This document shows positions 1-49,376 of a stretch of 49,376 nt of DNA, piece after piece. The DNA is taken from the NCBI GenBank assembly GCA_902790475.1, contig CADASG010000019.1, forward strand, positions 1 to 49,376. Direction: 5' to 3'. Each line of letters opens with the position of its first letter. The first letter of the stretch is position 1. The stretch is from an uncultured Ruminococcus sp. (lineage in GTDB: Bacteria; Bacillota; Clostridia; Oscillospirales; Acutalibacteraceae). The notes below the pieces were generated by a model, which saw nothing but the letters and a program-made list of their open reading frames with translations, ran no database searches and was not told the origin of the DNA. The translations under genes were made by a program, and so were the position numbers.

Positions 1-86
1 ATATGTCATTAACAAATGAATACCTTGCATCCGTCGGGTATGATGACATACTCAACAGATACAAGGTACTGCACTCAAACTATTGA
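1..86 (+). CDS. Group II intron reverse transcriptase/maturase, C-terminal end (cut by window edge)
   Basis: The frame that starts at base 3 stays open to a TGA at 84-86 and encodes 27 residues ending in RYKVLHSNY. This resembles the C-terminus of bacterial group II intron-encoded proteins, which act as reverse transcriptase and RNA maturase during splicing and retrohoming. The strongest support is position: the frame ends exactly where a domain V-like RNA hairpin begins. Everything upstream lies outside the window, so catalytic motifs cannot be checked. Confidence 0.6.
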   Translation, partial: MSLTNEYLASVGYDDILNRYKVLHSNY

Positions 87-163
87 ACCGCCGTGTACGA
101 AACCGTACGCACGGTGGTGTGAGAGGTCGGCTGCTCAACTAATGGGCAGCCTCCTACTCGATT
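85..163 (+). ncRNA. Group II intron 3' end, domains V and VI
   Basis: Bases 85-120 fold into a domain V-like hairpin: the arms CCGTGTACG and CGTACGCACGG close a short A-rich loop, with a CGC catalytic-triad candidate in ACCGCC at about 88-93. A second hairpin, GGCTGCTC pairing with GGGCAGCC (129-151), fits domain VI. CCTACTCGATT at 153-163 is a typical bacterial intron 3' end with a branch-point A. The intron is on the + strand and ends about 12 bp past the stop codon of the convergent capF gene. The exact 3' splice site is inferred by resemblance. Confidence 0.72.
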
Positions 164-174
164 GAAATAGAATT

Positions 175-1371
175 TTATACAATTTCAAAAAACGTATCCG
201 GATGGCTCGGGTCAAACTGCTCGTTTGCCCACATCAGGGTGACGAGATTCTCGGTATCGGACAGGTTGATGATGTTGTGCGTCCAGCCGGGGATCATATG
301 GACGGCTTCGATTTTATCGCCCGAAACCTCAAACGAAACCTTTTCGTTTGTGTGGATATTGCGCTCCTCGATCAGCGCACGGCCTGAAACGACGATGAAG
401 AACTCCCATTTTGAGTTATGCCAGTGTTGTCCCTTTGTGATGCCGGGCTTGCTGATATTGACCGAGAACTGTCCGCAGCTGACGGTTTTCAGCAGCTCGG
501 TAAAGGAGCCGCGGTCGTCGCAGTTCATTTTAAGCGCAAATTTGAATTTATCGGTCGGCAGATAGCTGAGATAGAGGCTGTAGAGCTTTTTGGCAAAGCT
601 GTTGTTTGGGATTTCCGGAACTATCAGCGTTTCGGGCTGTTGTTTGAACTGCTGCAGCAAGTCCACGATCTCGCCGAGAGTGACCTTATAGGTCAGCGGT
701 ACATAACAATATCTGCCGTTTTTATTCTCTACAGGAATTAAACCGTCATAGTCGCAGTGCTTTTCCTTGCCCTCAAGCAGGTCAAACATACCCTCCGCCA
801 AGTCGTCAATGTAGAGCAGCTCGACCTCGGAATTTCTGTCATTGACGGTGTATGGCAGATCGTTTGCCACTGCGTTACAGAAGGTGGAAACAGCTGAATT
901 ATAGTTCGGACGGCTGTGTCCCATCAGATTCGGAAAGCGGTAAACCGCGACTTTCGCGCCGGTTTCCTCGCCGTATCGGAAAAGCAGCTCTTCACCTGCC
1001 AGTTTGCTTTTACCGTAATCGGACTGACCGTAGCGACCGATAAGCGTCGCCTGGATCGAGCTCGAGAGCATGACAGGCGCCTTGTTATCATACTTTTTCA
1101 GCGTATTAAGCAGCGTTTTACCGAAGCCGAAATTGCCCTGCATAAACTCGTCGTTCGATTTCGGACGGTTGACGCCGGCAAGGTTGAACACGAAATCCGC
1201 TTTTTTGCAAAACTCGTTTAATTCCTCTTCGGAATTATCAATATCATATTCAAAGATTTCATCGATCTGAATATTCGGACGCGTGCGGTTCTTCCCGTCG
1301 CGTATATTTTTTAAATTTGCGCACAAGGCAAGACCTGCCATGCCCTTAGCGCCGGTGACAAGTATGTTCAT
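175..1371 (-). CDS. capF: CapF/FnlB-like UDP-sugar reductase with C-terminal cupin (UDP-L-FucNAc pathway)
   Basis: About 398 residues. The N-terminal half is an extended SDR (Rossmann) domain with a glycine-rich start, LVTGAKGMAG, and a YGKSK catalytic motif (YxxxK) near residue 120. The last about 110 residues form a cupin with HWHNSKWE and a late HNI metal-ligand pattern. This two-domain layout is diagnostic of CapF, which makes UDP-2-acetamido-2,6-dideoxy-L-talose from the CapE product. ATG at 1371 is chosen over an upstream in-frame start because it follows a GGAGG-type site and overlaps the capG stop by one base. It is the last gene of the polysaccharide locus and converges on a group II intron end. 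Confidence 0.88.
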   Translation of the reverse strand: MNILVTGAKGMAGLALCANLKNIRDGKNRTRPNIQIDEIFEYDIDNSEEELNEFCKKADFVFNLAGVNRPKSNDEFMQGNFGFGKTLLNTLKKYDNKAPVMLSSSIQATLIGRYGQSDYGKSKLAGEELLFRYGEETGAKVAVYRFPNLMGHSRPNYNSAVSTFCNAVANDLPYTVNDRNSEVELLYIDDLAEGMFDLLEGKEKHCDYDGLIPVENKNGRYCYVPLTYKVTLGEIVDLLQQFKQQPETLIVPEIPNNSFAKKLYSLYLSYLPTDKFKFALKMNCDDRGSFTELLKTVSCGQFSVNISKPGITKGQHWHNSKWEFFIVVSGRALIEERNIHTNEKVSFEVSGDKIEAVHMIPGWTHNIINLSDTENLVTLMWANEQFDPSHPDTFFEIV

Positions 1372-2528
1372 CAATACTTCCTCCACACCATTTTATTGAC
1401 AACGCCCGTATAGGACTGGATGATTTTGATAACCTTATCGGACACATTCTCATCCGTGTAATCAGGCACGGGTATGCCGAGATCGTTGTTTTTGTTCATC
1501 TCAACCGCGACGTCAACCGCTTGGAGCAGGCTCTTTTCGTCGATGCCTGCGAGTATGAAGCAAGCCTTGTCGAGCGCCTCCGGGCGTTCGGTGCTGGTGC
1601 GGATACAAATTGCAGGAAAAGGATGTCCCATACTTGTGAAAAAGCTGCTTTCTTCGGGCAGTGTACCGCTGTCGGATACGACCGCAAACGCGTTCATCTG
1701 CAAACAATTATAGTCGTGGAAGCCGAGAGGTTCGTGTTGTATCACGCGCTTGTCGAGCTGAAATCCACTCTGCTCCAAACGCTTTTTTGAGCGCGGATGG
1801 CAGGAATATAGAATCGGAATATCGTACTTTTCAGCCATTTTATTGATGGCGGTGAACAGCGAGGTAAAGTTCTGTTCGGTGTCGATGTTTTCCTCTCTGT
1901 GAGCGGAGAGGAGAATATATTTCCCTTTTTCAAGGCCGAGTCGTTCGTGAATATCCGACTCCTCGATCTTGTCCAAATTGCTGTGAAGCACCTCCGCCAT
2001 CGGAGAACCGGTAACGTATGTGCGCTCCTTCGGAAGCCCCGTATCGGCAAGATATCGCCTTGCGTGCTCGGAATACGCCATATTCACGTCGCTGATAATA
2101 TCAACGATGCGGCGGTTAGTTTCCTCGGGCAGGCATTCGTCCTTGCAGCGGTTGCCGGCTTCCATATGAAAAATCGGGATATGCAAGCGCTTTGCGCCGA
2201 TAACGCTCAAACAGGAATTCGTGTCGCCCAGCACCAACACTGCGTCGGGCTTGATCTGGGCCATCAGCCGATAGGATTTGGCGATGATATTGCCCATCGT
2301 TTCGCCAAGATCGGCACCCACAGCATTGAGATAAACATCCGGGTCGGCAAGCTGCAAGTCCTTAAAGAACACCCCGTTGAGATTATAGTCGTAGTTTTGT
2401 CCTGTGTGCGCCAAAATCGTGTCGAAATATTTGCGCGCCTTGTTTATCACCGCCGCCAAACGGATGATCTCCGGACGTGTGCCGACGATGATCAACAGCT
2501 TTATTTTTCCGTTGTTTTGAAAAGTCAC
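1371..2528 (-). CDS. capG: Non-hydrolysing UDP-GlcNAc 2-epimerase family enzyme, CapG/FnlC
   Basis: About 385 residues with the family signature near the N-terminus (LLIIVGTRPEIIRLA), a HTGQNYDYNLN segment, GDTNSCL, HMEAGNR, and a C-terminal SDSGTLPEESSF region. Members interconvert C2 epimers of UDP-N-acetyl sugars. Between capE and capF the expected reaction is UDP-N-acetyl-L-pneumosamine-type sugar to UDP-N-acetyl-L-fucosamine, the final step of precursor synthesis. GTG at 2528 is preferred: it overlaps the capE stop as GTGA and lies 10 nt after AGAGG, while the upstream GTG at 2537 would sit directly on that site. Confidence 0.88.
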   Translation of the reverse strand: MTFQNNGKIKLLIIVGTRPEIIRLAAVINKARKYFDTILAHTGQNYDYNLNGVFFKDLQLADPDVYLNAVGADLGETMGNIIAKSYRLMAQIKPDAVLVLGDTNSCLSVIGAKRLHIPIFHMEAGNRCKDECLPEETNRRIVDIISDVNMAYSEHARRYLADTGLPKERTYVTGSPMAEVLHSNLDKIEESDIHERLGLEKGKYILLSAHREENIDTEQNFTSLFTAINKMAEKYDIPILYSCHPRSKKRLEQSGFQLDKRVIQHEPLGFHDYNCLQMNAFAVVSDSGTLPEESSFFTSMGHPFPAICIRTSTERPEALDKACFILAGIDEKSLLQAVDVAVEMNKNNDLGIPVPDYTDENVSDKVIKIIQSYTGVVNKMVWRKY

Positions 2529-3568
2529 TTGTTCCACGCCTCTAATTGCTCCTGTACATAATCTGTTGTTAATATCTTTTGAACCGTTTCGTCAACATCC
2601 AGCAAGGTCGTATTGTGGCTGGTATAAGAATCCTTCGCTTCGGTGGCAACCTGTCCTTTTACCACAAATTTATCATAATTGAGGTCGCGGCTGTCGGCGG
2701 CGACACGGAAATAATTGCCCATATCCTCCGAACGCAGCCGTTCCTCGCGCGTCATCAGTGTTTCACAGAGTTTTTCGCCGTGTCTTGTGCCGATAATAAG
2801 CGTTCCGGTGTCTCCGAACAGCTGCTGCACTGCCTTAGCCAAAACGCCGATAGTGGAAGCGTCCGCCTTCTGAATGAACAAATCGCCGGGATTGGCGTGC
2901 TCGAATGCAAACCTTACAAGATCGACCGCTTCGTCGAGATTCATGAGGAATCTGGTCATATCGGGGTTGGTGATCGTAATGGGATTTCCCGTTTTGATCT
3001 GGTCGATAAAAAGCGGGATAACCGAACCTCGGCTGCACATGACGTTGCCGTAGCGCGTACAGCAGATAACCGTTCCTCCGCGCTCCGCCGCAACACGGGC
3101 GTTAGCGTAGATGACATGCTCCATCATCGCCTTGGAAATGCCCATAGCGTTGATTGGATACGCCGCCTTGTCGGTTGACAGGCAAACCACTCGTTTAACG
3201 CCGCAGTCGATCGCTGCATGAAGCATATTGTCGGTGCCTTCAACGTTGGTGCGCACCGCTTCCATAGGGAAGAATTCACAGCTCGGTACCTGTTTTAACG
3301 CTGCGGCGTGAAAAACATAATCAACTCCCCACATGGCGTCCTTGATCGACTGAGGGTTGCGCACGTCGCCTATGTGGAATTTGACTTTGTTCGCGTATTC
3401 GGGGAACCGCGCCTGCAGATCATGGCGCATATCATCCTGCTTTTTTTCATCGCGCGAGAAAATGCGTATCTCCCCGATGTCGCTTGTCAAAAAATGTTTG
3501 AGCACGGTGTTTCCGAACGAACCCGTACCTCCTGTTATCATCAATGTTGCTCCGCTGAATGGTGACAT
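2525..3568 (-). CDS. capE: Inverting UDP-GlcNAc 4,6-dehydratase/5-epimerase, CapE/FnlA
   Basis: 347 residues of SDR fold: nucleotide-binding GGTGSFG at about residues 13-19, IFSRDEKKQ, HAAALKQVP, and a catalytic region STDKAAYPINAMGISK in which Met takes the place of the usual SDR Tyr, as in CapE/FlaA1-type dehydratases. It commits UDP-GlcNAc to the 6-deoxy-4-keto-L-sugar used by CapF and CapG. The start ATG at 3568 follows GGAGAG, and this site lies in the last codons of a truncated upstream reading frame, so the gene formerly had a tightly coupled upstream neighbour. The three cap genes overlap one another. Confidence 0.9.
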   Translation of the reverse strand: MSPFSGATLMITGGTGSFGNTVLKHFLTSDIGEIRIFSRDEKKQDDMRHDLQARFPEYANKVKFHIGDVRNPQSIKDAMWGVDYVFHAAALKQVPSCEFFPMEAVRTNVEGTDNMLHAAIDCGVKRVVCLSTDKAAYPINAMGISKAMMEHVIYANARVAAERGGTVICCTRYGNVMCSRGSVIPLFIDQIKTGNPITITNPDMTRFLMNLDEAVDLVRFAFEHANPGDLFIQKADASTIGVLAKAVQQLFGDTGTLIIGTRHGEKLCETLMTREERLRSEDMGNYFRVAADSRDLNYDKFVVKGQVATEAKDSYTSHNTTLLDVDETVQKILTTDYVQEQLEAWNK

Positions 3569-3571
3569 AAA

Positions 3572-3646
3572 TTACTCTCCGATTTTTTCCTGTATTATTT
3601 TAAACAGCTCCTGAGGATACAAATGATTCTCTCCTGCAATGTTATA
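3572..3646 (-). pseudogene. 3' remnant of a truncated gene upstream of capE
   Basis: On the minus strand an open frame of about 25 codons runs out of a mobile-element end and stops with TAA at 3572-3574, three bases before the capE start. It ends in PQELFKIIQEKIGE, amphipathic and protein-like, and its last codons carry the capE ribosome binding site. It has no start codon of its own. I read it as the C-terminal tail of a polysaccharide-locus gene whose body was lost when the repeat at 3647 arrived. The family is not identifiable from so short a piece. Confidence 0.55.
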
Positions 3647-3740
3647 GGCAACACCGCACAATTCAAGGCGCACGGCTTGCTTGAATATTATTCCGTCAGC
3701 TTGCCCAAAAAATCTCGGCAAGGCGACAGCCTTACCTCAA
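3645..3740 (+). repeat. Miniature inverted-repeat element, left part
   Basis: Bases 3647-3740 are identical over 94 bp to 24577-24670, the left two thirds of the complete element in the toxin pseudogene. The element end GGCAACACCGCACAATTCA is preceded by TA. After CTTACCTCAA the sequence diverges, so the right part is missing here, but a 23-bp piece of it reappears at 4179-4201 in the matching orientation. The last codons and stop of the acetyltransferase gene lie within the shared sequence. Confidence 0.9.
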
Positions 3741-4142
3741 ATTCTCGTCGCGCGGATGTGAAAAATCTTGTCTGACATTATAGAATACGGTATTGGGAGG
3801 AACGTCATGCAGCACCAAACTGCCGACTCCGATCACCGAATTGTCTCCTATTTTCACATTTCCGCAAATACAGGTGTAAGGATTGATAACCACATTATCT
3901 CCGATAACAGGAACATTTTCTTCCCCGTTACGCTGACCGATCAGCACATGATGCTGGATACACACATTCTTTCCGATAACGGCGTTACAGCTGATGACAG
4001 TTCCGATCGTTCCGTGGGGAAAATGCACCCCTTCGCCGATTTTCGTTTGCATCGGAATATCACAAGCATATACAGTGTTGAATACAGTATTGAAAAACTG
4101 ACTCTTTCGGGACAGCTTCCATAATCTTTTAAACAAGCCCAT
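3732..4142 (-). CDS. Hexapeptide-repeat acetyltransferase (serine O-acetyltransferase-like)
   Basis: 136 residues of left-handed beta-helix hexapeptide repeats (GEGVHFPHG, GTVISCNAVIGKNVCIQ, NVKIGDNSVIGVGSLVL) with a conserved His in HFPHG and QHH. The N-terminal helical domain of true CysE is absent, so this is a short polysaccharide O-acetyltransferase-like version. In this locus it probably acetylates a sugar of the repeat unit using acetyl-CoA. Its ATG follows AAGGAG. Its last two codons and TAA fall inside the repeat at 3645-3740, so the C-terminus may have been remade when the repeat arrived. Pieces of the same element lie on both sides of the gene. Confidence 0.78.
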   Translation of the reverse strand: MGLFKRLWKLSRKSQFFNTVFNTVYACDIPMQTKIGEGVHFPHGTIGTVISCNAVIGKNVCIQHHVLIGQRNGEENVPVIGDNVVINPYTCICGNVKIGDNSVIGVGSLVLHDVPPNTVFYNVRQDFSHPRDENLR

Positions 4143-4178
4143 TTCTGTTTACTCCTTCGGCAACGCAACATATAGACA

Positions 4179-4201
4179 ACACCTGAATTATGCGGTATTG
4201 C
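4179..4201 (+). repeat. Miniature inverted-repeat element, right-end piece
   Basis: The 23 bp ACACCTGAATTATGCGGTATTGC match exactly the right end of the complete element at 24696-24718. The piece lies just upstream of the acetyltransferase gene. Together with 3645-3740 it brackets that gene as if the gene sat inside a split element. Confidence 0.8.
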
Positions 4202-4209
4202 TTTTACTC

Positions 4210-4962
4210 TCACTTCGACTTGAAGTTTTTATCCTCGTATAAATGCGCCAAAACATCATTTGCCGCTTCCTGCATAGCGAGAAGCTCGTCTCCCTTGACT
4301 TTATAATTCTTCAAAGACACGGAAACATTCTTGTAGGTTCCGATCAGAACACCGTCGTCAGAGTTAAACAAAATATCGAACAGCGGCGTGCCGTCGCAGG
4401 AGAAGCTGACAACCTTGTCAGACTCCTTGACCGAAACTTTTTTTTCATATTTTTTAGGATAATAAAGCTTTGTGACAGAAGTCTCGATCGCATAACACTC
4501 ATCAGCCTGAGGGACATCATTTTGAGGACTTCCGACTTTTAGCCCGTAGTCCTTTATCAAATGATTGAGCAGGGTATTTGCATCCTCCTGCATGGCTGCC
4601 AGTTTTTCGTCATCCTTGACCTCATAGTTCTTGAGATGTACTTCAGTTCCGTCCTTTAACGTGCCAAAAAGATAAGCGTCGCTGTCGCCCAGAATAATGT
4701 CAAATAAAGGTGTTTTACCGGACGAGTACTTTACCGTCTTTTTTTCGGCAGTGATCTGAATATTCTTTTCCCATTTAGAAGGATATTTCAGGATATAATC
4801 ACCGATTTTTGTTTCGATCACATCGTCGCCGTCCTTCTGCCGGGTCGGCGATTCATCGTTCGTAGCCTTGCTTGCCGCAGGCTCTGAGCCGCAGGATGTA
4901 AATGACGCCGTCATAAAAATAAGGCTCATTACGCAAATCAGGATTCTAAATAAATATTTCAC
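4210..4962 (-). CDS. Lipoprotein with two tandem copies of an unrecognised domain
   Basis: 250 residues starting at GTG. The lipoprotein signal ends in a lipobox-like FTSC near residue 24, followed by a Ser/Asp/Lys-rich linker. The rest is an internal duplication: residues about 48-140 and 158-245 each contain an IET start, a YPxKxEK motif, GxTPLFDI, an (L/V)xGTxK turn, LKNYxVK and a final LxAMQExAN helix. I do not recognise the family. It is anchored outside the membrane, flanked by pieces of a mobile repeat, and may be a later arrival to the locus. A role in polysaccharide display is only inferred from position. Confidence 0.7.
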   Translation of the reverse strand: MKYLFRILICVMSLIFMTASFTSCGSEPAASKATNDESPTRQKDGDDVIETKIGDYILKYPSKWEKNIQITAEKKTVKYSSGKTPLFDIILGDSDAYLFGTLKDGTEVHLKNYEVKDDEKLAAMQEDANTLLNHLIKDYGLKVGSPQNDVPQADECYAIETSVTKLYYPKKYEKKVSVKESDKVVSFSCDGTPLFDILFNSDDGVLIGTYKNVSVSLKNYKVKGDELLAMQEAANDVLAHLYEDKNFKSK

Positions 4963-4998
4963 ATTAACATCTTCTTTCGGTTTTTTATTGAAAATAGT

Positions 4999-5014
4999 AT
5001 AGGCAACACCGCAC
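4999..5014 (+). repeat. Short terminal fragment of the miniature element
   Basis: ATAGGCAACACCGCAC is identical to bases 3644-3659, the flank and tip of the element. Only 16 bp remain, between the lipoprotein gene and the last codon of the flippase gene. It suggests that the lipoprotein segment is also bordered by element ends. Confidence 0.55.
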
Positions 5015-5015
5015 C

Positions 5016-6338
5016 CTAATCACGCTTTTTTGACAGCTTTTTTCTGAGTTGTTTGATGATCGAACTCAAATACCTAAAAAGCGGTTTGGGATCAAGACCT
5101 CTTATCATCAGACTGTTGTTATAACGAATGGGTCTGAGGATAAAGCCTATCACCACATTTGTGAAAAACTGTGTGACAAGTGATGCGGCAGCAGCGCCGA
5201 CAGCACCGAAAAGCGGAATCAATGCCGCATTCAGCGCAACATTTGCCAAGGCTCCCGACAGGTTGATTATCCACAGATATTTCTGCTTGTTTTCAGCGAG
5301 CATCCAGATATTGCGAACACTGCCGTAATTTGAAAAGGTCACATACCAAACAGCGACTCTCAACGCTGTCACACTCGGCAAATATTGCTCTCCGTAAAGA
5401 ATGAGTACTATCGGTCGCGCCAGCAATACCATAAATACACTTTGGATAAGGGAGGCATATGTTATCACGGAATACAATTGTATGATCCGCGGCTCGTATG
5501 CGTCGCTTCCGTCGTGTTTTGCCTCAAGAATAGGGGGGCGCATCGAATCCACGATCGCGGCAAAAACAAAGGCTGTAACGCTGACGCAGGTAATGGCAGA
5601 CGAATAGTATCCGGTTTCTGCTTCATTCATCATCAGCTTTAGCATTATGCGGTCGGTCTGCTGAAATACGGATACCATCATGCTGGCGACGATGTAATAC
5701 TTACTGCTGTGAAGCATTTCCATACCCAGCCGCCATGAGAATTTCAGCTTTTGGTTTCCCATTCTTTTATAAACAATGAGAAGTATCACTGAGATCAGAA
5801 GATAGTCCAGAGTGCTGGATACCGAGAACCAAATAACGCTTCTGCCGGTAACCAGCAGATAGACCTTATACAGCGCAACGATCGTGTATGATATGACCGA
5901 TGCGATCGAAGGATATTTTGAGAGAAGCTTTGCCTGAAACCAGTATTGCACGATCTCGGTTGCCTGAAACAGCAGTGAGAAGCTATATAAAACGCCTACT
6001 AATATCGTCGTGCTTTCACCTGCGTTCGCTACGGAAAGGAAGGTATACATACCTCCCATACAGGCGACCGCCGACATAACATTAAACACCAAAGCCGTAC
6101 CGAGGACTTCTCCTTCGCGGTCGGGCCGCTTGATGAATTCCTGCACCAGTGTTTTGCTCAGTCCCAGCTGCATCAGCGGCAAAAGGAATACTGCGATCGA
6201 CGCCGCATAGCTGATCAGACCATAGTTGGAAGGTCCCAGATATCTTGCGGTCAGCATACCGATTATCAAACTGATAACGGACTGAGCGATCTTGCACCCG
6301 ATCATCCAGGACGCGTTTTTAATTACTCTGTTATTCAT
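5016..6338 (-). CDS. wzx: Oligosaccharide repeat-unit flippase, Wzx (MATE/MOP superfamily)
   Basis: 440 residues with about 12-14 hydrophobic segments and a typical N-terminal start (ASWMIGCKIAQSVISLIIGMLTARYLGPSNYGL), ending in a basic cytoplasmic tail (KQLRKKLSKKRD). Wzx proteins flip undecaprenyl-diphosphate-linked repeat units across the membrane for polymerisation outside. It starts 9 bp after the preceding GT2 gene. An EpsG-type polymerase at 13870-14943 supplies the partner step, so the locus follows the Wzx/Wzy route. Confidence 0.9.
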   Translation of the reverse strand: MNNRVIKNASWMIGCKIAQSVISLIIGMLTARYLGPSNYGLISYAASIAVFLLPLMQLGLSKTLVQEFIKRPDREGEVLGTALVFNVMSAVACMGGMYTFLSVANAGESTTILVGVLYSFSLLFQATEIVQYWFQAKLLSKYPSIASVISYTIVALYKVYLLVTGRSVIWFSVSSTLDYLLISVILLIVYKRMGNQKLKFSWRLGMEMLHSSKYYIVASMMVSVFQQTDRIMLKLMMNEAETGYYSSAITCVSVTAFVFAAIVDSMRPPILEAKHDGSDAYEPRIIQLYSVITYASLIQSVFMVLLARPIVLILYGEQYLPSVTALRVAVWYVTFSNYGSVRNIWMLAENKQKYLWIINLSGALANVALNAALIPLFGAVGAAAASLVTQFFTNVVIGFILRPIRYNNSLMIRGLDPKPLFRYLSSIIKQLRKKLSKKRD

Positions 6339-6347
6339 AAACCGTGA

Positions 6348-7322
6348 TTATTTCTTTCTCTCCAGTATAAATGATACTGTTCTCGGAGCTATGCACAGCA
6401 CCGTCAGTATCATTTTATCTTTAATGCTCAAATAACGCGATCTCCATCCTGCCGAAAGATTCGATCTGACAAAGCGCAGCGCCTGAGTACACACAGGATC
6501 GTTCTTTCTGTCATAGGACGACGGGCAATGACGCAAAAAAGACATGTTTTGATATATTTCATAGCGTTCGGCATAAGGGCTCAGCTCAGGGTAACTGCAT
6601 TCAACTATCTCGCGGATCTCACGGGCGTTCGTCACCATATCGTGTATCGACTTGCCAAAGCTTCGGGTGATGCTTCCGCTTCGTGAAAAATAATAATAGC
6701 CGTTCTTCGGGATATAGCGGATCTCATCGTAGCTCTCCGCCGACTCAAACATGAACAGAACGTCCTCGTTCAATCTCTCCTCTTTGAAACGATTCCGAAA
6801 AAAAACCGAGCTCGGAAAGAGCTTGGAGCAAGCGGATGCATCGCCCGTAAAAAGGAGCAGATCGCGCAGATATTTGATTTTATCCTGTATTTCTTCCGCC
6901 TCTCTTGATGAATACTCCGTAATGGTATTATTTTCATCTATCGCAGAGATCCCGATACAGCCGATAACCCTGTCTTTATCCTTGACTGAGCGGTACAGCT
7001 CCTCATACATATACGGCGATATGAAGTCATCGCTGTCCACGAAGCCGATGTAATCGCCCTTTGAGGCGTCAATACCGGCATTGCGCGCGGAAGATAAGCC
7101 GCCGTTTGATTTATGTATGACCTTGACGCGATCATCAAAATCATAACTGTCACAGACGGCTGCCGAGTTATCGGTCGAGCCGTCGTCCACCAGGATAATC
7201 TCTATGTTGGGATATGTCTGTGCCAGAATCGAATCTACGCATTTTCTCAGCTGTGTCTCAACGTTATATACAGGGATGATAACGCTGATCAACGGTACAC
7301 GGATACTATCCAAACCAATCAT
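6348..7322 (-). CDS. Family 2 glycosyltransferase (GT-A)
   Basis: About 324 residues. A classical GT2 N-terminus (PLISVIIPVYNVE) is followed by ILVDDGSTD, NGGLSSARNAGI and the DxD-like FVDSDDF near residue 100. It should transfer one sugar of the repeat unit on the cytoplasmic face; acceptor and donor are unknown. The reading frame overlaps the upstream GT4 by 17 bp. The ATG at 7322 sits directly on AAGGA, while TTG at 7313 has an ideal 9-nt spacing, so the true start may be a few codons inside. Confidence 0.88.
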   Translation of the reverse strand: MIGLDSIRVPLISVIIPVYNVETQLRKCVDSILAQTYPNIEIILVDDGSTDNSAAVCDSYDFDDRVKVIHKSNGGLSSARNAGIDASKGDYIGFVDSDDFISPYMYEELYRSVKDKDRVIGCIGISAIDENNTITEYSSREAEEIQDKIKYLRDLLLFTGDASACSKLFPSSVFFRNRFKEERLNEDVLFMFESAESYDEIRYIPKNGYYYFSRSGSITRSFGKSIHDMVTNAREIREIVECSYPELSPYAERYEIYQNMSFLRHCPSSYDRKNDPVCTQALRFVRSNLSAGWRSRYLSIKDKMILTVLCIAPRTVSFILERKK

Positions 7323-8451
7323 TCCTTAACTTTTCCGCTTTACTGCACGGACCTGACTCAAACAGATCCCGCGGATCATCTCCTGCCAAAATATGCCCGG
7401 AAAGATCCACAAACCGTTCGGCGGCAACGGTTTCATTCCACACCTGAGTGATCGTGCGGTAAGCCGCTTTTCCGAGCCGACGCTGTTCATTCGGATGCTC
7501 CAGCAGATATTTTACACGGCTGTAAAGTTCTTCTGTATCGCCGGATCGGTAAACGAAACCGTTTTCACCGTTTTTCACTAAAAAAGCGGTGGAACCTGCG
7601 GCATGGGAAGCAATTGCGGCACACCCGGAGTTCATCGCTTCATTAAGTACAGCACCCCAGCCTTCTCTGAAATCTGAGGTCAATAAAAATATCCCTGCGT
7701 TTTCCATGTATGAACGGATCTCCTCCTGAGGATGGAACCCCAAAAACCGTACCGTGTCGTTCAGCCCCATGGAACAAGCCATATCACGGAGCTCCTGCTC
7801 CATTTCTCCTCCGCCGAGAAACTCGATCGTGAATTGATAGCCTTCTTTGCGGAGTCTGCCTGCGACAAGAAGAACGTCATCCGGGTGTTTCAGCTTGAGC
7901 AGTCTCCCTACCCAGATGATCTTATTCTCCTGTTTTTTATTCAGCAGGCTGTCAATGTCTGTATATTTCGTTTCGGGAAAATAACCCCACTTAAATGCTT
8001 TGTCGCGGAAAACACCGAGGCCGGCATAATCAGCCGCAGAGAACGCACTGGCACATAAAAGATAAACAGGTTTTCTGGCAGGATAGTATTTATGCCATTT
8101 TATATACCACCAAATATATTTGATAACCGATGGCTGTGAGCGAATCTGCCTTTCTGCACATCTGAAAATGACCTTTGATTCACGCAAACGTCTATTCACA
8201 AGCTTAGCAGGAGAAGATCCGATCACGACGATATCCGCAGTGTTTATAAGGTATTGACATTTTTTAGGTTCTTCATAATAGCGAAGGACATACTTTATCT
8301 CTTGGTAGCTTTTCCAGCCCTGCAAAAGCCGTTCTTCTTCGATCGGTTGTGTCTCAATAAAATAATACTCTGTATTCTTCAAACCACTGACAGCGTCAGA
8401 GAATGGCTTTTGATGATGATTAAAGTAGTTGGATACAAAAACTATTTTCAC
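7306..8451 (-). CDS. Family 4 glycosyltransferase (GT-B)
   Basis: 381 residues starting at GTG. The C-terminal half has the GT4 donor site: IIWVGRLLKLKHPD, FLGGGEMEQEL, VRFLGF, and the EX7E-type stretch EGWGAVLNEAMNSG near residue 265. The N-terminal acceptor domain is divergent. It is the first gene after a pair of strong hairpins downstream of the large secreted-protein gene, so its translation may depend on partial readthrough or RNA processing. Confidence 0.87.
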   Translation of the reverse strand: MKIVFVSNYFNHHQKPFSDAVSGLKNTEYYFIETQPIEEERLLQGWKSYQEIKYVLRYYEEPKKCQYLINTADIVVIGSSPAKLVNRRLRESKVIFRCAERQIRSQPSVIKYIWWYIKWHKYYPARKPVYLLCASAFSAADYAGLGVFRDKAFKWGYFPETKYTDIDSLLNKKQENKIIWVGRLLKLKHPDDVLLVAGRLRKEGYQFTIEFLGGGEMEQELRDMACSMGLNDTVRFLGFHPQEEIRSYMENAGIFLLTSDFREGWGAVLNEAMNSGCAAIASHAAGSTAFLVKNGENGFVYRSGDTEELYSRVKYLLEHPNEQRRLGKAAYRTITQVWNETVAAERFVDLSGHILAGDDPRDLFESGPCSKAEKLRNDWFG

Positions 8452-8516
8452 CTTATGATGACCTCATAAACACATGACTATTTTTCTATACAGGCTCAGC
8501 CGTAAAAACGTTGTCC

Positions 8517-8577
8517 GCCGTGCGCCGCGTGGAGGCTCTGTATTTGCACGGCAACCCGCCCCCAAAAGGGGGTCGGG
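8517..8577 (-). promoter_or_regulatory. Two strong intercistronic hairpins, candidate partial terminator or processing site
   Basis: Between the secreted-protein gene and the next GT4 the sequence contains CCCGCCCCC pairing with GGGGGTCGGG around an AAAA loop (8555-8577). GCCGTGC (8517-8523) pairs with GCACGGC (8546-8552). Neither is followed on the minus strand by a clean T-run directly at the stem, so a full intrinsic terminator is doubtful. Such stems often protect the 3' end of an upstream message and set different expression levels inside an operon. Confidence 0.6.
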
Positions 8578-8592
8578 CATTATTCGGTTTGA

Positions 8593-11500
8593 TTATCTTA
8601 CCATCTTGCCTTCTGCATCAAATGTATAGGTCGTGTCAGCAGGCAGATCACAGGAAGTCTTATACGCATAGAACTTGCCGTTCTTTGCAACGATACCGGT
8701 GGTGCGGATGTAATAATAGTCATCGCCGATCTTGGTCAGACCCTTGTAAACGATCTGATCATTCTCATAGTAATAACCGTCAACGATACCGTTCTTGACG
8801 CCCTCATACGGAGTGGGAGGATCAATCATCTTGCCGTCTACAGCGAACTTGTACTCTCTCTCTGCAGGAAGGTCACAGCTGGTCTTGTACGCATAATATG
8901 TGCCGTTGGTAGCAACGAGACCGGTAGAGCGAATGTAATAGTAATCATCGCCGATCTTGGTAAGACCCTTGTAAACGATCTGGTCATCTTCATAGTAATA
9001 ACCGTCAACGATACCGTTCTTGACGCCCTCGTGCGGAGTGGGAGGATCGATCATCTTGCCGTCCACATCGAACTTGTACTCTCTCTCTGCAGGCAGGTCA
9101 CAGCTGGTCTTGTACGCATAATATGTGCCGTTGGTAGCAACGAGACCGGTAGAACGGATGTAATAATAATCATCGCCGATCTTGGTAAGACCCTTGTAAA
9201 CGATCTCGTCGTTCTCATAGTAGTAGCCGTCTACGATACCGTTCTTGACAGGTTCGGGCTCAGGAACGATCATCTTGCCGTCAGCGCCGAAGGTATAAGT
9301 GGTGTCGGCGGGCAGATCGCAATTAGTAACATAAGCGTAGTAGTCGCCGTCTGTAGCAGCGATACCGTTGGAACGGATATAATAGTAGTCGTCGTCAACC
9401 TTGATAAGACCCATATAAGTGGGAACGCCCTCTTCCATATAATACAGGTTGCCCTCGTACTCAATGAGTCCGTTGATCTTCTCGATGAACTTACCATCCT
9501 CGGTGAATCTTACCCATGTGTTAACAGGGTTATGAGAGTATGCGTTGTACTTAATAACAGAAACACCCTCGGCGCGGTTGCCCTTTGCATAGAAGTAATA
9601 ATCGTTTCCGTCAATTGTAACAAACTCATCGAAGTAATAGTTGGGACCATAGTAGTATCTTGTGCCGTATGTGGTCTCGACCCACTCGCCGTGGAGAAGC
9701 TTGCCGTTATCAAAGGTGTAAGTGAAAGTGTTAGAACTGTTCATTACATCATGGTTGGAAACGGTGCCGTCAACGCCTGCATAGGTAGTCTTATCGAAGC
9801 AATACCATTCATCATCAATCATCTGCCAACCGGAAATCAGCTTATTGTTGATAGAATAGTAATTTACGCCGTCCATCTCGAACAAGCCTGTGCCGCTCTT
9901 ATAGGGCTCGCCGCAGGTCTCGCATACGAACTGATCGCCTTCACGGACATAGCTGTGACCGGTTGCAGGAATAGTTGTGCCCCAAGCTACAACAGAGTTG
10001 CAGTCCTCACAGAAGGTTCTGCCGGTGTAGCCGTCCTCTGTGCAGGTAGCATCAACATCGGGAAGAGCTGTAACTGTGTGTGTGTGTACTGTTCCGTCAT
10101 AAGAGGGCTTGTCAAATTTACCGAGATATCTTTCTGTCGGAGTCTCGATCGTTGCGGTTCCGCAGGAGATCTCTGCGCCATCGGTTGTGGTCAGCAGGCA
10201 CTTTTTAGTCTTTGCAGTAAACCAAATACGCTTGGGCTCGGTGTTCAATACACTAAGTGCGTCGTCGCTGGAGGGAGACCAAATTCTGGTGGGCAGAGAA
10301 ACAAGAGCCGCCTCGCCGGTAGCGTCGGTATCGGCAGTGCGTGTAATGGTGATCTCTGCAATCTGGTCATAATCGAGAACTTTATAGCTTGCAGTGAAGC
10401 CGTCTGCAACAACCATATGATCGAGTTCCCATTTTGTTGCGTTGTTGAGGTCGATATCAACGCTTACGCTGTCAACAGAAGCGATATCGGAAGCAACGAC
10501 ATCCAGCCAATAAAGAGAATCAAAGGGAAGATTTGTCAAAGAGGGATCGTGAGGCTTAACGGTAACAGTGGGTAAAGCTGAAGCAGCGTTAACTGTAAAG
10601 CTTCTTACGATCGATGCAGGGTTGCCGTTGTTGTCTTCAGCATAGAATTTTACAGTATGATAACCGTCGTTCAATGCGATCTGATTTGTAGATACAGCAC
10701 CGTTGTTGAAAGTTGAGGGAACAACATTTCCGTCAATATAAGCCTTTACTGAATCAGCGTTGAGTCCTACAGCTGTTGAAAGTGTAGTATCCTCAGCAAC
10801 ATTTACCATAAAGGAATTCTCGCTGTCTGTCAGAGTCGCGCCGTTGTTAAGTGATGCGGTATCGGTTGATCCTGCATAAGAAAGATTCGAGAATATGGGA
10901 GGAGCTGTATCGTCAGCTGCAGATGAGTATTCAAGAGTGATATCATCAATATAGTATGTGAATTTGCCCTGATCGTTCTTGATATTCATAGCAGAGTCGT
11001 TCTGCCACATCTGCTTGTAATTATAGAACTGGAAGAGCAATGTTTGCGCCAAAGTCTCTGTCTTTCCGAAATAAACGTAGGGCTGGGTGAGTGTGTAAGT
11101 GAAGTAATGCCATCCTGCCTCGTCCTGTTCATTAACGGCATAGTCAGGATTATTGACTTCTTTTGCAGAACCAACAAATGAACGGTCTGCTTTCATCTGA
11201 ACCGGTCTTACGTCGATTTCGTCAGCAACAGCTTCTTCGGGGATCCATGCCCAGAAGCCGAACTTAATCGCGCCTTCACGCTCAAAGTACTCGCCTTCAT
11301 AGTAAAGCCTGTACTGGATCCAGCCGCCCTGAGCAGCGTCAGTGAGATCGACAGTAACAGCCAGCGAGTGCTCGCCGTTTCTGACCTTTCCGGTATTGCT
11401 GTCGGCAATTGAAATCAGCTCGTTTGCAGCTTTATCGCCTTTGGGTAGCTTAACATTGAAATTATAATAGCCCCAGTCATCAAGGTCGTTTTCACCTTCA

Positions 11501-12966
11501 AAGTCAAAGACAACTTCGGAGCCCTTGCCCAAAGTAATGGAGGCAGCCGCAGTGACCTCGTTGTTGAAGGTAAGGGTCGCAGTAACGTCGGACGCTGTAG
11601 CGGCAGCATCGTCCTCGCTTACTGCTGTGAACATAAATCCGTCAAGAGTACCTATTGACGGCTCACTGAATACGAAATTCACGTCGCTGCCCTTAAGCGC
11701 TACCTCGGCGTTTCCGCTGTAAGCATGCATTGTCAAAGGTGCTCTCTTGCCAAAGGGAATGGTCATCTGATCTTGTTCAAATTCCATACGGTCGGGGATA
11801 GCAACATGAACTGTAGTCTCGCCGACTACGTTTCCTCCGTAAACCATCTGAACGACAGCGTCGCCCAAAGTTCCGTTAGAGGTAAATACGCCGTTTTCAA
11901 CCGAACCAAAGGAAGAATCAGCCATCTGCCAGCTTATTTCAGCAGGGATTTCGGCTGCGGTACCGGCAGAGCTTACACCGATAGTATTGATAGTTACTTC
12001 AGAACCGGGAGTGATATAATCGTTCTCGGGAGTCATTGAAGCGTGATCGAATACATCTGAATCGGGAGCTGTATTTACGATCAACAGCGCCATAGATGTT
12101 TCACGCTCGATACCATCGGAGTTCCTTGAACGCTTTGTGAGCGCATTCTCACCTTCACGCTTGGAAAGGTATGAAGATGATCCGCCGCCGTCGCCGTTAC
12201 AAGCCTCAACGCATCCCAGAGAGATCATTACGTCCGCGATCTCATAAGAAGACAAGCCAAAGGCGTAGGGGGACATTCTGCCGTCGCACATCATCATAAC
12301 GATAGTGCCGTCTGCCTTGACGCCGATAACGGAACGGGGATCGCCGCCGGAGTGATCAACAGAACCTGCAACATTTTTGCCGTCCTTTACCATAAAGCCG
12401 AAGTTCAAGCCAATAGCTTCATAGTCGTCAGCCTCAAGAGGCTCTGAAATCGCGCGGAGGTCTGCTGTACCATCCTGCTTTACAGCAAGATAAGTCTGGC
12501 AGCCTACGGTGTTATCATCACCGCGCCAAACAACGCCGTCTACTACAAACTTTCCGAGAGGCTGGTTTGTATCCCAGCTCAAAGCGGTGTTCATAGCGCC
12601 TACAACGTTGTAGCCGTCAGCAACTGCCTGCTCGGCATGCTTGCTTGTGGTGATAACTTTGTACTTGGACTCGTCATTGGGATTTTCCATGTTGGAATAG
12701 TGGGGCAGGATTCCGACGTTTTCATTCTTCGGATCTGCCTCCATAACATGGAGCACCTGACGGCGGCTTCCCGCGTCGTTATCAAGAACTATTTCAGATT
12801 CCTGAACGCCGGGAGATACCACAAAGTCTTTTTTGGATATCACATTGTAATATCCTTCGGTTGAGTCGGTGAAGTCTACGGATGCAAATGCAGATAATGA
12901 AGCTGAAGTAACCAGCAGCATTATACACAGTACAACCGAAAGACCTCGGAAGAAATGTTTTTTCAT
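8593..12966 (-). CDS. Large secreted phosphodiester-glycosidase-like (NAGPA domain) protein with Ig-like, sugar-binding-like and repeat modules
   Basis: About 1457 residues. ATG at 12966 is chosen because AAAGGAG lies 10 nt upstream and a clear signal peptide follows (MKKHFFRGLSVVLCIML, cut after about AFA). Residues about 40-310 match the phosphodiester glycosidase/NAGPA family: GAMNTALSW, GDPRSVIGV, MMMCDGR, and NGDGGGSSSYL, the family's DGGGSS signature. Then come Ig-like regions, a beta-sandwich rich in Trp/Tyr (about 490-680), another Ig-like region, a Cys-bearing FCEDCNSVV/CETCGE segment, and 75-residue repeats containing YKGLTKIGDDYYYIR that resemble choline/glucan-binding repeats. Family members cleave sugar-1-phosphate diesters. 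Its place between licD and GT genes suggests it remodels or binds the phosphodiester-bearing polymer at the surface. Confidence 0.85.
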   Translation of the reverse strand: MKKHFFRGLSVVLCIMLLVTSASLSAFASVDFTDSTEGYYNVISKKDFVVSPGVQESEIVLDNDAGSRRQVLHVMEADPKNENVGILPHYSNMENPNDESKYKVITTSKHAEQAVADGYNVVGAMNTALSWDTNQPLGKFVVDGVVWRGDDNTVGCQTYLAVKQDGTADLRAISEPLEADDYEAIGLNFGFMVKDGKNVAGSVDHSGGDPRSVIGVKADGTIVMMMCDGRMSPYAFGLSSYEIADVMISLGCVEACNGDGGGSSSYLSKREGENALTKRSRNSDGIERETSMALLIVNTAPDSDVFDHASMTPENDYITPGSEVTINTIGVSSAGTAAEIPAEISWQMADSSFGSVENGVFTSNGTLGDAVVQMVYGGNVVGETTVHVAIPDRMEFEQDQMTIPFGKRAPLTMHAYSGNAEVALKGSDVNFVFSEPSIGTLDGFMFTAVSEDDAAATASDVTATLTFNNEVTAAASITLGKGSEVVFDFEGENDLDDWGYYNFNVKLPKGDKAANELISIADSNTGKVRNGEHSLAVTVDLTDAAQGGWIQYRLYYEGEYFEREGAIKFGFWAWIPEEAVADEIDVRPVQMKADRSFVGSAKEVNNPDYAVNEQDEAGWHYFTYTLTQPYVYFGKTETLAQTLLFQFYNYKQMWQNDSAMNIKNDQGKFTYYIDDITLEYSSAADDTAPPIFSNLSYAGSTDTASLNNGATLTDSENSFMVNVAEDTTLSTAVGLNADSVKAYIDGNVVPSTFNNGAVSTNQIALNDGYHTVKFYAEDNNGNPASIVRSFTVNAASALPTVTVKPHDPSLTNLPFDSLYWLDVVASDIASVDSVSVDIDLNNATKWELDHMVVADGFTASYKVLDYDQIAEITITRTADTDATGEAALVSLPTRIWSPSSDDALSVLNTEPKRIWFTAKTKKCLLTTTDGAEISCGTATIETPTERYLGKFDKPSYDGTVHTHTVTALPDVDATCTEDGYTGRTFCEDCNSVVAWGTTIPATGHSYVREGDQFVCETCGEPYKSGTGLFEMDGVNYYSINNKLISGWQMIDDEWYCFDKTTYAGVDGTVSNHDVMNSSNTFTYTFDNGKLLHGEWVETTYGTRYYYGPNYYFDEFVTIDGNDYYFYAKGNRAEGVSVIKYNAYSHNPVNTWVRFTEDGKFIEKINGLIEYEGNLYYMEEGVPTYMGLIKVDDDYYYIRSNGIAATDGDYYAYVTNCDLPADTTYTFGADGKMIVPEPEPVKNGIVDGYYYENDEIVYKGLTKIGDDYYYIRSTGLVATNGTYYAYKTSCDLPAEREYKFDVDGKMIDPPTPHEGVKNGIVDGYYYEDDQIVYKGLTKIGDDYYYIRSTGLVATNGTYYAYKTSCDLPAEREYKFAVDGKMIDPPTPYEGVKNGIVDGYYYENDQIVYKGLTKIGDDYYYIRTTGIVAKNGKFYAYKTSCDLPADTTYTFDAEGKMVR
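8596..9300 (-). repeat. 225-bp tandem coding repeats (C-terminal binding repeats)
   Basis: The 3' end of the secreted-protein gene has three near-identical units with a 225-bp period (for example ACCCTTGTAAACGATCT at about 8750, 8975 and 9200) and a more diverged fourth unit further in. Each encodes 75 residues with YYYIR(S/T)TG and YAYKTSCDLPA blocks. The high nucleotide identity implies recent duplication or ongoing gene conversion, so copy number may vary between strains. Confidence 0.88.
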
Positions 12967-12988
12967 TCTCCTACTTCTCCTTTTTTTA

Positions 12989-13010
12989 TATTTCGGCATA
13001 CGCCGATATT
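12989..13010 (-). promoter_or_regulatory. Small palindrome upstream of the secreted-protein gene
   Basis: TTCGGCATACGCCGAT forms a CGGC/GCCG stem with further flanking A-T symmetry. It lies between the licD stop and the tandem AAAGGAG/TAGGAG sites before the secreted-protein start. It could be a leader hairpin or an operator; no promoter elements are obvious beside it. Confidence 0.35.
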
Positions 13011-13022
13011 TACCAAAAATAT

Positions 13023-13865
13023 TTAATCATTGCCCTGCAAGCGGCGTTTGTATTCCGCATAGGGCAAATCCAAATCGCAGACCGTATAATAGTGATGACC
13101 GACCTTTTGATCATCGGAAAGATCGGCTCTCCAGTTGCCGTAACGTTTAGTTAAATACAAATCGTATTTCTCTGGAATCATAACTGTCAGCCCCTCAAAT
13201 ACCGCCTCTGTCCCCTCACCGTACCATTCGGCGGAATTGAACGCAGAAAGGCTCCTCTCCTCATGATGAATGCACCATATTTCAGCTTTCTCGGGAGAAT
13301 ACCGCTTAACATATTCGGTGAGCTTCCGTAAAGTCTTACCTGTATTACGGTAGATGCCTGTCAGACGGTTGATCCAGTATATTCCAAGCGAACGCAAGCC
13401 GATCCCGACGCCGTATTTTCGGGGAAGATTTGCAGAGCGTCTGCGCTCGAACGCATGCAGTTTTTTCAGATATTTTTTTTGCTCCGAGGCGGTGTTCGGC
13501 AGGCCGTCGATCGGAAAGACATCAATAAACACACCGTGAACGATATCAAGATCCTGCATGTTTTTTTCAATGTAGGTGGTATTGAGATCGCGAAGCTTTG
13601 AAGAAAGAATGGGATAATTCGGATCTGTAATGAAATTCTGCAAAAACATATCATTCGGAAGCATGGACGGAGCTTTTTGACATAAAAGCTCATAATCCGG
13701 TCTCGGAAGCGCCACGTCAATATCGTCGTCCCACGGAATGAAACCGCCGTACTTTACGGCGCCTAAAGCAGATCCGCAGACAAGATAGTATTTCAGTTCC
13801 AGCGTATCGCAGATCCTGATTAACTCACGCAGCAGATCGAACTCTGTCTTTTGTAAATCGTTCAT
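13023..13865 (-). CDS. licD: LicD family phosphotransferase
   Basis: 280 residues with the LicD core near the N-terminus: YLVCGSALGAVKYGG then FIPWDDDIDVALPRPDY at about residues 28-60, the metal-binding DDDID typical of this nucleotidyltransferase-fold family. Members move phosphocholine or other phospho-alcohols from a CDP carrier onto sugars. Here the neighbouring cytidylyltransferase and CDP-alcohol transferase could supply the activated donor. Choline is not demonstrated: no choline kinase or transporter is in the window. It starts 4 bp after the polymerase gene. Confidence 0.87.
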   Translation of the reverse strand: MNDLQKTEFDLLRELIRICDTLELKYYLVCGSALGAVKYGGFIPWDDDIDVALPRPDYELLCQKAPSMLPNDMFLQNFITDPNYPILSSKLRDLNTTYIEKNMQDLDIVHGVFIDVFPIDGLPNTASEQKKYLKKLHAFERRRSANLPRKYGVGIGLRSLGIYWINRLTGIYRNTGKTLRKLTEYVKRYSPEKAEIWCIHHEERSLSAFNSAEWYGEGTEAVFEGLTVMIPEKYDLYLTKRYGNWRADLSDDQKVGHHYYTVCDLDLPYAEYKRRLQGND

Positions 13866-13869
13866 CTTT

Positions 13870-14943
13870 CTATACCTGCCAATAGAACGTATATGGGATT
13901 ATCTTTGAATATCCGGTCTTATAAAACGCAATGCCCAAACACAGTATGATCGCAGAGTATCTGAGGATCACTTTTTGTTTATATGTAAAACGATCCAGAG
14001 ATAAAGACAGAAGCACCGGGAGAGCCAATGAAAAATAGTGGGCGACTCGTTGGAAAATACCGTTGACAAAGAATCTTAAAAGAAAGATATTCATACCGGT
14101 CAGCGCCATATATAATAAGATATTGGTGCTTTCATCGTCTTCCGTTTTGATCAGTATAAATGATGCGATCACAATTATGTAGATCAATAACGTGATATAT
14201 CCGCCGCTTGTTTCCAGTCCCTGTCCGTTGCCGTAGTGGTCGTTGATAAGGAAATTACCAACCTCCAAAAACCAATTAACGAAATACAAAACCATTCCGT
14301 ATAAAACAACAAATGCCAGAATATTCAGCGGCTTCTTATTAAACCTTCGGAAAAAATACACAGCAAAGAATACGAATGCCGAAGCGTGAAATGTCATCGC
14401 AAAAGCAACCAAAAGGAAAAACGAAATCGGTTTCTGTTTTTTTGCTCTTTCAAGAGCGAAAAGACAAATACAAATCGCGATGCCCTGTCTCAGACCCTGA
14501 ACCAAAAAGGCAAACATACCGAGCGATGAAAACATGACAAAGCCCAAGCAAAGATCCCTGACGTTGAAATACATGAATCTTGCAAGTGCGACAGCGACCA
14601 GTACACCGTATAGAATGAAGTGGAACTGACGCCAGCGAAAAATATGAGACAACACCCAAACGCTGATAAGATATCCTTGTTCGATATCAATGTTATTCAT
14701 AACATTGAATAAACGGGGGAGAGGGATGTTCTTCAATAGATCCCACGTGTCCAAATAAAAAAATGCATCTCCGGAGCCGACAAATACGCTCTTAAACCCG
14801 AGCATAAAGAAAACAAAAAAACCCATGATACTGACATACAGTTTTCTGTCAAAGGGCTCGCGGTTGAGTGAGCGTTTATTAAAAAGTATAAACACCAATT
14901 CTACCAAAACCGGTGACAGCATAAATAAAGAGTAACTCAGCAT
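13870..14943 (-). CDS. EpsG/Wzy-like polysaccharide polymerase
   Basis: 357 residues with about 9-10 hydrophobic helices and scattered charged loops, including FVGSGDAFFYLDTWDLLKN and VQGLRQGIAICICLFALE. The RQG motif after a helix is typical of EpsG/O-antigen polymerases. It should join flipped repeat units outside the membrane. Overlap of 7 bp with the upstream GT4 and a 4-bp gap to licD indicate cotranscription. Sequence is poorly conserved in this class, so the call rests on topology and context. Confidence 0.8.
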   Translation of the reverse strand: MLSYSLFMLSPVLVELVFILFNKRSLNREPFDRKLYVSIMGFFVFFMLGFKSVFVGSGDAFFYLDTWDLLKNIPLPRLFNVMNNIDIEQGYLISVWVLSHIFRWRQFHFILYGVLVAVALARFMYFNVRDLCLGFVMFSSLGMFAFLVQGLRQGIAICICLFALERAKKQKPISFFLLVAFAMTFHASAFVFFAVYFFRRFNKKPLNILAFVVLYGMVLYFVNWFLEVGNFLINDHYGNGQGLETSGGYITLLIYIIVIASFILIKTEDDESTNILLYMALTGMNIFLLRFFVNGIFQRVAHYFSLALPVLLSLSLDRFTYKQKVILRYSAIILCLGIAFYKTGYSKIIPYTFYWQV

Positions 14944-16160
14944 GAGATTTCCCCGTTTTTTTCAACTATTTCTTCAAAAATCGTAACGTACCTTGCAAAA
15001 CAACTCCGCTCGTCAAAGCGTTTGGCTTCCGCGGAGCATTTTGCGGATTCTTCCTGTGTCTTAAAAGATACTTGCAGTAACGCTTTTTCCAGCTCATCGG
15101 TGTTTTTGGAGGTGATGACCCGGGTAAATCCGTCTATTCCGGATTCGGAGCACCCTCCGGTATCAAAGGTGATAACAGGCGTTCCGCACGCGAGAGCCTC
15201 CATATTAACCGTAGGATAGTTGTCCTGACGCGTCGGATTGATCAGTACATCAGCGGCGGAGTATATCTCTGCAAGCTCTTTTTGGTTCTGTGTACGGTGT
15301 ATCGAAATGATGCTTTTCGGTAAGGACTTGTCAACCGAATCATCCGTACCGACCAGAATGAAGGCGTAACGTTGAGGATCCATACGATTTGCAAGTTCAA
15401 TTATGATATCAAGTCCCTTTCCGTAGTTCCATACAGCAGCTACACCCAAAACCATGATCTTGTTTTCAAGTCGGTGCTTTTTCCTGAAATCGGTCTCAGT
15501 CGGTACAAACACATTCAAATCGATCCCGTTGTGAATAACGTATCGCGGCTTGTCTGATAAAAATGATTTTTCAACCTCGTCTGAGAGCCATTTTGACGGT
15601 ACGATTATTCTTAGCTTTTCAACTGAAGCAAACAATTCTTTTTTTTTACGGTACAAGGAACGGCTGCGATCGAAAAACCAACTATAGGGATACTCCTTAC
15701 GGTTCGGGCAATCATGACAACCGCTCTGCCAACGGTAACACCTTGCGATTTGGTAATGTGTACAGTGCCCGGTAAACGCCCAGCAATCGTGCAGGGTCCA
15801 TAACACAGGCTTATCATACTCCTTTAAAAACCGAAATAAGACACCTATATGAAGATAGTAACCGTGAAGATTATGCAAAAGGATCAAATCGGGATCAATG
15901 TCCCTGATAGTTCGTATCAGCTTCTGAGTTGCAAAATAGGAATGAAAGCCTGTATCTCCGAATATCCTTGCCAGCAGCTGGTGTACTCTTAACATCAGCT
16001 TAGTGCCGATCATGATTCCGTGCGGATCATCACTGCGGTGGTTTGCGCTGTAAAGGATATAATTCTCACAGCCCTTTTCATCAAGTTTACGGCTGATCGC
16101 AGAAGCGATCCGACCGGTACTTCCTCTTCCGCACTCACTGTTGATCTGTATAACCTTCAT
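14937..16160 (-). CDS. Family 4 glycosyltransferase (WcaL/mannosyltransferase-like)
   Basis: 407 residues. The N-terminus IQINSECGRGSTGRIA has the glycine-rich acceptor-domain start seen in capsular GT4 enzymes, and LLHNLHGYYLH plus WTLHDCWAFTGHC carry the family's middle motif. The donor site is at the C-terminus (GVAAVWNYGKGLDI, EIYSAADVLINPTRQDNYPTVNMEALACGTPV). Cys residues in CTHYQIARCYRWQSGCHDCP may bind zinc, as in related colanic-acid-type enzymes. Sugar specificity cannot be read from sequence. Confidence 0.88.
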   Translation of the reverse strand: MKVIQINSECGRGSTGRIASAISRKLDEKGCENYILYSANHRSDDPHGIMIGTKLMLRVHQLLARIFGDTGFHSYFATQKLIRTIRDIDPDLILLHNLHGYYLHIGVLFRFLKEYDKPVLWTLHDCWAFTGHCTHYQIARCYRWQSGCHDCPNRKEYPYSWFFDRSRSLYRKKKELFASVEKLRIIVPSKWLSDEVEKSFLSDKPRYVIHNGIDLNVFVPTETDFRKKHRLENKIMVLGVAAVWNYGKGLDIIIELANRMDPQRYAFILVGTDDSVDKSLPKSIISIHRTQNQKELAEIYSAADVLINPTRQDNYPTVNMEALACGTPVITFDTGGCSESGIDGFTRVITSKNTDELEKALLQVSFKTQEESAKCSAEAKRFDERSCFARYVTIFEEIVEKNGEISC

Positions 16161-16173
16161 ATATGCCTTCCAA

Positions 16174-17136
16174 TTATTTGACCTTTATCTTTCTGAACAA
16201 ATCGCGCGCGATCGTTCTTCCTTTTCCGAGAGCGGTATACCAAATCGCCTTGAAATGCAGACTCATCGGCGAAGTGACTTCACCTTTCAGGTATTTTTGA
16301 AAGGTATACTCGGCGGCGCCCGTTATACCGCGTTTTTTCAAGCCGAGATAAAACCGCTCCATGTCCTTGGTATCTGTCCCGGGATAGGCGTTCAGTCTGT
16401 CGGCGATATCTCTGTGTAATTCATCCAGCTCACGGTCAAAAAGCGATACCTTCGTCTTTCCGACCTGCTTTCCGTGCGAACGGTTCTTCACCAGGATCCG
16501 ATGGATACAGTAGAACTGATATCCGCCAAACAGCAGGCGGTACCAATACTCGACATCTGAAACTGTACGGATATCCTCGCGAAACTCACCGACATCTGCG
16601 ATACACGCCTTGGGCAATAAAAACGAACAGCCTGAAAGCCTGTAGTTGAACACATTGCCGATAATGGTATCTATGGTGTTTTCCCTGACCGGTAAATCGG
16701 AATAGTTAGGTGTTTTGATAACCTTGCCGTCGCAGTCGATCGACTCCGTAGCGGTATGGAGCACGACCTTTTTCAAATCCATATCCGGATTCTCTTCTGC
16801 AAGCTGATTCAGGAAGGAGATCTGGATCTCTGTTTTTTCGGGATAATAAAGATCGTCATGAGAGAGCCATGAGAAATACTCCCCGTTCATCTTCTTAAAC
16901 GCGTAATTCAATGCGGAGGATACGCCGCCGTTTTCTTTATGAAAATAACGGATCCTGTCCCCGTAGGAGAGCGCGATCTTCTCGCTCTCGCCGTTATCCG
17001 TTGATCCGTCGTTTATTACAAGGATCTCGGTATTCTTATATGTTTGTCCCAGAGCACATTCGATTGCCTGAGACAGAAAATTCGAGCCGTTATATACAGG
17101 AATAATAATCGAAACTATAGGGTCGGTTTTCATCAT
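16174..17136 (-). CDS. Family 2 glycosyltransferase (GT-A)
   Basis: 320 residues. Start MKTDPIVSIIIPVYNGS, followed by ILVINDGSTDNGES, ENGGVSSALNYAF and the catalytic-site segment SWLSHDDLYYPEKTEIQ, where HDD replaces the usual DxD spacing. It has a basic C-terminus. It adds one repeat-unit sugar on the cytoplasmic side. The cytidylyltransferase gene ends 3 bp upstream of it, which argues for translational coupling. Confidence 0.88.
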   Translation of the reverse strand: MMKTDPIVSIIIPVYNGSNFLSQAIECALGQTYKNTEILVINDGSTDNGESEKIALSYGDRIRYFHKENGGVSSALNYAFKKMNGEYFSWLSHDDLYYPEKTEIQISFLNQLAEENPDMDLKKVVLHTATESIDCDGKVIKTPNYSDLPVRENTIDTIIGNVFNYRLSGCSFLLPKACIADVGEFREDIRTVSDVEYWYRLLFGGYQFYCIHRILVKNRSHGKQVGKTKVSLFDRELDELHRDIADRLNAYPGTDTKDMERFYLGLKKRGITGAAEYTFQKYLKGEVTSPMSLHFKAIWYTALGKGRTIARDLFRKIKVK

Positions 17137-17139
17137 TAT

Positions 17140-17547
17140 CTATTTCTCCAGATTGTTTCTTAACATGGTAGAGGATATCCCGTCCGTATGCGGAAAGTAG
17201 ACAAACTCTACGCCGGTATCCCTGAATTGATCCTCATACTTTTTCCAGGCGTCGCTGCCCTTCCAGTCGGAACCGACAAACATCTTATCAAACCGATACT
17301 TTTCCCATGCTTCGTATTTATTCTTATCCGTCTGCGGAACAACGCGGTCAACATACCGTATCGCTTCTACGATCCGGACCCTGTCGTTAAAGGGAATAAG
17401 AGGCATATGTCCTTTTTCGGAAGCAACCAGCTCGTCCGTACTGACGCCCACGATCAGGTAGTCGCAGGCTTCTTTTGCCCGCCGCAGAATATTGAGATGT
17501 CCGATATGGAACATATCAAAGACACCGGTCGTATATCCGATAACCAA
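17140..17547 (-). CDS. tagD: CTP-dependent cytidylyltransferase, TagD/glycerol-3-phosphate type
   Basis: 135 residues, the usual length for TagD. GVFDMFHIGHLNIL at residues 8-21 contains the nucleotide-binding HxGH (His14, His17), and DGISSTMLR near the end corresponds to the second signature. Family members couple CTP to glycerol-3-phosphate or related alcohol phosphates, giving a CDP-alcohol. The start is TTG at 17547, 7 nt after AGGAGAA. It sits directly after a CDP-alcohol transferase gene, so the pair probably makes and uses a CDP-linked group for the polymer. Ethanolamine- or ribitol-type substrates are not excluded. Confidence 0.85.
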   Translation of the reverse strand: MVIGYTTGVFDMFHIGHLNILRRAKEACDYLIVGVSTDELVASEKGHMPLIPFNDRVRIVEAIRYVDRVVPQTDKNKYEAWEKYRFDKMFVGSDWKGSDAWKKYEDQFRDTGVEFVYFPHTDGISSTMLRNNLEK

Positions 17548-17550
17548 GAG

Positions 17551-18351
17551 TTAATTCTCCTTTTCCATCTCTCTGCGCTTCGCCTGCGCCGTTTTCTCAA
17601 ACACTGATGCCTTCCTGCAGTAGATCACGCTCACAGCAAGGAACGATAGTATATAGTAAGCGGTATAACATACCAGCATGATATCAAAAGTATTGGTGAA
17701 CAAAGAAACAAACAGCCACGGCATAAACAATCCGGCAACACCGAAGTTCTTGTCGATCTGCTCTCTGATGTAGGCAAAGCTGCGTTTATCCTCGGTATCC
17801 TTGAGCGTGATATCATCGGTTTCATGAAGGATATTTTTCGCGGCAAAATAGCAGTTCATATATTTTTGATGAACAAGGCGCATGTACATATTTGCCGTCG
17901 CGCCGATACCGCCGATCAAAATCAGCGTCCAGCGAAAGCCCTCGGGTACCAGAAACGAGGTGTGGAACGCCGCCATACCAAGTGCGATCGTCGTAAAGGA
18001 AAACGGTCCGTAACCTGCAGCGGCGTCAAAGAAATCGCCCATAAAAGAATTGTTTTTCTTAACTCTGGCAATGTTTCCGTCAACGCAGTCCAGAACCAAC
18101 CAGAAATTTGTCAGAATAACGCCTGCCAACATACACCAAAACTGATCGAGGCTCAGCAAAACCGCTGCGACAAAAATCAGGACCCACGAAAGCACGGAAA
18201 CCATGTTTGCCGTCCAGCCTGTGTTAATAAACAGGTACGTCACGGGAAAGGACGCCTTTCTGACCCACAGCTGTACCCAAAGAGAGCTGCGGCTGTTTTT
18301 CTTTTTTGTTAAAGATCGTTTTATCTCACTGTATGTATACTTGTGTTTCAT
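17551..18351 (-). CDS. CDP-alcohol phosphatidyltransferase family membrane protein with variant active site
   Basis: 266 residues with about six membrane segments. The CDP-alcohol motif starts at Asp88: DCVDGNIAR, then Gly105 and Asp109 at the expected spacing. The fourth Asp, expected at residue 113, is Gly (DAAAGYG), so the usual catalytic-base position is altered. Canonical enzymes transfer a phospho-alcohol from or to CDP-linked donors, including phospholipid synthesis. Location in a polysaccharide locus beside a TagD-like enzyme suggests handling of a CDP-linked head group for polymer decoration rather than housekeeping lipid synthesis. Confidence 0.82.
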   Translation of the reverse strand: MKHKYTYSEIKRSLTKKKNSRSSLWVQLWVRKASFPVTYLFINTGWTANMVSVLSWVLIFVAAVLLSLDQFWCMLAGVILTNFWLVLDCVDGNIARVKKNNSFMGDFFDAAAGYGPFSFTTIALGMAAFHTSFLVPEGFRWTLILIGGIGATANMYMRLVHQKYMNCYFAAKNILHETDDITLKDTEDKRSFAYIREQIDKNFGVAGLFMPWLFVSLFTNTFDIMLVCYTAYYILSFLAVSVIYCRKASVFEKTAQAKRREMEKEN

Positions 18352-18368
18352 TCAGACACTCCGTACAT

Positions 18369-19517
18369 TTAAAGTACTTCCTTATATATTTTCCACATCG
18401 CGTTCAGCGCATGTGTCTTATCAAACTGCTGAACCGCCTTTTGACAGGGGTCTTTCATTTTTTTTCGCAAATCAGGGTCATCTGTAAGCTTTACGATCGC
18501 CGATGCAAACGCATCCGCGTCGTCCGGAGGGCACGCATACCCGGTCACGCCGTTTTTCACATAATCCAGGATCCCGTGTATGTTTGACGCGATAAGCGGT
18601 ATCCCGGCTGCCATTAATTCAATTCCCGCGAGTCCCAATCCTTCGATTTTTGAGGGAAATGCGCCGATATCCGCTGTTTTGCACAGCTCGGGGATATCCT
18701 GCCGAAAGCCGAGGAAAATCACCCTTTCCCTCACCTTTAGTTCTTCCGAAAGCTTGACCAAATACTCTTTCAGGGGTCCTTTTCCGCAAATGACATAGTA
18801 AATATCCCTGCGATCCAGCATCGAAAGCGCTTTGATGATAACCTCATGGTTTTTTCGTTCAATCAGCTCGCCGACCGAGAGTATCATCACAGCGTTTCCC
18901 TTGACGCCTATACTCTTTTTGTATACTTCTTTATCGACCTGAGCGCTCTCAAAGCGTTTAATATCAACGCCTACTCCCGGAATATAACGGACGTTTCGTG
19001 TATGGAATCGCTGTGCGCGGTGATAGTCCTCTTTGCAAATAGTTACAAGATAATCGCAGTATCGTGACAACTGCCGTTCTATCGGATAATAGATCAGCCA
19101 GTTCTTTTTGGGTGACGCGTTATGAAAATGAAAGCCGTGACAGGTATACATCACGGTGGTGCCGCTTTTTCTTGCCTTACGCGCCGCCAACCTTGTATAA
19201 ACCGATGCCGCAGGAGTATGACAGTGGATCAGATCAAAGACATTCTCATTTATTAGCTGCCTGAGCATTCGGTATGCGTCCATATTCTTTTTACCCAAAG
19301 GGCTGCGATCGAACGGGATATTGTGCCAGATGACCCCGTCTTTTCCTGACTGTTCAACATAAGCGACGGTTCTGTTTACATCGGTATCATCCATATAATC
19401 GAGATTACAGGCTACATGGACTTCACAACCCAGCTCCTTTTGTAAAAACAGTATGTTTTCCTGATTGAACCATTCAATAAAGGATATGACGCTGGCGACA
19501 ATAAGCACCTTTTTCAC
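18369..19517 (-). CDS. Family 4 glycosyltransferase (EpsD/EpsF-like)
   Basis: 382 residues from a GTG start 7 nt after GGAG. N-terminal features DLIHCHTPAASVYTRLAARKAR and YTCHGFHFH are typical of EpsD-type GT4 enzymes. The donor domain shows ILSVGELIERKNHEVII, GKGPLKEYL, VIFLGFRQDIPEL and PSKIEGLGLAGIELMAAGIPL. As the first glycosyltransferase after the initiating transferase, it is likely to add the second sugar to the lipid-linked primer. Confidence 0.88.
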   Translation of the reverse strand: MKKVLIVASVISFIEWFNQENILFLQKELGCEVHVACNLDYMDDTDVNRTVAYVEQSGKDGVIWHNIPFDRSPLGKKNMDAYRMLRQLINENVFDLIHCHTPAASVYTRLAARKARKSGTTVMYTCHGFHFHNASPKKNWLIYYPIERQLSRYCDYLVTICKEDYHRAQRFHTRNVRYIPGVGVDIKRFESAQVDKEVYKKSIGVKGNAVMILSVGELIERKNHEVIIKALSMLDRRDIYYVICGKGPLKEYLVKLSEELKVRERVIFLGFRQDIPELCKTADIGAFPSKIEGLGLAGIELMAAGIPLIASNIHGILDYVKNGVTGYACPPDDADAFASAIVKLTDDPDLRKKMKDPCQKAVQQFDKTHALNAMWKIYKEVL

Positions 19518-19532
19518 ACAATCACTCCGTTG

Positions 19533-20267
19533 TTACGATACATTCTTCAGCAGTTCAGCAGCATGCCGTTGCTTTTGCTGATAGCATTCAAGAGTGACCT
19601 TCTTTTCTTTGAGCAGATAATCACCGAAATCATCACAAATATCGATCTCGTTTACTTCGGGATCACGCTTGAACATTTTATATATCGTCTTTAATACAAT
19701 CTTAAAATCTTCTCTAAAACTGATGCGCTCTATGTATTCCAGGTCGATACGCAGCTTGACTTCCCAGGCAAGCGCGTTTCTGCCGCTCACCTGAGCAAGA
19801 CCGCTCAGCCCCGGGCGCACCAAATGGCGTCGCCTCTGTTCATCAGTCATGAAAACCATATCTCTGACGAGCTGCGGGCGCGGTCCGATCACGCTCATAT
19901 GCCCGGCAAGAATATTCAATACCTCGGGCAGTTCATCCAGCGAGGTGGAGCGGAGCAGCTTTCCGAAGCGTGTCAGACGCACACTGTCGGGGAGCAACTT
20001 GCCGTTTTCATCTTTTTCATCAGTCATTGTTCGGAATTTGAATAGAGTAAATATCTTTTCTTCTCCGGTCTTGGGATCGATCTTCCCGGGGCGCGGCTGC
20101 TTGAATATCACGGGACTTCCGAGGTTGATCCTCACAAGCAGAGCCACGATGCCGTACAGCCAAAAGAATAGGATCATCGTCAGCAAGGCGCACAGAATAT
20201 CGATCAAACGCTTGATATACCTGCTGTAAATGCCGTTGACCGGGGAGCGGCGATGCGGTTTGATCAT
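19533..20267 (-). CDS. Initiating undecaprenyl-phosphate sugar-1-phosphate transferase
   Basis: 244 residues of the bacterial sugar transferase (small monotopic PGT, PglC/WcaJ-core) type. One N-terminal membrane helix (ILCALLTMILFFWLYGIVALLV) is followed by GSPVIFKQPRPG, FTLFKFRTMT, LLRSTSLDELPEVLNIL, MSVIGPRPQ and RPGLSGLAQVSGRNAL. It loads the first sugar phosphate onto the lipid carrier. It lacks the multi-helix N-terminal region of full WcaJ. Its start overlaps the aminotransferase stop as ATGA. That coupling suggests the aminotransferase makes an amino sugar used as the first residue. Confidence 0.9.
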   Translation of the reverse strand: MIKPHRRSPVNGIYSRYIKRLIDILCALLTMILFFWLYGIVALLVRINLGSPVIFKQPRPGKIDPKTGEEKIFTLFKFRTMTDEKDENGKLLPDSVRLTRFGKLLRSTSLDELPEVLNILAGHMSVIGPRPQLVRDMVFMTDEQRRRHLVRPGLSGLAQVSGRNALAWEVKLRIDLEYIERISFREDFKIVLKTIYKMFKRDPEVNEIDICDDFGDYLLKEKKVTLECYQQKQRHAAELLKNVS

Positions 20268-21448
20268 TCAAAACAGCTCCTTATGGTTTGAATAATGATA
20301 TCCTGCGTCTCAGCTTTCATCTTGTTATCGCTGGGTAAGCAAAGCCCACGCTCGAAAATATCCTCACATACGCTGAAACTGTCGTCAACACTGACTGAGG
20401 GGCAATCCTTGTAGACCGGCTGCATATGTAAAGGCTTCCAAATAGGGCGGCTTTCCACATTCATCGCCTTCAAGGTTTCAAATATCTCTGTCGGACAGCT
20501 CTTACCCGACTCTCTCTCAAAGGTCACGGTCATATCCGTGCGCTTCTGCTCGCACATCGCGCCCTTGTTGATGAGGATGCAGCTCAGCCAGAAATTCGGC
20601 TCGCTGTCGGGGGTGTGCGGATTCAGCGTGAGCGGCAGCCCGGTCAAGCCCTCCCGATATCTCTCGTAAATCGCTTTTTTCTGCGCGATATGATCTTCAA
20701 GATACGGCAGCTGACCGCGGATGATACCTGCGACGATATTGCTCATGCGGTAGTTGTAGCCAATCTCTTCGTGCTGATACCACGGCACAGGTTCCTTTGA
20801 CTGCGTTGAGAGCTTGCGGATGTGTTCGGCGATTTTTTCATCATCAGTCAGAAGACATCCCCCGGTAGATCCGGTGATGATCTTGTTTCCGTTGAAGCTG
20901 ATGACATTCAGATGACCGAACGTTCCGCTCATTTTTCCGCGATAGGACGCTCCGAAGGACTCTGCCGCGTCCTCAATCAGAACTGCACCGTACCTGTCGC
21001 AGATATCTCTGATCTCGTCGAGCTTTGACGGCGTGCCGTAAAGATTAGCGCATATGACCGCTTTTGCGTTCGGGTACAGCTTAAAAGCTTTCTCGAGTGC
21101 GACGGGATCCATATTCCATGAGTCATACTCTGAGTCGATCAAAACGGGGGTAGCGTTCTCATAGATGACAGGATTGATCGTCGCGCAGAAAGTCATATCG
21201 GAACATAGCACATAGTCGCCTTTTCCTACTCCTGCTTCTATCACAGCCAGATGCAGCGCGGAAGTACCGCTGGAAAGTGCGACGGCATATCGGCACCCGA
21301 TTTTTTCACAAACCAGACGTTCGATCTCGTCAATATTTTCCCCTATAGTCGATTTCCAGTTTGTGAGTATTGCTTCTTTGATATAGTCTATTTCTTCCTC
21401 GTGGTAAGTAGGCGTGGATATCCACACCTTCTCGGAAAAGATTTCCAT
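20264..21448 (-). CDS. DegT/DnrJ/EryC1-type sugar aminotransferase (PLP)
   Basis: 394 residues. PLP features are present: SSGTSALHLA, DMTFCATINPV, EDAAESFGASYRGKMSGTFG, and the Schiff-base lysine in SFNGNKIITGSTGG near residue 185. These enzymes aminate 4-keto (or 3-keto) nucleotide sugars. No dedicated 4,6-dehydratase is adjacent; the only one visible is CapE at the other end of the locus, so the two may share an intermediate or the ketosugar may be made elsewhere. AAGGATGGG precedes the ATG, and a degenerate mobile repeat lies just upstream. Confidence 0.88.
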   Translation of the reverse strand: MEIFSEKVWISTPTYHEEEIDYIKEAILTNWKSTIGENIDEIERLVCEKIGCRYAVALSSGTSALHLAVIEAGVGKGDYVLCSDMTFCATINPVIYENATPVLIDSEYDSWNMDPVALEKAFKLYPNAKAVICANLYGTPSKLDEIRDICDRYGAVLIEDAAESFGASYRGKMSGTFGHLNVISFNGNKIITGSTGGCLLTDDEKIAEHIRKLSTQSKEPVPWYQHEEIGYNYRMSNIVAGIIRGQLPYLEDHIAQKKAIYERYREGLTGLPLTLNPHTPDSEPNFWLSCILINKGAMCEQKRTDMTVTFERESGKSCPTEIFETLKAMNVESRPIWKPLHMQPVYKDCPSVSVDDSFSVCEDIFERGLCLPSDNKMKAETQDIIIQTIRSCFE

Positions 21449-21463
21449 TTCTACCCATCCTTT

Positions 21464-21594
21464 TAAGGCAATACCGCATAATTCAGGTGTGCGGATTGCG
21501 CAGTAGCTTTGAATGGATTATGTTACCCAAATCGAAGATTTGGACATAATCTCAAGATCTTTCGCCGGGTCGTTCAAATGAAGTGAGATAAGAC
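21464..21594 (+). repeat. Degenerate miniature element with an inserted hairpin
   Basis: After TTA, bases 21466-21505 match 24026-24065 exactly (40 bp: element end plus inner sequence). After about 50 unrelated bases, 21555-21590 (starting AAGATCTTTCGCCGGG) again resemble the element with many mismatches. The unrelated block is a perfect-arm hairpin: ATTATGT and CCAAATC pair with GATTTGG and ACATAAT (21517-21550, one 3-nt bulge). The cpsD stop codon lies at the far edge. The hairpin lies in the cpsD to aminotransferase junction of the operon message. Confidence 0.75.
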
Positions 21595-22329
21595 TTACTT
21601 CTTATAGTAGTAATAATTATAATAGTATTTGCTGTACTTTCCACGCTTGTAGTATTTTCGGTGCTCGTCAACGCCGTTGTAGACAAATCCCAGTGCCTTG
21701 GCGCCGGCAAAATCCAGCTGGCGCAGCATCTCATTGATTTTTGAACACTCGGATTCACAGTGACGCACTACCATCAAATAGCCATCCACGATGTTCGCAA
21801 GCATAACCGCATCGCTGACAATGGTAACGGGCGGAAAATCTAAAATAATGAAGTCGTAGTATTTCTTCAAAAACTCAACAAACGACGTCATCTGCTTGGA
21901 TTCCAACAGTATGGTCGGATCGGGAGGAATGTCGCCTGCGGTCATAATATCAATGCCATACGTTTTGGAACGGCGGATCATTGGTTTTTCACTATCCTGC
22001 GTACCGGACAAAAAGTTTGATAAACCGGGCTTCGCTTCAATACCGAGCTTGGACGCTACCGTCGGCAGGCGCAGGTCACAGTCAACGATAATAACCTTCT
22101 TATTTATCTGTGCAAAGGAGATAGCGAGGTTGAGCGCCACCGAGCTTTTGCCGTCGCCTCGGTCGGCGGATACAACGCCGATACACTTGCTTTCATTACC
22201 CGGTAACGAGAACATAACGTTTGTACGCAGGGATTTGTAGGCTTCCTTGACAGTGAACGGAGACTGCTCCGAAAGCAGCATCTTCTTTGGATCGAAAACC
22301 GAGGTGGACTTTTTATTTCTTTTCATCAT
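21595..22329 (-). CDS. cpsD: BY-kinase (capsular tyrosine kinase), CpsD/EpsB type
   Basis: 244 residues with Walker A ADRGDGKSS (Lys61), Walker A' VIIVDCDLRLP (Asp83/Asp85) and a Walker B-like FIILDFPPV. The C-terminus is an extreme tyrosine cluster, about ten Tyr in the last 18 residues, the autophosphorylation tail of this family. It pairs with the membrane adaptor CpsC, which overlaps it by 17 bp, to control chain length and export. No CpsB phosphatase gene is seen in the window. Confidence 0.92.
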   Translation of the reverse strand: MMKRNKKSTSVFDPKKMLLSEQSPFTVKEAYKSLRTNVMFSLPGNESKCIGVVSADRGDGKSSVALNLAISFAQINKKVIIVDCDLRLPTVASKLGIEAKPGLSNFLSGTQDSEKPMIRRSKTYGIDIMTAGDIPPDPTILLESKQMTSFVEFLKKYYDFIILDFPPVTIVSDAVMLANIVDGYLMVVRHCESECSKINEMLRQLDFAGAKALGFVYNGVDEHRKYYKRGKYSKYYYNYYYYKK

Positions 22330-23146
22330 TCAACCCCTCGCCTTCCTCGCTGTTCTGCTTTTCGTCGTGTTCTTCGTCGTGATCTTTTTTGTGACCGTAG
22401 GAATAGTAGTTGTAGTAGTCCGAACCGATGCTTCCGGCTCTGTTGACATCGGGTATCACTCCGAGAATCGGCAAAGAAAACCTGCTTTCCAAATCGTTTT
22501 CATTCTTGACGGTATCATCCAGGAAGTAGCGGACAATGACCCACGCGGAAATCAACAGGGCTCCGATAATAAAGCCAATTAACGCGTAGCGGGTATAGCT
22601 CGGCTTGTAACGCTTTTCCGTATACTGGGGATAGTCGATGATTTTCATCGAACTTCCCTCAACGATGTTCGCCATCTGTGCAGGCGCGGTGCTCGCGATT
22701 TCCTTGGCAAACTCATATGCCGTTTTGGGACTGGTGCTGACAACATAAAGTGTGATGATCTGCGTTTCGTCCTCAACCTCGGTTGACACCATATCCTGAA
22801 GCGCTTCATAGGAAGCGTCCATATCGATGGCTTTTGCTGCGGTAGTCAGGATCCGCGCACTCATAAGCGTTGTTTTGTATGTTCTGACGATCTGCGTGGA
22901 AGCGTTGACGTCGGATACAGAGAGATAATCCGTGTTCTTCTGCGTCTGCTTATTGTTGATATATGCGGTAAAGGCACACCGATAGGTGGGCTTCACAAAA
23001 ATTTTGGCTCCGACAAATGACGCCGCGCCCACCAGCAAGCCTACCAGTACAATAAGCCACAGCCTCCTAAGAAGCTCCTTGAGCACGGGGATCAGATTGA
23101 TCTCCATCTCTACGTTATCAGTTGTTTTTACGTTGTTTTTCTTCAT
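22313..23146 (-). CDS. cpsC: Polysaccharide co-polymerase / chain-length determinant, CpsC (Wzz family)
   Basis: 277 residues. One membrane helix near the N-terminus (LIVLVGLLVGAASFVGAKIF), an extracellular Wzz domain, and a second helix (YALIGFIIGALLISAWVIV) preceded by the Pro-rich RYKPSYTRYA. The cytoplasmic tail is unusual: Tyr-rich (SDYYNYYSYG) then His/Asp/Glu/Lys-rich. It activates CpsD and regulates polymer length. GAGG lies 7 nt before ATG. It is the first gene of the locus, behind a structured leader and a consensus promoter. Confidence 0.9.
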   Translation of the reverse strand: MKKNNVKTTDNVEMEINLIPVLKELLRRLWLIVLVGLLVGAASFVGAKIFVKPTYRCAFTAYINNKQTQKNTDYLSVSDVNASTQIVRTYKTTLMSARILTTAAKAIDMDASYEALQDMVSTEVEDETQIITLYVVSTSPKTAYEFAKEIASTAPAQMANIVEGSSMKIIDYPQYTEKRYKPSYTRYALIGFIIGALLISAWVIVRYFLDDTVKNENDLESRFSLPILGVIPDVNRAGSIGSDYYNYYSYGHKKDHDEEHDEKQNSEEGEGLNDEKK

Positions 23147-23167
23147 ACCTTTGCCTCAAAAAACTAT

Positions 23168-23250
23168 AGAGAGCCACTAATAATTCAATGTTGCGCAGAA
23201 GTGCGGAAGATTTCGTGCTAATGCGTAGCAGGGAATTGTTAGAGGCTCCC
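23168..23250 (-). ncRNA. Structured leader RNA of the polysaccharide operon (candidate)
   Basis: A long-range stem pairs 23170-23186 with 23233-23249: 14 of 17 positions are Watson-Crick and one more is G-U. It encloses two hairpins: TGCTA/TAGCA (23216-23230) and CGCA/TGCG around a 4-nt loop (23194-23205). This three-way junction ends about 24 nt before the cpsC start, and a run of six T's follows on the minus strand. The layout fits a cis-regulatory RNA. It does not match a riboswitch class I can recall, and ligand or protein control is unknown. Confidence 0.5.
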
Positions 23251-23289
23251 TTAATGATCTCCGGATATCAACCGTCGGGGATTGTATTT

Positions 23290-23329
23290 ATAATTCTAAA
23301 GCAGAATTATATGAATGTGCCCGTACGGG
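23290..23329 (-). promoter_or_regulatory. Dyad symmetries in the polysaccharide leader
   Basis: ATAATTCT and AGAATTAT form a perfect 8-bp hairpin around AAAGC (23290-23310). CCCGTACGGG at 23320-23329 is a perfect 10-bp palindrome, suitable as a dimeric-protein operator or as part of the leader fold. Both lie downstream of the probable start of transcription. Confidence 0.45.
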
Positions 23330-23495
23330 GAGAGCTGACATATCGTTGTATTAGGAAACTGCTCACATTGCTAAAAAAACATAATATTTGACAATATTTT
23401 ACATAAAAATCATGAAGTAATTCACTTCAATTTATTACACAGACCATTAAAAAATCAAAATTTTATCCAAAATAACCAAAAATATTATAGTTACT

Positions 23496-23523
23496 ATTAT
23501 ATCATCTTTTCTATTTGTGTCAA
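23496..23523 (-). promoter_or_regulatory. Consensus sigma-A promoter for the polysaccharide operon
   Basis: Read on the minus strand, TTGACA (23518-23523) and TATAAT (23496-23501) are both perfect hexamers with a 16-bp spacer. Transcription would start near 23489, leaving a leader of about 340 nt before cpsC. No other promoter of this quality was seen upstream of the locus. Confidence 0.75.
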
Positions 23524-24025
23524 GTGATAAATTTAATTGAAAGAAATATATAAAAATCTCGCAGAAATTTGTTGTAAATTATAATAATGGCACTCTCCGT
23601 TTGAAACGTGGTCGTTAAGCGTCGTACCTAAAAGTACTTCCTCGAACTCCCTGTTTATGCGCTTCCTCGAACTTCCATCATCCGTCACCGGAGGCGGTCG
23701 TTCTCGTCACCTTCGAGTCTCTTTCGGTGCGCAGTTTTTATGGCGCGCCGGAGTAGGGAGGATAGCGCCTGCCTCGTTTGTTGCGTCCACTTTCTGTGAG
23801 AAGGAATTCTTCTGCGCTCTCGTTAAAAACGTCGTACTGTGACGACGCACCCTTTCGAGTTGCCTTTTTCTAAAAACGATCTGTTAGACGAATTTTTATC
23901 AGGCGGTTGAAGCAAATAAGAAAAAATATATACAATGTGCTCTGAACGATGATAATTTAACAGTTATTAAGTTTTAAGTTTTCAGTATTCATTTAGAAAA
24001 TCCTTTCCGTCGGACTGAAAATTTA
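23524..24025. other. Gene-free stretch with a GC-rich block
   Basis: No convincing gene was found. Bases about 23580-23880 are GC-rich between AT-rich flanks and contain a short direct repeat (CTTCCTCGAACT at about 23636 and 23662). Short open frames occur on both strands here, none with a good ribosome site. A 13-bp perfect inverted repeat (TTAAGTTTTAAGT at 23967-23979 and its complement at 24169-24181) flanks the neighbouring miniature element, which suggests nested insertions. Confidence 0.6.
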
Positions 24026-24163
24026 AGGCAATACCGCATAATTCAGGTGTGCGGATTGCGCAGTAAGATTTTTCGTCAGGTTGTACAAATAAATTGAGGT
24101 AAGGCTGTCGCCTTGCCGATAATATTCAAGCAAGCCGTGCGCCTTGAATTGTGCGGTGTTGCC
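24026..24163 (+). repeat. Miniature inverted-repeat element, complete copy A
   Basis: 138 bp bounded by TTA on both sides. The ends AGGCAATACCGCATAATTCA and the complement of TGAATTGTGCGGTGTTGCC match at 17 of 19 positions compared. No open reading frame of note, so mobility would need a transposase in trans. Compared with copy B it has an internal segment replaced (CGTCAGGTTGTACAAATA instead of a GATTTTTTGGGC-containing piece), so the copies have diverged or recombined. Confidence 0.88.
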
Positions 24164-24200
24164 TTAAGACTTAAAACTTAAAAATGAATAATACAAAGCA

Positions 24201-24230
24201 AAAAACCTGCCACTTACGTGACAGGATTTT
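24201..24230 (-). terminator. Intrinsic terminator copy next to the partial tRNA
   Basis: CCTGCCAC and GTGACAGG pair around TTAC, with A-run and T-run on the two sides. It is nearly the same as the terminator after the intact tRNA-Arg at 25031-25063, so it was duplicated together with the tRNA 3' half, or is the original terminator displaced by an insertion. Confidence 0.75.
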
Positions 24231-24235
24231 TACTT

Positions 24236-24285
24236 TGGCGCGCCGGAAGAGACTCGAACTCCCGACCTTCTGATTCGTAGTCAGA
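24236..24285 (-). pseudogene. Duplicated 3' half of tRNA-Arg(ACG), probable att repeat
   Basis: The 53 bp 24233-24285 are identical to 25065-25117, which is the tRNA-Arg 3' half from CCA through the T and anticodon arms. Beyond the anticodon stem the match stops. This is the standard scar left by integrases that target the 3' end of tRNA genes, with the distal copy marking the far end of the inserted DNA. Confidence 0.85.
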
Positions 24286-24339
24286 AGCCTGAAATAGTTA
24301 CAAAATGGTAACTATCGGTTTAATTAATCTAATTTGTGA

Positions 24340-24368
24340 TTGAAAAAATGAGCAATAGTTGATATAAT
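24340..24368 (+). promoter_or_regulatory. Promoter of the toxin-antitoxin remnant
   Basis: TTGAAA (24340-24345) and TATAAT (24363-24368) are separated by 17 bp, 21 bp before the toxin start codon. It could still transcribe the antitoxin through the dead toxin gene. Confidence 0.7.
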
Positions 24369-24389
24369 AAAAATGAGGATGTGAGATGT

Positions 24390-24796
24390 ATGATGATTAA
24401 ATACTCAAAATCAGCTTTGAAGTTTCTTGCAAAAGCAGATAAGCCTACTGTGGCAAGAATTCGCAACGCAATTGAGGGATTAACGCTCTTCCTCCGGACG
24501 GTGATATAAAAACCATGCAAGGTTATTCCGACGGCAGACAACGGCTCCGAGTTGGAAAATTCCGGATTGTGTTTAGGGCAACACCGCACAATTCAAGGCG
24601 CACGGCTTGCTTGAATATTATTCCGTCAGCTTGCCCAAAAAATCTCGGCAAGGCGACAGCCTTACCTCAATTAAAAATCTTACTGCGCAATCCGCACACC
24701 TGAATTATGCGGTATTGCCTTAGATTTACCGTTGAGAATGAAATTGAAATTGTTTATATCATTGATATAGGCTCGCGTGGCGACATTTATAAATAA
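24390..24796 (+). pseudogene. RelE/ParE-family toxin, disrupted by a frameshift and a miniature element
   Basis: The start MMIKYSKSALKFLAKADK is typical of RelE/ParE mRNA interferase-type toxins. The frame is lost near 24483-24488: the following codons, LPPDGDIKTMQGYSDGRQ then LRVGKFRIVF, continue the family sequence in another frame. At 24573-24722 the gene is interrupted by a miniature element. Removing the element and one target copy rejoins RIVF exactly to RFTVENEIEIVYIIDIG and the stop at 24796. Toxin activity should be abolished twice over. The antitoxin follows 12 bp downstream. Confidence 0.88.
24576..24719 (-). repeat. Miniature inverted-repeat element, complete copy B, inside the toxin gene
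   Basis: 144 bp flanked by TTA (24573-24575 and 24720-24722), which reads as a TTA or TA target duplication. Terminal repeats are GGGCAACACCGCACAATTCA on one side and the complement of TGAATTATGCGGTATTGCC on the other. Orientation is opposite to copy A. Because the host gene is restored exactly by removing element plus one target copy, this copy defines the element's ends. Confidence 0.92.
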
Positions 24797-24808
24797 GGAG
24801 TGATTCGT

Positions 24809-25027
24809 ATGTCTGACAAAGCACTGCAAATGGCTGAAATGATCGAAATGCTTCCTGCGCAGGAACAAGCGCTTGCTTTTGAAATGCTGAAACGCATTGT
24901 GTTGGCTTGGGATCCCGATTTTACTAAAGTAACCTCTGCCGAAGCGAAAAGCATTGAAGAAGCAGAGAAGAGCGGGTTCGTAGCAGAGGACGATATTGAT
25001 TGGGACAATCTTGAAAAGTATGCATAA
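24809..25027 (+). CDS. Antitoxin of the RelE-type pair (intact)
   Basis: 72 residues from ATG 24809, 8 nt after AAGGAG. Helical and acidic: a regular N-terminal segment (ALQMAEMIEMLPAQEQALAFEMLKR read in pieces) and an Asp/Glu-rich C-terminus (EDDIDWDNLEKYA) of the kind that wraps around RelE-like toxins. I recognise the pattern rather than a named family. It survives while its toxin is broken, so it is an orphan that may persist neutrally or protect against a related toxin elsewhere. Confidence 0.75.
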   Translation: MSDKALQMAEMIEMLPAQEQALAFEMLKRIVLAWDPDFTKVTSAEAKSIEEAEKSGFVAEDDIDWDNLEKYA

Positions 25028-25030
25028 CAA

Positions 25031-25063
25031 AAGAAAATCCTGCCACATAGTGACAGGATTTTT
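25031..25063 (-). terminator. Intrinsic terminator of tRNA-Arg (bidirectional)
   Basis: AATCCTGCCAC and GTGACAGGATT form an 11-bp stem with one G-U around a 3-nt loop, with T-runs on both strands. It lies just past the CCA end of the tRNA and also follows the antitoxin stop. Confidence 0.85.
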
Positions 25064-25067
25064 CCTT

Positions 25068-25144
25068 TGGCGCGCCGGAAGAGACTCGAACTCCCGACCT
25101 TCTGATTCGTAGTCAGACACTCTATCCAGCTGAGCTACCGGCGC
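25068..25144 (-). tRNA. tRNA-Arg, anticodon ACG
   Basis: 77 nt with an encoded CCA. On the minus strand the acceptor arm pairs GCGCCGG with CCGGCGC, the anticodon loop is CTACGAA with ACG at 25108-25110, and the T arm contains GTTCGAGTC. ACG reads CGN codons after A34 deamination to inosine. Its 3' half is duplicated 832 bp downstream, so the gene has served as an integration target while remaining intact. Confidence 0.97.
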
Positions 25145-25426
25145 ATACGCGGTTTTTTCCGCTAAACAGTATGTTACCATATTTGAAAATAAAATGCAAG
25201 TGTTTTTTTAAAATTATCTGAAAAAATTTGCAAAAAATTTTCGGCGAAAAAAGAAAGGCGGCAAATTCGGTAAAAGATTACAGATTTTTCTCGATTTGTC
25301 ATTGCTTTTTTTGCATTGGAAAACCCCGTCAGATAAAAAATTTATAAATTCTTTTTCAGAAAAATTGTAAAAAACTCTTTATTTTTTTGTAATTATATGT
25401 TACAATAATAACCGCGGGAACAAAAA

Positions 25427-25460
25427 AATCCGCATAAAACTGGCGATTTTATGCAGGATT
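25427..25460 (+). promoter_or_regulatory. Leader hairpin upstream of the CHAP hydrolase gene
   Basis: AATCC and GCATAAAA pair with TTTTATGC and GGATT: 13 bp with one bulged A and a 7-nt loop. It is not followed by a T-run, so it is not a terminator. It would lie near the 5' end of an RNA begun at the upstream TACAAT (25401-25406). Confidence 0.45.
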
Positions 25461-25538
25461 CCGCAAAGGTTACAAGATGTTGTGAATGTTGTAGCAAATT
25501 GCACATTATCCTGTGTTTATAATCGGTGGAAATACGAT

Positions 25539-25568
25539 TTGACATTTTCGGTGCAGTTGTGTTACAAT
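25539..25568 (+). promoter_or_regulatory. Promoter of the CHAP hydrolase gene
   Basis: TTGACA (25539-25544), an 18-bp spacer and TACAAT (25563-25568). Start of transcription would fall about 75 nt before the TTG start codon. Confidence 0.65.
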
Positions 25569-25651
25569 AACCGTGGTTACAAAAAAGTAATCAACTAAGC
25601 GCAAATACTATCACGTGATTTTGCGCGTAACTTTAAGAAAGGGTGATACCA

Positions 25652-26971
25652 TTGAAGCATTTTGCTTTAAGACGCGTATCTGCTATAGCGGTAACGGCAG
25701 CGCTGTTACTTACAACCGTTTTTTCGATTTCCATATTCGCTAACGCGGCAACGTTCTCTCCGAGACTGACCGCGCCCGCGAGAACCAATAAATATTACTA
25801 CAGCGACAAGAATATTTATTACGCTTCCGGTTGGGGTATGCCAAACTGTACCGCTTATGCTTACGGCAGAGCTTATGAGATCTTGGGCAAGGAGCCTAAG
25901 CTTTCCTGGTACAGCGCGGAAACCTGGTACGACTACAACCGCAGCGGCGGTTACTACAATTACGGCAGGACCCCCAAGGTCGGCGCGATTGCCTGCTGGT
26001 GTTACAACGGCGGCGGTCACGTCGCAGTAGTTGAGCAGATCAACAGCGACGGTTCCATGGTGCTGTCCAACTCCGGTTACAACTACCTCGAGTTCTATCT
26101 TACATACGCTAACAAAAACGATTCAAACCCCGGCGGAAACAGCTGGTGGACTTTCCAGGGCTATATTTACATTATTGATTCCGCTGATGTGGTCGATTCC
26201 GAGCCTGCCGTAGAGTATAAAAACGGCGTCTACAAGGTTCAGGTGGATTCCACACTCAACATGAGAAGCGGCGCAGGGACAAGCAACGCATACGTTACTT
26301 CCGTTCCCAATGGAGCAAAGCTCAGCGTTACTCAGACCAAGCAAGCCGGCGGCTACACATGGGGCTACACTACATACAATAATAAAAGCGGTTGGGTAGC
26401 TCTTGACTACTGTGTATATGTTTCCGAGATTCCCGAGGAGACCAAGGCTCCTGCAACACAGCCTGCTACACAGCCCGCAACTAAGGCTCCTGCGACACAG
26501 CCTGCAACTAAGGCTCCTGCGACACAGCCCGCAACTAAGGCTCCTGTGACACAGCCTGCGACCAAGGCTCCCGCGACACAGCCTGCGACCAAGGCTCCTG
26601 CGACACAGCCTGCAACAAAGGCTCCTGCAACGCAGCCTGCGACAAAGGCTCCTTCAACACAGCCTACCACGGCTCCTGTAACACAGCCTGTGACCAAAGC
26701 TCCCGCAACCGTAGCAACACAGAAGCCCGTTACAACAACAGCTCCTGCAACAGTTCCTGCACCTGCCAAGAAAAAGGGTCTCGGCATCGGTGATATCAAC
26801 TCCGACGGAGTTATCAGCATTTCCGACGCTACCATGATACAGAAGTACCTCTCAGACAGCATCAAGCTCACCTCAGAGCAAGTCGGCTGGTGTGACTTCA
26901 ATTTCGACGGCAGGGTCACAATTGACGACGTAACCGGAATCCAGAGATACGCGTCACTCAAATACGATTGA
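25652..26971 (+). CDS. Secreted CHAP-domain peptidoglycan hydrolase with SH3b and type I dockerin
   Basis: About 439 residues. TTG at 25652 is preferred: AGAAAGGG lies 8 nt upstream, whereas the GTG at 25643 would sit on it. After a signal peptide ending near IFANA comes a CHAP domain with catalytic Cys in MPNCTAYAYGRA and His in GGGHVAVVE. An SH3b domain follows (LNMRSGAGTSNAYVTSVPNG), then about ten APATQPATK repeats. A C-terminal dockerin has two Ca-binding loops (GDINSDGVISISD, CDFNFDGRVTIDD). CHAP enzymes cut peptide cross-links or amide bonds in peptidoglycan. The dockerin should tether it to a cohesin-bearing scaffold. Confidence 0.92.
   Translation: MKHFALRRVSAIAVTAALLLTTVFSISIFANAATFSPRLTAPARTNKYYYSDKNIYYASGWGMPNCTAYAYGRAYEILGKEPKLSWYSAETWYDYNRSGGYYNYGRTPKVGAIACWCYNGGGHVAVVEQINSDGSMVLSNSGYNYLEFYLTYANKNDSNPGGNSWWTFQGYIYIIDSADVVDSEPAVEYKNGVYKVQVDSTLNMRSGAGTSNAYVTSVPNGAKLSVTQTKQAGGYTWGYTTYNNKSGWVALDYCVYVSEIPEETKAPATQPATQPATKAPATQPATKAPATQPATKAPVTQPATKAPATQPATKAPATQPATKAPATQPATKAPSTQPTTAPVTQPVTKAPATVATQKPVTTTAPATVPAPAKKKGLGIGDINSDGVISISDATMIQKYLSDSIKLTSEQVGWCDFNFDGRVTIDDVTGIQRYASLKYD
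26444..26700 (+). repeat. 27-bp coding repeats (Ala/Thr/Pro/Gln linker)
   Basis: About nine tandem copies of a 27-bp unit such as AAGGCTCCTGCGACACAGCC followed by TGCAACT, encoding APATQPATK. It forms an extended, probably O-glycosylated linker between the SH3b and dockerin domains. Third-base differences between units show they are not newly copied, but length is likely to vary among strains. Confidence 0.85.
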
Positions 26972-26984
26972 TCATAATTGATAC

Positions 26985-27022
26985 GAGCGGTTTAGACCAA
27001 AAGGTTTGAACCGCTCTTTTTT
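26985..27022 (+). terminator. Intrinsic terminator after the CHAP gene
   Basis: GAGCGGTT pairs with AACCGCTC, with an inner ACC/GGT stem around AAAA, followed by a run of six T's. Confidence 0.9.
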
Positions 27023-27069
27023 GTGTGAAAAATCTTTATAAAAGGGTATCATATTTTGAAAAAATGTGT

Positions 27070-27075
27070 TATAAT
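27070..27075 (+). promoter_or_regulatory. Extended -10 promoter for rlmB
   Basis: TGTTATAAT: a perfect TATAAT preceded by TGn, 35 bp before the start codon. The -35 region (near TATCAT) is poor, as usual for extended -10 sites. Confidence 0.55.
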
Positions 27076-27109
27076 AACAAAGAGTATGAATAAGATACGA
27101 GGAATTGGC

Positions 27110-27859
27110 ATGAAAGAAAGACAAAATGACATACATTCTGATGTGATCGCAGGCAGGAATCCCGTCAGCGAGGCGCTCAGAAGCAGCCGCCCGATAGACA
27201 AGATACTGGTGGCGCGCGGAGAACAGAGCGGCGCGATCGTGGGTATCCTCGCGAAAGCGCGCGATAAGCGCATTCCCGTCAAGGAGGTTGACCGTCAAAA
27301 GCTGGACTATCTCAGCGCAGGCGCTCCTCACCAGGGGATCATCGCCTTTGCTGCCGTGCGCGAATACGCATCGGTCGAGGATATTTTCGCCTGCGCCGAA
27401 CAGCGCGGCGAGCCGCCTTTTATTGTGGTGCTCGACGAGGTGGAGGATCCGCACAATCTGGGTGCGATAATCCGCACCGCCGAATGCGCCGGAGTTCACG
27501 GCGTGATTATTCCCAAGCGGCGCAGCGCCGGACTCAGCTACACCGTGGGCAAGGCTTCCGCAGGCGCGGTAGAATATATGAACGTGGCGAGAGTCACCAA
27601 TATCGCCGTTCTGCTCGACGAGCTGAAATCAAAGGGCGTGTGGGTGTTCGGAGCAGATATGAACGGCGAAGACTACCGCAAATGTGATTTTTCGGGTCCC
27701 TGCGCTATCGTTATCGGCAACGAGGGAAAGGGTATCTCCCGTTTGGTACGCGAAAAATGCGACGTGATCGTGTCGCTTCCCATGAAGGGTAAAATCAACT
27801 CACTCAACGCTTCCGTCGCGGCAGGCATTTTGATGTACCGCGCAATGGAACGCAAATAA
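27110..27859 (+). CDS. rlmB: SpoU/TrmH-family 23S rRNA 2'-O-methyltransferase
   Basis: 249 residues from ATG 27110, 6 nt after GAGGA. An N-terminal substrate-binding domain (VIAGRNPVSEALRSS, HQGIIAFAA) is followed by the SPOUT domain. Its knot motifs are DEVEDPHNLGAIIRTAE, IVIGNEGKGISRLV and LPMKGKINSLNASVAAGIL. RlmB-type enzymes methylate the ribose of G2251 of 23S rRNA (E. coli numbering) using SAM. It heads a three-gene run with the ATPase-like gene and rpe. Confidence 0.9.
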   Translation: MKERQNDIHSDVIAGRNPVSEALRSSRPIDKILVARGEQSGAIVGILAKARDKRIPVKEVDRQKLDYLSAGAPHQGIIAFAAVREYASVEDIFACAEQRGEPPFIVVLDEVEDPHNLGAIIRTAECAGVHGVIIPKRRSAGLSYTVGKASAGAVEYMNVARVTNIAVLLDELKSKGVWVFGADMNGEDYRKCDFSGPCAIVIGNEGKGISRLVREKCDVIVSLPMKGKINSLNASVAAGILMYRAMERK

Positions 27860-27876
27860 GAAAGGACGTGTCAGCC

Positions 27877-30528
27877 TTGTCGGATTACGATAAAAAAGAG
27901 GACTTGCTAAGGGAGCTTGAAATCCAGAGTATCCTTGAGGAAAGTCGCGATTTGGCGGATATCGAGCAGATGAAAAGGAACGCGCAAAAATACCGCGCTA
28001 AGCCAAAGGTGCAGGATATTTTCAGCAACGCCGACCAAAAGCCGCGTTTGGAGAATGCCGATCCGCTGACGGCAGCAGACGAGGAAAAGGTAAAAAAGGC
28101 GGATAAAAAAGCCAAAGCCAAGTCGGAAAACACAATTGTGGGCGACAAAACCGCAACAACTATCCAAACCGAGCTGATGATGGACGGCAGCGCCGAAAAC
28201 GTGCCTGCAGTCGGGTCTGAGCCCGAAGACGATAAACCTGCCGCTGCCGAGCCGGAGCTTCCCGAGGAGGAAAAAGAGATAGTCACTCTCACCCCCGAGT
28301 ACGCCGACGACGCCCGTTTTGCAGGCGATGTTATAGGCGAGGTGGACACCTTCCGCGAATCCTCCCCGATAGAGAGCATTCAGTCCATTGATATCGACAT
28401 GGACGAGCAAAACTACGAGCAAAAGCAGAAAATGCAGGAGGACGAAAAACAGCAGAAATACCGCGAGCTGTTTCAGGAAAAGGAAGACGGCAAGCCTGCA
28501 AAGCACGTTGTGTCCCGTGTGCCCGTATACCAGCCAGAGGAGCCGTCAAATCTGCTAAATGTAAAAGCAGGCAGGTTCTCCGAGGTGGTCGAGACCCAGT
28601 ACGAGGAATACATACGCTCCAAAAATCCGTCTGTGATGGCGCATGTTATCCGACCCGAGCCAAAGCATGAGGAAGCCGAGGAGGAAAAGCCGCGCGACGA
28701 GCGCTCTGTTAAGGAAAAGGTGATTTCCGCGGTAGTCGGCTTTTTCTCGCGCGACGAGTCCGACGACACCGACACTCCAAAGCAAAATACGACTCCCGTG
28801 GAGGATTACACGGGTGAGGAAGACGAGCAGAGCATCAGGTATGAGCTCAACTCCAATATAAAGAAGCTGTTTTTCCGCAGTTTGATTTCAGGCGTTATCG
28901 CGGCGGTCGCTGTTTTGATAACAGCTGCGGCAAGGATTTTCCCCGACGCGATCATCGGAGCCATCCCTGTTGCGCCGGCGGCTTATGCGGTATTCAACTT
29001 CCTGCTGATCGGTTCGTCGATCGTGCTCAACCGCGTAGCCATGATCAGCGGACTTACTCCGCTGCTTAAATTCAAGGGCAACTCCGATACCGCCGTAGCT
29101 GTCGCAGGCGCGTCCGCGGTGCTGCAAACCTTGGTCAGCTTCTTCTGTCTGGGCGATATGTCCGGATTTAACGTGAACTATTACTCCACCGTGGTGCTGC
29201 TGGCGTTCTTCGCCAACAACCTCGGCAAGCTGTTCCTGCTTTTGAGGGTGCGCGATAATTTCCGCTTTGTATCCTCAAAGGGACAGAAGTACGCCGCCAA
29301 GATCTACAACGACGAAAACGTAGCGAACAAAATGCTAAGCGGCACTCCTGCCGACCGCACACTGATCGCTTATCAGCACAAAACAAAGTTCCCGTCCAAT
29401 TTCCTGAAAATATCCTACGCTCCCGACCCGAGCGAGGATCTGGCTTCAAAAATGGCGCCGGTCACCACCATAGCGGCAGCGGCTATCGCCCTGCTTTACG
29501 GCGTGATCAAGCTTGACTTTGCCGACGCGGTGAACACCTTCTCGCTGATCACCGCGCTCGGTATCCCCGTGGCTACTCTGCTTGCGGTGAATCTGCCGGT
29601 GCGCAGACTCTGCAAAAAACTGATCGGCTACGACGCTATGCTTGCAGGCTACCCGTCTATCAAGCAGTTCTGTGACAGTACGGCAGTGATGATCGACGCG
29701 AACGAGCTGTTTCCTGCCGATACGATCGAGCTTGAGGGTATCAAAACCTTTGAGGAATTCAATGTGGACGAGTCGCTTCTGTGCGGTATCGCGATCCTAA
29801 AAGAAGCGCAGAACCCCATTGCGAACGCCTTTGAATCGGTTGTGACCGAGACCCGCGAAACACTGCCCGAGGTGGAAAGCGTTCTCTATGAGGACGATCT
29901 GGGACTGGTCGGCTGGATAAACGGCGAGCGGATTTTGGTCGGTTCACGTCAGCTTATGGAAAAATACAGCGTTGATACCCCTGCCGCCGACTATGAGGCA
30001 AAGTACGCCAAGGACGACCGCCAGATCACTTATCTTGCGCGTGCAGGCAGACCGGTCGCGATGCTTGTGACAAAGTATCACGCCGACTCGGAGCTGAAAA
30101 GCGAAATGCAGCGCGCAGAGGCTAACGGCATCAGCTTCCTGATCCGTACCACCGACTACAACATCACCGACGAGCTGGTCGCAAAGCTCTACAACCTGTT
30201 CTACCGCAGCATAAAGGTATTGCCTACTGGCTTGGGCAACGTGCTCAAGGAGGCGCAGAGCGTCACCGAGGAGACCTCGCGCTCCTACCTTATCACGGGC
30301 GGCAAGGCGTCGTCCATGTCGCGCGCGGTATCGGGCTGTGTGAGGATAAAGCAGAACATCTCGCTTGCTATCATGATCCAGCTGATCGCAGTGATCGCAG
30401 GTATTATGATAGCCGCCACGCTTTCGCTGTACGCAGGCGTAGGCGTAATGGGCTCGCTCGAGGTATTTATATACGCTGTTTTCTGGGCGGCTGCCACACT
30501 TATCGCTCCGTCCGTACAAAAACCGTGA
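27877..30528 (+). CDS. P-type-ATPase-like membrane protein with degenerate catalytic motif
   Basis: About 883 residues. TTG at 27877 is chosen because AAAGGA lies 10 nt upstream; the GTG at 27868 is only 1 nt from it. Residues 1 to about 320 are acidic, charged and probably disordered. Membrane helices follow, then a region laid out like a P-type ATPase. FCDSTAVMIDANELFPADTI occupies the phosphorylation site where DKTGT is expected. ILKEAQNPIANAF resembles the hexP-like region, and GWINGERILVGSRQLM is N-domain-like. TGDGxNDxxAL is absent. Two C-terminal helices end the protein. I infer a non-catalytic relative, perhaps regulatory or structural. It lies between rlmB and rpe. Confidence 0.72.
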   Translation: MSDYDKKEDLLRELEIQSILEESRDLADIEQMKRNAQKYRAKPKVQDIFSNADQKPRLENADPLTAADEEKVKKADKKAKAKSENTIVGDKTATTIQTELMMDGSAENVPAVGSEPEDDKPAAAEPELPEEEKEIVTLTPEYADDARFAGDVIGEVDTFRESSPIESIQSIDIDMDEQNYEQKQKMQEDEKQQKYRELFQEKEDGKPAKHVVSRVPVYQPEEPSNLLNVKAGRFSEVVETQYEEYIRSKNPSVMAHVIRPEPKHEEAEEEKPRDERSVKEKVISAVVGFFSRDESDDTDTPKQNTTPVEDYTGEEDEQSIRYELNSNIKKLFFRSLISGVIAAVAVLITAAARIFPDAIIGAIPVAPAAYAVFNFLLIGSSIVLNRVAMISGLTPLLKFKGNSDTAVAVAGASAVLQTLVSFFCLGDMSGFNVNYYSTVVLLAFFANNLGKLFLLLRVRDNFRFVSSKGQKYAAKIYNDENVANKMLSGTPADRTLIAYQHKTKFPSNFLKISYAPDPSEDLASKMAPVTTIAAAAIALLYGVIKLDFADAVNTFSLITALGIPVATLLAVNLPVRRLCKKLIGYDAMLAGYPSIKQFCDSTAVMIDANELFPADTIELEGIKTFEEFNVDESLLCGIAILKEAQNPIANAFESVVTETRETLPEVESVLYEDDLGLVGWINGERILVGSRQLMEKYSVDTPAADYEAKYAKDDRQITYLARAGRPVAMLVTKYHADSELKSEMQRAEANGISFLIRTTDYNITDELVAKLYNLFYRSIKVLPTGLGNVLKEAQSVTEETSRSYLITGGKASSMSRAVSGCVRIKQNISLAIMIQLIAVIAGIMIAATLSLYAGVGVMGSLEVFIYAVFWAAATLIAPSVQKP

Positions 30529-30547
30529 TTATTGGGAGGAACTGAAA

Positions 30548-31198
30548 TTGAAAATTGCACCTTCACTTTTATCCTGTGATTTCTCAAAAATGGGCAGCGA
30601 GATCGAACGCATGGACAAAGCAGGCGCGGACTGGATGCACCTTGACGTGATGGACGGTCACTTTGTGCCTAACATCACCTTCGGCGCGCCTGTTTACAAG
30701 ACCGTGCGCCGTTATTCCGACAAGCCCTTTGACGTTCATCTTATGATCACCGATCCGCTGCGCTATATCGACGATTTTGCCGACGCGGGCGCGGATATCA
30801 TCACCTTTCACGTTGAGAGCGATTCTCCTGTTGAGGAGACTATTCAAAAAATCAAGTCGCGCGGTATAAAGGCAGGCTTGGTCATCAAGCCGAACACCCC
30901 TGCAAGCGCGGTATTTCCCTACCTTGAACAGCTTGATTTGGTGCTTGTAATGACCGTTGAGCCCGGCTTCGGCGGTCAGAGCTTCATGGCTGACATGCTT
31001 CCAAAGGTCACGGCTGTCAAAGAAGAGTGCCGCCGCCTCGGTATTGAACTCCCGGTGGAGATCGACGGCGGAGTGAGCGAGGACACCATCGCTCAGGCGG
31101 CAGCCGTAGGCGTGGACATATGCGTAGCAGGAACCGCCGTGTTCAAAGCGGAGGATCCCAAAAAAGCGATCGCCAAGCTGAAAAGCCTTTGTGATTAA
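30548..31198 (+). CDS. rpe: Ribulose-phosphate 3-epimerase
   Basis: 216 residues from a TTG start 7 nt after GGGAGGA. Full family signature: IAPSLLSCDFSKMG, WMHLDVMDGHFVPNITFG, DVHLMITDP, VMTVEPGFGGQSF, EIDGGVSEDT and VAGTAVF, including metal ligands His/Asp in HLDVMDG and HLM. It interconverts ribulose-5-phosphate and xylulose-5-phosphate in the pentose phosphate pathway. In many Firmicutes it is found in the rsgA-rpe-thiN region; that context is not kept here. Confidence 0.96.
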   Translation: MKIAPSLLSCDFSKMGSEIERMDKAGADWMHLDVMDGHFVPNITFGAPVYKTVRRYSDKPFDVHLMITDPLRYIDDFADAGADIITFHVESDSPVEETIQKIKSRGIKAGLVIKPNTPASAVFPYLEQLDLVLVMTVEPGFGGQSFMADMLPKVTAVKEECRRLGIELPVEIDGGVSEDTIAQAAAVGVDICVAGTAVFKAEDPKKAIAKLKSLCD

Positions 31199-31212
31199 TA
31201 GTTTTTATAGGA

Positions 31213-31247
31213 CGGTCAGGTTGATTCCCTGACCGCCTTTTTGTTTT
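31213..31247 (+). terminator. Intrinsic terminator after rpe
   Basis: CGGTCAGG pairs with CCTGACCG around TTGATTC, followed by CCTTTTTGTTTTT. Confidence 0.92.
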
Positions 31248-31276
31248 TAGAGGGGAGAGTGGCGCTTTTCCTCTAT

Positions 31277-31404
31277 ATGTCATTTCGAGCGGTGCCCGAA
31301 GGGCAAAATCACGAAGTGATTTAGCCGAGAAATCTCCCTGACAGGAAACCACGCTTCACCTCCGAGGAGATTTCCCTACACGTTCCGCTTGGTCGAAATG
31401 ACAT
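31277..31404. repeat. Intergenic palindromic repeat (ATGTCATTTCGA type)
   Basis: 128 bp with perfect 12-bp ends ATGTCATTTCGA and TCGAAATGACAT, plus inner inverted motifs (GAGAAATCTCC and GGAGATTTCC, and AATCACGAAGTGATTT as a local hairpin). Non-coding repeats with this edge sequence are scattered in many bacterial genomes. It differs in sequence from the other miniature element of this window. Confidence 0.8.
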
Positions 31405-31431
31405 CGGGAGATAAGTTGTTGTCAAAAAAGG

Positions 31432-31460
31432 TTGATTTTTAATAAGGAATGTGATATTAT
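31432..31460 (+). promoter_or_regulatory. Promoter of the NlpC/P60-Ig protein
   Basis: TTGATT (31432-31437), 17-bp spacer, TATTAT (31455-31460) with TG just upstream of the -10. Confidence 0.6.
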
Positions 31461-31530
31461 GATATTTGTATAGGTATATGACATTATGAAATCGGCTTAT
31501 CGTGACAGCCAAACAGGGGAGAGTAATATT

Positions 31531-34059
31531 ATGAGGATAAGAGTGTTAAATCGTTCATCGGCGGTTTTACTGTCGCTGGTTATGATGCTTGCCGCCGTAT
31601 CGGCAGCGCTGCCTGCTGCTTCCGCCGCGAACAAAAAGCTGACGCTCAGCGCAGCTTCGCTTTCGCTGTCAATCGGAGACACGGTGGACATCAACCAGTA
31701 TTACTCGGATAATTCAGCTTCCGATAATGTAGTGTACACCTCCAGCAATACCCGCGTGGCTGAGGTTCGCCCTTACGCCGGCGTTGTGACCGCTTTGGCG
31801 AGCGGCTCGGCTACCATAACCGCACGCGATAAGGTGTCCGGACATCAGGCGACCTGCAAGGTGTCCGTCAGCAGCGGCTATGTTCCCACCACCACCTCAA
31901 ATCTCACAGACCGCTGGCACAAGGGCAGCAAGGGATATACCGAGGTGCTCGGTATGACCTATGACAAGCTGGTAAGCTGGCTGAAAAACCACGACAATAA
32001 GAGCAAAAATCCCAACTACTATATAGGTACGCCTTTTGTAATGGACGACCACCGTATGCCCAACGGCGACCAAAGCAGCCGTTACGCGACGGGCGACTAC
32101 GGCTTGCCCACCTACAGCCCCATGCTCAACTGCACGGGCTTTGTTTGGCACGTGCTGCAAAGCGTCAGCTCTCGCAAATGGCTGGTGCCTGCGGAATCGG
32201 GCTGGGTATCGCTGTACTGCAACAATGATATCAGCCGCTACTACTTCACCTCAAAGTCCGCTATGCTAAAATCGGGACTCCTTGAAAAAGGCGATGTAAT
32301 CTGGCAGTTCTGCACCGAGAGCGAATACTACGGCAGCCCGTATAACCACATAGGCATTTACTACGGCGACGGCAAATCCAACGTGTTCTGGCACTCCGCA
32401 GGCAAGGCGAACGCCATCACCGAGGTACGCGGCTGCGGCCGTCCCGTGACCTTCTGCGTGGTGGTAAAGGCAAAGCCCTACAATCAGCTAAAGCTCAACC
32501 GAAATACGCTGTCCTTGGGCGTGAACGAGAGCTACGGTTTGGTTCCTAACGACGCTAAAAACGTCAGTTGGAAGAGCAGCAATACAAAGGTTGCTGCGGT
32601 TGACAAAAACGGCAAGGTCACAGGCATAGCTCCCGGCACGGCTACCGTGACGGTCAGTGCCGACAAGCGAGGCTCCGCGACCTGCAAGGTGACCGTTAAA
32701 AACGCTCCTTCTTCCGTTAAGCTCAATATCTCGAGCCGCACCATGGGTATAGGCGAGACATATACCATACAGGAGAACACCGACAGCGGCAGTTATGCCA
32801 ACGCCGCCAATCTGAAATGGTCGAGCTCCGACAGCAAAGTGCTTGCCGTTTCCAAGGTGCAGACCACCAACAAGGCAGTGCTCACCGCTAAAGGCGTCGG
32901 TACCGCTACCGTAACGCTGAAAACCTATAACGGCAAGACGGCAAGCGCTGTGATCACCGTCAAAAAAGCTCCCACCAAAGTCAGTCTCAACGCGACAAAT
33001 GTGATTCTGGGCGTGGGCGAGACCTTTGATTTCAATTCTTCGCTTCCCAACGGCGAAGCTTCCTCGGTCATCGACTACAGCACAGATAACGGAAAGGTGA
33101 TTTCCGTCAAGACCTCGGGCGGTCTTACCACCGCTTTGAAAACAGGCACGGCAAACGTGACCGCAAAGGCGTTCAACGGCAAAACTGCCAAGGCGAAGGT
33201 CACCGTTAAGCCTGCTCCCGGCAGCGTTGCGCTGACCGTTCCCGTTCGCACCCTCGGCGTGGGTGAAAAACTGACTGTCAGTGAAAACACTCCGCAGGGC
33301 ACATACGCCAACGCTTCAAATCTAAAATGGAGCAGCAGCAACACAAACGTGATCGCAGTAAAACAGGGCGCCGGCAACAAGGCTGAGCTAACAGCCGTGG
33401 GCGTCGGAACCGCCAAACTCAGTATTACCCTCTACAACGGCAGATCCGCTTCGGTCAATATGACCGTTAAGGCGGCTCCGAAGAGTATGCGCCTTTCCGT
33501 TTCCTCGCTCGATATGGGCGTCAATGAGAAATTCACCATTACCGAGGTCACAGATTCGGGCTCCTACGCCAGCGCACCCACGATCAAGTGGAGCAGCAGC
33601 AATGAAAAGGTGCTCATGGTCAAAAAAGGCGACGGCAATAAGGCGGAGCTTACCGCAGCAGGCGAGGGCACAGCAGTTGTGACCGCGACCGCATATAACG
33701 GCGTTTCCGCTACCGCCGTTATCACCGTAAAAAAAGCGCCGAAAAAGCTGACGCTTTCACAGGAGTCGTACACCATGACCAAGGGCGGACAGCTCACCCT
33801 TGAGCCTGTCATGGACAGCGACAGCGCTGCGGCTTCATACACATTTACCTCAGGCAACACCCGTGTAGCGACGGTGGACGCGCACGGACGCGTGACCGCT
33901 GTTGCAAACGGCAGAGCGGTCATTACCGTGAAGTTGTACAACAACGTTTCCGTTTCCTGTTTGGTTACCGTGACAGACGCTCCCGCGAAAGCTCAGGAGC
34001 CTGTAGGCGAAACCATTCCGGAGCAGGAGGAGACGACTCAGGATACTACAGCGCAGTAA
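31531..34059 (+). CDS. Secreted NlpC/P60-like hydrolase with seven Ig-like (BIG2) domains
   Basis: About 842 residues. ATG 31531 is chosen since GGGGAGA and a signal peptide (MRIRVLNRSSAVLLSLVMML) belong to it. One BIG2 domain comes first, then an NlpC/P60-like peptidase domain with probable Cys in LNCTGFVWHVL, His in YNHIGIYYGDG and a FWHS block. Six more BIG2 domains follow, each near 80 residues with an ATVTV/AVITV end, and a Gln/Glu-rich tail (PEQEETTQDTTAQ). NlpC/P60 enzymes cleave gamma-glutamyl peptide bonds of peptidoglycan. No membrane anchor is visible. The sortase pair follows 27 bp downstream. Confidence 0.85.
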   Translation: MRIRVLNRSSAVLLSLVMMLAAVSAALPAASAANKKLTLSAASLSLSIGDTVDINQYYSDNSASDNVVYTSSNTRVAEVRPYAGVVTALASGSATITARDKVSGHQATCKVSVSSGYVPTTTSNLTDRWHKGSKGYTEVLGMTYDKLVSWLKNHDNKSKNPNYYIGTPFVMDDHRMPNGDQSSRYATGDYGLPTYSPMLNCTGFVWHVLQSVSSRKWLVPAESGWVSLYCNNDISRYYFTSKSAMLKSGLLEKGDVIWQFCTESEYYGSPYNHIGIYYGDGKSNVFWHSAGKANAITEVRGCGRPVTFCVVVKAKPYNQLKLNRNTLSLGVNESYGLVPNDAKNVSWKSSNTKVAAVDKNGKVTGIAPGTATVTVSADKRGSATCKVTVKNAPSSVKLNISSRTMGIGETYTIQENTDSGSYANAANLKWSSSDSKVLAVSKVQTTNKAVLTAKGVGTATVTLKTYNGKTASAVITVKKAPTKVSLNATNVILGVGETFDFNSSLPNGEASSVIDYSTDNGKVISVKTSGGLTTALKTGTANVTAKAFNGKTAKAKVTVKPAPGSVALTVPVRTLGVGEKLTVSENTPQGTYANASNLKWSSSNTNVIAVKQGAGNKAELTAVGVGTAKLSITLYNGRSASVNMTVKAAPKSMRLSVSSLDMGVNEKFTITEVTDSGSYASAPTIKWSSSNEKVLMVKKGDGNKAELTAAGEGTAVVTATAYNGVSATAVITVKKAPKKLTLSQESYTMTKGGQLTLEPVMDSDSAAASYTFTSGNTRVATVDAHGRVTAVANGRAVITVKLYNNVSVSCLVTVTDAPAKAQEPVGETIPEQEETTQDTTAQ

Positions 34060-34085
34060 ACGCGCGAAAAAAAGAAGGTATATAT

Positions 34086-34688
34086 ATGAAAAAAATAATT
34101 GTCGGCGCAGCGGCAGCTTTGACAGCATTCGCATCAGTGCTGCCTGCCTTTGCCGCCGGGCAAAATATCGTGACGGATATAGCCGTCACCGTAGATACTC
34201 ATATCGCAGGTACACCGGCAACTCAGCCACCCAAGGCTGAGGTCAAAAGCGAAGGGGTTGTAATCTCAGACGCCGGGTGGACAAAGTCCGACGATATGCT
34301 CACTCCCTTTGAGGGAACGTTCGAGACAGGCAAAACCTACGGCGTAACGGTCGATGTTCAGCCGGGCGAGGGAATGCAGTTCTCGGAAACCGATCTGAAG
34401 GTGACTGTCAACGGAAAAACCGCAGTTTGCAATGTCGGAGACGGCAAACTTACCGTTTTTGCCGAAGTGAAGGCTGCAAATTCCGCGAAGGCGGCTGCTA
34501 CTACAGATTCCGCTACACCCGATTCCGCAACAGCCGACTCAGGCAAAAACTACGACAATACCAATAACGCCAACGGCGCCATACCCACCAACGAGAGCAA
34601 CGCGACCGTGGTGATTTTTGCCGTTGTTGTCGGTATTGCTGCCGCAGGCGGCGTCGCGTACTATATAATTACCAAAAACAAAAAGTAA
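34086..34688 (+). CDS. Surface protein with a nonstandard C-terminal sorting signal (IPTNE)
   Basis: 200 residues. Signal peptide (MKKIIVGAAAALTAFASVLP, cut near AFA), a compact domain with GTFETGKTYGVTVDVQPGEG and LKVTVNGKTAVCNVGDGKL, then an Ala/Thr/Ser/Asp linker. The C-terminus has the sorting-signal build: IPTNES, a hydrophobic helix (VVIFAVVVGIAAAGGVAYYI), and KNKK. IPTNE departs from LPXTG and resembles the NPQTN-like signals of class B sortases. The sortase gene begins 9 bp downstream, so it is the obvious candidate enzyme. The folded domain is not one I can name. Confidence 0.72.
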   Translation: MKKIIVGAAAALTAFASVLPAFAAGQNIVTDIAVTVDTHIAGTPATQPPKAEVKSEGVVISDAGWTKSDDMLTPFEGTFETGKTYGVTVDVQPGEGMQFSETDLKVTVNGKTAVCNVGDGKLTVFAEVKAANSAKAAATTDSATPDSATADSGKNYDNTNNANGAIPTNESNATVVIFAVVVGIAAAGGVAYYIITKNKK

Positions 34689-34697
34689 GGTGACAGC

Positions 34698-35486
34698 ATG
34701 AAAAAACGTATTATCACGGTTGTCATTGTTGTTTTGGCGCTCGCAGTGGCAGGTGTTGGAGGCTTTATTCTTTATAAGAATATAAGCAATCAAAACACCG
34801 AGGAAAACTACAAAAAGATCTCCGAATCCTATGTTGCAGAAACAACCGGCGCGCAGGATTCTACAGTGAAAAAAAAGAACCTTCCTGCGAATCCGGTGGA
34901 TTTCGCTTCACTCCGCGAGCGCAATCCCGATATCTACGGCTGGATAAAGGTCAAGGGTACCGAGGTTGACTACCCCGTGCTGCAGAGTGAGAACAACGAC
35001 AACTTTTATATTGATCACGACGTTGACAAAAACTACGCGTTTGCAGGCTCGATCTACTCGCAGATGTGCAACCGCCGAGATTTTTCCGACAGGGTGACCG
35101 TGCTTTACGGACACAATATGGCGAATAATTCCATGTTCGCCTCGCTTCACAGCTTTGAAGACCCCGAATTCTTCAAAAAGCACAAGGACATGACGATATA
35201 CATTGACGGCGCGCGCCTTGATTATGTGGTGGTGTCGGCTTACATCTATGACGACAGCCATATAATGAATTCGTTTAATTTTTCGGATGACAAGGTATAC
35301 AGCGATTTCCTTGCTTCCGTGCTGAAACCGCGCTCCCTGTCCTCAAACGTTCGCAACGGATTAACTCTTGACACTGATGACAAAATCGTTATTTTGAGCA
35401 CCTGTCTTAACGCGGGCGACGGAAGATATTTGGTAGTCGGAAAGCTGAAAAAACAGACAGAATTGCAAAAATCTACAAAAAATTAG
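34698..35486 (+). CDS. srtB: Class B sortase
   Basis: 262 residues. N-terminal membrane anchor (IITVVIVVLALAVAGVGGFIL) followed by a sortase fold with catalytic His139 in VLYGHNM, Cys236 in ILSTCLN and Arg243 in GDGRYLVVG. Class B features include IYGWIKVKGTEVDYPVLQ and the helix between beta strands (FASLHSFEDPEFFKKHKD). It cleaves sorting signals and links proteins to peptidoglycan. It lies between two substrate-like genes with different signals, IPTNE upstream and SPQTG downstream. Confidence 0.93.
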   Translation: MKKRIITVVIVVLALAVAGVGGFILYKNISNQNTEENYKKISESYVAETTGAQDSTVKKKNLPANPVDFASLRERNPDIYGWIKVKGTEVDYPVLQSENNDNFYIDHDVDKNYAFAGSIYSQMCNRRDFSDRVTVLYGHNMANNSMFASLHSFEDPEFFKKHKDMTIYIDGARLDYVVVSAYIYDDSHIMNSFNFSDDKVYSDFLASVLKPRSLSSNVRNGLTLDTDDKIVILSTCLNAGDGRYLVVGKLKKQTELQKSTKN

Positions 35487-35551
35487 TGATAATTCACAAA
35501 CAATATGTCAATAGAGAATTTATTTTTGTTATTTCCTATAGTATATTTCTC

Positions 35552-35580
35552 TTTACATTATCGTTTCATTGTGGTAAAAT
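35552..35580 (+). promoter_or_regulatory. Promoter of the SPQTG surface protein
   Basis: TTTACA (35552-35557), 17-bp spacer, TAAAAT (35575-35580). A small perfect hairpin, TTAAGT/ACTTAA around ATAA (35593-35608), lies between it and the AGGAGG site. The gene can therefore be expressed separately from the sortase. Confidence 0.65.
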
Positions 35581-35625
35581 ATGAACATGAGTTAAGTATA
35601 AACTTAATCTTAGGAGGAATTAATC

Positions 35626-36210
35626 ATGAAAAAAGCACTCACAGTTTTAATCGCAGTATTGTTAATTGCTGTTTCGGCAATGCCCGCTTTCGCGGAGTCC
35701 GTGAACAGTCCTACCCCTACAAAGGGTAATTATAACGTTAATATCTCGGTAGGCGAGGATATCGGTACGGTTACTTATGATTTTGTTTCCGGCGTTGATG
35801 AAGACGGCAATCAGCAGATCCACCTGCACATCGACCTTAAAGACGGCGTAGAATTCGGCGGCTGGGTTGTTGACGGTTATGTTGACGGCGACCTTTCCAA
35901 GCCCGACACTATTCTGACCATTTCAAAGGATGCAGTTATCAACGTTAAGACAAAAGGCGAGGAGTCCACTACTGTAGTTCCTGAGCCCACCAAGTCCGGT
36001 TCAGATGACAACGGCAACAAGGGCGATAACGGTTCCAAGGGCGACAACGGTTCCAAGGGCAGCTCTGGCAGCTCCGGTGGCAAGGTTGTTGACAACGGTT
36101 CCAAGTCTCCTCAGACCGGCAGCAATGATGTTGTAACATTTGTTGCTTTCTCTGCTCTGGCTCTCGCACTTGCTTCTGCTGTAGTAGTTGCAAAGAAAAC
36201 ATCTAAGTGA
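35626..36210 (+). CDS. Surface protein with SPQTG sorting signal
   Basis: 194 residues. Signal peptide ends near AFAES. A beta-rich domain (GNYNVNISVGEDIGTVTYDFV) contains GVEFGGWVVDGYVDGDLSKPD. A Gly/Ser/Asn/Lys repeat linker with NGSKGDNGSKG precedes the sorting signal SPQTG, a hydrophobic helix (FVAFSALALALASAVVVA) and KKTSK. SPXTG signals are used by clostridial class B sortases, and such an enzyme is encoded just upstream. It has its own promoter and a strong AGGAGG, so it could be abundant. Confidence 0.82.
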   Translation: MKKALTVLIAVLLIAVSAMPAFAESVNSPTPTKGNYNVNISVGEDIGTVTYDFVSGVDEDGNQQIHLHIDLKDGVEFGGWVVDGYVDGDLSKPDTILTISKDAVINVKTKGEESTTVVPEPTKSGSDDNGNKGDNGSKGDNGSKGSSGSSGGKVVDNGSKSPQTGSNDVVTFVAFSALALALASAVVVAKKTSK

Positions 36211-36231
36211 TGAATTAAACAACTGAAATAA

Positions 36232-36258
36232 AGAGGGCGGGGTTCCCGCCCTCTTTTC
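36232..36258 (+). terminator. Intrinsic terminator after the SPQTG protein gene
   Basis: AGAGGGCGGG pairs with CCCGCCCTCT around a 3-nt loop, followed by TTTT. Confidence 0.92.
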
Positions 36259-36301
36259 TGTAAATACGCAAAAACCATATATTTTTGGAAGGAGGACGCG
36301 C

Positions 36302-37492
36302 GTGTCCGAACAGGAAAAGACAACGCAAAATAAAACCGGTGAGATGAATATACGGTACCCGGATGATGATCATGAAAAGCCGCAGAGAAGCGGAACCAAA
36401 GAAGATGAAATGAAGATCATCACTTCGTCCGGTCATCGTCATCACAATCACCGTTCAAAAAAAGGCAAACACCATGTAAAGAAAAAACTGAAAAAGTCTT
36501 TGCTTATTGTCGGAATCGTTTTATTGTCATTGGTTTTGATCGCACTGAGCACTATTGCGGTGATGTATCACACAGGCAAAAACGAGTTGAATTCCGATAA
36601 AGTCAGGATCAATACGCCCGCCTCCGTAGATTCGGTAGAGGACGGTCAATATGTCTACTACAAGGGCGACAAATACCGTTACAAGAGTGATGTCATCAAT
36701 ATGCTGTTTTTGGGTATTGATGAAAATAACTATATCATGCCCAAGGGTGATATCGGAAGCAACGGTTCTGCGGACATGATCGCTCTTGCCGCGATTGATA
36801 AAAAGGATTCCAAGGTAACGATAATCAATATTCCGCGTGATATCATGACCGACGTTAAGGCGTTCTCTTTGTCAGGCGGTTATTCCGGTATGGAGAAAAT
36901 GCAGATCGGTTTGTCCTACGCCTACGGCAACGGCGCGGATACGAGCTGCGTCAACACTATGTCGGCGGTGCGTTCACTGTTCTACAATGTTCCCGTCAAC
37001 TCCTATTTCTCTCTGCAAATGGAGGGAGTGTCCGACCTTAACGACAGTATCGGCGGTGTTGATGTTGTCAGTCCGTCTACTATCGGACCCTTTGTAAAGG
37101 GTGAGAAGTATCATTTGGACGGCTCCGACGCGCTTCTGTTCGTTCATAAGCGCGATATGCAGCGGTCTGACGCAAGCCTCAAGCGAAATGACCGTCAGAA
37201 GGTATACTTGAAATCGTTTATTTCAAAATTCATTAAGAAAACCAAAAAGGATATCGGCGTTCCTATCAGTGTTTACAATGCTACCAAGCCATACTCCTGC
37301 ACAAATCTTAACGCAAGCCGAATCATTTATTTGGCGACGGAGTATATTTTGAACCGCAACATGAAGATCAAGATGGAGAGCGTGCCCGTTACCGTTTCGG
37401 TAAATGAAAACAGGAACGCTGAGAACTACGTCAAGGAAGAGGAGTTCTACGAGATGTTCCTCAGCGTTTTCTATGAAAAAGTAAGTAAATAA
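36302..37492 (+). CDS. LytR-CpsA-Psr (LCP) family glycopolymer transferase
   Basis: 396 residues from GTG 36302, 5 nt after AGGAGG. A long basic, His-rich cytoplasmic part (GHRHHNHRSKKGKHHVKKK) precedes one membrane helix (SLLIVGIVLLSLVLIALSTIAV). The LCP domain has NMLFLGID, GSADMIALAAID, IINIPRD with its conserved Arg, and KRNDRQKVYL. LCP enzymes transfer undecaprenyl-diphosphate-linked polymers, such as teichoic acid or capsule, to peptidoglycan or protein. It could attach the polymer made by the locus at 0.2-23 kb, although it is distant and on the other strand. Confidence 0.92.
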   Translation: MSEQEKTTQNKTGEMNIRYPDDDHEKPQRSGTKEDEMKIITSSGHRHHNHRSKKGKHHVKKKLKKSLLIVGIVLLSLVLIALSTIAVMYHTGKNELNSDKVRINTPASVDSVEDGQYVYYKGDKYRYKSDVINMLFLGIDENNYIMPKGDIGSNGSADMIALAAIDKKDSKVTIINIPRDIMTDVKAFSLSGGYSGMEKMQIGLSYAYGNGADTSCVNTMSAVRSLFYNVPVNSYFSLQMEGVSDLNDSIGGVDVVSPSTIGPFVKGEKYHLDGSDALLFVHKRDMQRSDASLKRNDRQKVYLKSFISKFIKKTKKDIGVPISVYNATKPYSCTNLNASRIIYLATEYILNRNMKIKMESVPVTVSVNENRNAENYVKEEEFYEMFLSVFYEKVSK

Positions 37493-37494
37493 AA

Positions 37495-37522
37495 AAAGGA
37501 CGCTTCGTGCGTCCTTTATTTA
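37495..37522. terminator. Bidirectional terminator between the LCP gene and bioY
   Basis: AAAGGACGC pairs with GCGTCCTTT around TTCGT, with A-rich and T-rich flanks that work for both converging genes. Confidence 0.88.
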
Positions 37523-37527
37523 TTTGA

Positions 37528-38094
37528 TTATTTGATTTTTTTCAGTGCGGAATTGACGGGATAAGCGATAAACGCCGCCGCAACGCATTTGCCGATGTCA
37601 AATAGAATAAACGAAGCCGCGACCAATTTTGCGGAGGTTATCAAATCTATCTGCTGAACAGCCGAGAACCACAGGATACCAGGAATGTAAACCGACGGGA
37701 TACCGACAGCGACAGACACCGCTGTATATCTAAAAACCGCATATTTGCTTTCAAAGCTGCCTTTAAGCAGGCTCACAAGGAAAGAAGCGAGGATAAAGCC
37801 GAGGATAAATCCGCCGGTCGGAGAGGCGAGTGCTGCGAATCCTCCCTTGCCTCCGGAAAAGACAGGCAGTCCGACCAACCCCAGCAGCGTATACAGCAGC
37901 TGTGCCGTCAGCGCTTGAAGCGGACTGAGTATCAGCGCCGTAAGCATTACCGCCAGCACCTGAAGAGTCAGCGGAACGGGAAACGGCATCGGGACCGCGA
38001 GCGGACTCAGCACGCACAGAAGCGCCGTGCAAACAGCGATACGCGCCATATTAAGCGCAGTGAATTTTTTATTTGTTTTGGAATTCTCAATCAT
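37528..38094 (-). CDS. bioY: BioY, biotin-binding S component of an ECF transporter
   Basis: 188 residues with six membrane helices and the BioY signatures: PVPLTLQVLAVMLTALILSP near the N-terminus, GLPVFSGGKGGFAALASPTGGFILGF in the centre (read in two parts), and DIGKCVAAAFIAYPV at the end. BioY binds biotin and works alone or with a shared ECF energising module, which is not encoded here. Expression is probably under BirA, given the operator-like repeat over its promoter. No biotin synthesis gene is in the window, in line with uptake-dependence. Confidence 0.94.
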   Translation of the reverse strand: MIENSKTNKKFTALNMARIAVCTALLCVLSPLAVPMPFPVPLTLQVLAVMLTALILSPLQALTAQLLYTLLGLVGLPVFSGGKGGFAALASPTGGFILGFILASFLVSLLKGSFESKYAVFRYTAVSVAVGIPSVYIPGILWFSAVQQIDLITSAKLVAASFILFDIGKCVAAAFIAYPVNSALKKIK

Positions 38095-38125
38095 TTTGTC
38101 AACTTCTTTTCATTTGATAGTTTAC

Positions 38126-38154
38126 ATTATACCACCGAGTCGGCAAATTGTCAA
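38126..38154 (-). promoter_or_regulatory. bioY promoter
   Basis: On the minus strand TTGACA (38149-38154), 17-bp spacer and TATAAT (38126-38131), both perfect. The -35 lies inside the left arm of the BirA-like operator. Confidence 0.85.
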
Positions 38155-38181
38155 TACCTCCTCTTAGTATCAGTTGACAAT
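38147..38181. promoter_or_regulatory. Probable BirA operator
   Basis: ATTGTCAA (38147-38154) and TTGACAAT (38174-38181) are perfect inverted arms separated by 19 bp, close to the known TTGTNAAC-spacer-GTTNACAA form of BirA sites. It covers the bioY -35 element and lies 8 bp upstream of the -35 of the divergent gene, so holo-BirA could affect both. Confidence 0.75.
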
Positions 38182-38189
38182 TATCTCTA

Positions 38190-38218
38190 TTGAAAAAACA
38201 CTCATTATGTGTTACAAT
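38190..38218 (+). promoter_or_regulatory. Promoter of the zinc-ribbon membrane protein gene
   Basis: TTGAAA (38190-38195), 17-bp spacer, TACAAT (38213-38218), 30 bp before the start codon. Confidence 0.7.
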
Positions 38219-38248
38219 AATAAAAGTATTTTACAAGGAGACCGCGAA

Positions 38249-38629
38249 ATGAAAAAATGTGACTACTGCGCCAAGGAGATTTCATATGACGAGATGTACT
38301 GCTGTGAGGAATGCGAAAAGCTGACAAAGGACTACTATATCAGAGCTGACCGATACGCAAAACCGTTTTCCGTGATAAACGTAGTGTGTCTGTTCGGAGT
38401 GATGGCAGGCATGTTTATTTTTCCCATGGCAAAGCCCTTCGGTGCGGCAATGGCGATCATCTGCTGCGCGGTTTTAGGCGTTCTTCTGCTTGTGCTTCCT
38501 TTTCCGACCGAAAGCATGATACGCAAATTCAAAATGAAAAAGGCAATTCAAATCACCCGTTTGGTCGGTATCGGCATGATGTTTTTGGGCGTTATGATAG
38601 CAGGCTTGCTGGCGATTTTTTTAAGCTGA
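38249..38629 (+). CDS. Small zinc-ribbon membrane protein, function unknown
   Basis: 126 residues from ATG 38249, 8 nt after AAGGAG. The N-terminus has CDYCAKEISYDEMYCCEEC, a probable four-Cys zinc ribbon. Three hydrophobic segments follow (SVINVVCLFGVMAGMFIF, AAMAIICCAVLGVLLLVL, LVGIGMMFLGVMIAGLLAI). Zinc-ribbon plus few-helix proteins are common in clostridia and mostly uncharacterised. It is divergent from bioY and may share its control. Confidence 0.75.
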   Translation: MKKCDYCAKEISYDEMYCCEECEKLTKDYYIRADRYAKPFSVINVVCLFGVMAGMFIFPMAKPFGAAMAIICCAVLGVLLLVLPFPTESMIRKFKMKKAIQITRLVGIGMMFLGVMIAGLLAIFLS

Positions 38630-38687
38630 CGTATAATCATAAGAAATTTGTCAAAGCTAATATCATCATTCGTAAGGAGGATTAGGA

Positions 38688-38921
38688 ATGCTTGATAAAA
38701 TAGCTTTGGCGATTTTAATTATCGGCGGTCTCAACTGGGGCAGCGTCGGTATTTTTCAGTTTGACCTTGTGGCGTTTATCTTTGGCGGACAGTCGGGCGT
38801 GATCAGCAGAGTTATCTATGTGCTGGTCGGCTTGGCGGCGATCTGGTGTATCACCTTACTGTTCCGCGACACGCGCGACACCATCATGGACGACCGCAAG
38901 CACGAAGTCATTCACGGATAA
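38688..38921 (+). CDS. DUF378 family small membrane protein
   Basis: 77 residues. The signature IIGGLNWGSVGIFQFDLV followed by a second helix (VIYVLVGLAAIWCITLLF) is that of DUF378. Two membrane helices, short charged C-terminus. Function is unknown in the family. A good AAGGAGG site precedes the ATG, 58 bp after the previous gene. Confidence 0.88.
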   Translation: MLDKIALAILIIGGLNWGSVGIFQFDLVAFIFGGQSGVISRVIYVLVGLAAIWCITLLFRDTRDTIMDDRKHEVIHG

Positions 38922-38938
38922 TATATTGATCTGCAAAC

Positions 38939-38965
38939 AAAACCGGCTCAAACCGAGCCGGTTTT
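38939..38965. terminator. Bidirectional terminator between DUF378 and sigF
   Basis: AAAACCGGCTC and GAGCCGGTTTT, a perfect 11-bp stem around AAACC, serving both converging transcripts. Confidence 0.93.
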
Positions 38966-38978
38966 ATGTTTGGAAAAA

Positions 38979-39626
38979 TTAAGCCGATAACCGCTCGCGC
39001 AGAAGGGCAAGTATCTTCTTTTCCCGTCGGCTGACCTGAACCTGTGTCATGCCCAAAGCTTCGGCTGTTTTTTGCTGGGTGAGTCCCCGGTAATAGCGCA
39101 GCTTCACGAGTTCTCTGTCACGCACTTCGAGCTCTCCGAGTGCGCTTTTCAGGCTGAGCTTTTCGGTGATCGCTTCCTGTATGTCGGGAGACGGCAGCTC
39201 CGTGTCGTGTTCGCTGCCGTCTCCCGAAAGAGACAGTGTGCTTTGTGCGCTGACGATAGCCTGTGTCACACGTTCCGCGCTTTCGTCAAGCTCTTTTGCC
39301 AACTGCGAAACCGTCATGTCTTTTCCGTTCTCAGAGTTATATTCTTGATTGAGACGGTCTATCCTCTGCCGCAGCTCATACAGCGAGCGGCTGACTCTGA
39401 CGCAGCCTCCGTCGCGGAAAAGCCGTTTGATCTCGCCGGTAATTACGGGAAAGGCATAGGTCGAGAACTGACAGCCTCGGCTCTCGTCAAATCCGTTCAG
39501 CGCTTTGGACAGTCCCAGACAGCCTGCGGCGAACAGCTCCTCATATTCAATGCCCTTGTCACGGTAGCGCTTGCAGCAGGCGTGTACCAAGCCCATATGC
39601 CTTGCGGCGAGGTTGTCCCTGCTCAC
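38979..39626 (-). CDS. sigF: Sporulation sigma factor SigF
   Basis: 215 residues from GTG, overlapping the spoIIAB stop by 4 bp. Region 2 shows EELFAAGCLGLSKALNGFDESRG and FSTYAFPVITGEIKRLFRD; region 4 shows VRDRELVKLRYYRGLTQQKTAEALGMTQVQVSRREKK. It directs early forespore transcription. Gene order spoIIAA-spoIIAB-sigF fixes the identity against the related SigG. The N-terminus is shorter than in Bacillus SigF. Confidence 0.94.
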   Translation of the reverse strand: MSRDNLAARHMGLVHACCKRYRDKGIEYEELFAAGCLGLSKALNGFDESRGCQFSTYAFPVITGEIKRLFRDGGCVRVSRSLYELRQRIDRLNQEYNSENGKDMTVSQLAKELDESAERVTQAIVSAQSTLSLSGDGSEHDTELPSPDIQEAITEKLSLKSALGELEVRDRELVKLRYYRGLTQQKTAEALGMTQVQVSRREKKILALLRERLSA

Positions 39627-40051
39627 GCCGAAAGCGTTTTTTCAAGCGTCACGGAAGTACCCTTGCCGGGCGCGGAGGTCACCCTGACCTTGTCGCAGAA
39701 GCTTTGCATCACTGCAAATCCCAGTCCTGCGCGTTCCTCCTCGGGTGCGGTTGTAAACAGCGGCTGCATGGCGCGCGGAACGTCTTCGATCCCGCAGCCC
39801 TTGTCCCTGATTTTTACGGAAACGCGCCTGCCCTCCAGGATACGTGCGGTTATGTAGATCGTTCCGCCGCCGTGACGGTAGCCGTGTACTATACAGTTGG
39901 TGACCGCCTCGCTTACCGCCGTTTTAAGGTCGCTCAGCTCCTCCACAGTGGGGTCAAGGCTCATAATAAACGCCGAAACCGCCGCGCGCGCAAACGCCTC
40001 ATTACGGCTTTTGGACGGGAAGCTCAGCTTCATTTCGTTTTCGATCGTCAT
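39623..40051 (-). CDS. spoIIAB: Anti-sigma-F factor and serine kinase SpoIIAB
   Basis: 142 residues of GHKL ATPase fold: the N box is in EAVTNCIVHGYRHGGG, the G1-like motif in IRDKGCGIEDV, and EEERAGLGFAVMQSFCDKVRV forms the G2 region. It binds and holds SigF and phosphorylates SpoIIAA. Start and stop overlap both neighbours by 4 bp, which ensures balanced synthesis of the switch proteins. Confidence 0.94.
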   Translation of the reverse strand: MTIENEMKLSFPSKSRNEAFARAAVSAFIMSLDPTVEELSDLKTAVSEAVTNCIVHGYRHGGGTIYITARILEGRRVSVKIRDKGCGIEDVPRAMQPLFTTAPEEERAGLGFAVMQSFCDKVRVTSAPGKGTSVTLEKTLSA

Positions 40052-40350
40052 CTCAGCACCCCCAGAGCTTCAAGTCCCGACATGGCAAAAATCCGGTAAA
40101 CGTGGTCGGGCACGTTTACTACGCGCAGCCGACCGCCCATCAGCTTCATCTGACGGTAGCGCCCCATAACCAAGCCTACTCCCGATGAATCCATAAACCG
40201 AACCCTGCCGAAATCAAGGCACAGCAGGCGCGGCTTGAGTGACTGAGCCGCGCCGTCAATGGTCGTGCGCAGCCTGACCGCCGCGTCATGGTCGATCTCG
40301 CCGTCGATATACGCGGTAAGCACATGATCTCGATAATCTGTTTGCAGCAT
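40048..40350 (-). CDS. spoIIAA: Anti-anti-sigma factor SpoIIAA
   Basis: 100 residues of STAS fold from ATG 40350, 9 nt after AAAGGA; the upstream in-frame TTG lacks a site. Phosphorylatable serine lies in FMDSSGVGLVMGRY (Ser55/Ser56). Unphosphorylated SpoIIAA releases SigF from SpoIIAB in the forespore. First gene of the operon. Confidence 0.93.
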   Translation of the reverse strand: MLQTDYRDHVLTAYIDGEIDHDAAVRLRTTIDGAAQSLKPRLLCLDFGRVRFMDSSGVGLVMGRYRQMKLMGGRLRVVNVPDHVYRIFAMSGLEALGVLR

Positions 40351-40416
40351 ATTCACCGTTCCTTTCAAAAATGCTCCTTATCAATCATAATTATTATTCG
40401 GCGAGAAATTTGTTTT

Positions 40417-40445
40417 ATTCTGTAAGCCGAAAAAATTTTCTCCGT
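40417..40445 (-). promoter_or_regulatory. Possible sigma-H promoter of the spoIIA operon
   Basis: On the minus strand a GGAGAAAAT-like -35 and ACAGAAT (-10; sigma-H prefers GAAT) occur about 70 bp before spoIIAA. The -35 is imperfect. Known spoIIA operons are read by sigma-H, which supports the assignment. Confidence 0.35.
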
Positions 40446-40490
40446 TTTGAATGATTGAAAACATATAAAACACATTGAAATAATCGCTCC

Positions 40491-40519
40491 TTGCTTTTCG
40501 CCGTATGATAGTGTATAAT
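40491..40519 (+). promoter_or_regulatory. Promoter of the trmN6-rsmI-folC operon
   Basis: TTGCTT (40491-40496), 17-bp spacer, perfect TATAAT (40514-40519), followed by AGGAGCGGAG before the start codon. Confidence 0.75.
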
Positions 40520-40548
40520 CATGTTATCAACAAAACAGGAGCGGAGCA

Positions 40549-41295
40549 ATGCGAAACCTTCATCGTGAACCGCTGGGCGGCGGCATGGAGATATATGTCA
40601 CCGACAGCTATCATTTTTCCACGGATACCATTCTGCTTGCGAATTTTGCAAACCGCAGGGGCGGCAGGCGCAGAGTGGATTTAGGCGCAGGCTGCGGAAC
40701 TATAGGGCTGCTGTGGCTAAAGGATAACAGAGATTTGGAGGTGACCGCCGTGGAGATACAGGCGGAAGCCTGCGAGCTTTTGGAACAAAGCGTCAGGCTG
40801 AATGATCTGGCGGATAATTTGACCGTGCTGAACGCCGACCTTAAAAACCTGCGCGGATCGCTCCCGTTCGGCGCTTTCGACCTGGTCGCCTGCAATCCGC
40901 CCTACAAGCTGAGCGGCACAGGAGTTCCGAATCCCGGGGACAAAAAGCTGTTGGCGCGGCACGAAACCGCCTGCACACTGGACGATATCTGCGCTGCGGC
41001 GGCAGGTCTTTTGCAGTTCGGCGGCAGATTTTGCATCTGTCAGCGCCCCGAACGCCTGCCCGACGTGATGGAATCCATGCGTAGATCCGACATAGAGCCG
41101 AAAACCCTTCGGCTGGTGCAGCAGCGCAGGGACAAGGCGCCCAAGCTGTTTTTGCTGGAAGGCAGAAAGGGTGGAAAACGCGGCTATATGGAGACCCTTC
41201 CGACGCTTTTTATCGAGGATGAAACGGGAGACTTTTCGGAAGAGATGCGCGAAATATACGGCAACTACAAATCCGACCACGAGGAAACGATATGA
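40549..41295 (+). CDS. trmN6: tRNA1(Val) adenine-37 N6-methyltransferase-like (TrmN6/YabB)
   Basis: 248 residues. SAM-binding VDLGAGCGTIGLLWL near residue 43 and the amino-methyltransferase motif CNPPYK near residue 118 define a small-domain N6-adenine methyltransferase. The N-terminal YHFSTDTILLANFA is typical of YfiC/YabB. Linkage to rsmI, as in Bacillus yabB-yazA-rsmI, supports the call. It overlaps rsmI by 4 bp. Confidence 0.9.
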   Translation: MRNLHREPLGGGMEIYVTDSYHFSTDTILLANFANRRGGRRRVDLGAGCGTIGLLWLKDNRDLEVTAVEIQAEACELLEQSVRLNDLADNLTVLNADLKNLRGSLPFGAFDLVACNPPYKLSGTGVPNPGDKKLLARHETACTLDDICAAAAGLLQFGGRFCICQRPERLPDVMESMRRSDIEPKTLRLVQQRRDKAPKLFLLEGRKGGKRGYMETLPTLFIEDETGDFSEEMREIYGNYKSDHEETI

Positions 41296-42119
41296 GTGGA
41301 ATATTATATGTAACAGGCACGCCGATCGGCAATTTATCCGACCTTTCTCCGCGCGCGGCAAAAACGCTGGAAGAGGTGGACTTTATCGCCGCCGAGGATA
41401 CGCGCGTGACTTTGAAGCTGCTGAACCATTTGGGAATAAAGAAACCCATGGTCAGCTATTTTGAACACAATAAGCGCGAGCGCGGCGAAATGATCTGCGC
41501 GCGCATAGAGCAGGGCGAGAACTGCGCCATTGTGACCGACGCAGGAATGCCCTGCATATCCGACCCGGGCGAGGATCTTATCAGGCTATGCGCCGAGCGC
41601 GGTATAAAAACCGTTGTGATACCCGGTCCAAGCGCGGTGATTGCGGCGCTGGCGGTATCGGGATTGAGCACGGGGCGCTTTACCTTTGAAGGCTTTTTGA
41701 GCGTAAACAAAAAAAGCCGCGCCGAACACCTTGACAGCCTGAAAAACGAGCGGCGCACAATGATCTTCTACGAAGCGCCGCACAAGCTTCCGGCTACCCT
41801 GAACGATTTTTACAGCGTTTTCGGCGACCGAAAACTGACGATAGCCCGTGAGCTGACCAAGCTGCACGAGGAAGTGATACGCACCACCACCGCACGCGCG
41901 GCGGAGGAGCTCAGCGACGGCAGCGTGCGCGGCGAGATAGTGCTGGTGCTCGAGGGCTGTTCTCAGGAGCCGGAAGGCGAATCCTTCACCCTGAGCGACG
42001 CGGTAGCGCTTGCCAAGGAGTTGCAGCGCGGTGGAATGAAAGCCACCGAGGCAGCGAAATCAGCCGCGGCGCAAACGGGCTTTAAGAAAAACGAAATCTA
42101 TAAGGAACTGATAATATGA
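41292..42119 (+). CDS. rsmI: 16S rRNA cytidine-1402 2'-O-methyltransferase
   Basis: 275 residues of the tetrapyrrole-methylase fold: LYVTGTPIGNLSDLSPRA at the N-terminus, EDTRVTLKLLNHLGI, VTDAGMPCISDPGE, VIPGPSAVIAALAVSGL and FEGFL. RsmI modifies the ribose of C1402 in the ribosomal P site. It overlaps both neighbours by 4 bp. Confidence 0.95.
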   Translation: MSGILYVTGTPIGNLSDLSPRAAKTLEEVDFIAAEDTRVTLKLLNHLGIKKPMVSYFEHNKRERGEMICARIEQGENCAIVTDAGMPCISDPGEDLIRLCAERGIKTVVIPGPSAVIAALAVSGLSTGRFTFEGFLSVNKKSRAEHLDSLKNERRTMIFYEAPHKLPATLNDFYSVFGDRKLTIARELTKLHEEVIRTTTARAAEELSDGSVRGEIVLVLEGCSQEPEGESFTLSDAVALAKELQRGGMKATEAAKSAAAQTGFKKNEIYKELII

Positions 42120-43387
42120 CCTACGAACAAGCGCTTGAAAAAATCCATTCGCTGCTGTCTCTCGGCTCGCGTCCGGGGCTTGACCGTATGCGAAAATTCA
42201 TGGACAGGCTCGGCAATCCTCAGAACAACCTTTGCTATATCCATGTCGCAGGAACCAACGGAAAGGGCTCAGTCTGCGCCATGCTCTCATCGGTGCTGGT
42301 GGCGGCAGGATACAAAACGGGATTGTTTATTTCACCCTACATAACGGATTTTCGGGAGCGTATCCAGATAAATAACCGCATGATAGACAAGGAGGTTTTG
42401 GCGCAGGCGGTTGAGGAGACTTTTCCTGTGCTTGAACAGCTGCGCAGTGAAGGCACAGTGATCACCGAGTTTGAGTATGTCAATGCTCTCCAGTTCTATA
42501 TCCATTCGCGCGAACGCTGCGACGTTGTGGTGCTGGAAACGGGCATGGGCGGTCTGCTGGACTGCACCAATATCATTCCTCCGCCGCTGTGCGCGATAAT
42601 CACCACTATCGGGCTTGACCACACCGCCGTTCTGGGCGATACTTTGGAAGAGATCGCCGTGCAGAAATGCGGCATTATCAAGGAGGATTCCGCAGTCGTA
42701 GCATCGGCGCAGTGCAAAGAGGTGATGGCGGTCATCGAAAAGACCGCCCGTGAGCGCCGTGTGCCGCTTATGCAGAGCCAAAGCGTAAGCGCAGAGGTGC
42801 TTAGAGCGGATCTGCGCGGAACCCTGTTTCGCTCAAACGGCGCCGAGCTGCAGATCCGATTGGCAGGCGCTCATCAGCTCGACAACGCCAAGGCGGTTTT
42901 GGCAGCGCTTCAATACCTGCGGCTCAACGATTTGCTGAGCATAACTGACGCAAGCGTGAGAAACGGGCTTTTTGCCGCGGCAAATCCCGCGCGGCTGCAG
43001 CTGCTGCGTGATGATCCGATCGTGCTGCTGGACGGCGCGCACAATCCAAACGGAGCGGAAGCGCTACGCGCCGCGCTGCGGAGTTTTTTGCAGGGGAAAC
43101 GCCTTTTTGCCGTAAACGGTATGCTCGCCGATAAGGATATAGACTCGGTGATAGGGCTGTTTGACGGTATGTTTGATTCGGTGTTCACCGTCCCCGTCGA
43201 TAACCCGAGAGCGATCTCGGCGCAGCAGCTCGCTGAAAAATGGACGGCTCACTGCTCCCGTGTTCAAGTCTGCGGCGATCCCGGGCAGGGAGTTGAGCTG
43301 GCGATAGAGTCGGCAAAGGCGTCAGACGGGGCGGCAGTTATTTTCGGCTCGCTCTATTTGGCAGGAGAAATACTGAGCACGCGCTGA
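42116..43387 (+). CDS. folC: Folylpolyglutamate synthase / dihydrofolate synthase
   Basis: 423 residues of Mur-ligase-like fold. P-loop HVAGTNGKGSVCAML near residue 42, FISPYITDFRERIQIN, ETGMGGLLDCTN, TTIGLDHTAVLGDTLEEIA and LLDGAHNPNGAEALR. It adds glutamate to folates (and to dihydropteroate if bifunctional). It overlaps rsmI as ATGA, so folate and RNA-methylation genes are co-expressed here. Confidence 0.94.
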   Translation: MTYEQALEKIHSLLSLGSRPGLDRMRKFMDRLGNPQNNLCYIHVAGTNGKGSVCAMLSSVLVAAGYKTGLFISPYITDFRERIQINNRMIDKEVLAQAVEETFPVLEQLRSEGTVITEFEYVNALQFYIHSRERCDVVVLETGMGGLLDCTNIIPPPLCAIITTIGLDHTAVLGDTLEEIAVQKCGIIKEDSAVVASAQCKEVMAVIEKTARERRVPLMQSQSVSAEVLRADLRGTLFRSNGAELQIRLAGAHQLDNAKAVLAALQYLRLNDLLSITDASVRNGLFAAANPARLQLLRDDPIVLLDGAHNPNGAEALRAALRSFLQGKRLFAVNGMLADKDIDSVIGLFDGMFDSVFTVPVDNPRAISAQQLAEKWTAHCSRVQVCGDPGQGVELAIESAKASDGAAVIFGSLYLAGEILSTR

Positions 43388-43424
43388 AATAAGCTCTCTA
43401 AGCGGCGGTTTTTGATACAATCTA

Positions 43425-43453
43425 TTGAAAATCCGATAATAATGTGATAAAAT
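43425..43453 (+). promoter_or_regulatory. ilvD promoter
   Basis: TTGAAA (43425-43430), 17-bp spacer, TAAAAT (43448-43453) with TG one base upstream. The leader is only about 35 nt, leaving no room for a T-box. Confidence 0.65.
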
Positions 43454-43493
43454 TGTTTTAATATAATTTTTTATTCAGGAAGGAATGGTAAAA

Positions 43494-45152
43494 ATGAGAA
43501 GTGACGCGGTAAAAAAAGGCGTAGGCTGTGCGCCTCAAAGATCGCTCCTGCACGCTTTGGGAATGACAGATGAAGAGATGCAAAAGCCGTTGATCGGCAT
43601 TGTAAGCTCCTACAATGAGATCGTTCCCGGACATATGAATATTGATAAGATCGTTGAAGCCGTAAAGACCGGTGTGGCAATGGCAGGCGGCAACCCGATC
43701 GTGTTCCCGGCTATCGCTGTTTGCGACGGTATAGCCATGGGTCATCAGGGCATGAAGTATTCGCTGGTAACACGCGACCTTATCGCGGATTCCACCGAGT
43801 GTATGGCGCTGGCTCACGCTTTTGACGCGCTGGTAATGGTGCCCAACTGTGATAAAAACGTTCCCGGTCTGCTTATGGCGGCGGCTCGTTTGAATATCCC
43901 CTGTATCTTTGTCAGCGGCGGTCCCATGCTCGCCGGCAGGGTAAAGGGCTGCAAGACCAGCCTTTCAAGCATGTTCGAGGCGGTCGGCTCCTATAACTCC
44001 GGAAAAATCACCGCTGAGGAGCTTAACGAATACGAAAACAAGGTTTGCCCAAGCTGCGGCTCATGCTCGGGCATGTACACCGCAAACTCCATGAACTGCC
44101 TCACCGAGGTTTTAGGCATGGCGCTGCGCGGTAACGGCACGATCCCTGCCGTCTACTCCGAGCGTATCCAGCTTGCAAAGCGCGCAGGTATGAAGATCAT
44201 GGAGCTTTTGGAAAAGGATATCAAGCCTCGTGATATCATGACCGAGGAAGCGTTTAGCAACGCGCTTACAATGGACATGGCGCTCGGCTGCTCAACCAAC
44301 TCCATGCTGCACCTTCCTGCTATTGCGCATGAGTGCGGCATAGACCTCAACCTTGATATCGCCAACGAAATCAGCTCTCATACTCCCAACCTCTGCCACC
44401 TCGCTCCTGCAGGCAGAACCTACATGGAGGATCTCAACGAGGCAGGCGGAATCTACGCCGTTATGAACGAGATCAACAAGCTCGGCTTGCTGAAAACCGA
44501 TTTGATCACCTGCACCGGCAAGACCGTTGCCGAAAACATCGAAGGCGTCGTCAATAAGAACCCCGAGGTCATCCGTCCCGTTGACGATCCCTACAGCACC
44601 ACAGGCGGTATTGCCGTACTGCGCGGAAACCTCGCTCCCGACAGCTGCGTGGTCAAGCGTTCGGCAGTAGCTCCCGAAATGCTCAGTCACAGCGGTCCTG
44701 CAAGAGTGTTTGACTGCGAGGAGGACGCTATGAACGCCATCATGGGCGGTGAAATCCGTGAAGGCGACGTAGTAGTGATCCGCTACGAGGGTCCCAAGGG
44801 CGGTCCCGGTATGCGTGAAATGCTCAATCCCACCTCAGCGATCATGGGCATGGGTCTGGGCAGCACAGTTGCTCTGATCACCGACGGTCGTTTCTCAGGC
44901 GCGACCAGAGGCGCATCCATCGGTCACGTATCGCCCGAAGCAGCGGTAGGCGGCCCCATCGCTCTTGTCAGAGACGGTGATATCATCGAAATAGATATCC
45001 CTGCCAACACCATTAATGTGAAGCTTTCCGACGAAGAGCTCGCCGCGCGCAAGGCGGAGTGGCAGCCCAGAGAGCCCCGTATCACCACAGGCTACCTCGC
45101 GCGTTACGCAAAACAGGTCAGCTCAGGCGCACAGGGCGCGGTTCTGTCATAA
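43494..45152 (+). CDS. ilvD: Dihydroxy-acid dehydratase
   Basis: 552 residues. ATG 43494 is preferred: AGGAAGG lies about 9 nt upstream and the family start MRSDAVKKG results, whereas the ATG at 43485 abuts the site. Iron-sulfur and metal ligands are in [30 protein letters not shown] and the catalytic segment [19 protein letters not shown]. It converts dihydroxy acids to keto acids in valine, leucine and isoleucine synthesis. No other ilv or leu gene is beside it. Confidence 0.96.
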
Positions 45153-45176
45153 GTATACCCCGATATTAATACAAAA

Positions 45177-45222
45177 ACGGACAAAAAGGATTTTTGCAAG
45201 ATATCCTTTTTGTCCGTATTTT
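45177..45222 (+). terminator. Intrinsic terminator after ilvD
   Basis: ACGGACAAAAAGGAT and ATCCTTTTTGTCCGT form a 15-bp perfect stem, then ATTTTA. Confidence 0.9.
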
Positions 45223-45269
45223 ATCGCATTTCGTTTTATATCTGTAACACAATTGTAAATAAAAACCTC

Positions 45270-45298
45270 TTGTTTTCACCTATATCTTGTGGTATAAT
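45270..45298 (+). promoter_or_regulatory. nrdR promoter with a possible NrdR box
   Basis: TTGTTT (45270-45275), 17-bp spacer, TATAAT (45293-45298). The spacer reads ACCTATATCTTGTGG, which resembles half or more of the NrdR box ACACWATATATWGTGT. A weaker AACACAATTGT lies about 30 bp upstream, the usual box spacing. Autoregulation is possible but not secured. Confidence 0.5.
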
Positions 45299-45339
45299 TT
45301 TTTTAAGGAATTATTAACTAAAAAAGACGAGGTGTGAAT

Positions 45340-45798
45340 ATGAAATGTCCCTATTGCAGCTTTGAGGAAAGCAAGGTCATCGACTCGCGTTCGGCGGACG
45401 ACGGCGAGAGGATCCGCCGCCGCAGAGAGTGTCTGCACTGCGGCAAGCGCTTTACGACCCATGAGGTCATTGAAACCGTTCCGATCATTGTGGTTAAACG
45501 CGACAAAAGCCGCGAGGTGTTCGACCGCAACAAGCTGACTGCGGGCATTCTTCGCGCCTGTGAAAAGCGTCCAGTATCCATCAAGCAGATCGAAGAAATG
45601 GTGAATAGCATCGAGGCAAAAATCCAAAGCAGCCTTGACCGTGAGATCACCACGATGCAGATCGGCGAGCTTGCAATGGAGGAGATCAAGAAGGTTGACG
45701 AGGTATCCTATGTGCGGTTTGCCTCTGTTTACCGTCAGTTCAAGGACATCAACACCTTTATGGAAGAACTGAATAAGCTTCTTACGGAGAAAAAGTGA
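45340..45798 (+). CDS. nrdR: Ribonucleotide reductase regulator NrdR
   Basis: 152 residues from ATG 45340, 7 nt after GAGG. Zinc ribbon with Cys3, Cys6, Cys31 and Cys34 ([13 protein letters not shown]), the [17 protein letters not shown] linker, then an ATP-cone domain ([32 protein letters not shown]). It senses ATP/dATP and represses ribonucleotide reductase genes, none of which lies in the window. Confidence 0.96.
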
Positions 45799-46658
45799 TG
45801 AGAATGATAAGAAAAATCTTATGCACGGTAACGGCGTTTGTTCTTATTGTCTGCTGCGCAGGCTGCCTTCCGGCTAAAAATGTTCTGACGCTGGCTGACA
45901 GCGAGGTTACGCTCACAGTGGGACAGCGCAAGGTCCTTCAGGCGGTGGTTCAGCCGGAAGAGCTCGAAAAAGATCTTATTTGGTCAAGCTCCAACGAAAA
46001 TATCGCTACTGTGGGCAAGGGTATAGTTACCGCGCGGGCGGCAGGTGAAACTATCATCACCGTTGTTATGCCGACAGGTGAAAAGGATAAATGCAGGGTG
46101 ATCGTGGAACAGCCTTCAAATCCCAACGAAACGACAAATCCGCCTGCTGCACGTGCAGGAAAGTCAGCTCAGACAGCGACGAAGCAGCCTGCAGCGACAA
46201 ATCCCGCCGCAGCTCAGACCGCGACAACTCCGGCAGCGACGCAGGCTGCGACGCAGTCAGCGACAAACGCCGCCGCTTCAGCTGCTGCGGCATTTAACGA
46301 GGAAGCTGAGGTCGCTCAGATCCGCAAGCTGTACTACGCGACTCAGGAGGATCCGGGCACATCTAACGAAAACAGCGAGGTTCTGCGCTACGTCAAAGAC
46401 GGCGCGACAACGAAAATATCCGTTCCTGCCTCATATAACGATAATATGTATGAACGCTGGTATTTTTTCAACAACAACAAGCTCTACTTCGCGTTTGTGT
46501 TTAAGGGTCAGGAGGAGCACCGCCTCTATTTCAAGAACGACAAGCTGATCCGATACATCGACGAGAACAATGTAACTCAACACTACGGGGATATCACCTG
46601 CAAAATGGAGAATTGGGCCCGTAACGAGGCGTATGAGCTGCTTAAAAGTGAAATCTGA
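45798..46658 (+). CDS. Lipoprotein with one BIG2 domain and an unrecognised C-terminal domain
   Basis: About 286 residues from ATG 45798, sharing one base with the nrdR stop. Lipoprotein signal with CCAGC near residue 20. A BIG2 domain follows (SEVTLTVGQRKVLQAVVQP to GETIITVVMP), then an Ala/Thr/Gln/Pro linker of about 65 residues, and a C-terminal domain with KLYYATQEDPGTSNEN and NMYERWYFFNNNKLYFAFVF, where aromatic beta strands dominate. I cannot name this domain. Cotranscription with nrdR is implied by the overlap but the functional link is unclear. Confidence 0.75.
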   Translation: MRMIRKILCTVTAFVLIVCCAGCLPAKNVLTLADSEVTLTVGQRKVLQAVVQPEELEKDLIWSSSNENIATVGKGIVTARAAGETIITVVMPTGEKDKCRVIVEQPSNPNETTNPPAARAGKSAQTATKQPAATNPAAAQTATTPAATQAATQSATNAAASAAAAFNEEAEVAQIRKLYYATQEDPGTSNENSEVLRYVKDGATTKISVPASYNDNMYERWYFFNNNKLYFAFVFKGQEEHRLYFKNDKLIRYIDENNVTQHYGDITCKMENWARNEAYELLKSEI

Positions 46659-46675
46659 GGTTTTTTCAAACTGTA

Positions 46676-46710
46676 AAAAGAACTGCCCGTTTTCTGCGGG
46701 CAGTTCTTTT
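46676..46710. terminator. Bidirectional terminator between the BIG2 lipoprotein gene and rnhA
   Basis: AAAAGAACTGCCCG and CGGGCAGTTCTTTT form a perfect 14-bp stem; works for both converging genes. Confidence 0.93.
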
Positions 46711-46716
46711 GAGTTT

Positions 46717-47154
46717 TTAAGAGAATTGTTTGGCTGCAGCAACAGCCAAGCGGTCGCAGCGTTCGTTTTCCGGGTGACCGGCGTGACCGCGCACCCAGTT
46801 TACCTCGACCTTGTGGATATCGCAGAGCGACAGCAGCCGCTCCCACAGCTCAGGATTGAGAGCAGGCTCTTTTTTGTTGCGCATCCAGCCCTGAGACTGC
46901 CACTTTTTAGCCCAGCCGAGACTCAGCGCATTGCACACATACTGAGAGTCGCTGTAGAGCTTTACCTCGCACGGTTCCTTCAGCGCTTCAAGCGCGAAGA
47001 TCACCGCCGAAAGCTCCATGCGGTTGTTGGTCGTGACAGCTTCGCCGCCCGATAGCTCCTTTTCATGTCCGTTGTAGCGCAGTATAGCGCCCCAGCCGCC
47101 GGGACCGGGATTGCCGCTGCACGCGCCGTCTGTAAATATTTCAACCTGTTTCAT
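46717..47154 (-). CDS. rnhA: Ribonuclease HI
   Basis: 145 residues with all four catalytic acids in place: Asp9 ([15 protein letters not shown]), Glu47 (NNRMELSA), Asp69 (YSDSQYV) and Asp134 (ERCDRLA), plus His124 in [11 protein letters not shown]. It removes RNA from RNA-DNA hybrids. The basic loop [16 protein letters not shown] is present, as in E. coli-type enzymes. It is convergent with the upstream lipoprotein gene and divergent from the RNase J gene. Confidence 0.97.
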
Positions 47155-47266
47155 CGGTCATTCTCCTTTGCGTTTTGATTACGTGTTTTATTTTGCCATA
47201 TTTTGCCTATAATAACAAGAGCGTCACCGTATTTTTCAAAAAAAATCTTATAATTCCTTTTTCTGC

Positions 47267-47296
47267 TTGACACGGAGCACAGTTTAGAGGTAAAAT
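47267..47296 (+). promoter_or_regulatory. Promoter of the RNase J gene
   Basis: TTGACA (47267-47272), 18-bp spacer, TAAAAT (47291-47296). Start near 47303 gives a leader of about 105 nt with two small perfect hairpins, GATAG/CTATC and ATCTC/GAGAT. This rules against the ATG at 47306 as start codon. Confidence 0.75.
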
Positions 47297-47407
47297 ATAT
47301 TAAATATGTATGATAGGATAGGCAGACTATCTTTATATATAATCTCAAAAAGAGATAATATAGATGAATCGGTAAAAAACTTTAGAAATACGGAGGTTTA
47401 TTTTCAA

Positions 47408-49231
47408 TTGAGTACTCAAAAAAAGCAAAGGAACCAAAAGTTGAAAAAAAACAGGTACTCCAACAACAAGCTGAATAATCAAACGGTTAATCACATTCAT
47501 GACAAATTGTCGAAGGGCAAGGGCTTTCAAGTCAAACCGCCCAAACAGCATAAGCAGCCACAGCAGTCAAAGCAGCCGCCTGTAAGAATATCGTTTTTGG
47601 GCGGTTTAAATGAGATCGGAAAGAATATCACGGTAATAGAGTGTCAAAACGACATTATCCTGGTAGACTGCGGCATGGCGTTCCCCGACGGCGATATGCT
47701 GGGAGTAGATTTGGTTATTCCCGATTTCAGTTATGTGGAGCAAAACTATGAGCGTGTGCGCGGTATTGTGCTGACCCACGGTCACGAGGATCACATCGGC
47801 GGACTGCCGTTCCTGCTCGCGAAGGTCAACGTTCCGATTTACGGAACGCCGCTGACGCTGGGTCTGGTGGAAAACAAGCTGCGCGAGCACAGCCTTATAA
47901 ACAAGGCTAAGCTTAATGTTGTGAACGCAGGCGACAGCATCAAGCTGGGCTGCATGGAGGTCAAATTCATCCATGTAAACCACTCGATACCCGACGCTGT
48001 AGCGTTCGCGATCAAGACCCCGGGCGGCACTGTTGTACACACGGGCGACTTTAAAATCGACTGTACGCCTATTTCTGGCGAAATGATAGACCTCTCCAGC
48101 TTTGCCAAGGTCGGAGACGAGGGCGTGCTCGCGCTTTTGGGCGAGAGCACCAACGCTGAGCGTCCGGGCTATACTCCCACCGAAATGATGGTGTCCGAAA
48201 GCCTTGACACGTTGTTCAAAAAAGCGGAGAATTACCGCATAATCATCGCGACCTTTGCCTCAAATGTGAACCGCGTTCAGCAGATCATCAACTGCGCGGA
48301 AAAATACGGCAGAAAGGTTGCGTTCTCGGGCAGAAGCATGGTCAACTATATGGACGTTGCCAAGCGGCTGGGTTATCTGAATTTGCCCGATAATATATTG
48401 ATAGATATCGACATGCTCAACAGATACTCGCCCGAGCAGGTTGTGCTCGTTACAACGGGCAGTCAGGGCGAACCGATGAGCGCGCTGTCGCGTATGGCTT
48501 ATTCCGACCACCGCAAGGTTATGGTAGGCGAGGGTGACTTTATCATCATTTCCGCCAATCCAATCCCCGGCAACGAAAAGACCGTGGGCAACGTGGTTGA
48601 TGAGCTGCTAAAGCGCGGCTGCAAGGTGATTTACGAGAGCATGTACGACGTGCATGTTTCGGGTCATGCCTGCCAGGAGGAGCTGAAAATACTGCACCGC
48701 CTGGTTAAGCCCAAGTTTTTCATTCCCGTACACGGCGAACAAAAGCATCTGCGCAAGCACGCCGAGCTTGCCGAGTTTTTGGGAATGGACAAAAAACACA
48801 TCTTTATCGGCGATATCGGCAGCACAGTGGAGATCACCGAGGACGGCATGAAGGAAGTCGGCAAGGTGCCGGCAGGCAAGGTCTTTGTGGACGGTCTCGG
48901 GGTAGGCGACGTCGGAAGCATAGTTCTGCGCGACAGAAAGCATCTGGGTCAGGACGGCTTGATCATTATCGTCGCGTCGCTCGACGTATACGACGGTCAT
49001 GTTATCAGCGGTCCCGATATAGTTTCACGCGGCTTTGTATATGTTCGCGAGAGCGAGGGTCTGCTTGAAGAGGTTAGAACGCTTGCACTCAATATCCTTG
49101 AGGACTGCGCCGAGAAGAATATCCACGAATGGGGTATTATAAAGAACAGGATCAAGGACGAGATCTCCAAGCTGATCTCTCAGCGTACACGGAGAAGCCC
49201 GATGATACTTCCGATTTTGCAGGAAGTTTAA
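47408..49231 (+). CDS. rnj: Ribonuclease J
   Basis: About 607 residues from TTG 47408, 11 nt after GGAGG. A basic Asn/Lys/Gln-rich extension of about 55 residues (KQHKQPQQSKQPP) precedes the metallo-beta-lactamase core: LGGLNEIGKN, VDCGMAFPD, the zinc motif THGHEDHIGG, HVNHSIPDAVAF, HTGDFKID and the beta-CASP part with TGSQGEPMSALSRMA and VSGHACQEEL. C-terminal domain follows to the stop. RNase J is a 5'-3' exo/endonuclease for mRNA decay and rRNA maturation. The long N-terminal extension is typical of some clostridial and actinobacterial forms. Confidence 0.94.
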   Translation: MSTQKKQRNQKLKKNRYSNNKLNNQTVNHIHDKLSKGKGFQVKPPKQHKQPQQSKQPPVRISFLGGLNEIGKNITVIECQNDIILVDCGMAFPDGDMLGVDLVIPDFSYVEQNYERVRGIVLTHGHEDHIGGLPFLLAKVNVPIYGTPLTLGLVENKLREHSLINKAKLNVVNAGDSIKLGCMEVKFIHVNHSIPDAVAFAIKTPGGTVVHTGDFKIDCTPISGEMIDLSSFAKVGDEGVLALLGESTNAERPGYTPTEMMVSESLDTLFKKAENYRIIIATFASNVNRVQQIINCAEKYGRKVAFSGRSMVNYMDVAKRLGYLNLPDNILIDIDMLNRYSPEQVVLVTTGSQGEPMSALSRMAYSDHRKVMVGEGDFIIISANPIPGNEKTVGNVVDELLKRGCKVIYESMYDVHVSGHACQEELKILHRLVKPKFFIPVHGEQKHLRKHAELAEFLGMDKKHIFIGDIGSTVEITEDGMKEVGKVPAGKVFVDGLGVGDVGSIVLRDRKHLGQDGLIIIVASLDVYDGHVISGPDIVSRGFVYVRESEGLLEEVRTLALNILEDCAEKNIHEWGIIKNRIKDEISKLISQRTRRSPMILPILQEV

Positions 49232-49376
49232 TAAGTTGAAAATTGTAAGTTGAAAGTTGAAAGTTTCGGTCGGGGACATGTTAGGTCAGCACATCGGTAA
49301 GTGTATAGTGTCAGCACATAGGTAAGCCTGTGGGTAATACAGGTAAGCCGAAATGAGCTGATGGTAGAGATGAAAG
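49232..49376. other. Repeat-bearing tail of the window, possible mobile-element end
   Basis: After simple AAGTTGAAA repeats the sequence has two direct copies of GTCAGCACAT(C/A)GGTAAG about 30 bp apart and a related GGTAATACAGGTAAGCC. Multiple short internal repeats near a TG-starting end are typical of IS21-like elements, and an ATG frame begins near 49361 (MVEMK). The window stops before this can be tested. No terminator for the RNase J gene is visible. Confidence 0.35.

What the first reader, a model, noticed from the sequence alone, without database searches (positions are those of the whole stretch)
8593..18351. Polysaccharide locus combining CDP-alcohol synthesis, LicD transfer and a secreted phosphodiester-glycosidase-like protein
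A TagD-like cytidylyltransferase, a CDP-alcohol transferase, a LicD enzyme and a 1457-residue secreted protein of a family that hydrolyses sugar-1-phosphate diesters are in one operon with Wzx/Wzy. The set suggests a polymer carrying phospho-alcohol or phosphodiester groups that is trimmed or recognised outside the cell by its own enzyme. The binding-repeat tail could keep the enzyme on the polymer. I know of no described system with this exact composition.
Basis: inference. Interest (0 to 1): 0.8.

Follow-up and report, generated by a model that had tools for sequence, protein, structure and literature searches.

The report
Sugar-coat operon with built-in surface enzyme
A rumen-type gut bacterium encodes, inside the gene cluster for its own surface sugar coat, a large secreted enzyme that probably cuts sugar-phosphate links in or under that coat; the enzyme's place in such clusters recurs in many related bacteria, but the exact four-gene set first noticed does not.

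Summary
A 20-gene, one-direction Wzx/Wzy operon (23146 to 175, minus strand) holds a CDP-alcohol transferase, a TagD-like cytidylyltransferase, LicD and a 1457/1468-residue secreted NAGPA protein.

The quartet is not a conserved unit. The CDP-alcohol transferase matches in 1 of 101 genus genomes (its own) and in 0 of 76 relatives' loci with the giant. It belongs to a backbone cassette also seen, without LicD or NAGPA detected nearby, in another family and on a Lactiplantibacillus EPS plasmid.

Best reading: a self-directed, surface-tethered phosphodiester glycosidase. By known NAGPA chemistry it should not remove LicD or CDP-alcohol marks. The only sugar-1-phosphodiester that the gene content predicts is the LCP-made anchor to peptidoglycan, so the giant may release the polymer (inferred, untested). 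NAGPA giants with wall-binding repeats are in print as conflict proteins; this is a new variant of a known kind.

The parts
8593..12999 (-). Giant secreted NAGPA protein, 1468 aa from the first ATG; probable start at residue 12 (1457 aa), followed by a signal-peptide-like stretch (by eye)
   Evidence: ORF, Pfam NAGPA 87.3 bits, ribosome site before residue 12
12067..12882 (-). NAGPA catalytic domain (residues 40-311) with N137, R222, D239, N268, D270-GGGS, R299
11500..12066 (-). Two Ig-like (Big_2/invasin-type) domains, residues about 312-500
   Evidence: Fold matches of model residues 275-454
8596..9891 (-). C-terminal repeat tail (residues 1037-1468), repeats spaced 225 nt (75 aa), choline-binding/CROP/glucan-binding type
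   Evidence: DNA repeats; Foldseek matches to TcdA CROPs, LytB, CbpJ, CbpF by E-value, with low whole-length TM-scores; Choline_bind_1 19.5 bits, just under cut-off
13023..13865 (-). LicD phosphotransferase, 23 bases upstream of the giant's longest frame
   Evidence: Pfam 143.2 bits; gap; recurrent position
17551..18351 (-). CDP-alcohol phosphotransferase of a divergent clade: motif D88xxDGxxAR...G...D109xxxG113, fourth Asp replaced by Gly
   Evidence: Pfam 33.2 bits; motif
17140..17547 (-). TagD-like cytidylyltransferase (substrate unproven)
   Evidence: Pfam CTP_transf_like 74.1 bits; TIGR01518 96.9 bits, below its cut-off of 165.4
16174..17136 (-). Glycosyltransferase family 2 (part of the backbone cassette)
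   Evidence: 61% identity in syntenic G737
14937..16160 (-). Glycosyltransferase family 4
   Evidence: 44% identity in syntenic G737
13870..14943 (-). EpsG-type Wzy polymerase
   Evidence: Pfam EpsG 118.4 bits; 37% identity in G737
18369..19517 (-). Glycosyltransferase family 4 (backbone cassette)
   Evidence: 67% identity in G737
19533..20267 (-). Priming sugar-1-phosphate transferase (Bac_transf)
   Evidence: Pfam 183.1 bits
20264..21448 (-). DegT/DnrJ/EryC1 sugar aminotransferase
   Evidence: Pfam 298.7 bits
21595..23146 (-). Wze (21595-22329) and Wzz (22313-23146) chain-length/kinase pair
   Evidence: Pfam; similar genes in relatives' loci
5016..8451 (-). Wzx flippase (5016-6338) and two glycosyltransferases (6348-7322, 7306-8451)
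175..4962 (-). Lipoprotein-like ORF (4210-4962, by eye), acetyltransferase (3732-4142) and three sugar-nucleotide genes of CapE/CapF/UDP-GlcNAc 2-epimerase type, suggesting an N-acetylfucosamine-type sugar (reading of the trio recalled)
   Evidence: Pfam
23496..23523 (-). Perfect sigma-70-type promoter match upstream of wzz
   Evidence: 12 of 12 with extended -10; a consensus match only

Best explanation
This is the Wzx/Wzy surface-polysaccharide operon of an uncultured rumen/gut-type Clostridium (its closest named relatives are mostly Ruminococcus, Oscillospiraceae or Clostridia MAGs). It is built from two modules of different history. Module A is a backbone cassette (priming transferase, GT4, CDP-alcohol phosphotransferase, TagD-like cytidylyltransferase, GT2, GT4, EpsG) that makes a repeat unit carrying or linked through a phospho-alcohol, most likely glycerol-phosphate or a similar group. 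Module B is LicD plus the NAGPA giant. LicD adds a further phospho-alcohol. The giant is exported, is held at the cell's own surface by its repeat tail, and hydrolyses a sugar-1-phosphate diester of the cell's own polymer layer. No enzyme recognised in the operon is of a kind that I know to put a sugar-1-phosphodiester inside the chain. The likeliest target is therefore the bond by which LCP enzymes anchor the finished polymer to peptidoglycan, with glycosyl-phosphate side groups as the alternative. Shown: gene content, order, predicted catalytic fold with conserved motif, tail type, recurrent linkage. Inferred: export, binding partner, substrate, direction of action.
Confidence: 0.5

Rival explanations
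1. Conflict or predation protein: the giant attacks the envelope of competitors, and its place in the polysaccharide operon only ensures co-expression or a docking site.
For: PMC12419801 (section 31 read) describes large Bacillota proteins with NAGPA, Ig-like domains and cell-wall-binding hairpins plus prok-TelC and reads them as conflict systems; lengths and C-terminal parts vary strongly between relatives here too; SPbeta-type phages carry a NAGPA-family gene.
Against: Pfam reported only NAGPA in the whole window protein at E 0.01, no TelC-type family (no TelC profile was run on its own); the gene runs inside the cell's own Wzx/Wzy operon here and near polysaccharide markers in 57 of 76 loci. 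Immunity genes were not looked for.
Confidence: 0.15
2. Adhesin or scaffold: the NAGPA domain has become a sugar-phosphate-binding or structural module and the protein mainly sticks cells to surfaces or cellulosomal parts.
For: Very long modular proteins (about 850-3730 aa, some truncated), Ig-like domains, a weak CBM_17_28 match below cut-off in L066, a C-terminal cohesin in the L112 giant, a dockerin protein in the window.
Against: The active-site motif residues are invariant or at least 90% conserved in 46 rows at 31-46% identity to the window, which binding alone would hardly need.
Confidence: 0.17
3. One reading: TagD-like, CDP-OH transferase, LicD and NAGPA form one dedicated mark-and-trim system.
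For: All four are in one operon here.
Against: CDP-OH query matches 1 of 101 genus genomes, 8 of 398 of the family, own included, and 0 of 76 giant loci; the cassette without LicD or NAGPA nearby exists elsewhere.
Confidence: 0.05
4. Polymer quality control or size control inside the export pathway: the NAGPA domain cuts undecaprenyl-linked or stray sugar-1-phosphate intermediates outside the membrane instead of the wall anchor.
For: Undecaprenyl-diphosphate-linked chains carry the same C1-O-P bond (established knowledge); position within the operon; the vertebrate enzyme also hydrolyses UDP-GlcNAc (PMC12024695, passage).
Against: A wall-binding-type tail of more than 400 residues suggests action away from the membrane (inference); action on polyprenyl-linked sugars is not mentioned in the passages I read.
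Confidence: 0.13

Closest known systems
NAGPA / DUF2233 phosphodiester glycosidases (human uncovering enzyme; BACOVA_00430, PDB 3ohg)
   Different: Here one part of a 1457-residue secreted protein with Ig-like domains and a repeat tail, encoded in a Wzx/Wzy operon
Bacillota giants with prok-TelC + NAGPA + Ig + cell-wall-binding hairpins (PMC12419801, section 31)
   Same: NAGPA combined with Ig-like and cell-wall-binding repeats in large secreted proteins
   Different: No TelC-type family reported by Pfam here; encoded among the cell's own polysaccharide genes and often directly behind LicD ('licd' occurs 0 times in that paper's main text)
Pneumococcal choline-binding proteins with LicD-decorated teichoic acid (e.g. 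Pce/CbpE, LytB)
   Same: Logic of a LicD-type phospho-alcohol mark plus a surface enzyme with choline-binding-type repeats (Foldseek matches 7pl2, 2bib)
   Different: Enzyme is a phosphodiester glycosidase; choline is unproven and no choline kinase (PF01633) matched in the own genome
EPS plasmid locus of Lactiplantibacillus plantarum SN35N (pSN35N-3)
   Same: Order sugar transferase-GT-tagD-CDPOH-GT2-EpsG, flippase further on; same Gly in place of the fourth Asp of the CDP-OH motif
   Different: No LicD or NAGPA among the 23 annotated features shown; the collection's gene table is incomplete
LCP (LytR-CpsA-Psr) wall anchoring of capsule and teichoic acid
   Same: Makes the sugar-1-phosphate diester to peptidoglycan that NAGPA chemistry could cut (PMC8807736, PMC12220298, passages)
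   Different: LCP makes the bond; an enzyme that cuts it for capsule release was not named in the passages read

Membership tests
NAGPA phosphodiester glycosidase | Sequence profile PF09992 over curated cut-off | tested here: met
   87.3 bits against 25
NAGPA phosphodiester glycosidase | Catalytic fold | tested here: met
NAGPA phosphodiester glycosidase | Family-conserved R, D, N-x-DGGGS residues | tested here: met
   R222, D239, N268, D270, GGGS, R299; their catalytic role is recalled, the 2013 paper was not held
NAGPA phosphodiester glycosidase | Hydrolysis of a sugar-1-phosphodiester | not testable with these tools
   Needs purified protein
LicD phosphotransferase | PF04991 over cut-off, WDDD motif | tested here: met
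   143.2 bits against 22.6; IPWDDDID in the translation
Lic-1 phosphocholine pathway | Choline kinase in the genome | tested here: not met
   No PF01633 match in G000; 24 of 101 genus genomes match, 15 over cut-off. The genome is 94% complete and in 174 contigs, so a missed gene is possible
Choline-binding protein | Choline-binding repeats over cut-off | tested here: inconclusive
   Window 19.5 against 20.5 bits; inside the aligned tail of L066 (31.3) and L095 (37.4) over the cut-off of 27; in Acetitomaculum (L136) strong repeats lie just behind the aligned part
Choline-binding protein | Beta-hairpin solenoid fold | tested here: inconclusive
Choline-binding protein | Binds choline | not testable with these tools
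   CROPs and glucan-binding domains of the same type bind sugars
CDP-alcohol phosphotransferase | PF01066 over cut-off | tested here: met
   33.2 against 22 bits
CDP-alcohol phosphotransferase | Full motif DxxDGxxARx8Gx3Dx3D (recalled) | tested here: not met
   Fourth Asp is G113. Of 8 sequences compared: Gly in window, G737, G154, G221 and L. plantarum; His in G038 and G117; Asp in G178
Glycerol-3-phosphate cytidylyltransferase (TagD) | TIGR01518 equivalog cut-off | tested here: not met
   96.9 against 165.4 bits; nearest solved chains are ethanolamine-phosphate and glycerol-3-phosphate enzymes
Wzx/Wzy polysaccharide locus | Flippase, polymerase, priming transferase, Wzz/Wze together | tested here: met
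prok-TelC + NAGPA conflict giants (PMC12419801) | TelC domain beside NAGPA | tested here: inconclusive
   No Pfam family but NAGPA in the whole protein at E 0.01; no TelC profile was run

The most novel reading that the evidence does not exclude
The NAGPA giants of this clade are polymer-release enzymes: they cut the sugar-1-phosphate diester with which LCP ligases anchor Wzx/Wzy polysaccharides to peptidoglycan, the bacterial counterpart of the lysosomal uncovering reaction on GlcNAc-1-P-6-mannose, and so decide whether the polymer stays as capsule or leaves as exopolysaccharide. Because the anchor is shared by polymers of different composition, the enzyme stays in the operon while LicD, CDP-alcohol genes and glycosyltransferases turn over around it.
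Probability: 0.22. Interest if true: 0.78.

Novelty: new variant of a known kind. Interest (0 to 1): 0.5.

Why it matters
A 2025 review (PMC12220298, passages read) says that Gram-positive capsule is either kept by LCP proteins or released as EPS 'by an unknown mechanism', and that the bacterial factors of release are poorly understood. A secreted phosphodiester glycosidase that recurs in polysaccharide operons of many rumen and gut Clostridia is a direct candidate that can be tested on a defined bond. It would also give a physiological role to bacterial relatives of the uncovering enzyme in Gram-positive surface polymers, and show how a surface-tethered enzyme is kept with polymers of changing chemistry.

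Tried and rejected
Four-gene system: rejected on linkage. NAGPA as eraser of LicD or CDP-alcohol marks: rejected on chemistry (known specificity for sugar-1-phosphodiesters; inference). Canonical choline pathway: no choline kinase match in the own genome, so phosphocholine was not adopted. Tail needs LicD: association weak or uneven (48 giants: tail and LicD 21, tail only 16, LicD only 3, neither 8, with LicD within 4.5 kb upstream; 27 of 42 against 3 of 12 with LicD anywhere in the locus, p 0.02) and not independent on the tree. Viral contigs: none matched the six peptide patterns of the giant. Phage and plasmid searches with the NAGPA part gave 32 phage records (20 named Bacillus) and 15 plasmid records. 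I looked into two of the 15 plasmids: Pseudobutyrivibrio xylanivorans pNP95, whose 2071-residue giant has the window-type tail and lies among acyl- and glycosyltransferase genes, and a Monoglobus S-layer-domain protein outside any polysaccharide locus. A printed structure of the L. plantarum SN35N polymer: none in the listing or the passages. Literature searches for the combination; no title listed there was on LicD-linked NAGPA giants (this library only, listings capped). VIA rows for the tail have large rmsd over long stretches; only short pieces align well.

Full report
WHAT IS THERE. The window is contig C19 of a 2.7-Mb, 174-contig genome, 94% complete. From 23146 down to 175, twenty genes run on the minus strand with gaps of -17 to 163 bases, behind a perfect but unproven promoter match. 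They are Wzz, Wze, a DegT aminotransferase, a priming transferase, GT4, CDP-OH_P_transf, a TagD-like enzyme, GT2, GT4, EpsG (Wzy), LicD, the NAGPA giant, GT4, GT2, Wzx, a lipoprotein-like ORF, an acetyltransferase and three sugar-nucleotide genes.

ORGANISM. The giants most like it in the named genome collection (best 80 of 558 confirmed hits, itself a capped list) come mostly from rumen and gut MAGs filed as Ruminococcus sp., Oscillospiraceae and Clostridia, with a few named strains: Acetitomaculum ruminis, Terrisporobacter mayombei, Fusibacillus kribbianus, Sporolactobacillus shoreicorticis and Lachnospiraceae bacterium YSD2013.

LINKAGE. Searches gave 78 loci, 76 with a giant of 800 aa or more. 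LicD on the same strand within 1.5 kb: upstream 27 of 67, downstream 2 of 54. Many loci end at contig ends, so these are lower bounds. In the genus sample of 101 genomes, NAGPA is in 31, LicD in 101, the CDP-OH query in 1, its own, and TIGR01518 in 40, over its cut-off in 8. In 398 family genomes the CDP-OH query matched 8; in 394 order genomes, 3, own included in both. Against: of 14 giant regions from other genera of the family, 6 lie in polysaccharide loci by my reading of the neighbours (one of them, L215, on a CapF-like gene alone), all with a tail; the other 8 do not, 5 without and 3 with a tail. Control: 24 small NAGPA genes have no LicD or polysaccharide marker within 1.5 kb; the 6 giants in that same short-flank set had none either.

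TREE. On 55 giants (quick method; the window has a long end branch) the polysaccharide-locus label needs 4 changes and LicD 12. The window's starred clade of 27 rows, itself included, is entirely in such loci. The association of tail with locus (39 of 42 with the tail, 5 of 12 without, p 4e-4) is therefore largely a matter of clades, and independent-pair tests are powerless.

TWO MODULES. G737, in another family of the order, has DegT (53%), priming transferase (53%), GT4a (67%), CDP-OH (69%), TagD-like (75%), GT2a (61%), GT4b (44%) and EpsG (37%) in the same order, followed by a pyruvyl transferase, a TPP enzyme, a dehydrogenase, a GT and Wzx, and no LicD or NAGPA match on the contig. CDP-OH at 69-71% in a different family, against 32-33% in the same family (G154), suggests horizontal transfer. 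L. plantarum pSN35N-3 has the same core, with the order of tagD and CDPOH swapped and a gene annotated tagD. The CDP-alcohol pair thus seems to belong to backbone synthesis. The fourth Asp of the CDP-OH motif is Gly in the window (G113), G737, G154, G221 and L. plantarum, His in G038 and G117, Asp in G178, so catalysis in this clade may differ from the textbook enzyme (the role of that Asp is recalled).

MECHANISM. NAGPA releases phosphodiester-linked sugars (PMC12419801 section 31; PMC12024695 passages). LicD and CDP-OH enzymes are not expected to make sugar-1-phosphate diesters, and Pfam shows no Stealth family and no TagF-type gene over cut-off in the operon. LCP enzymes make one at the reducing end of wall-anchored polymers (PMC8807736 and PMC12220298, passages). 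The genome has three LCP genes, one in this window outside the operon, and some relatives carry LCP in the giant's locus. This is an argument by elimination, not a demonstration.

WHAT IS KNOWN. NAGPA with Ig-like and wall-binding hairpins, joined to prok-TelC, is described in PMC12419801 (section 31 read) and read as a conflict system. A link of the family with exopolysaccharide is also in annotations, such as 'exopolysaccharide biosynthesis protein' for the phi3T gene. The operon linkage and the LicD neighbour were not mentioned in what I read.

VERDICT. Observation right; the composition is idiosyncratic, not a system. The recurrent part, a tethered NAGPA enzyme in self-polysaccharide operons, is a new variant of known kinds with a sharp, testable function.

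Noticed in passing
L074:8008-13863 (G448), residues about 1748-1918: This giant ends in a tyrosine-phosphatase-type domain (Y_phosphatase3, E 1e-20), a second phosphate-acting domain after NAGPA.
   Followed up: no
L112:14324-15229; window 25643-26971: The L112 giant ends in a cohesin domain (E 8e-8), and the window has a CHAP-SH3-dockerin protein: possible docking of cellulosome-type enzymes on such giants.
   Followed up: no
L109, L123, L204, L205: Two NAGPA giants in tandem in one locus.
   Followed up: no
window 4210-4962 and 18 of 76 loci: A lipoprotein-like protein of about 157-350 aa recurs near the giants, within 1.5 kb upstream in 7 of 67; the three scanned (window, L075, L112) have no Pfam family at E 0.01.
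   Followed up: partly
L199 (G737:C31) against window 13870-21448: Backbone cassette shared with a genome of another family, CDP-OH at 69-71% identity: likely horizontal transfer.
   Followed up: partly
G442:C12, G433:C3, L147:18850-20075: LicD stands next to a TagD-type gene in places where no CDP-OH relative was found, so some LicD enzymes may use CDP-glycerol-type donors.
   Followed up: no
Genus sample: LicD is in 101 of 101 genomes, often in open frames of 600-680 aa that suggest a fusion.
   Followed up: no
Phage records H17-H30: SPbeta/phi3T-type Bacillus phages carry a NAGPA-family gene, annotated variously or as hypothetical.
   Followed up: no
window 31486-37492: A separate plus-strand surface cluster: a Big_2 protein, a sortase and an LCP protein.
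   Followed up: no
L100 (G154:C1): Same-family genome with CDP-OH (33%) and TagD-like (58%) separated by two genes, one like an asparagine-synthase-type enzyme by eye, beside a priming-transferase relative; no NAGPA match in the stretch.
   Followed up: no
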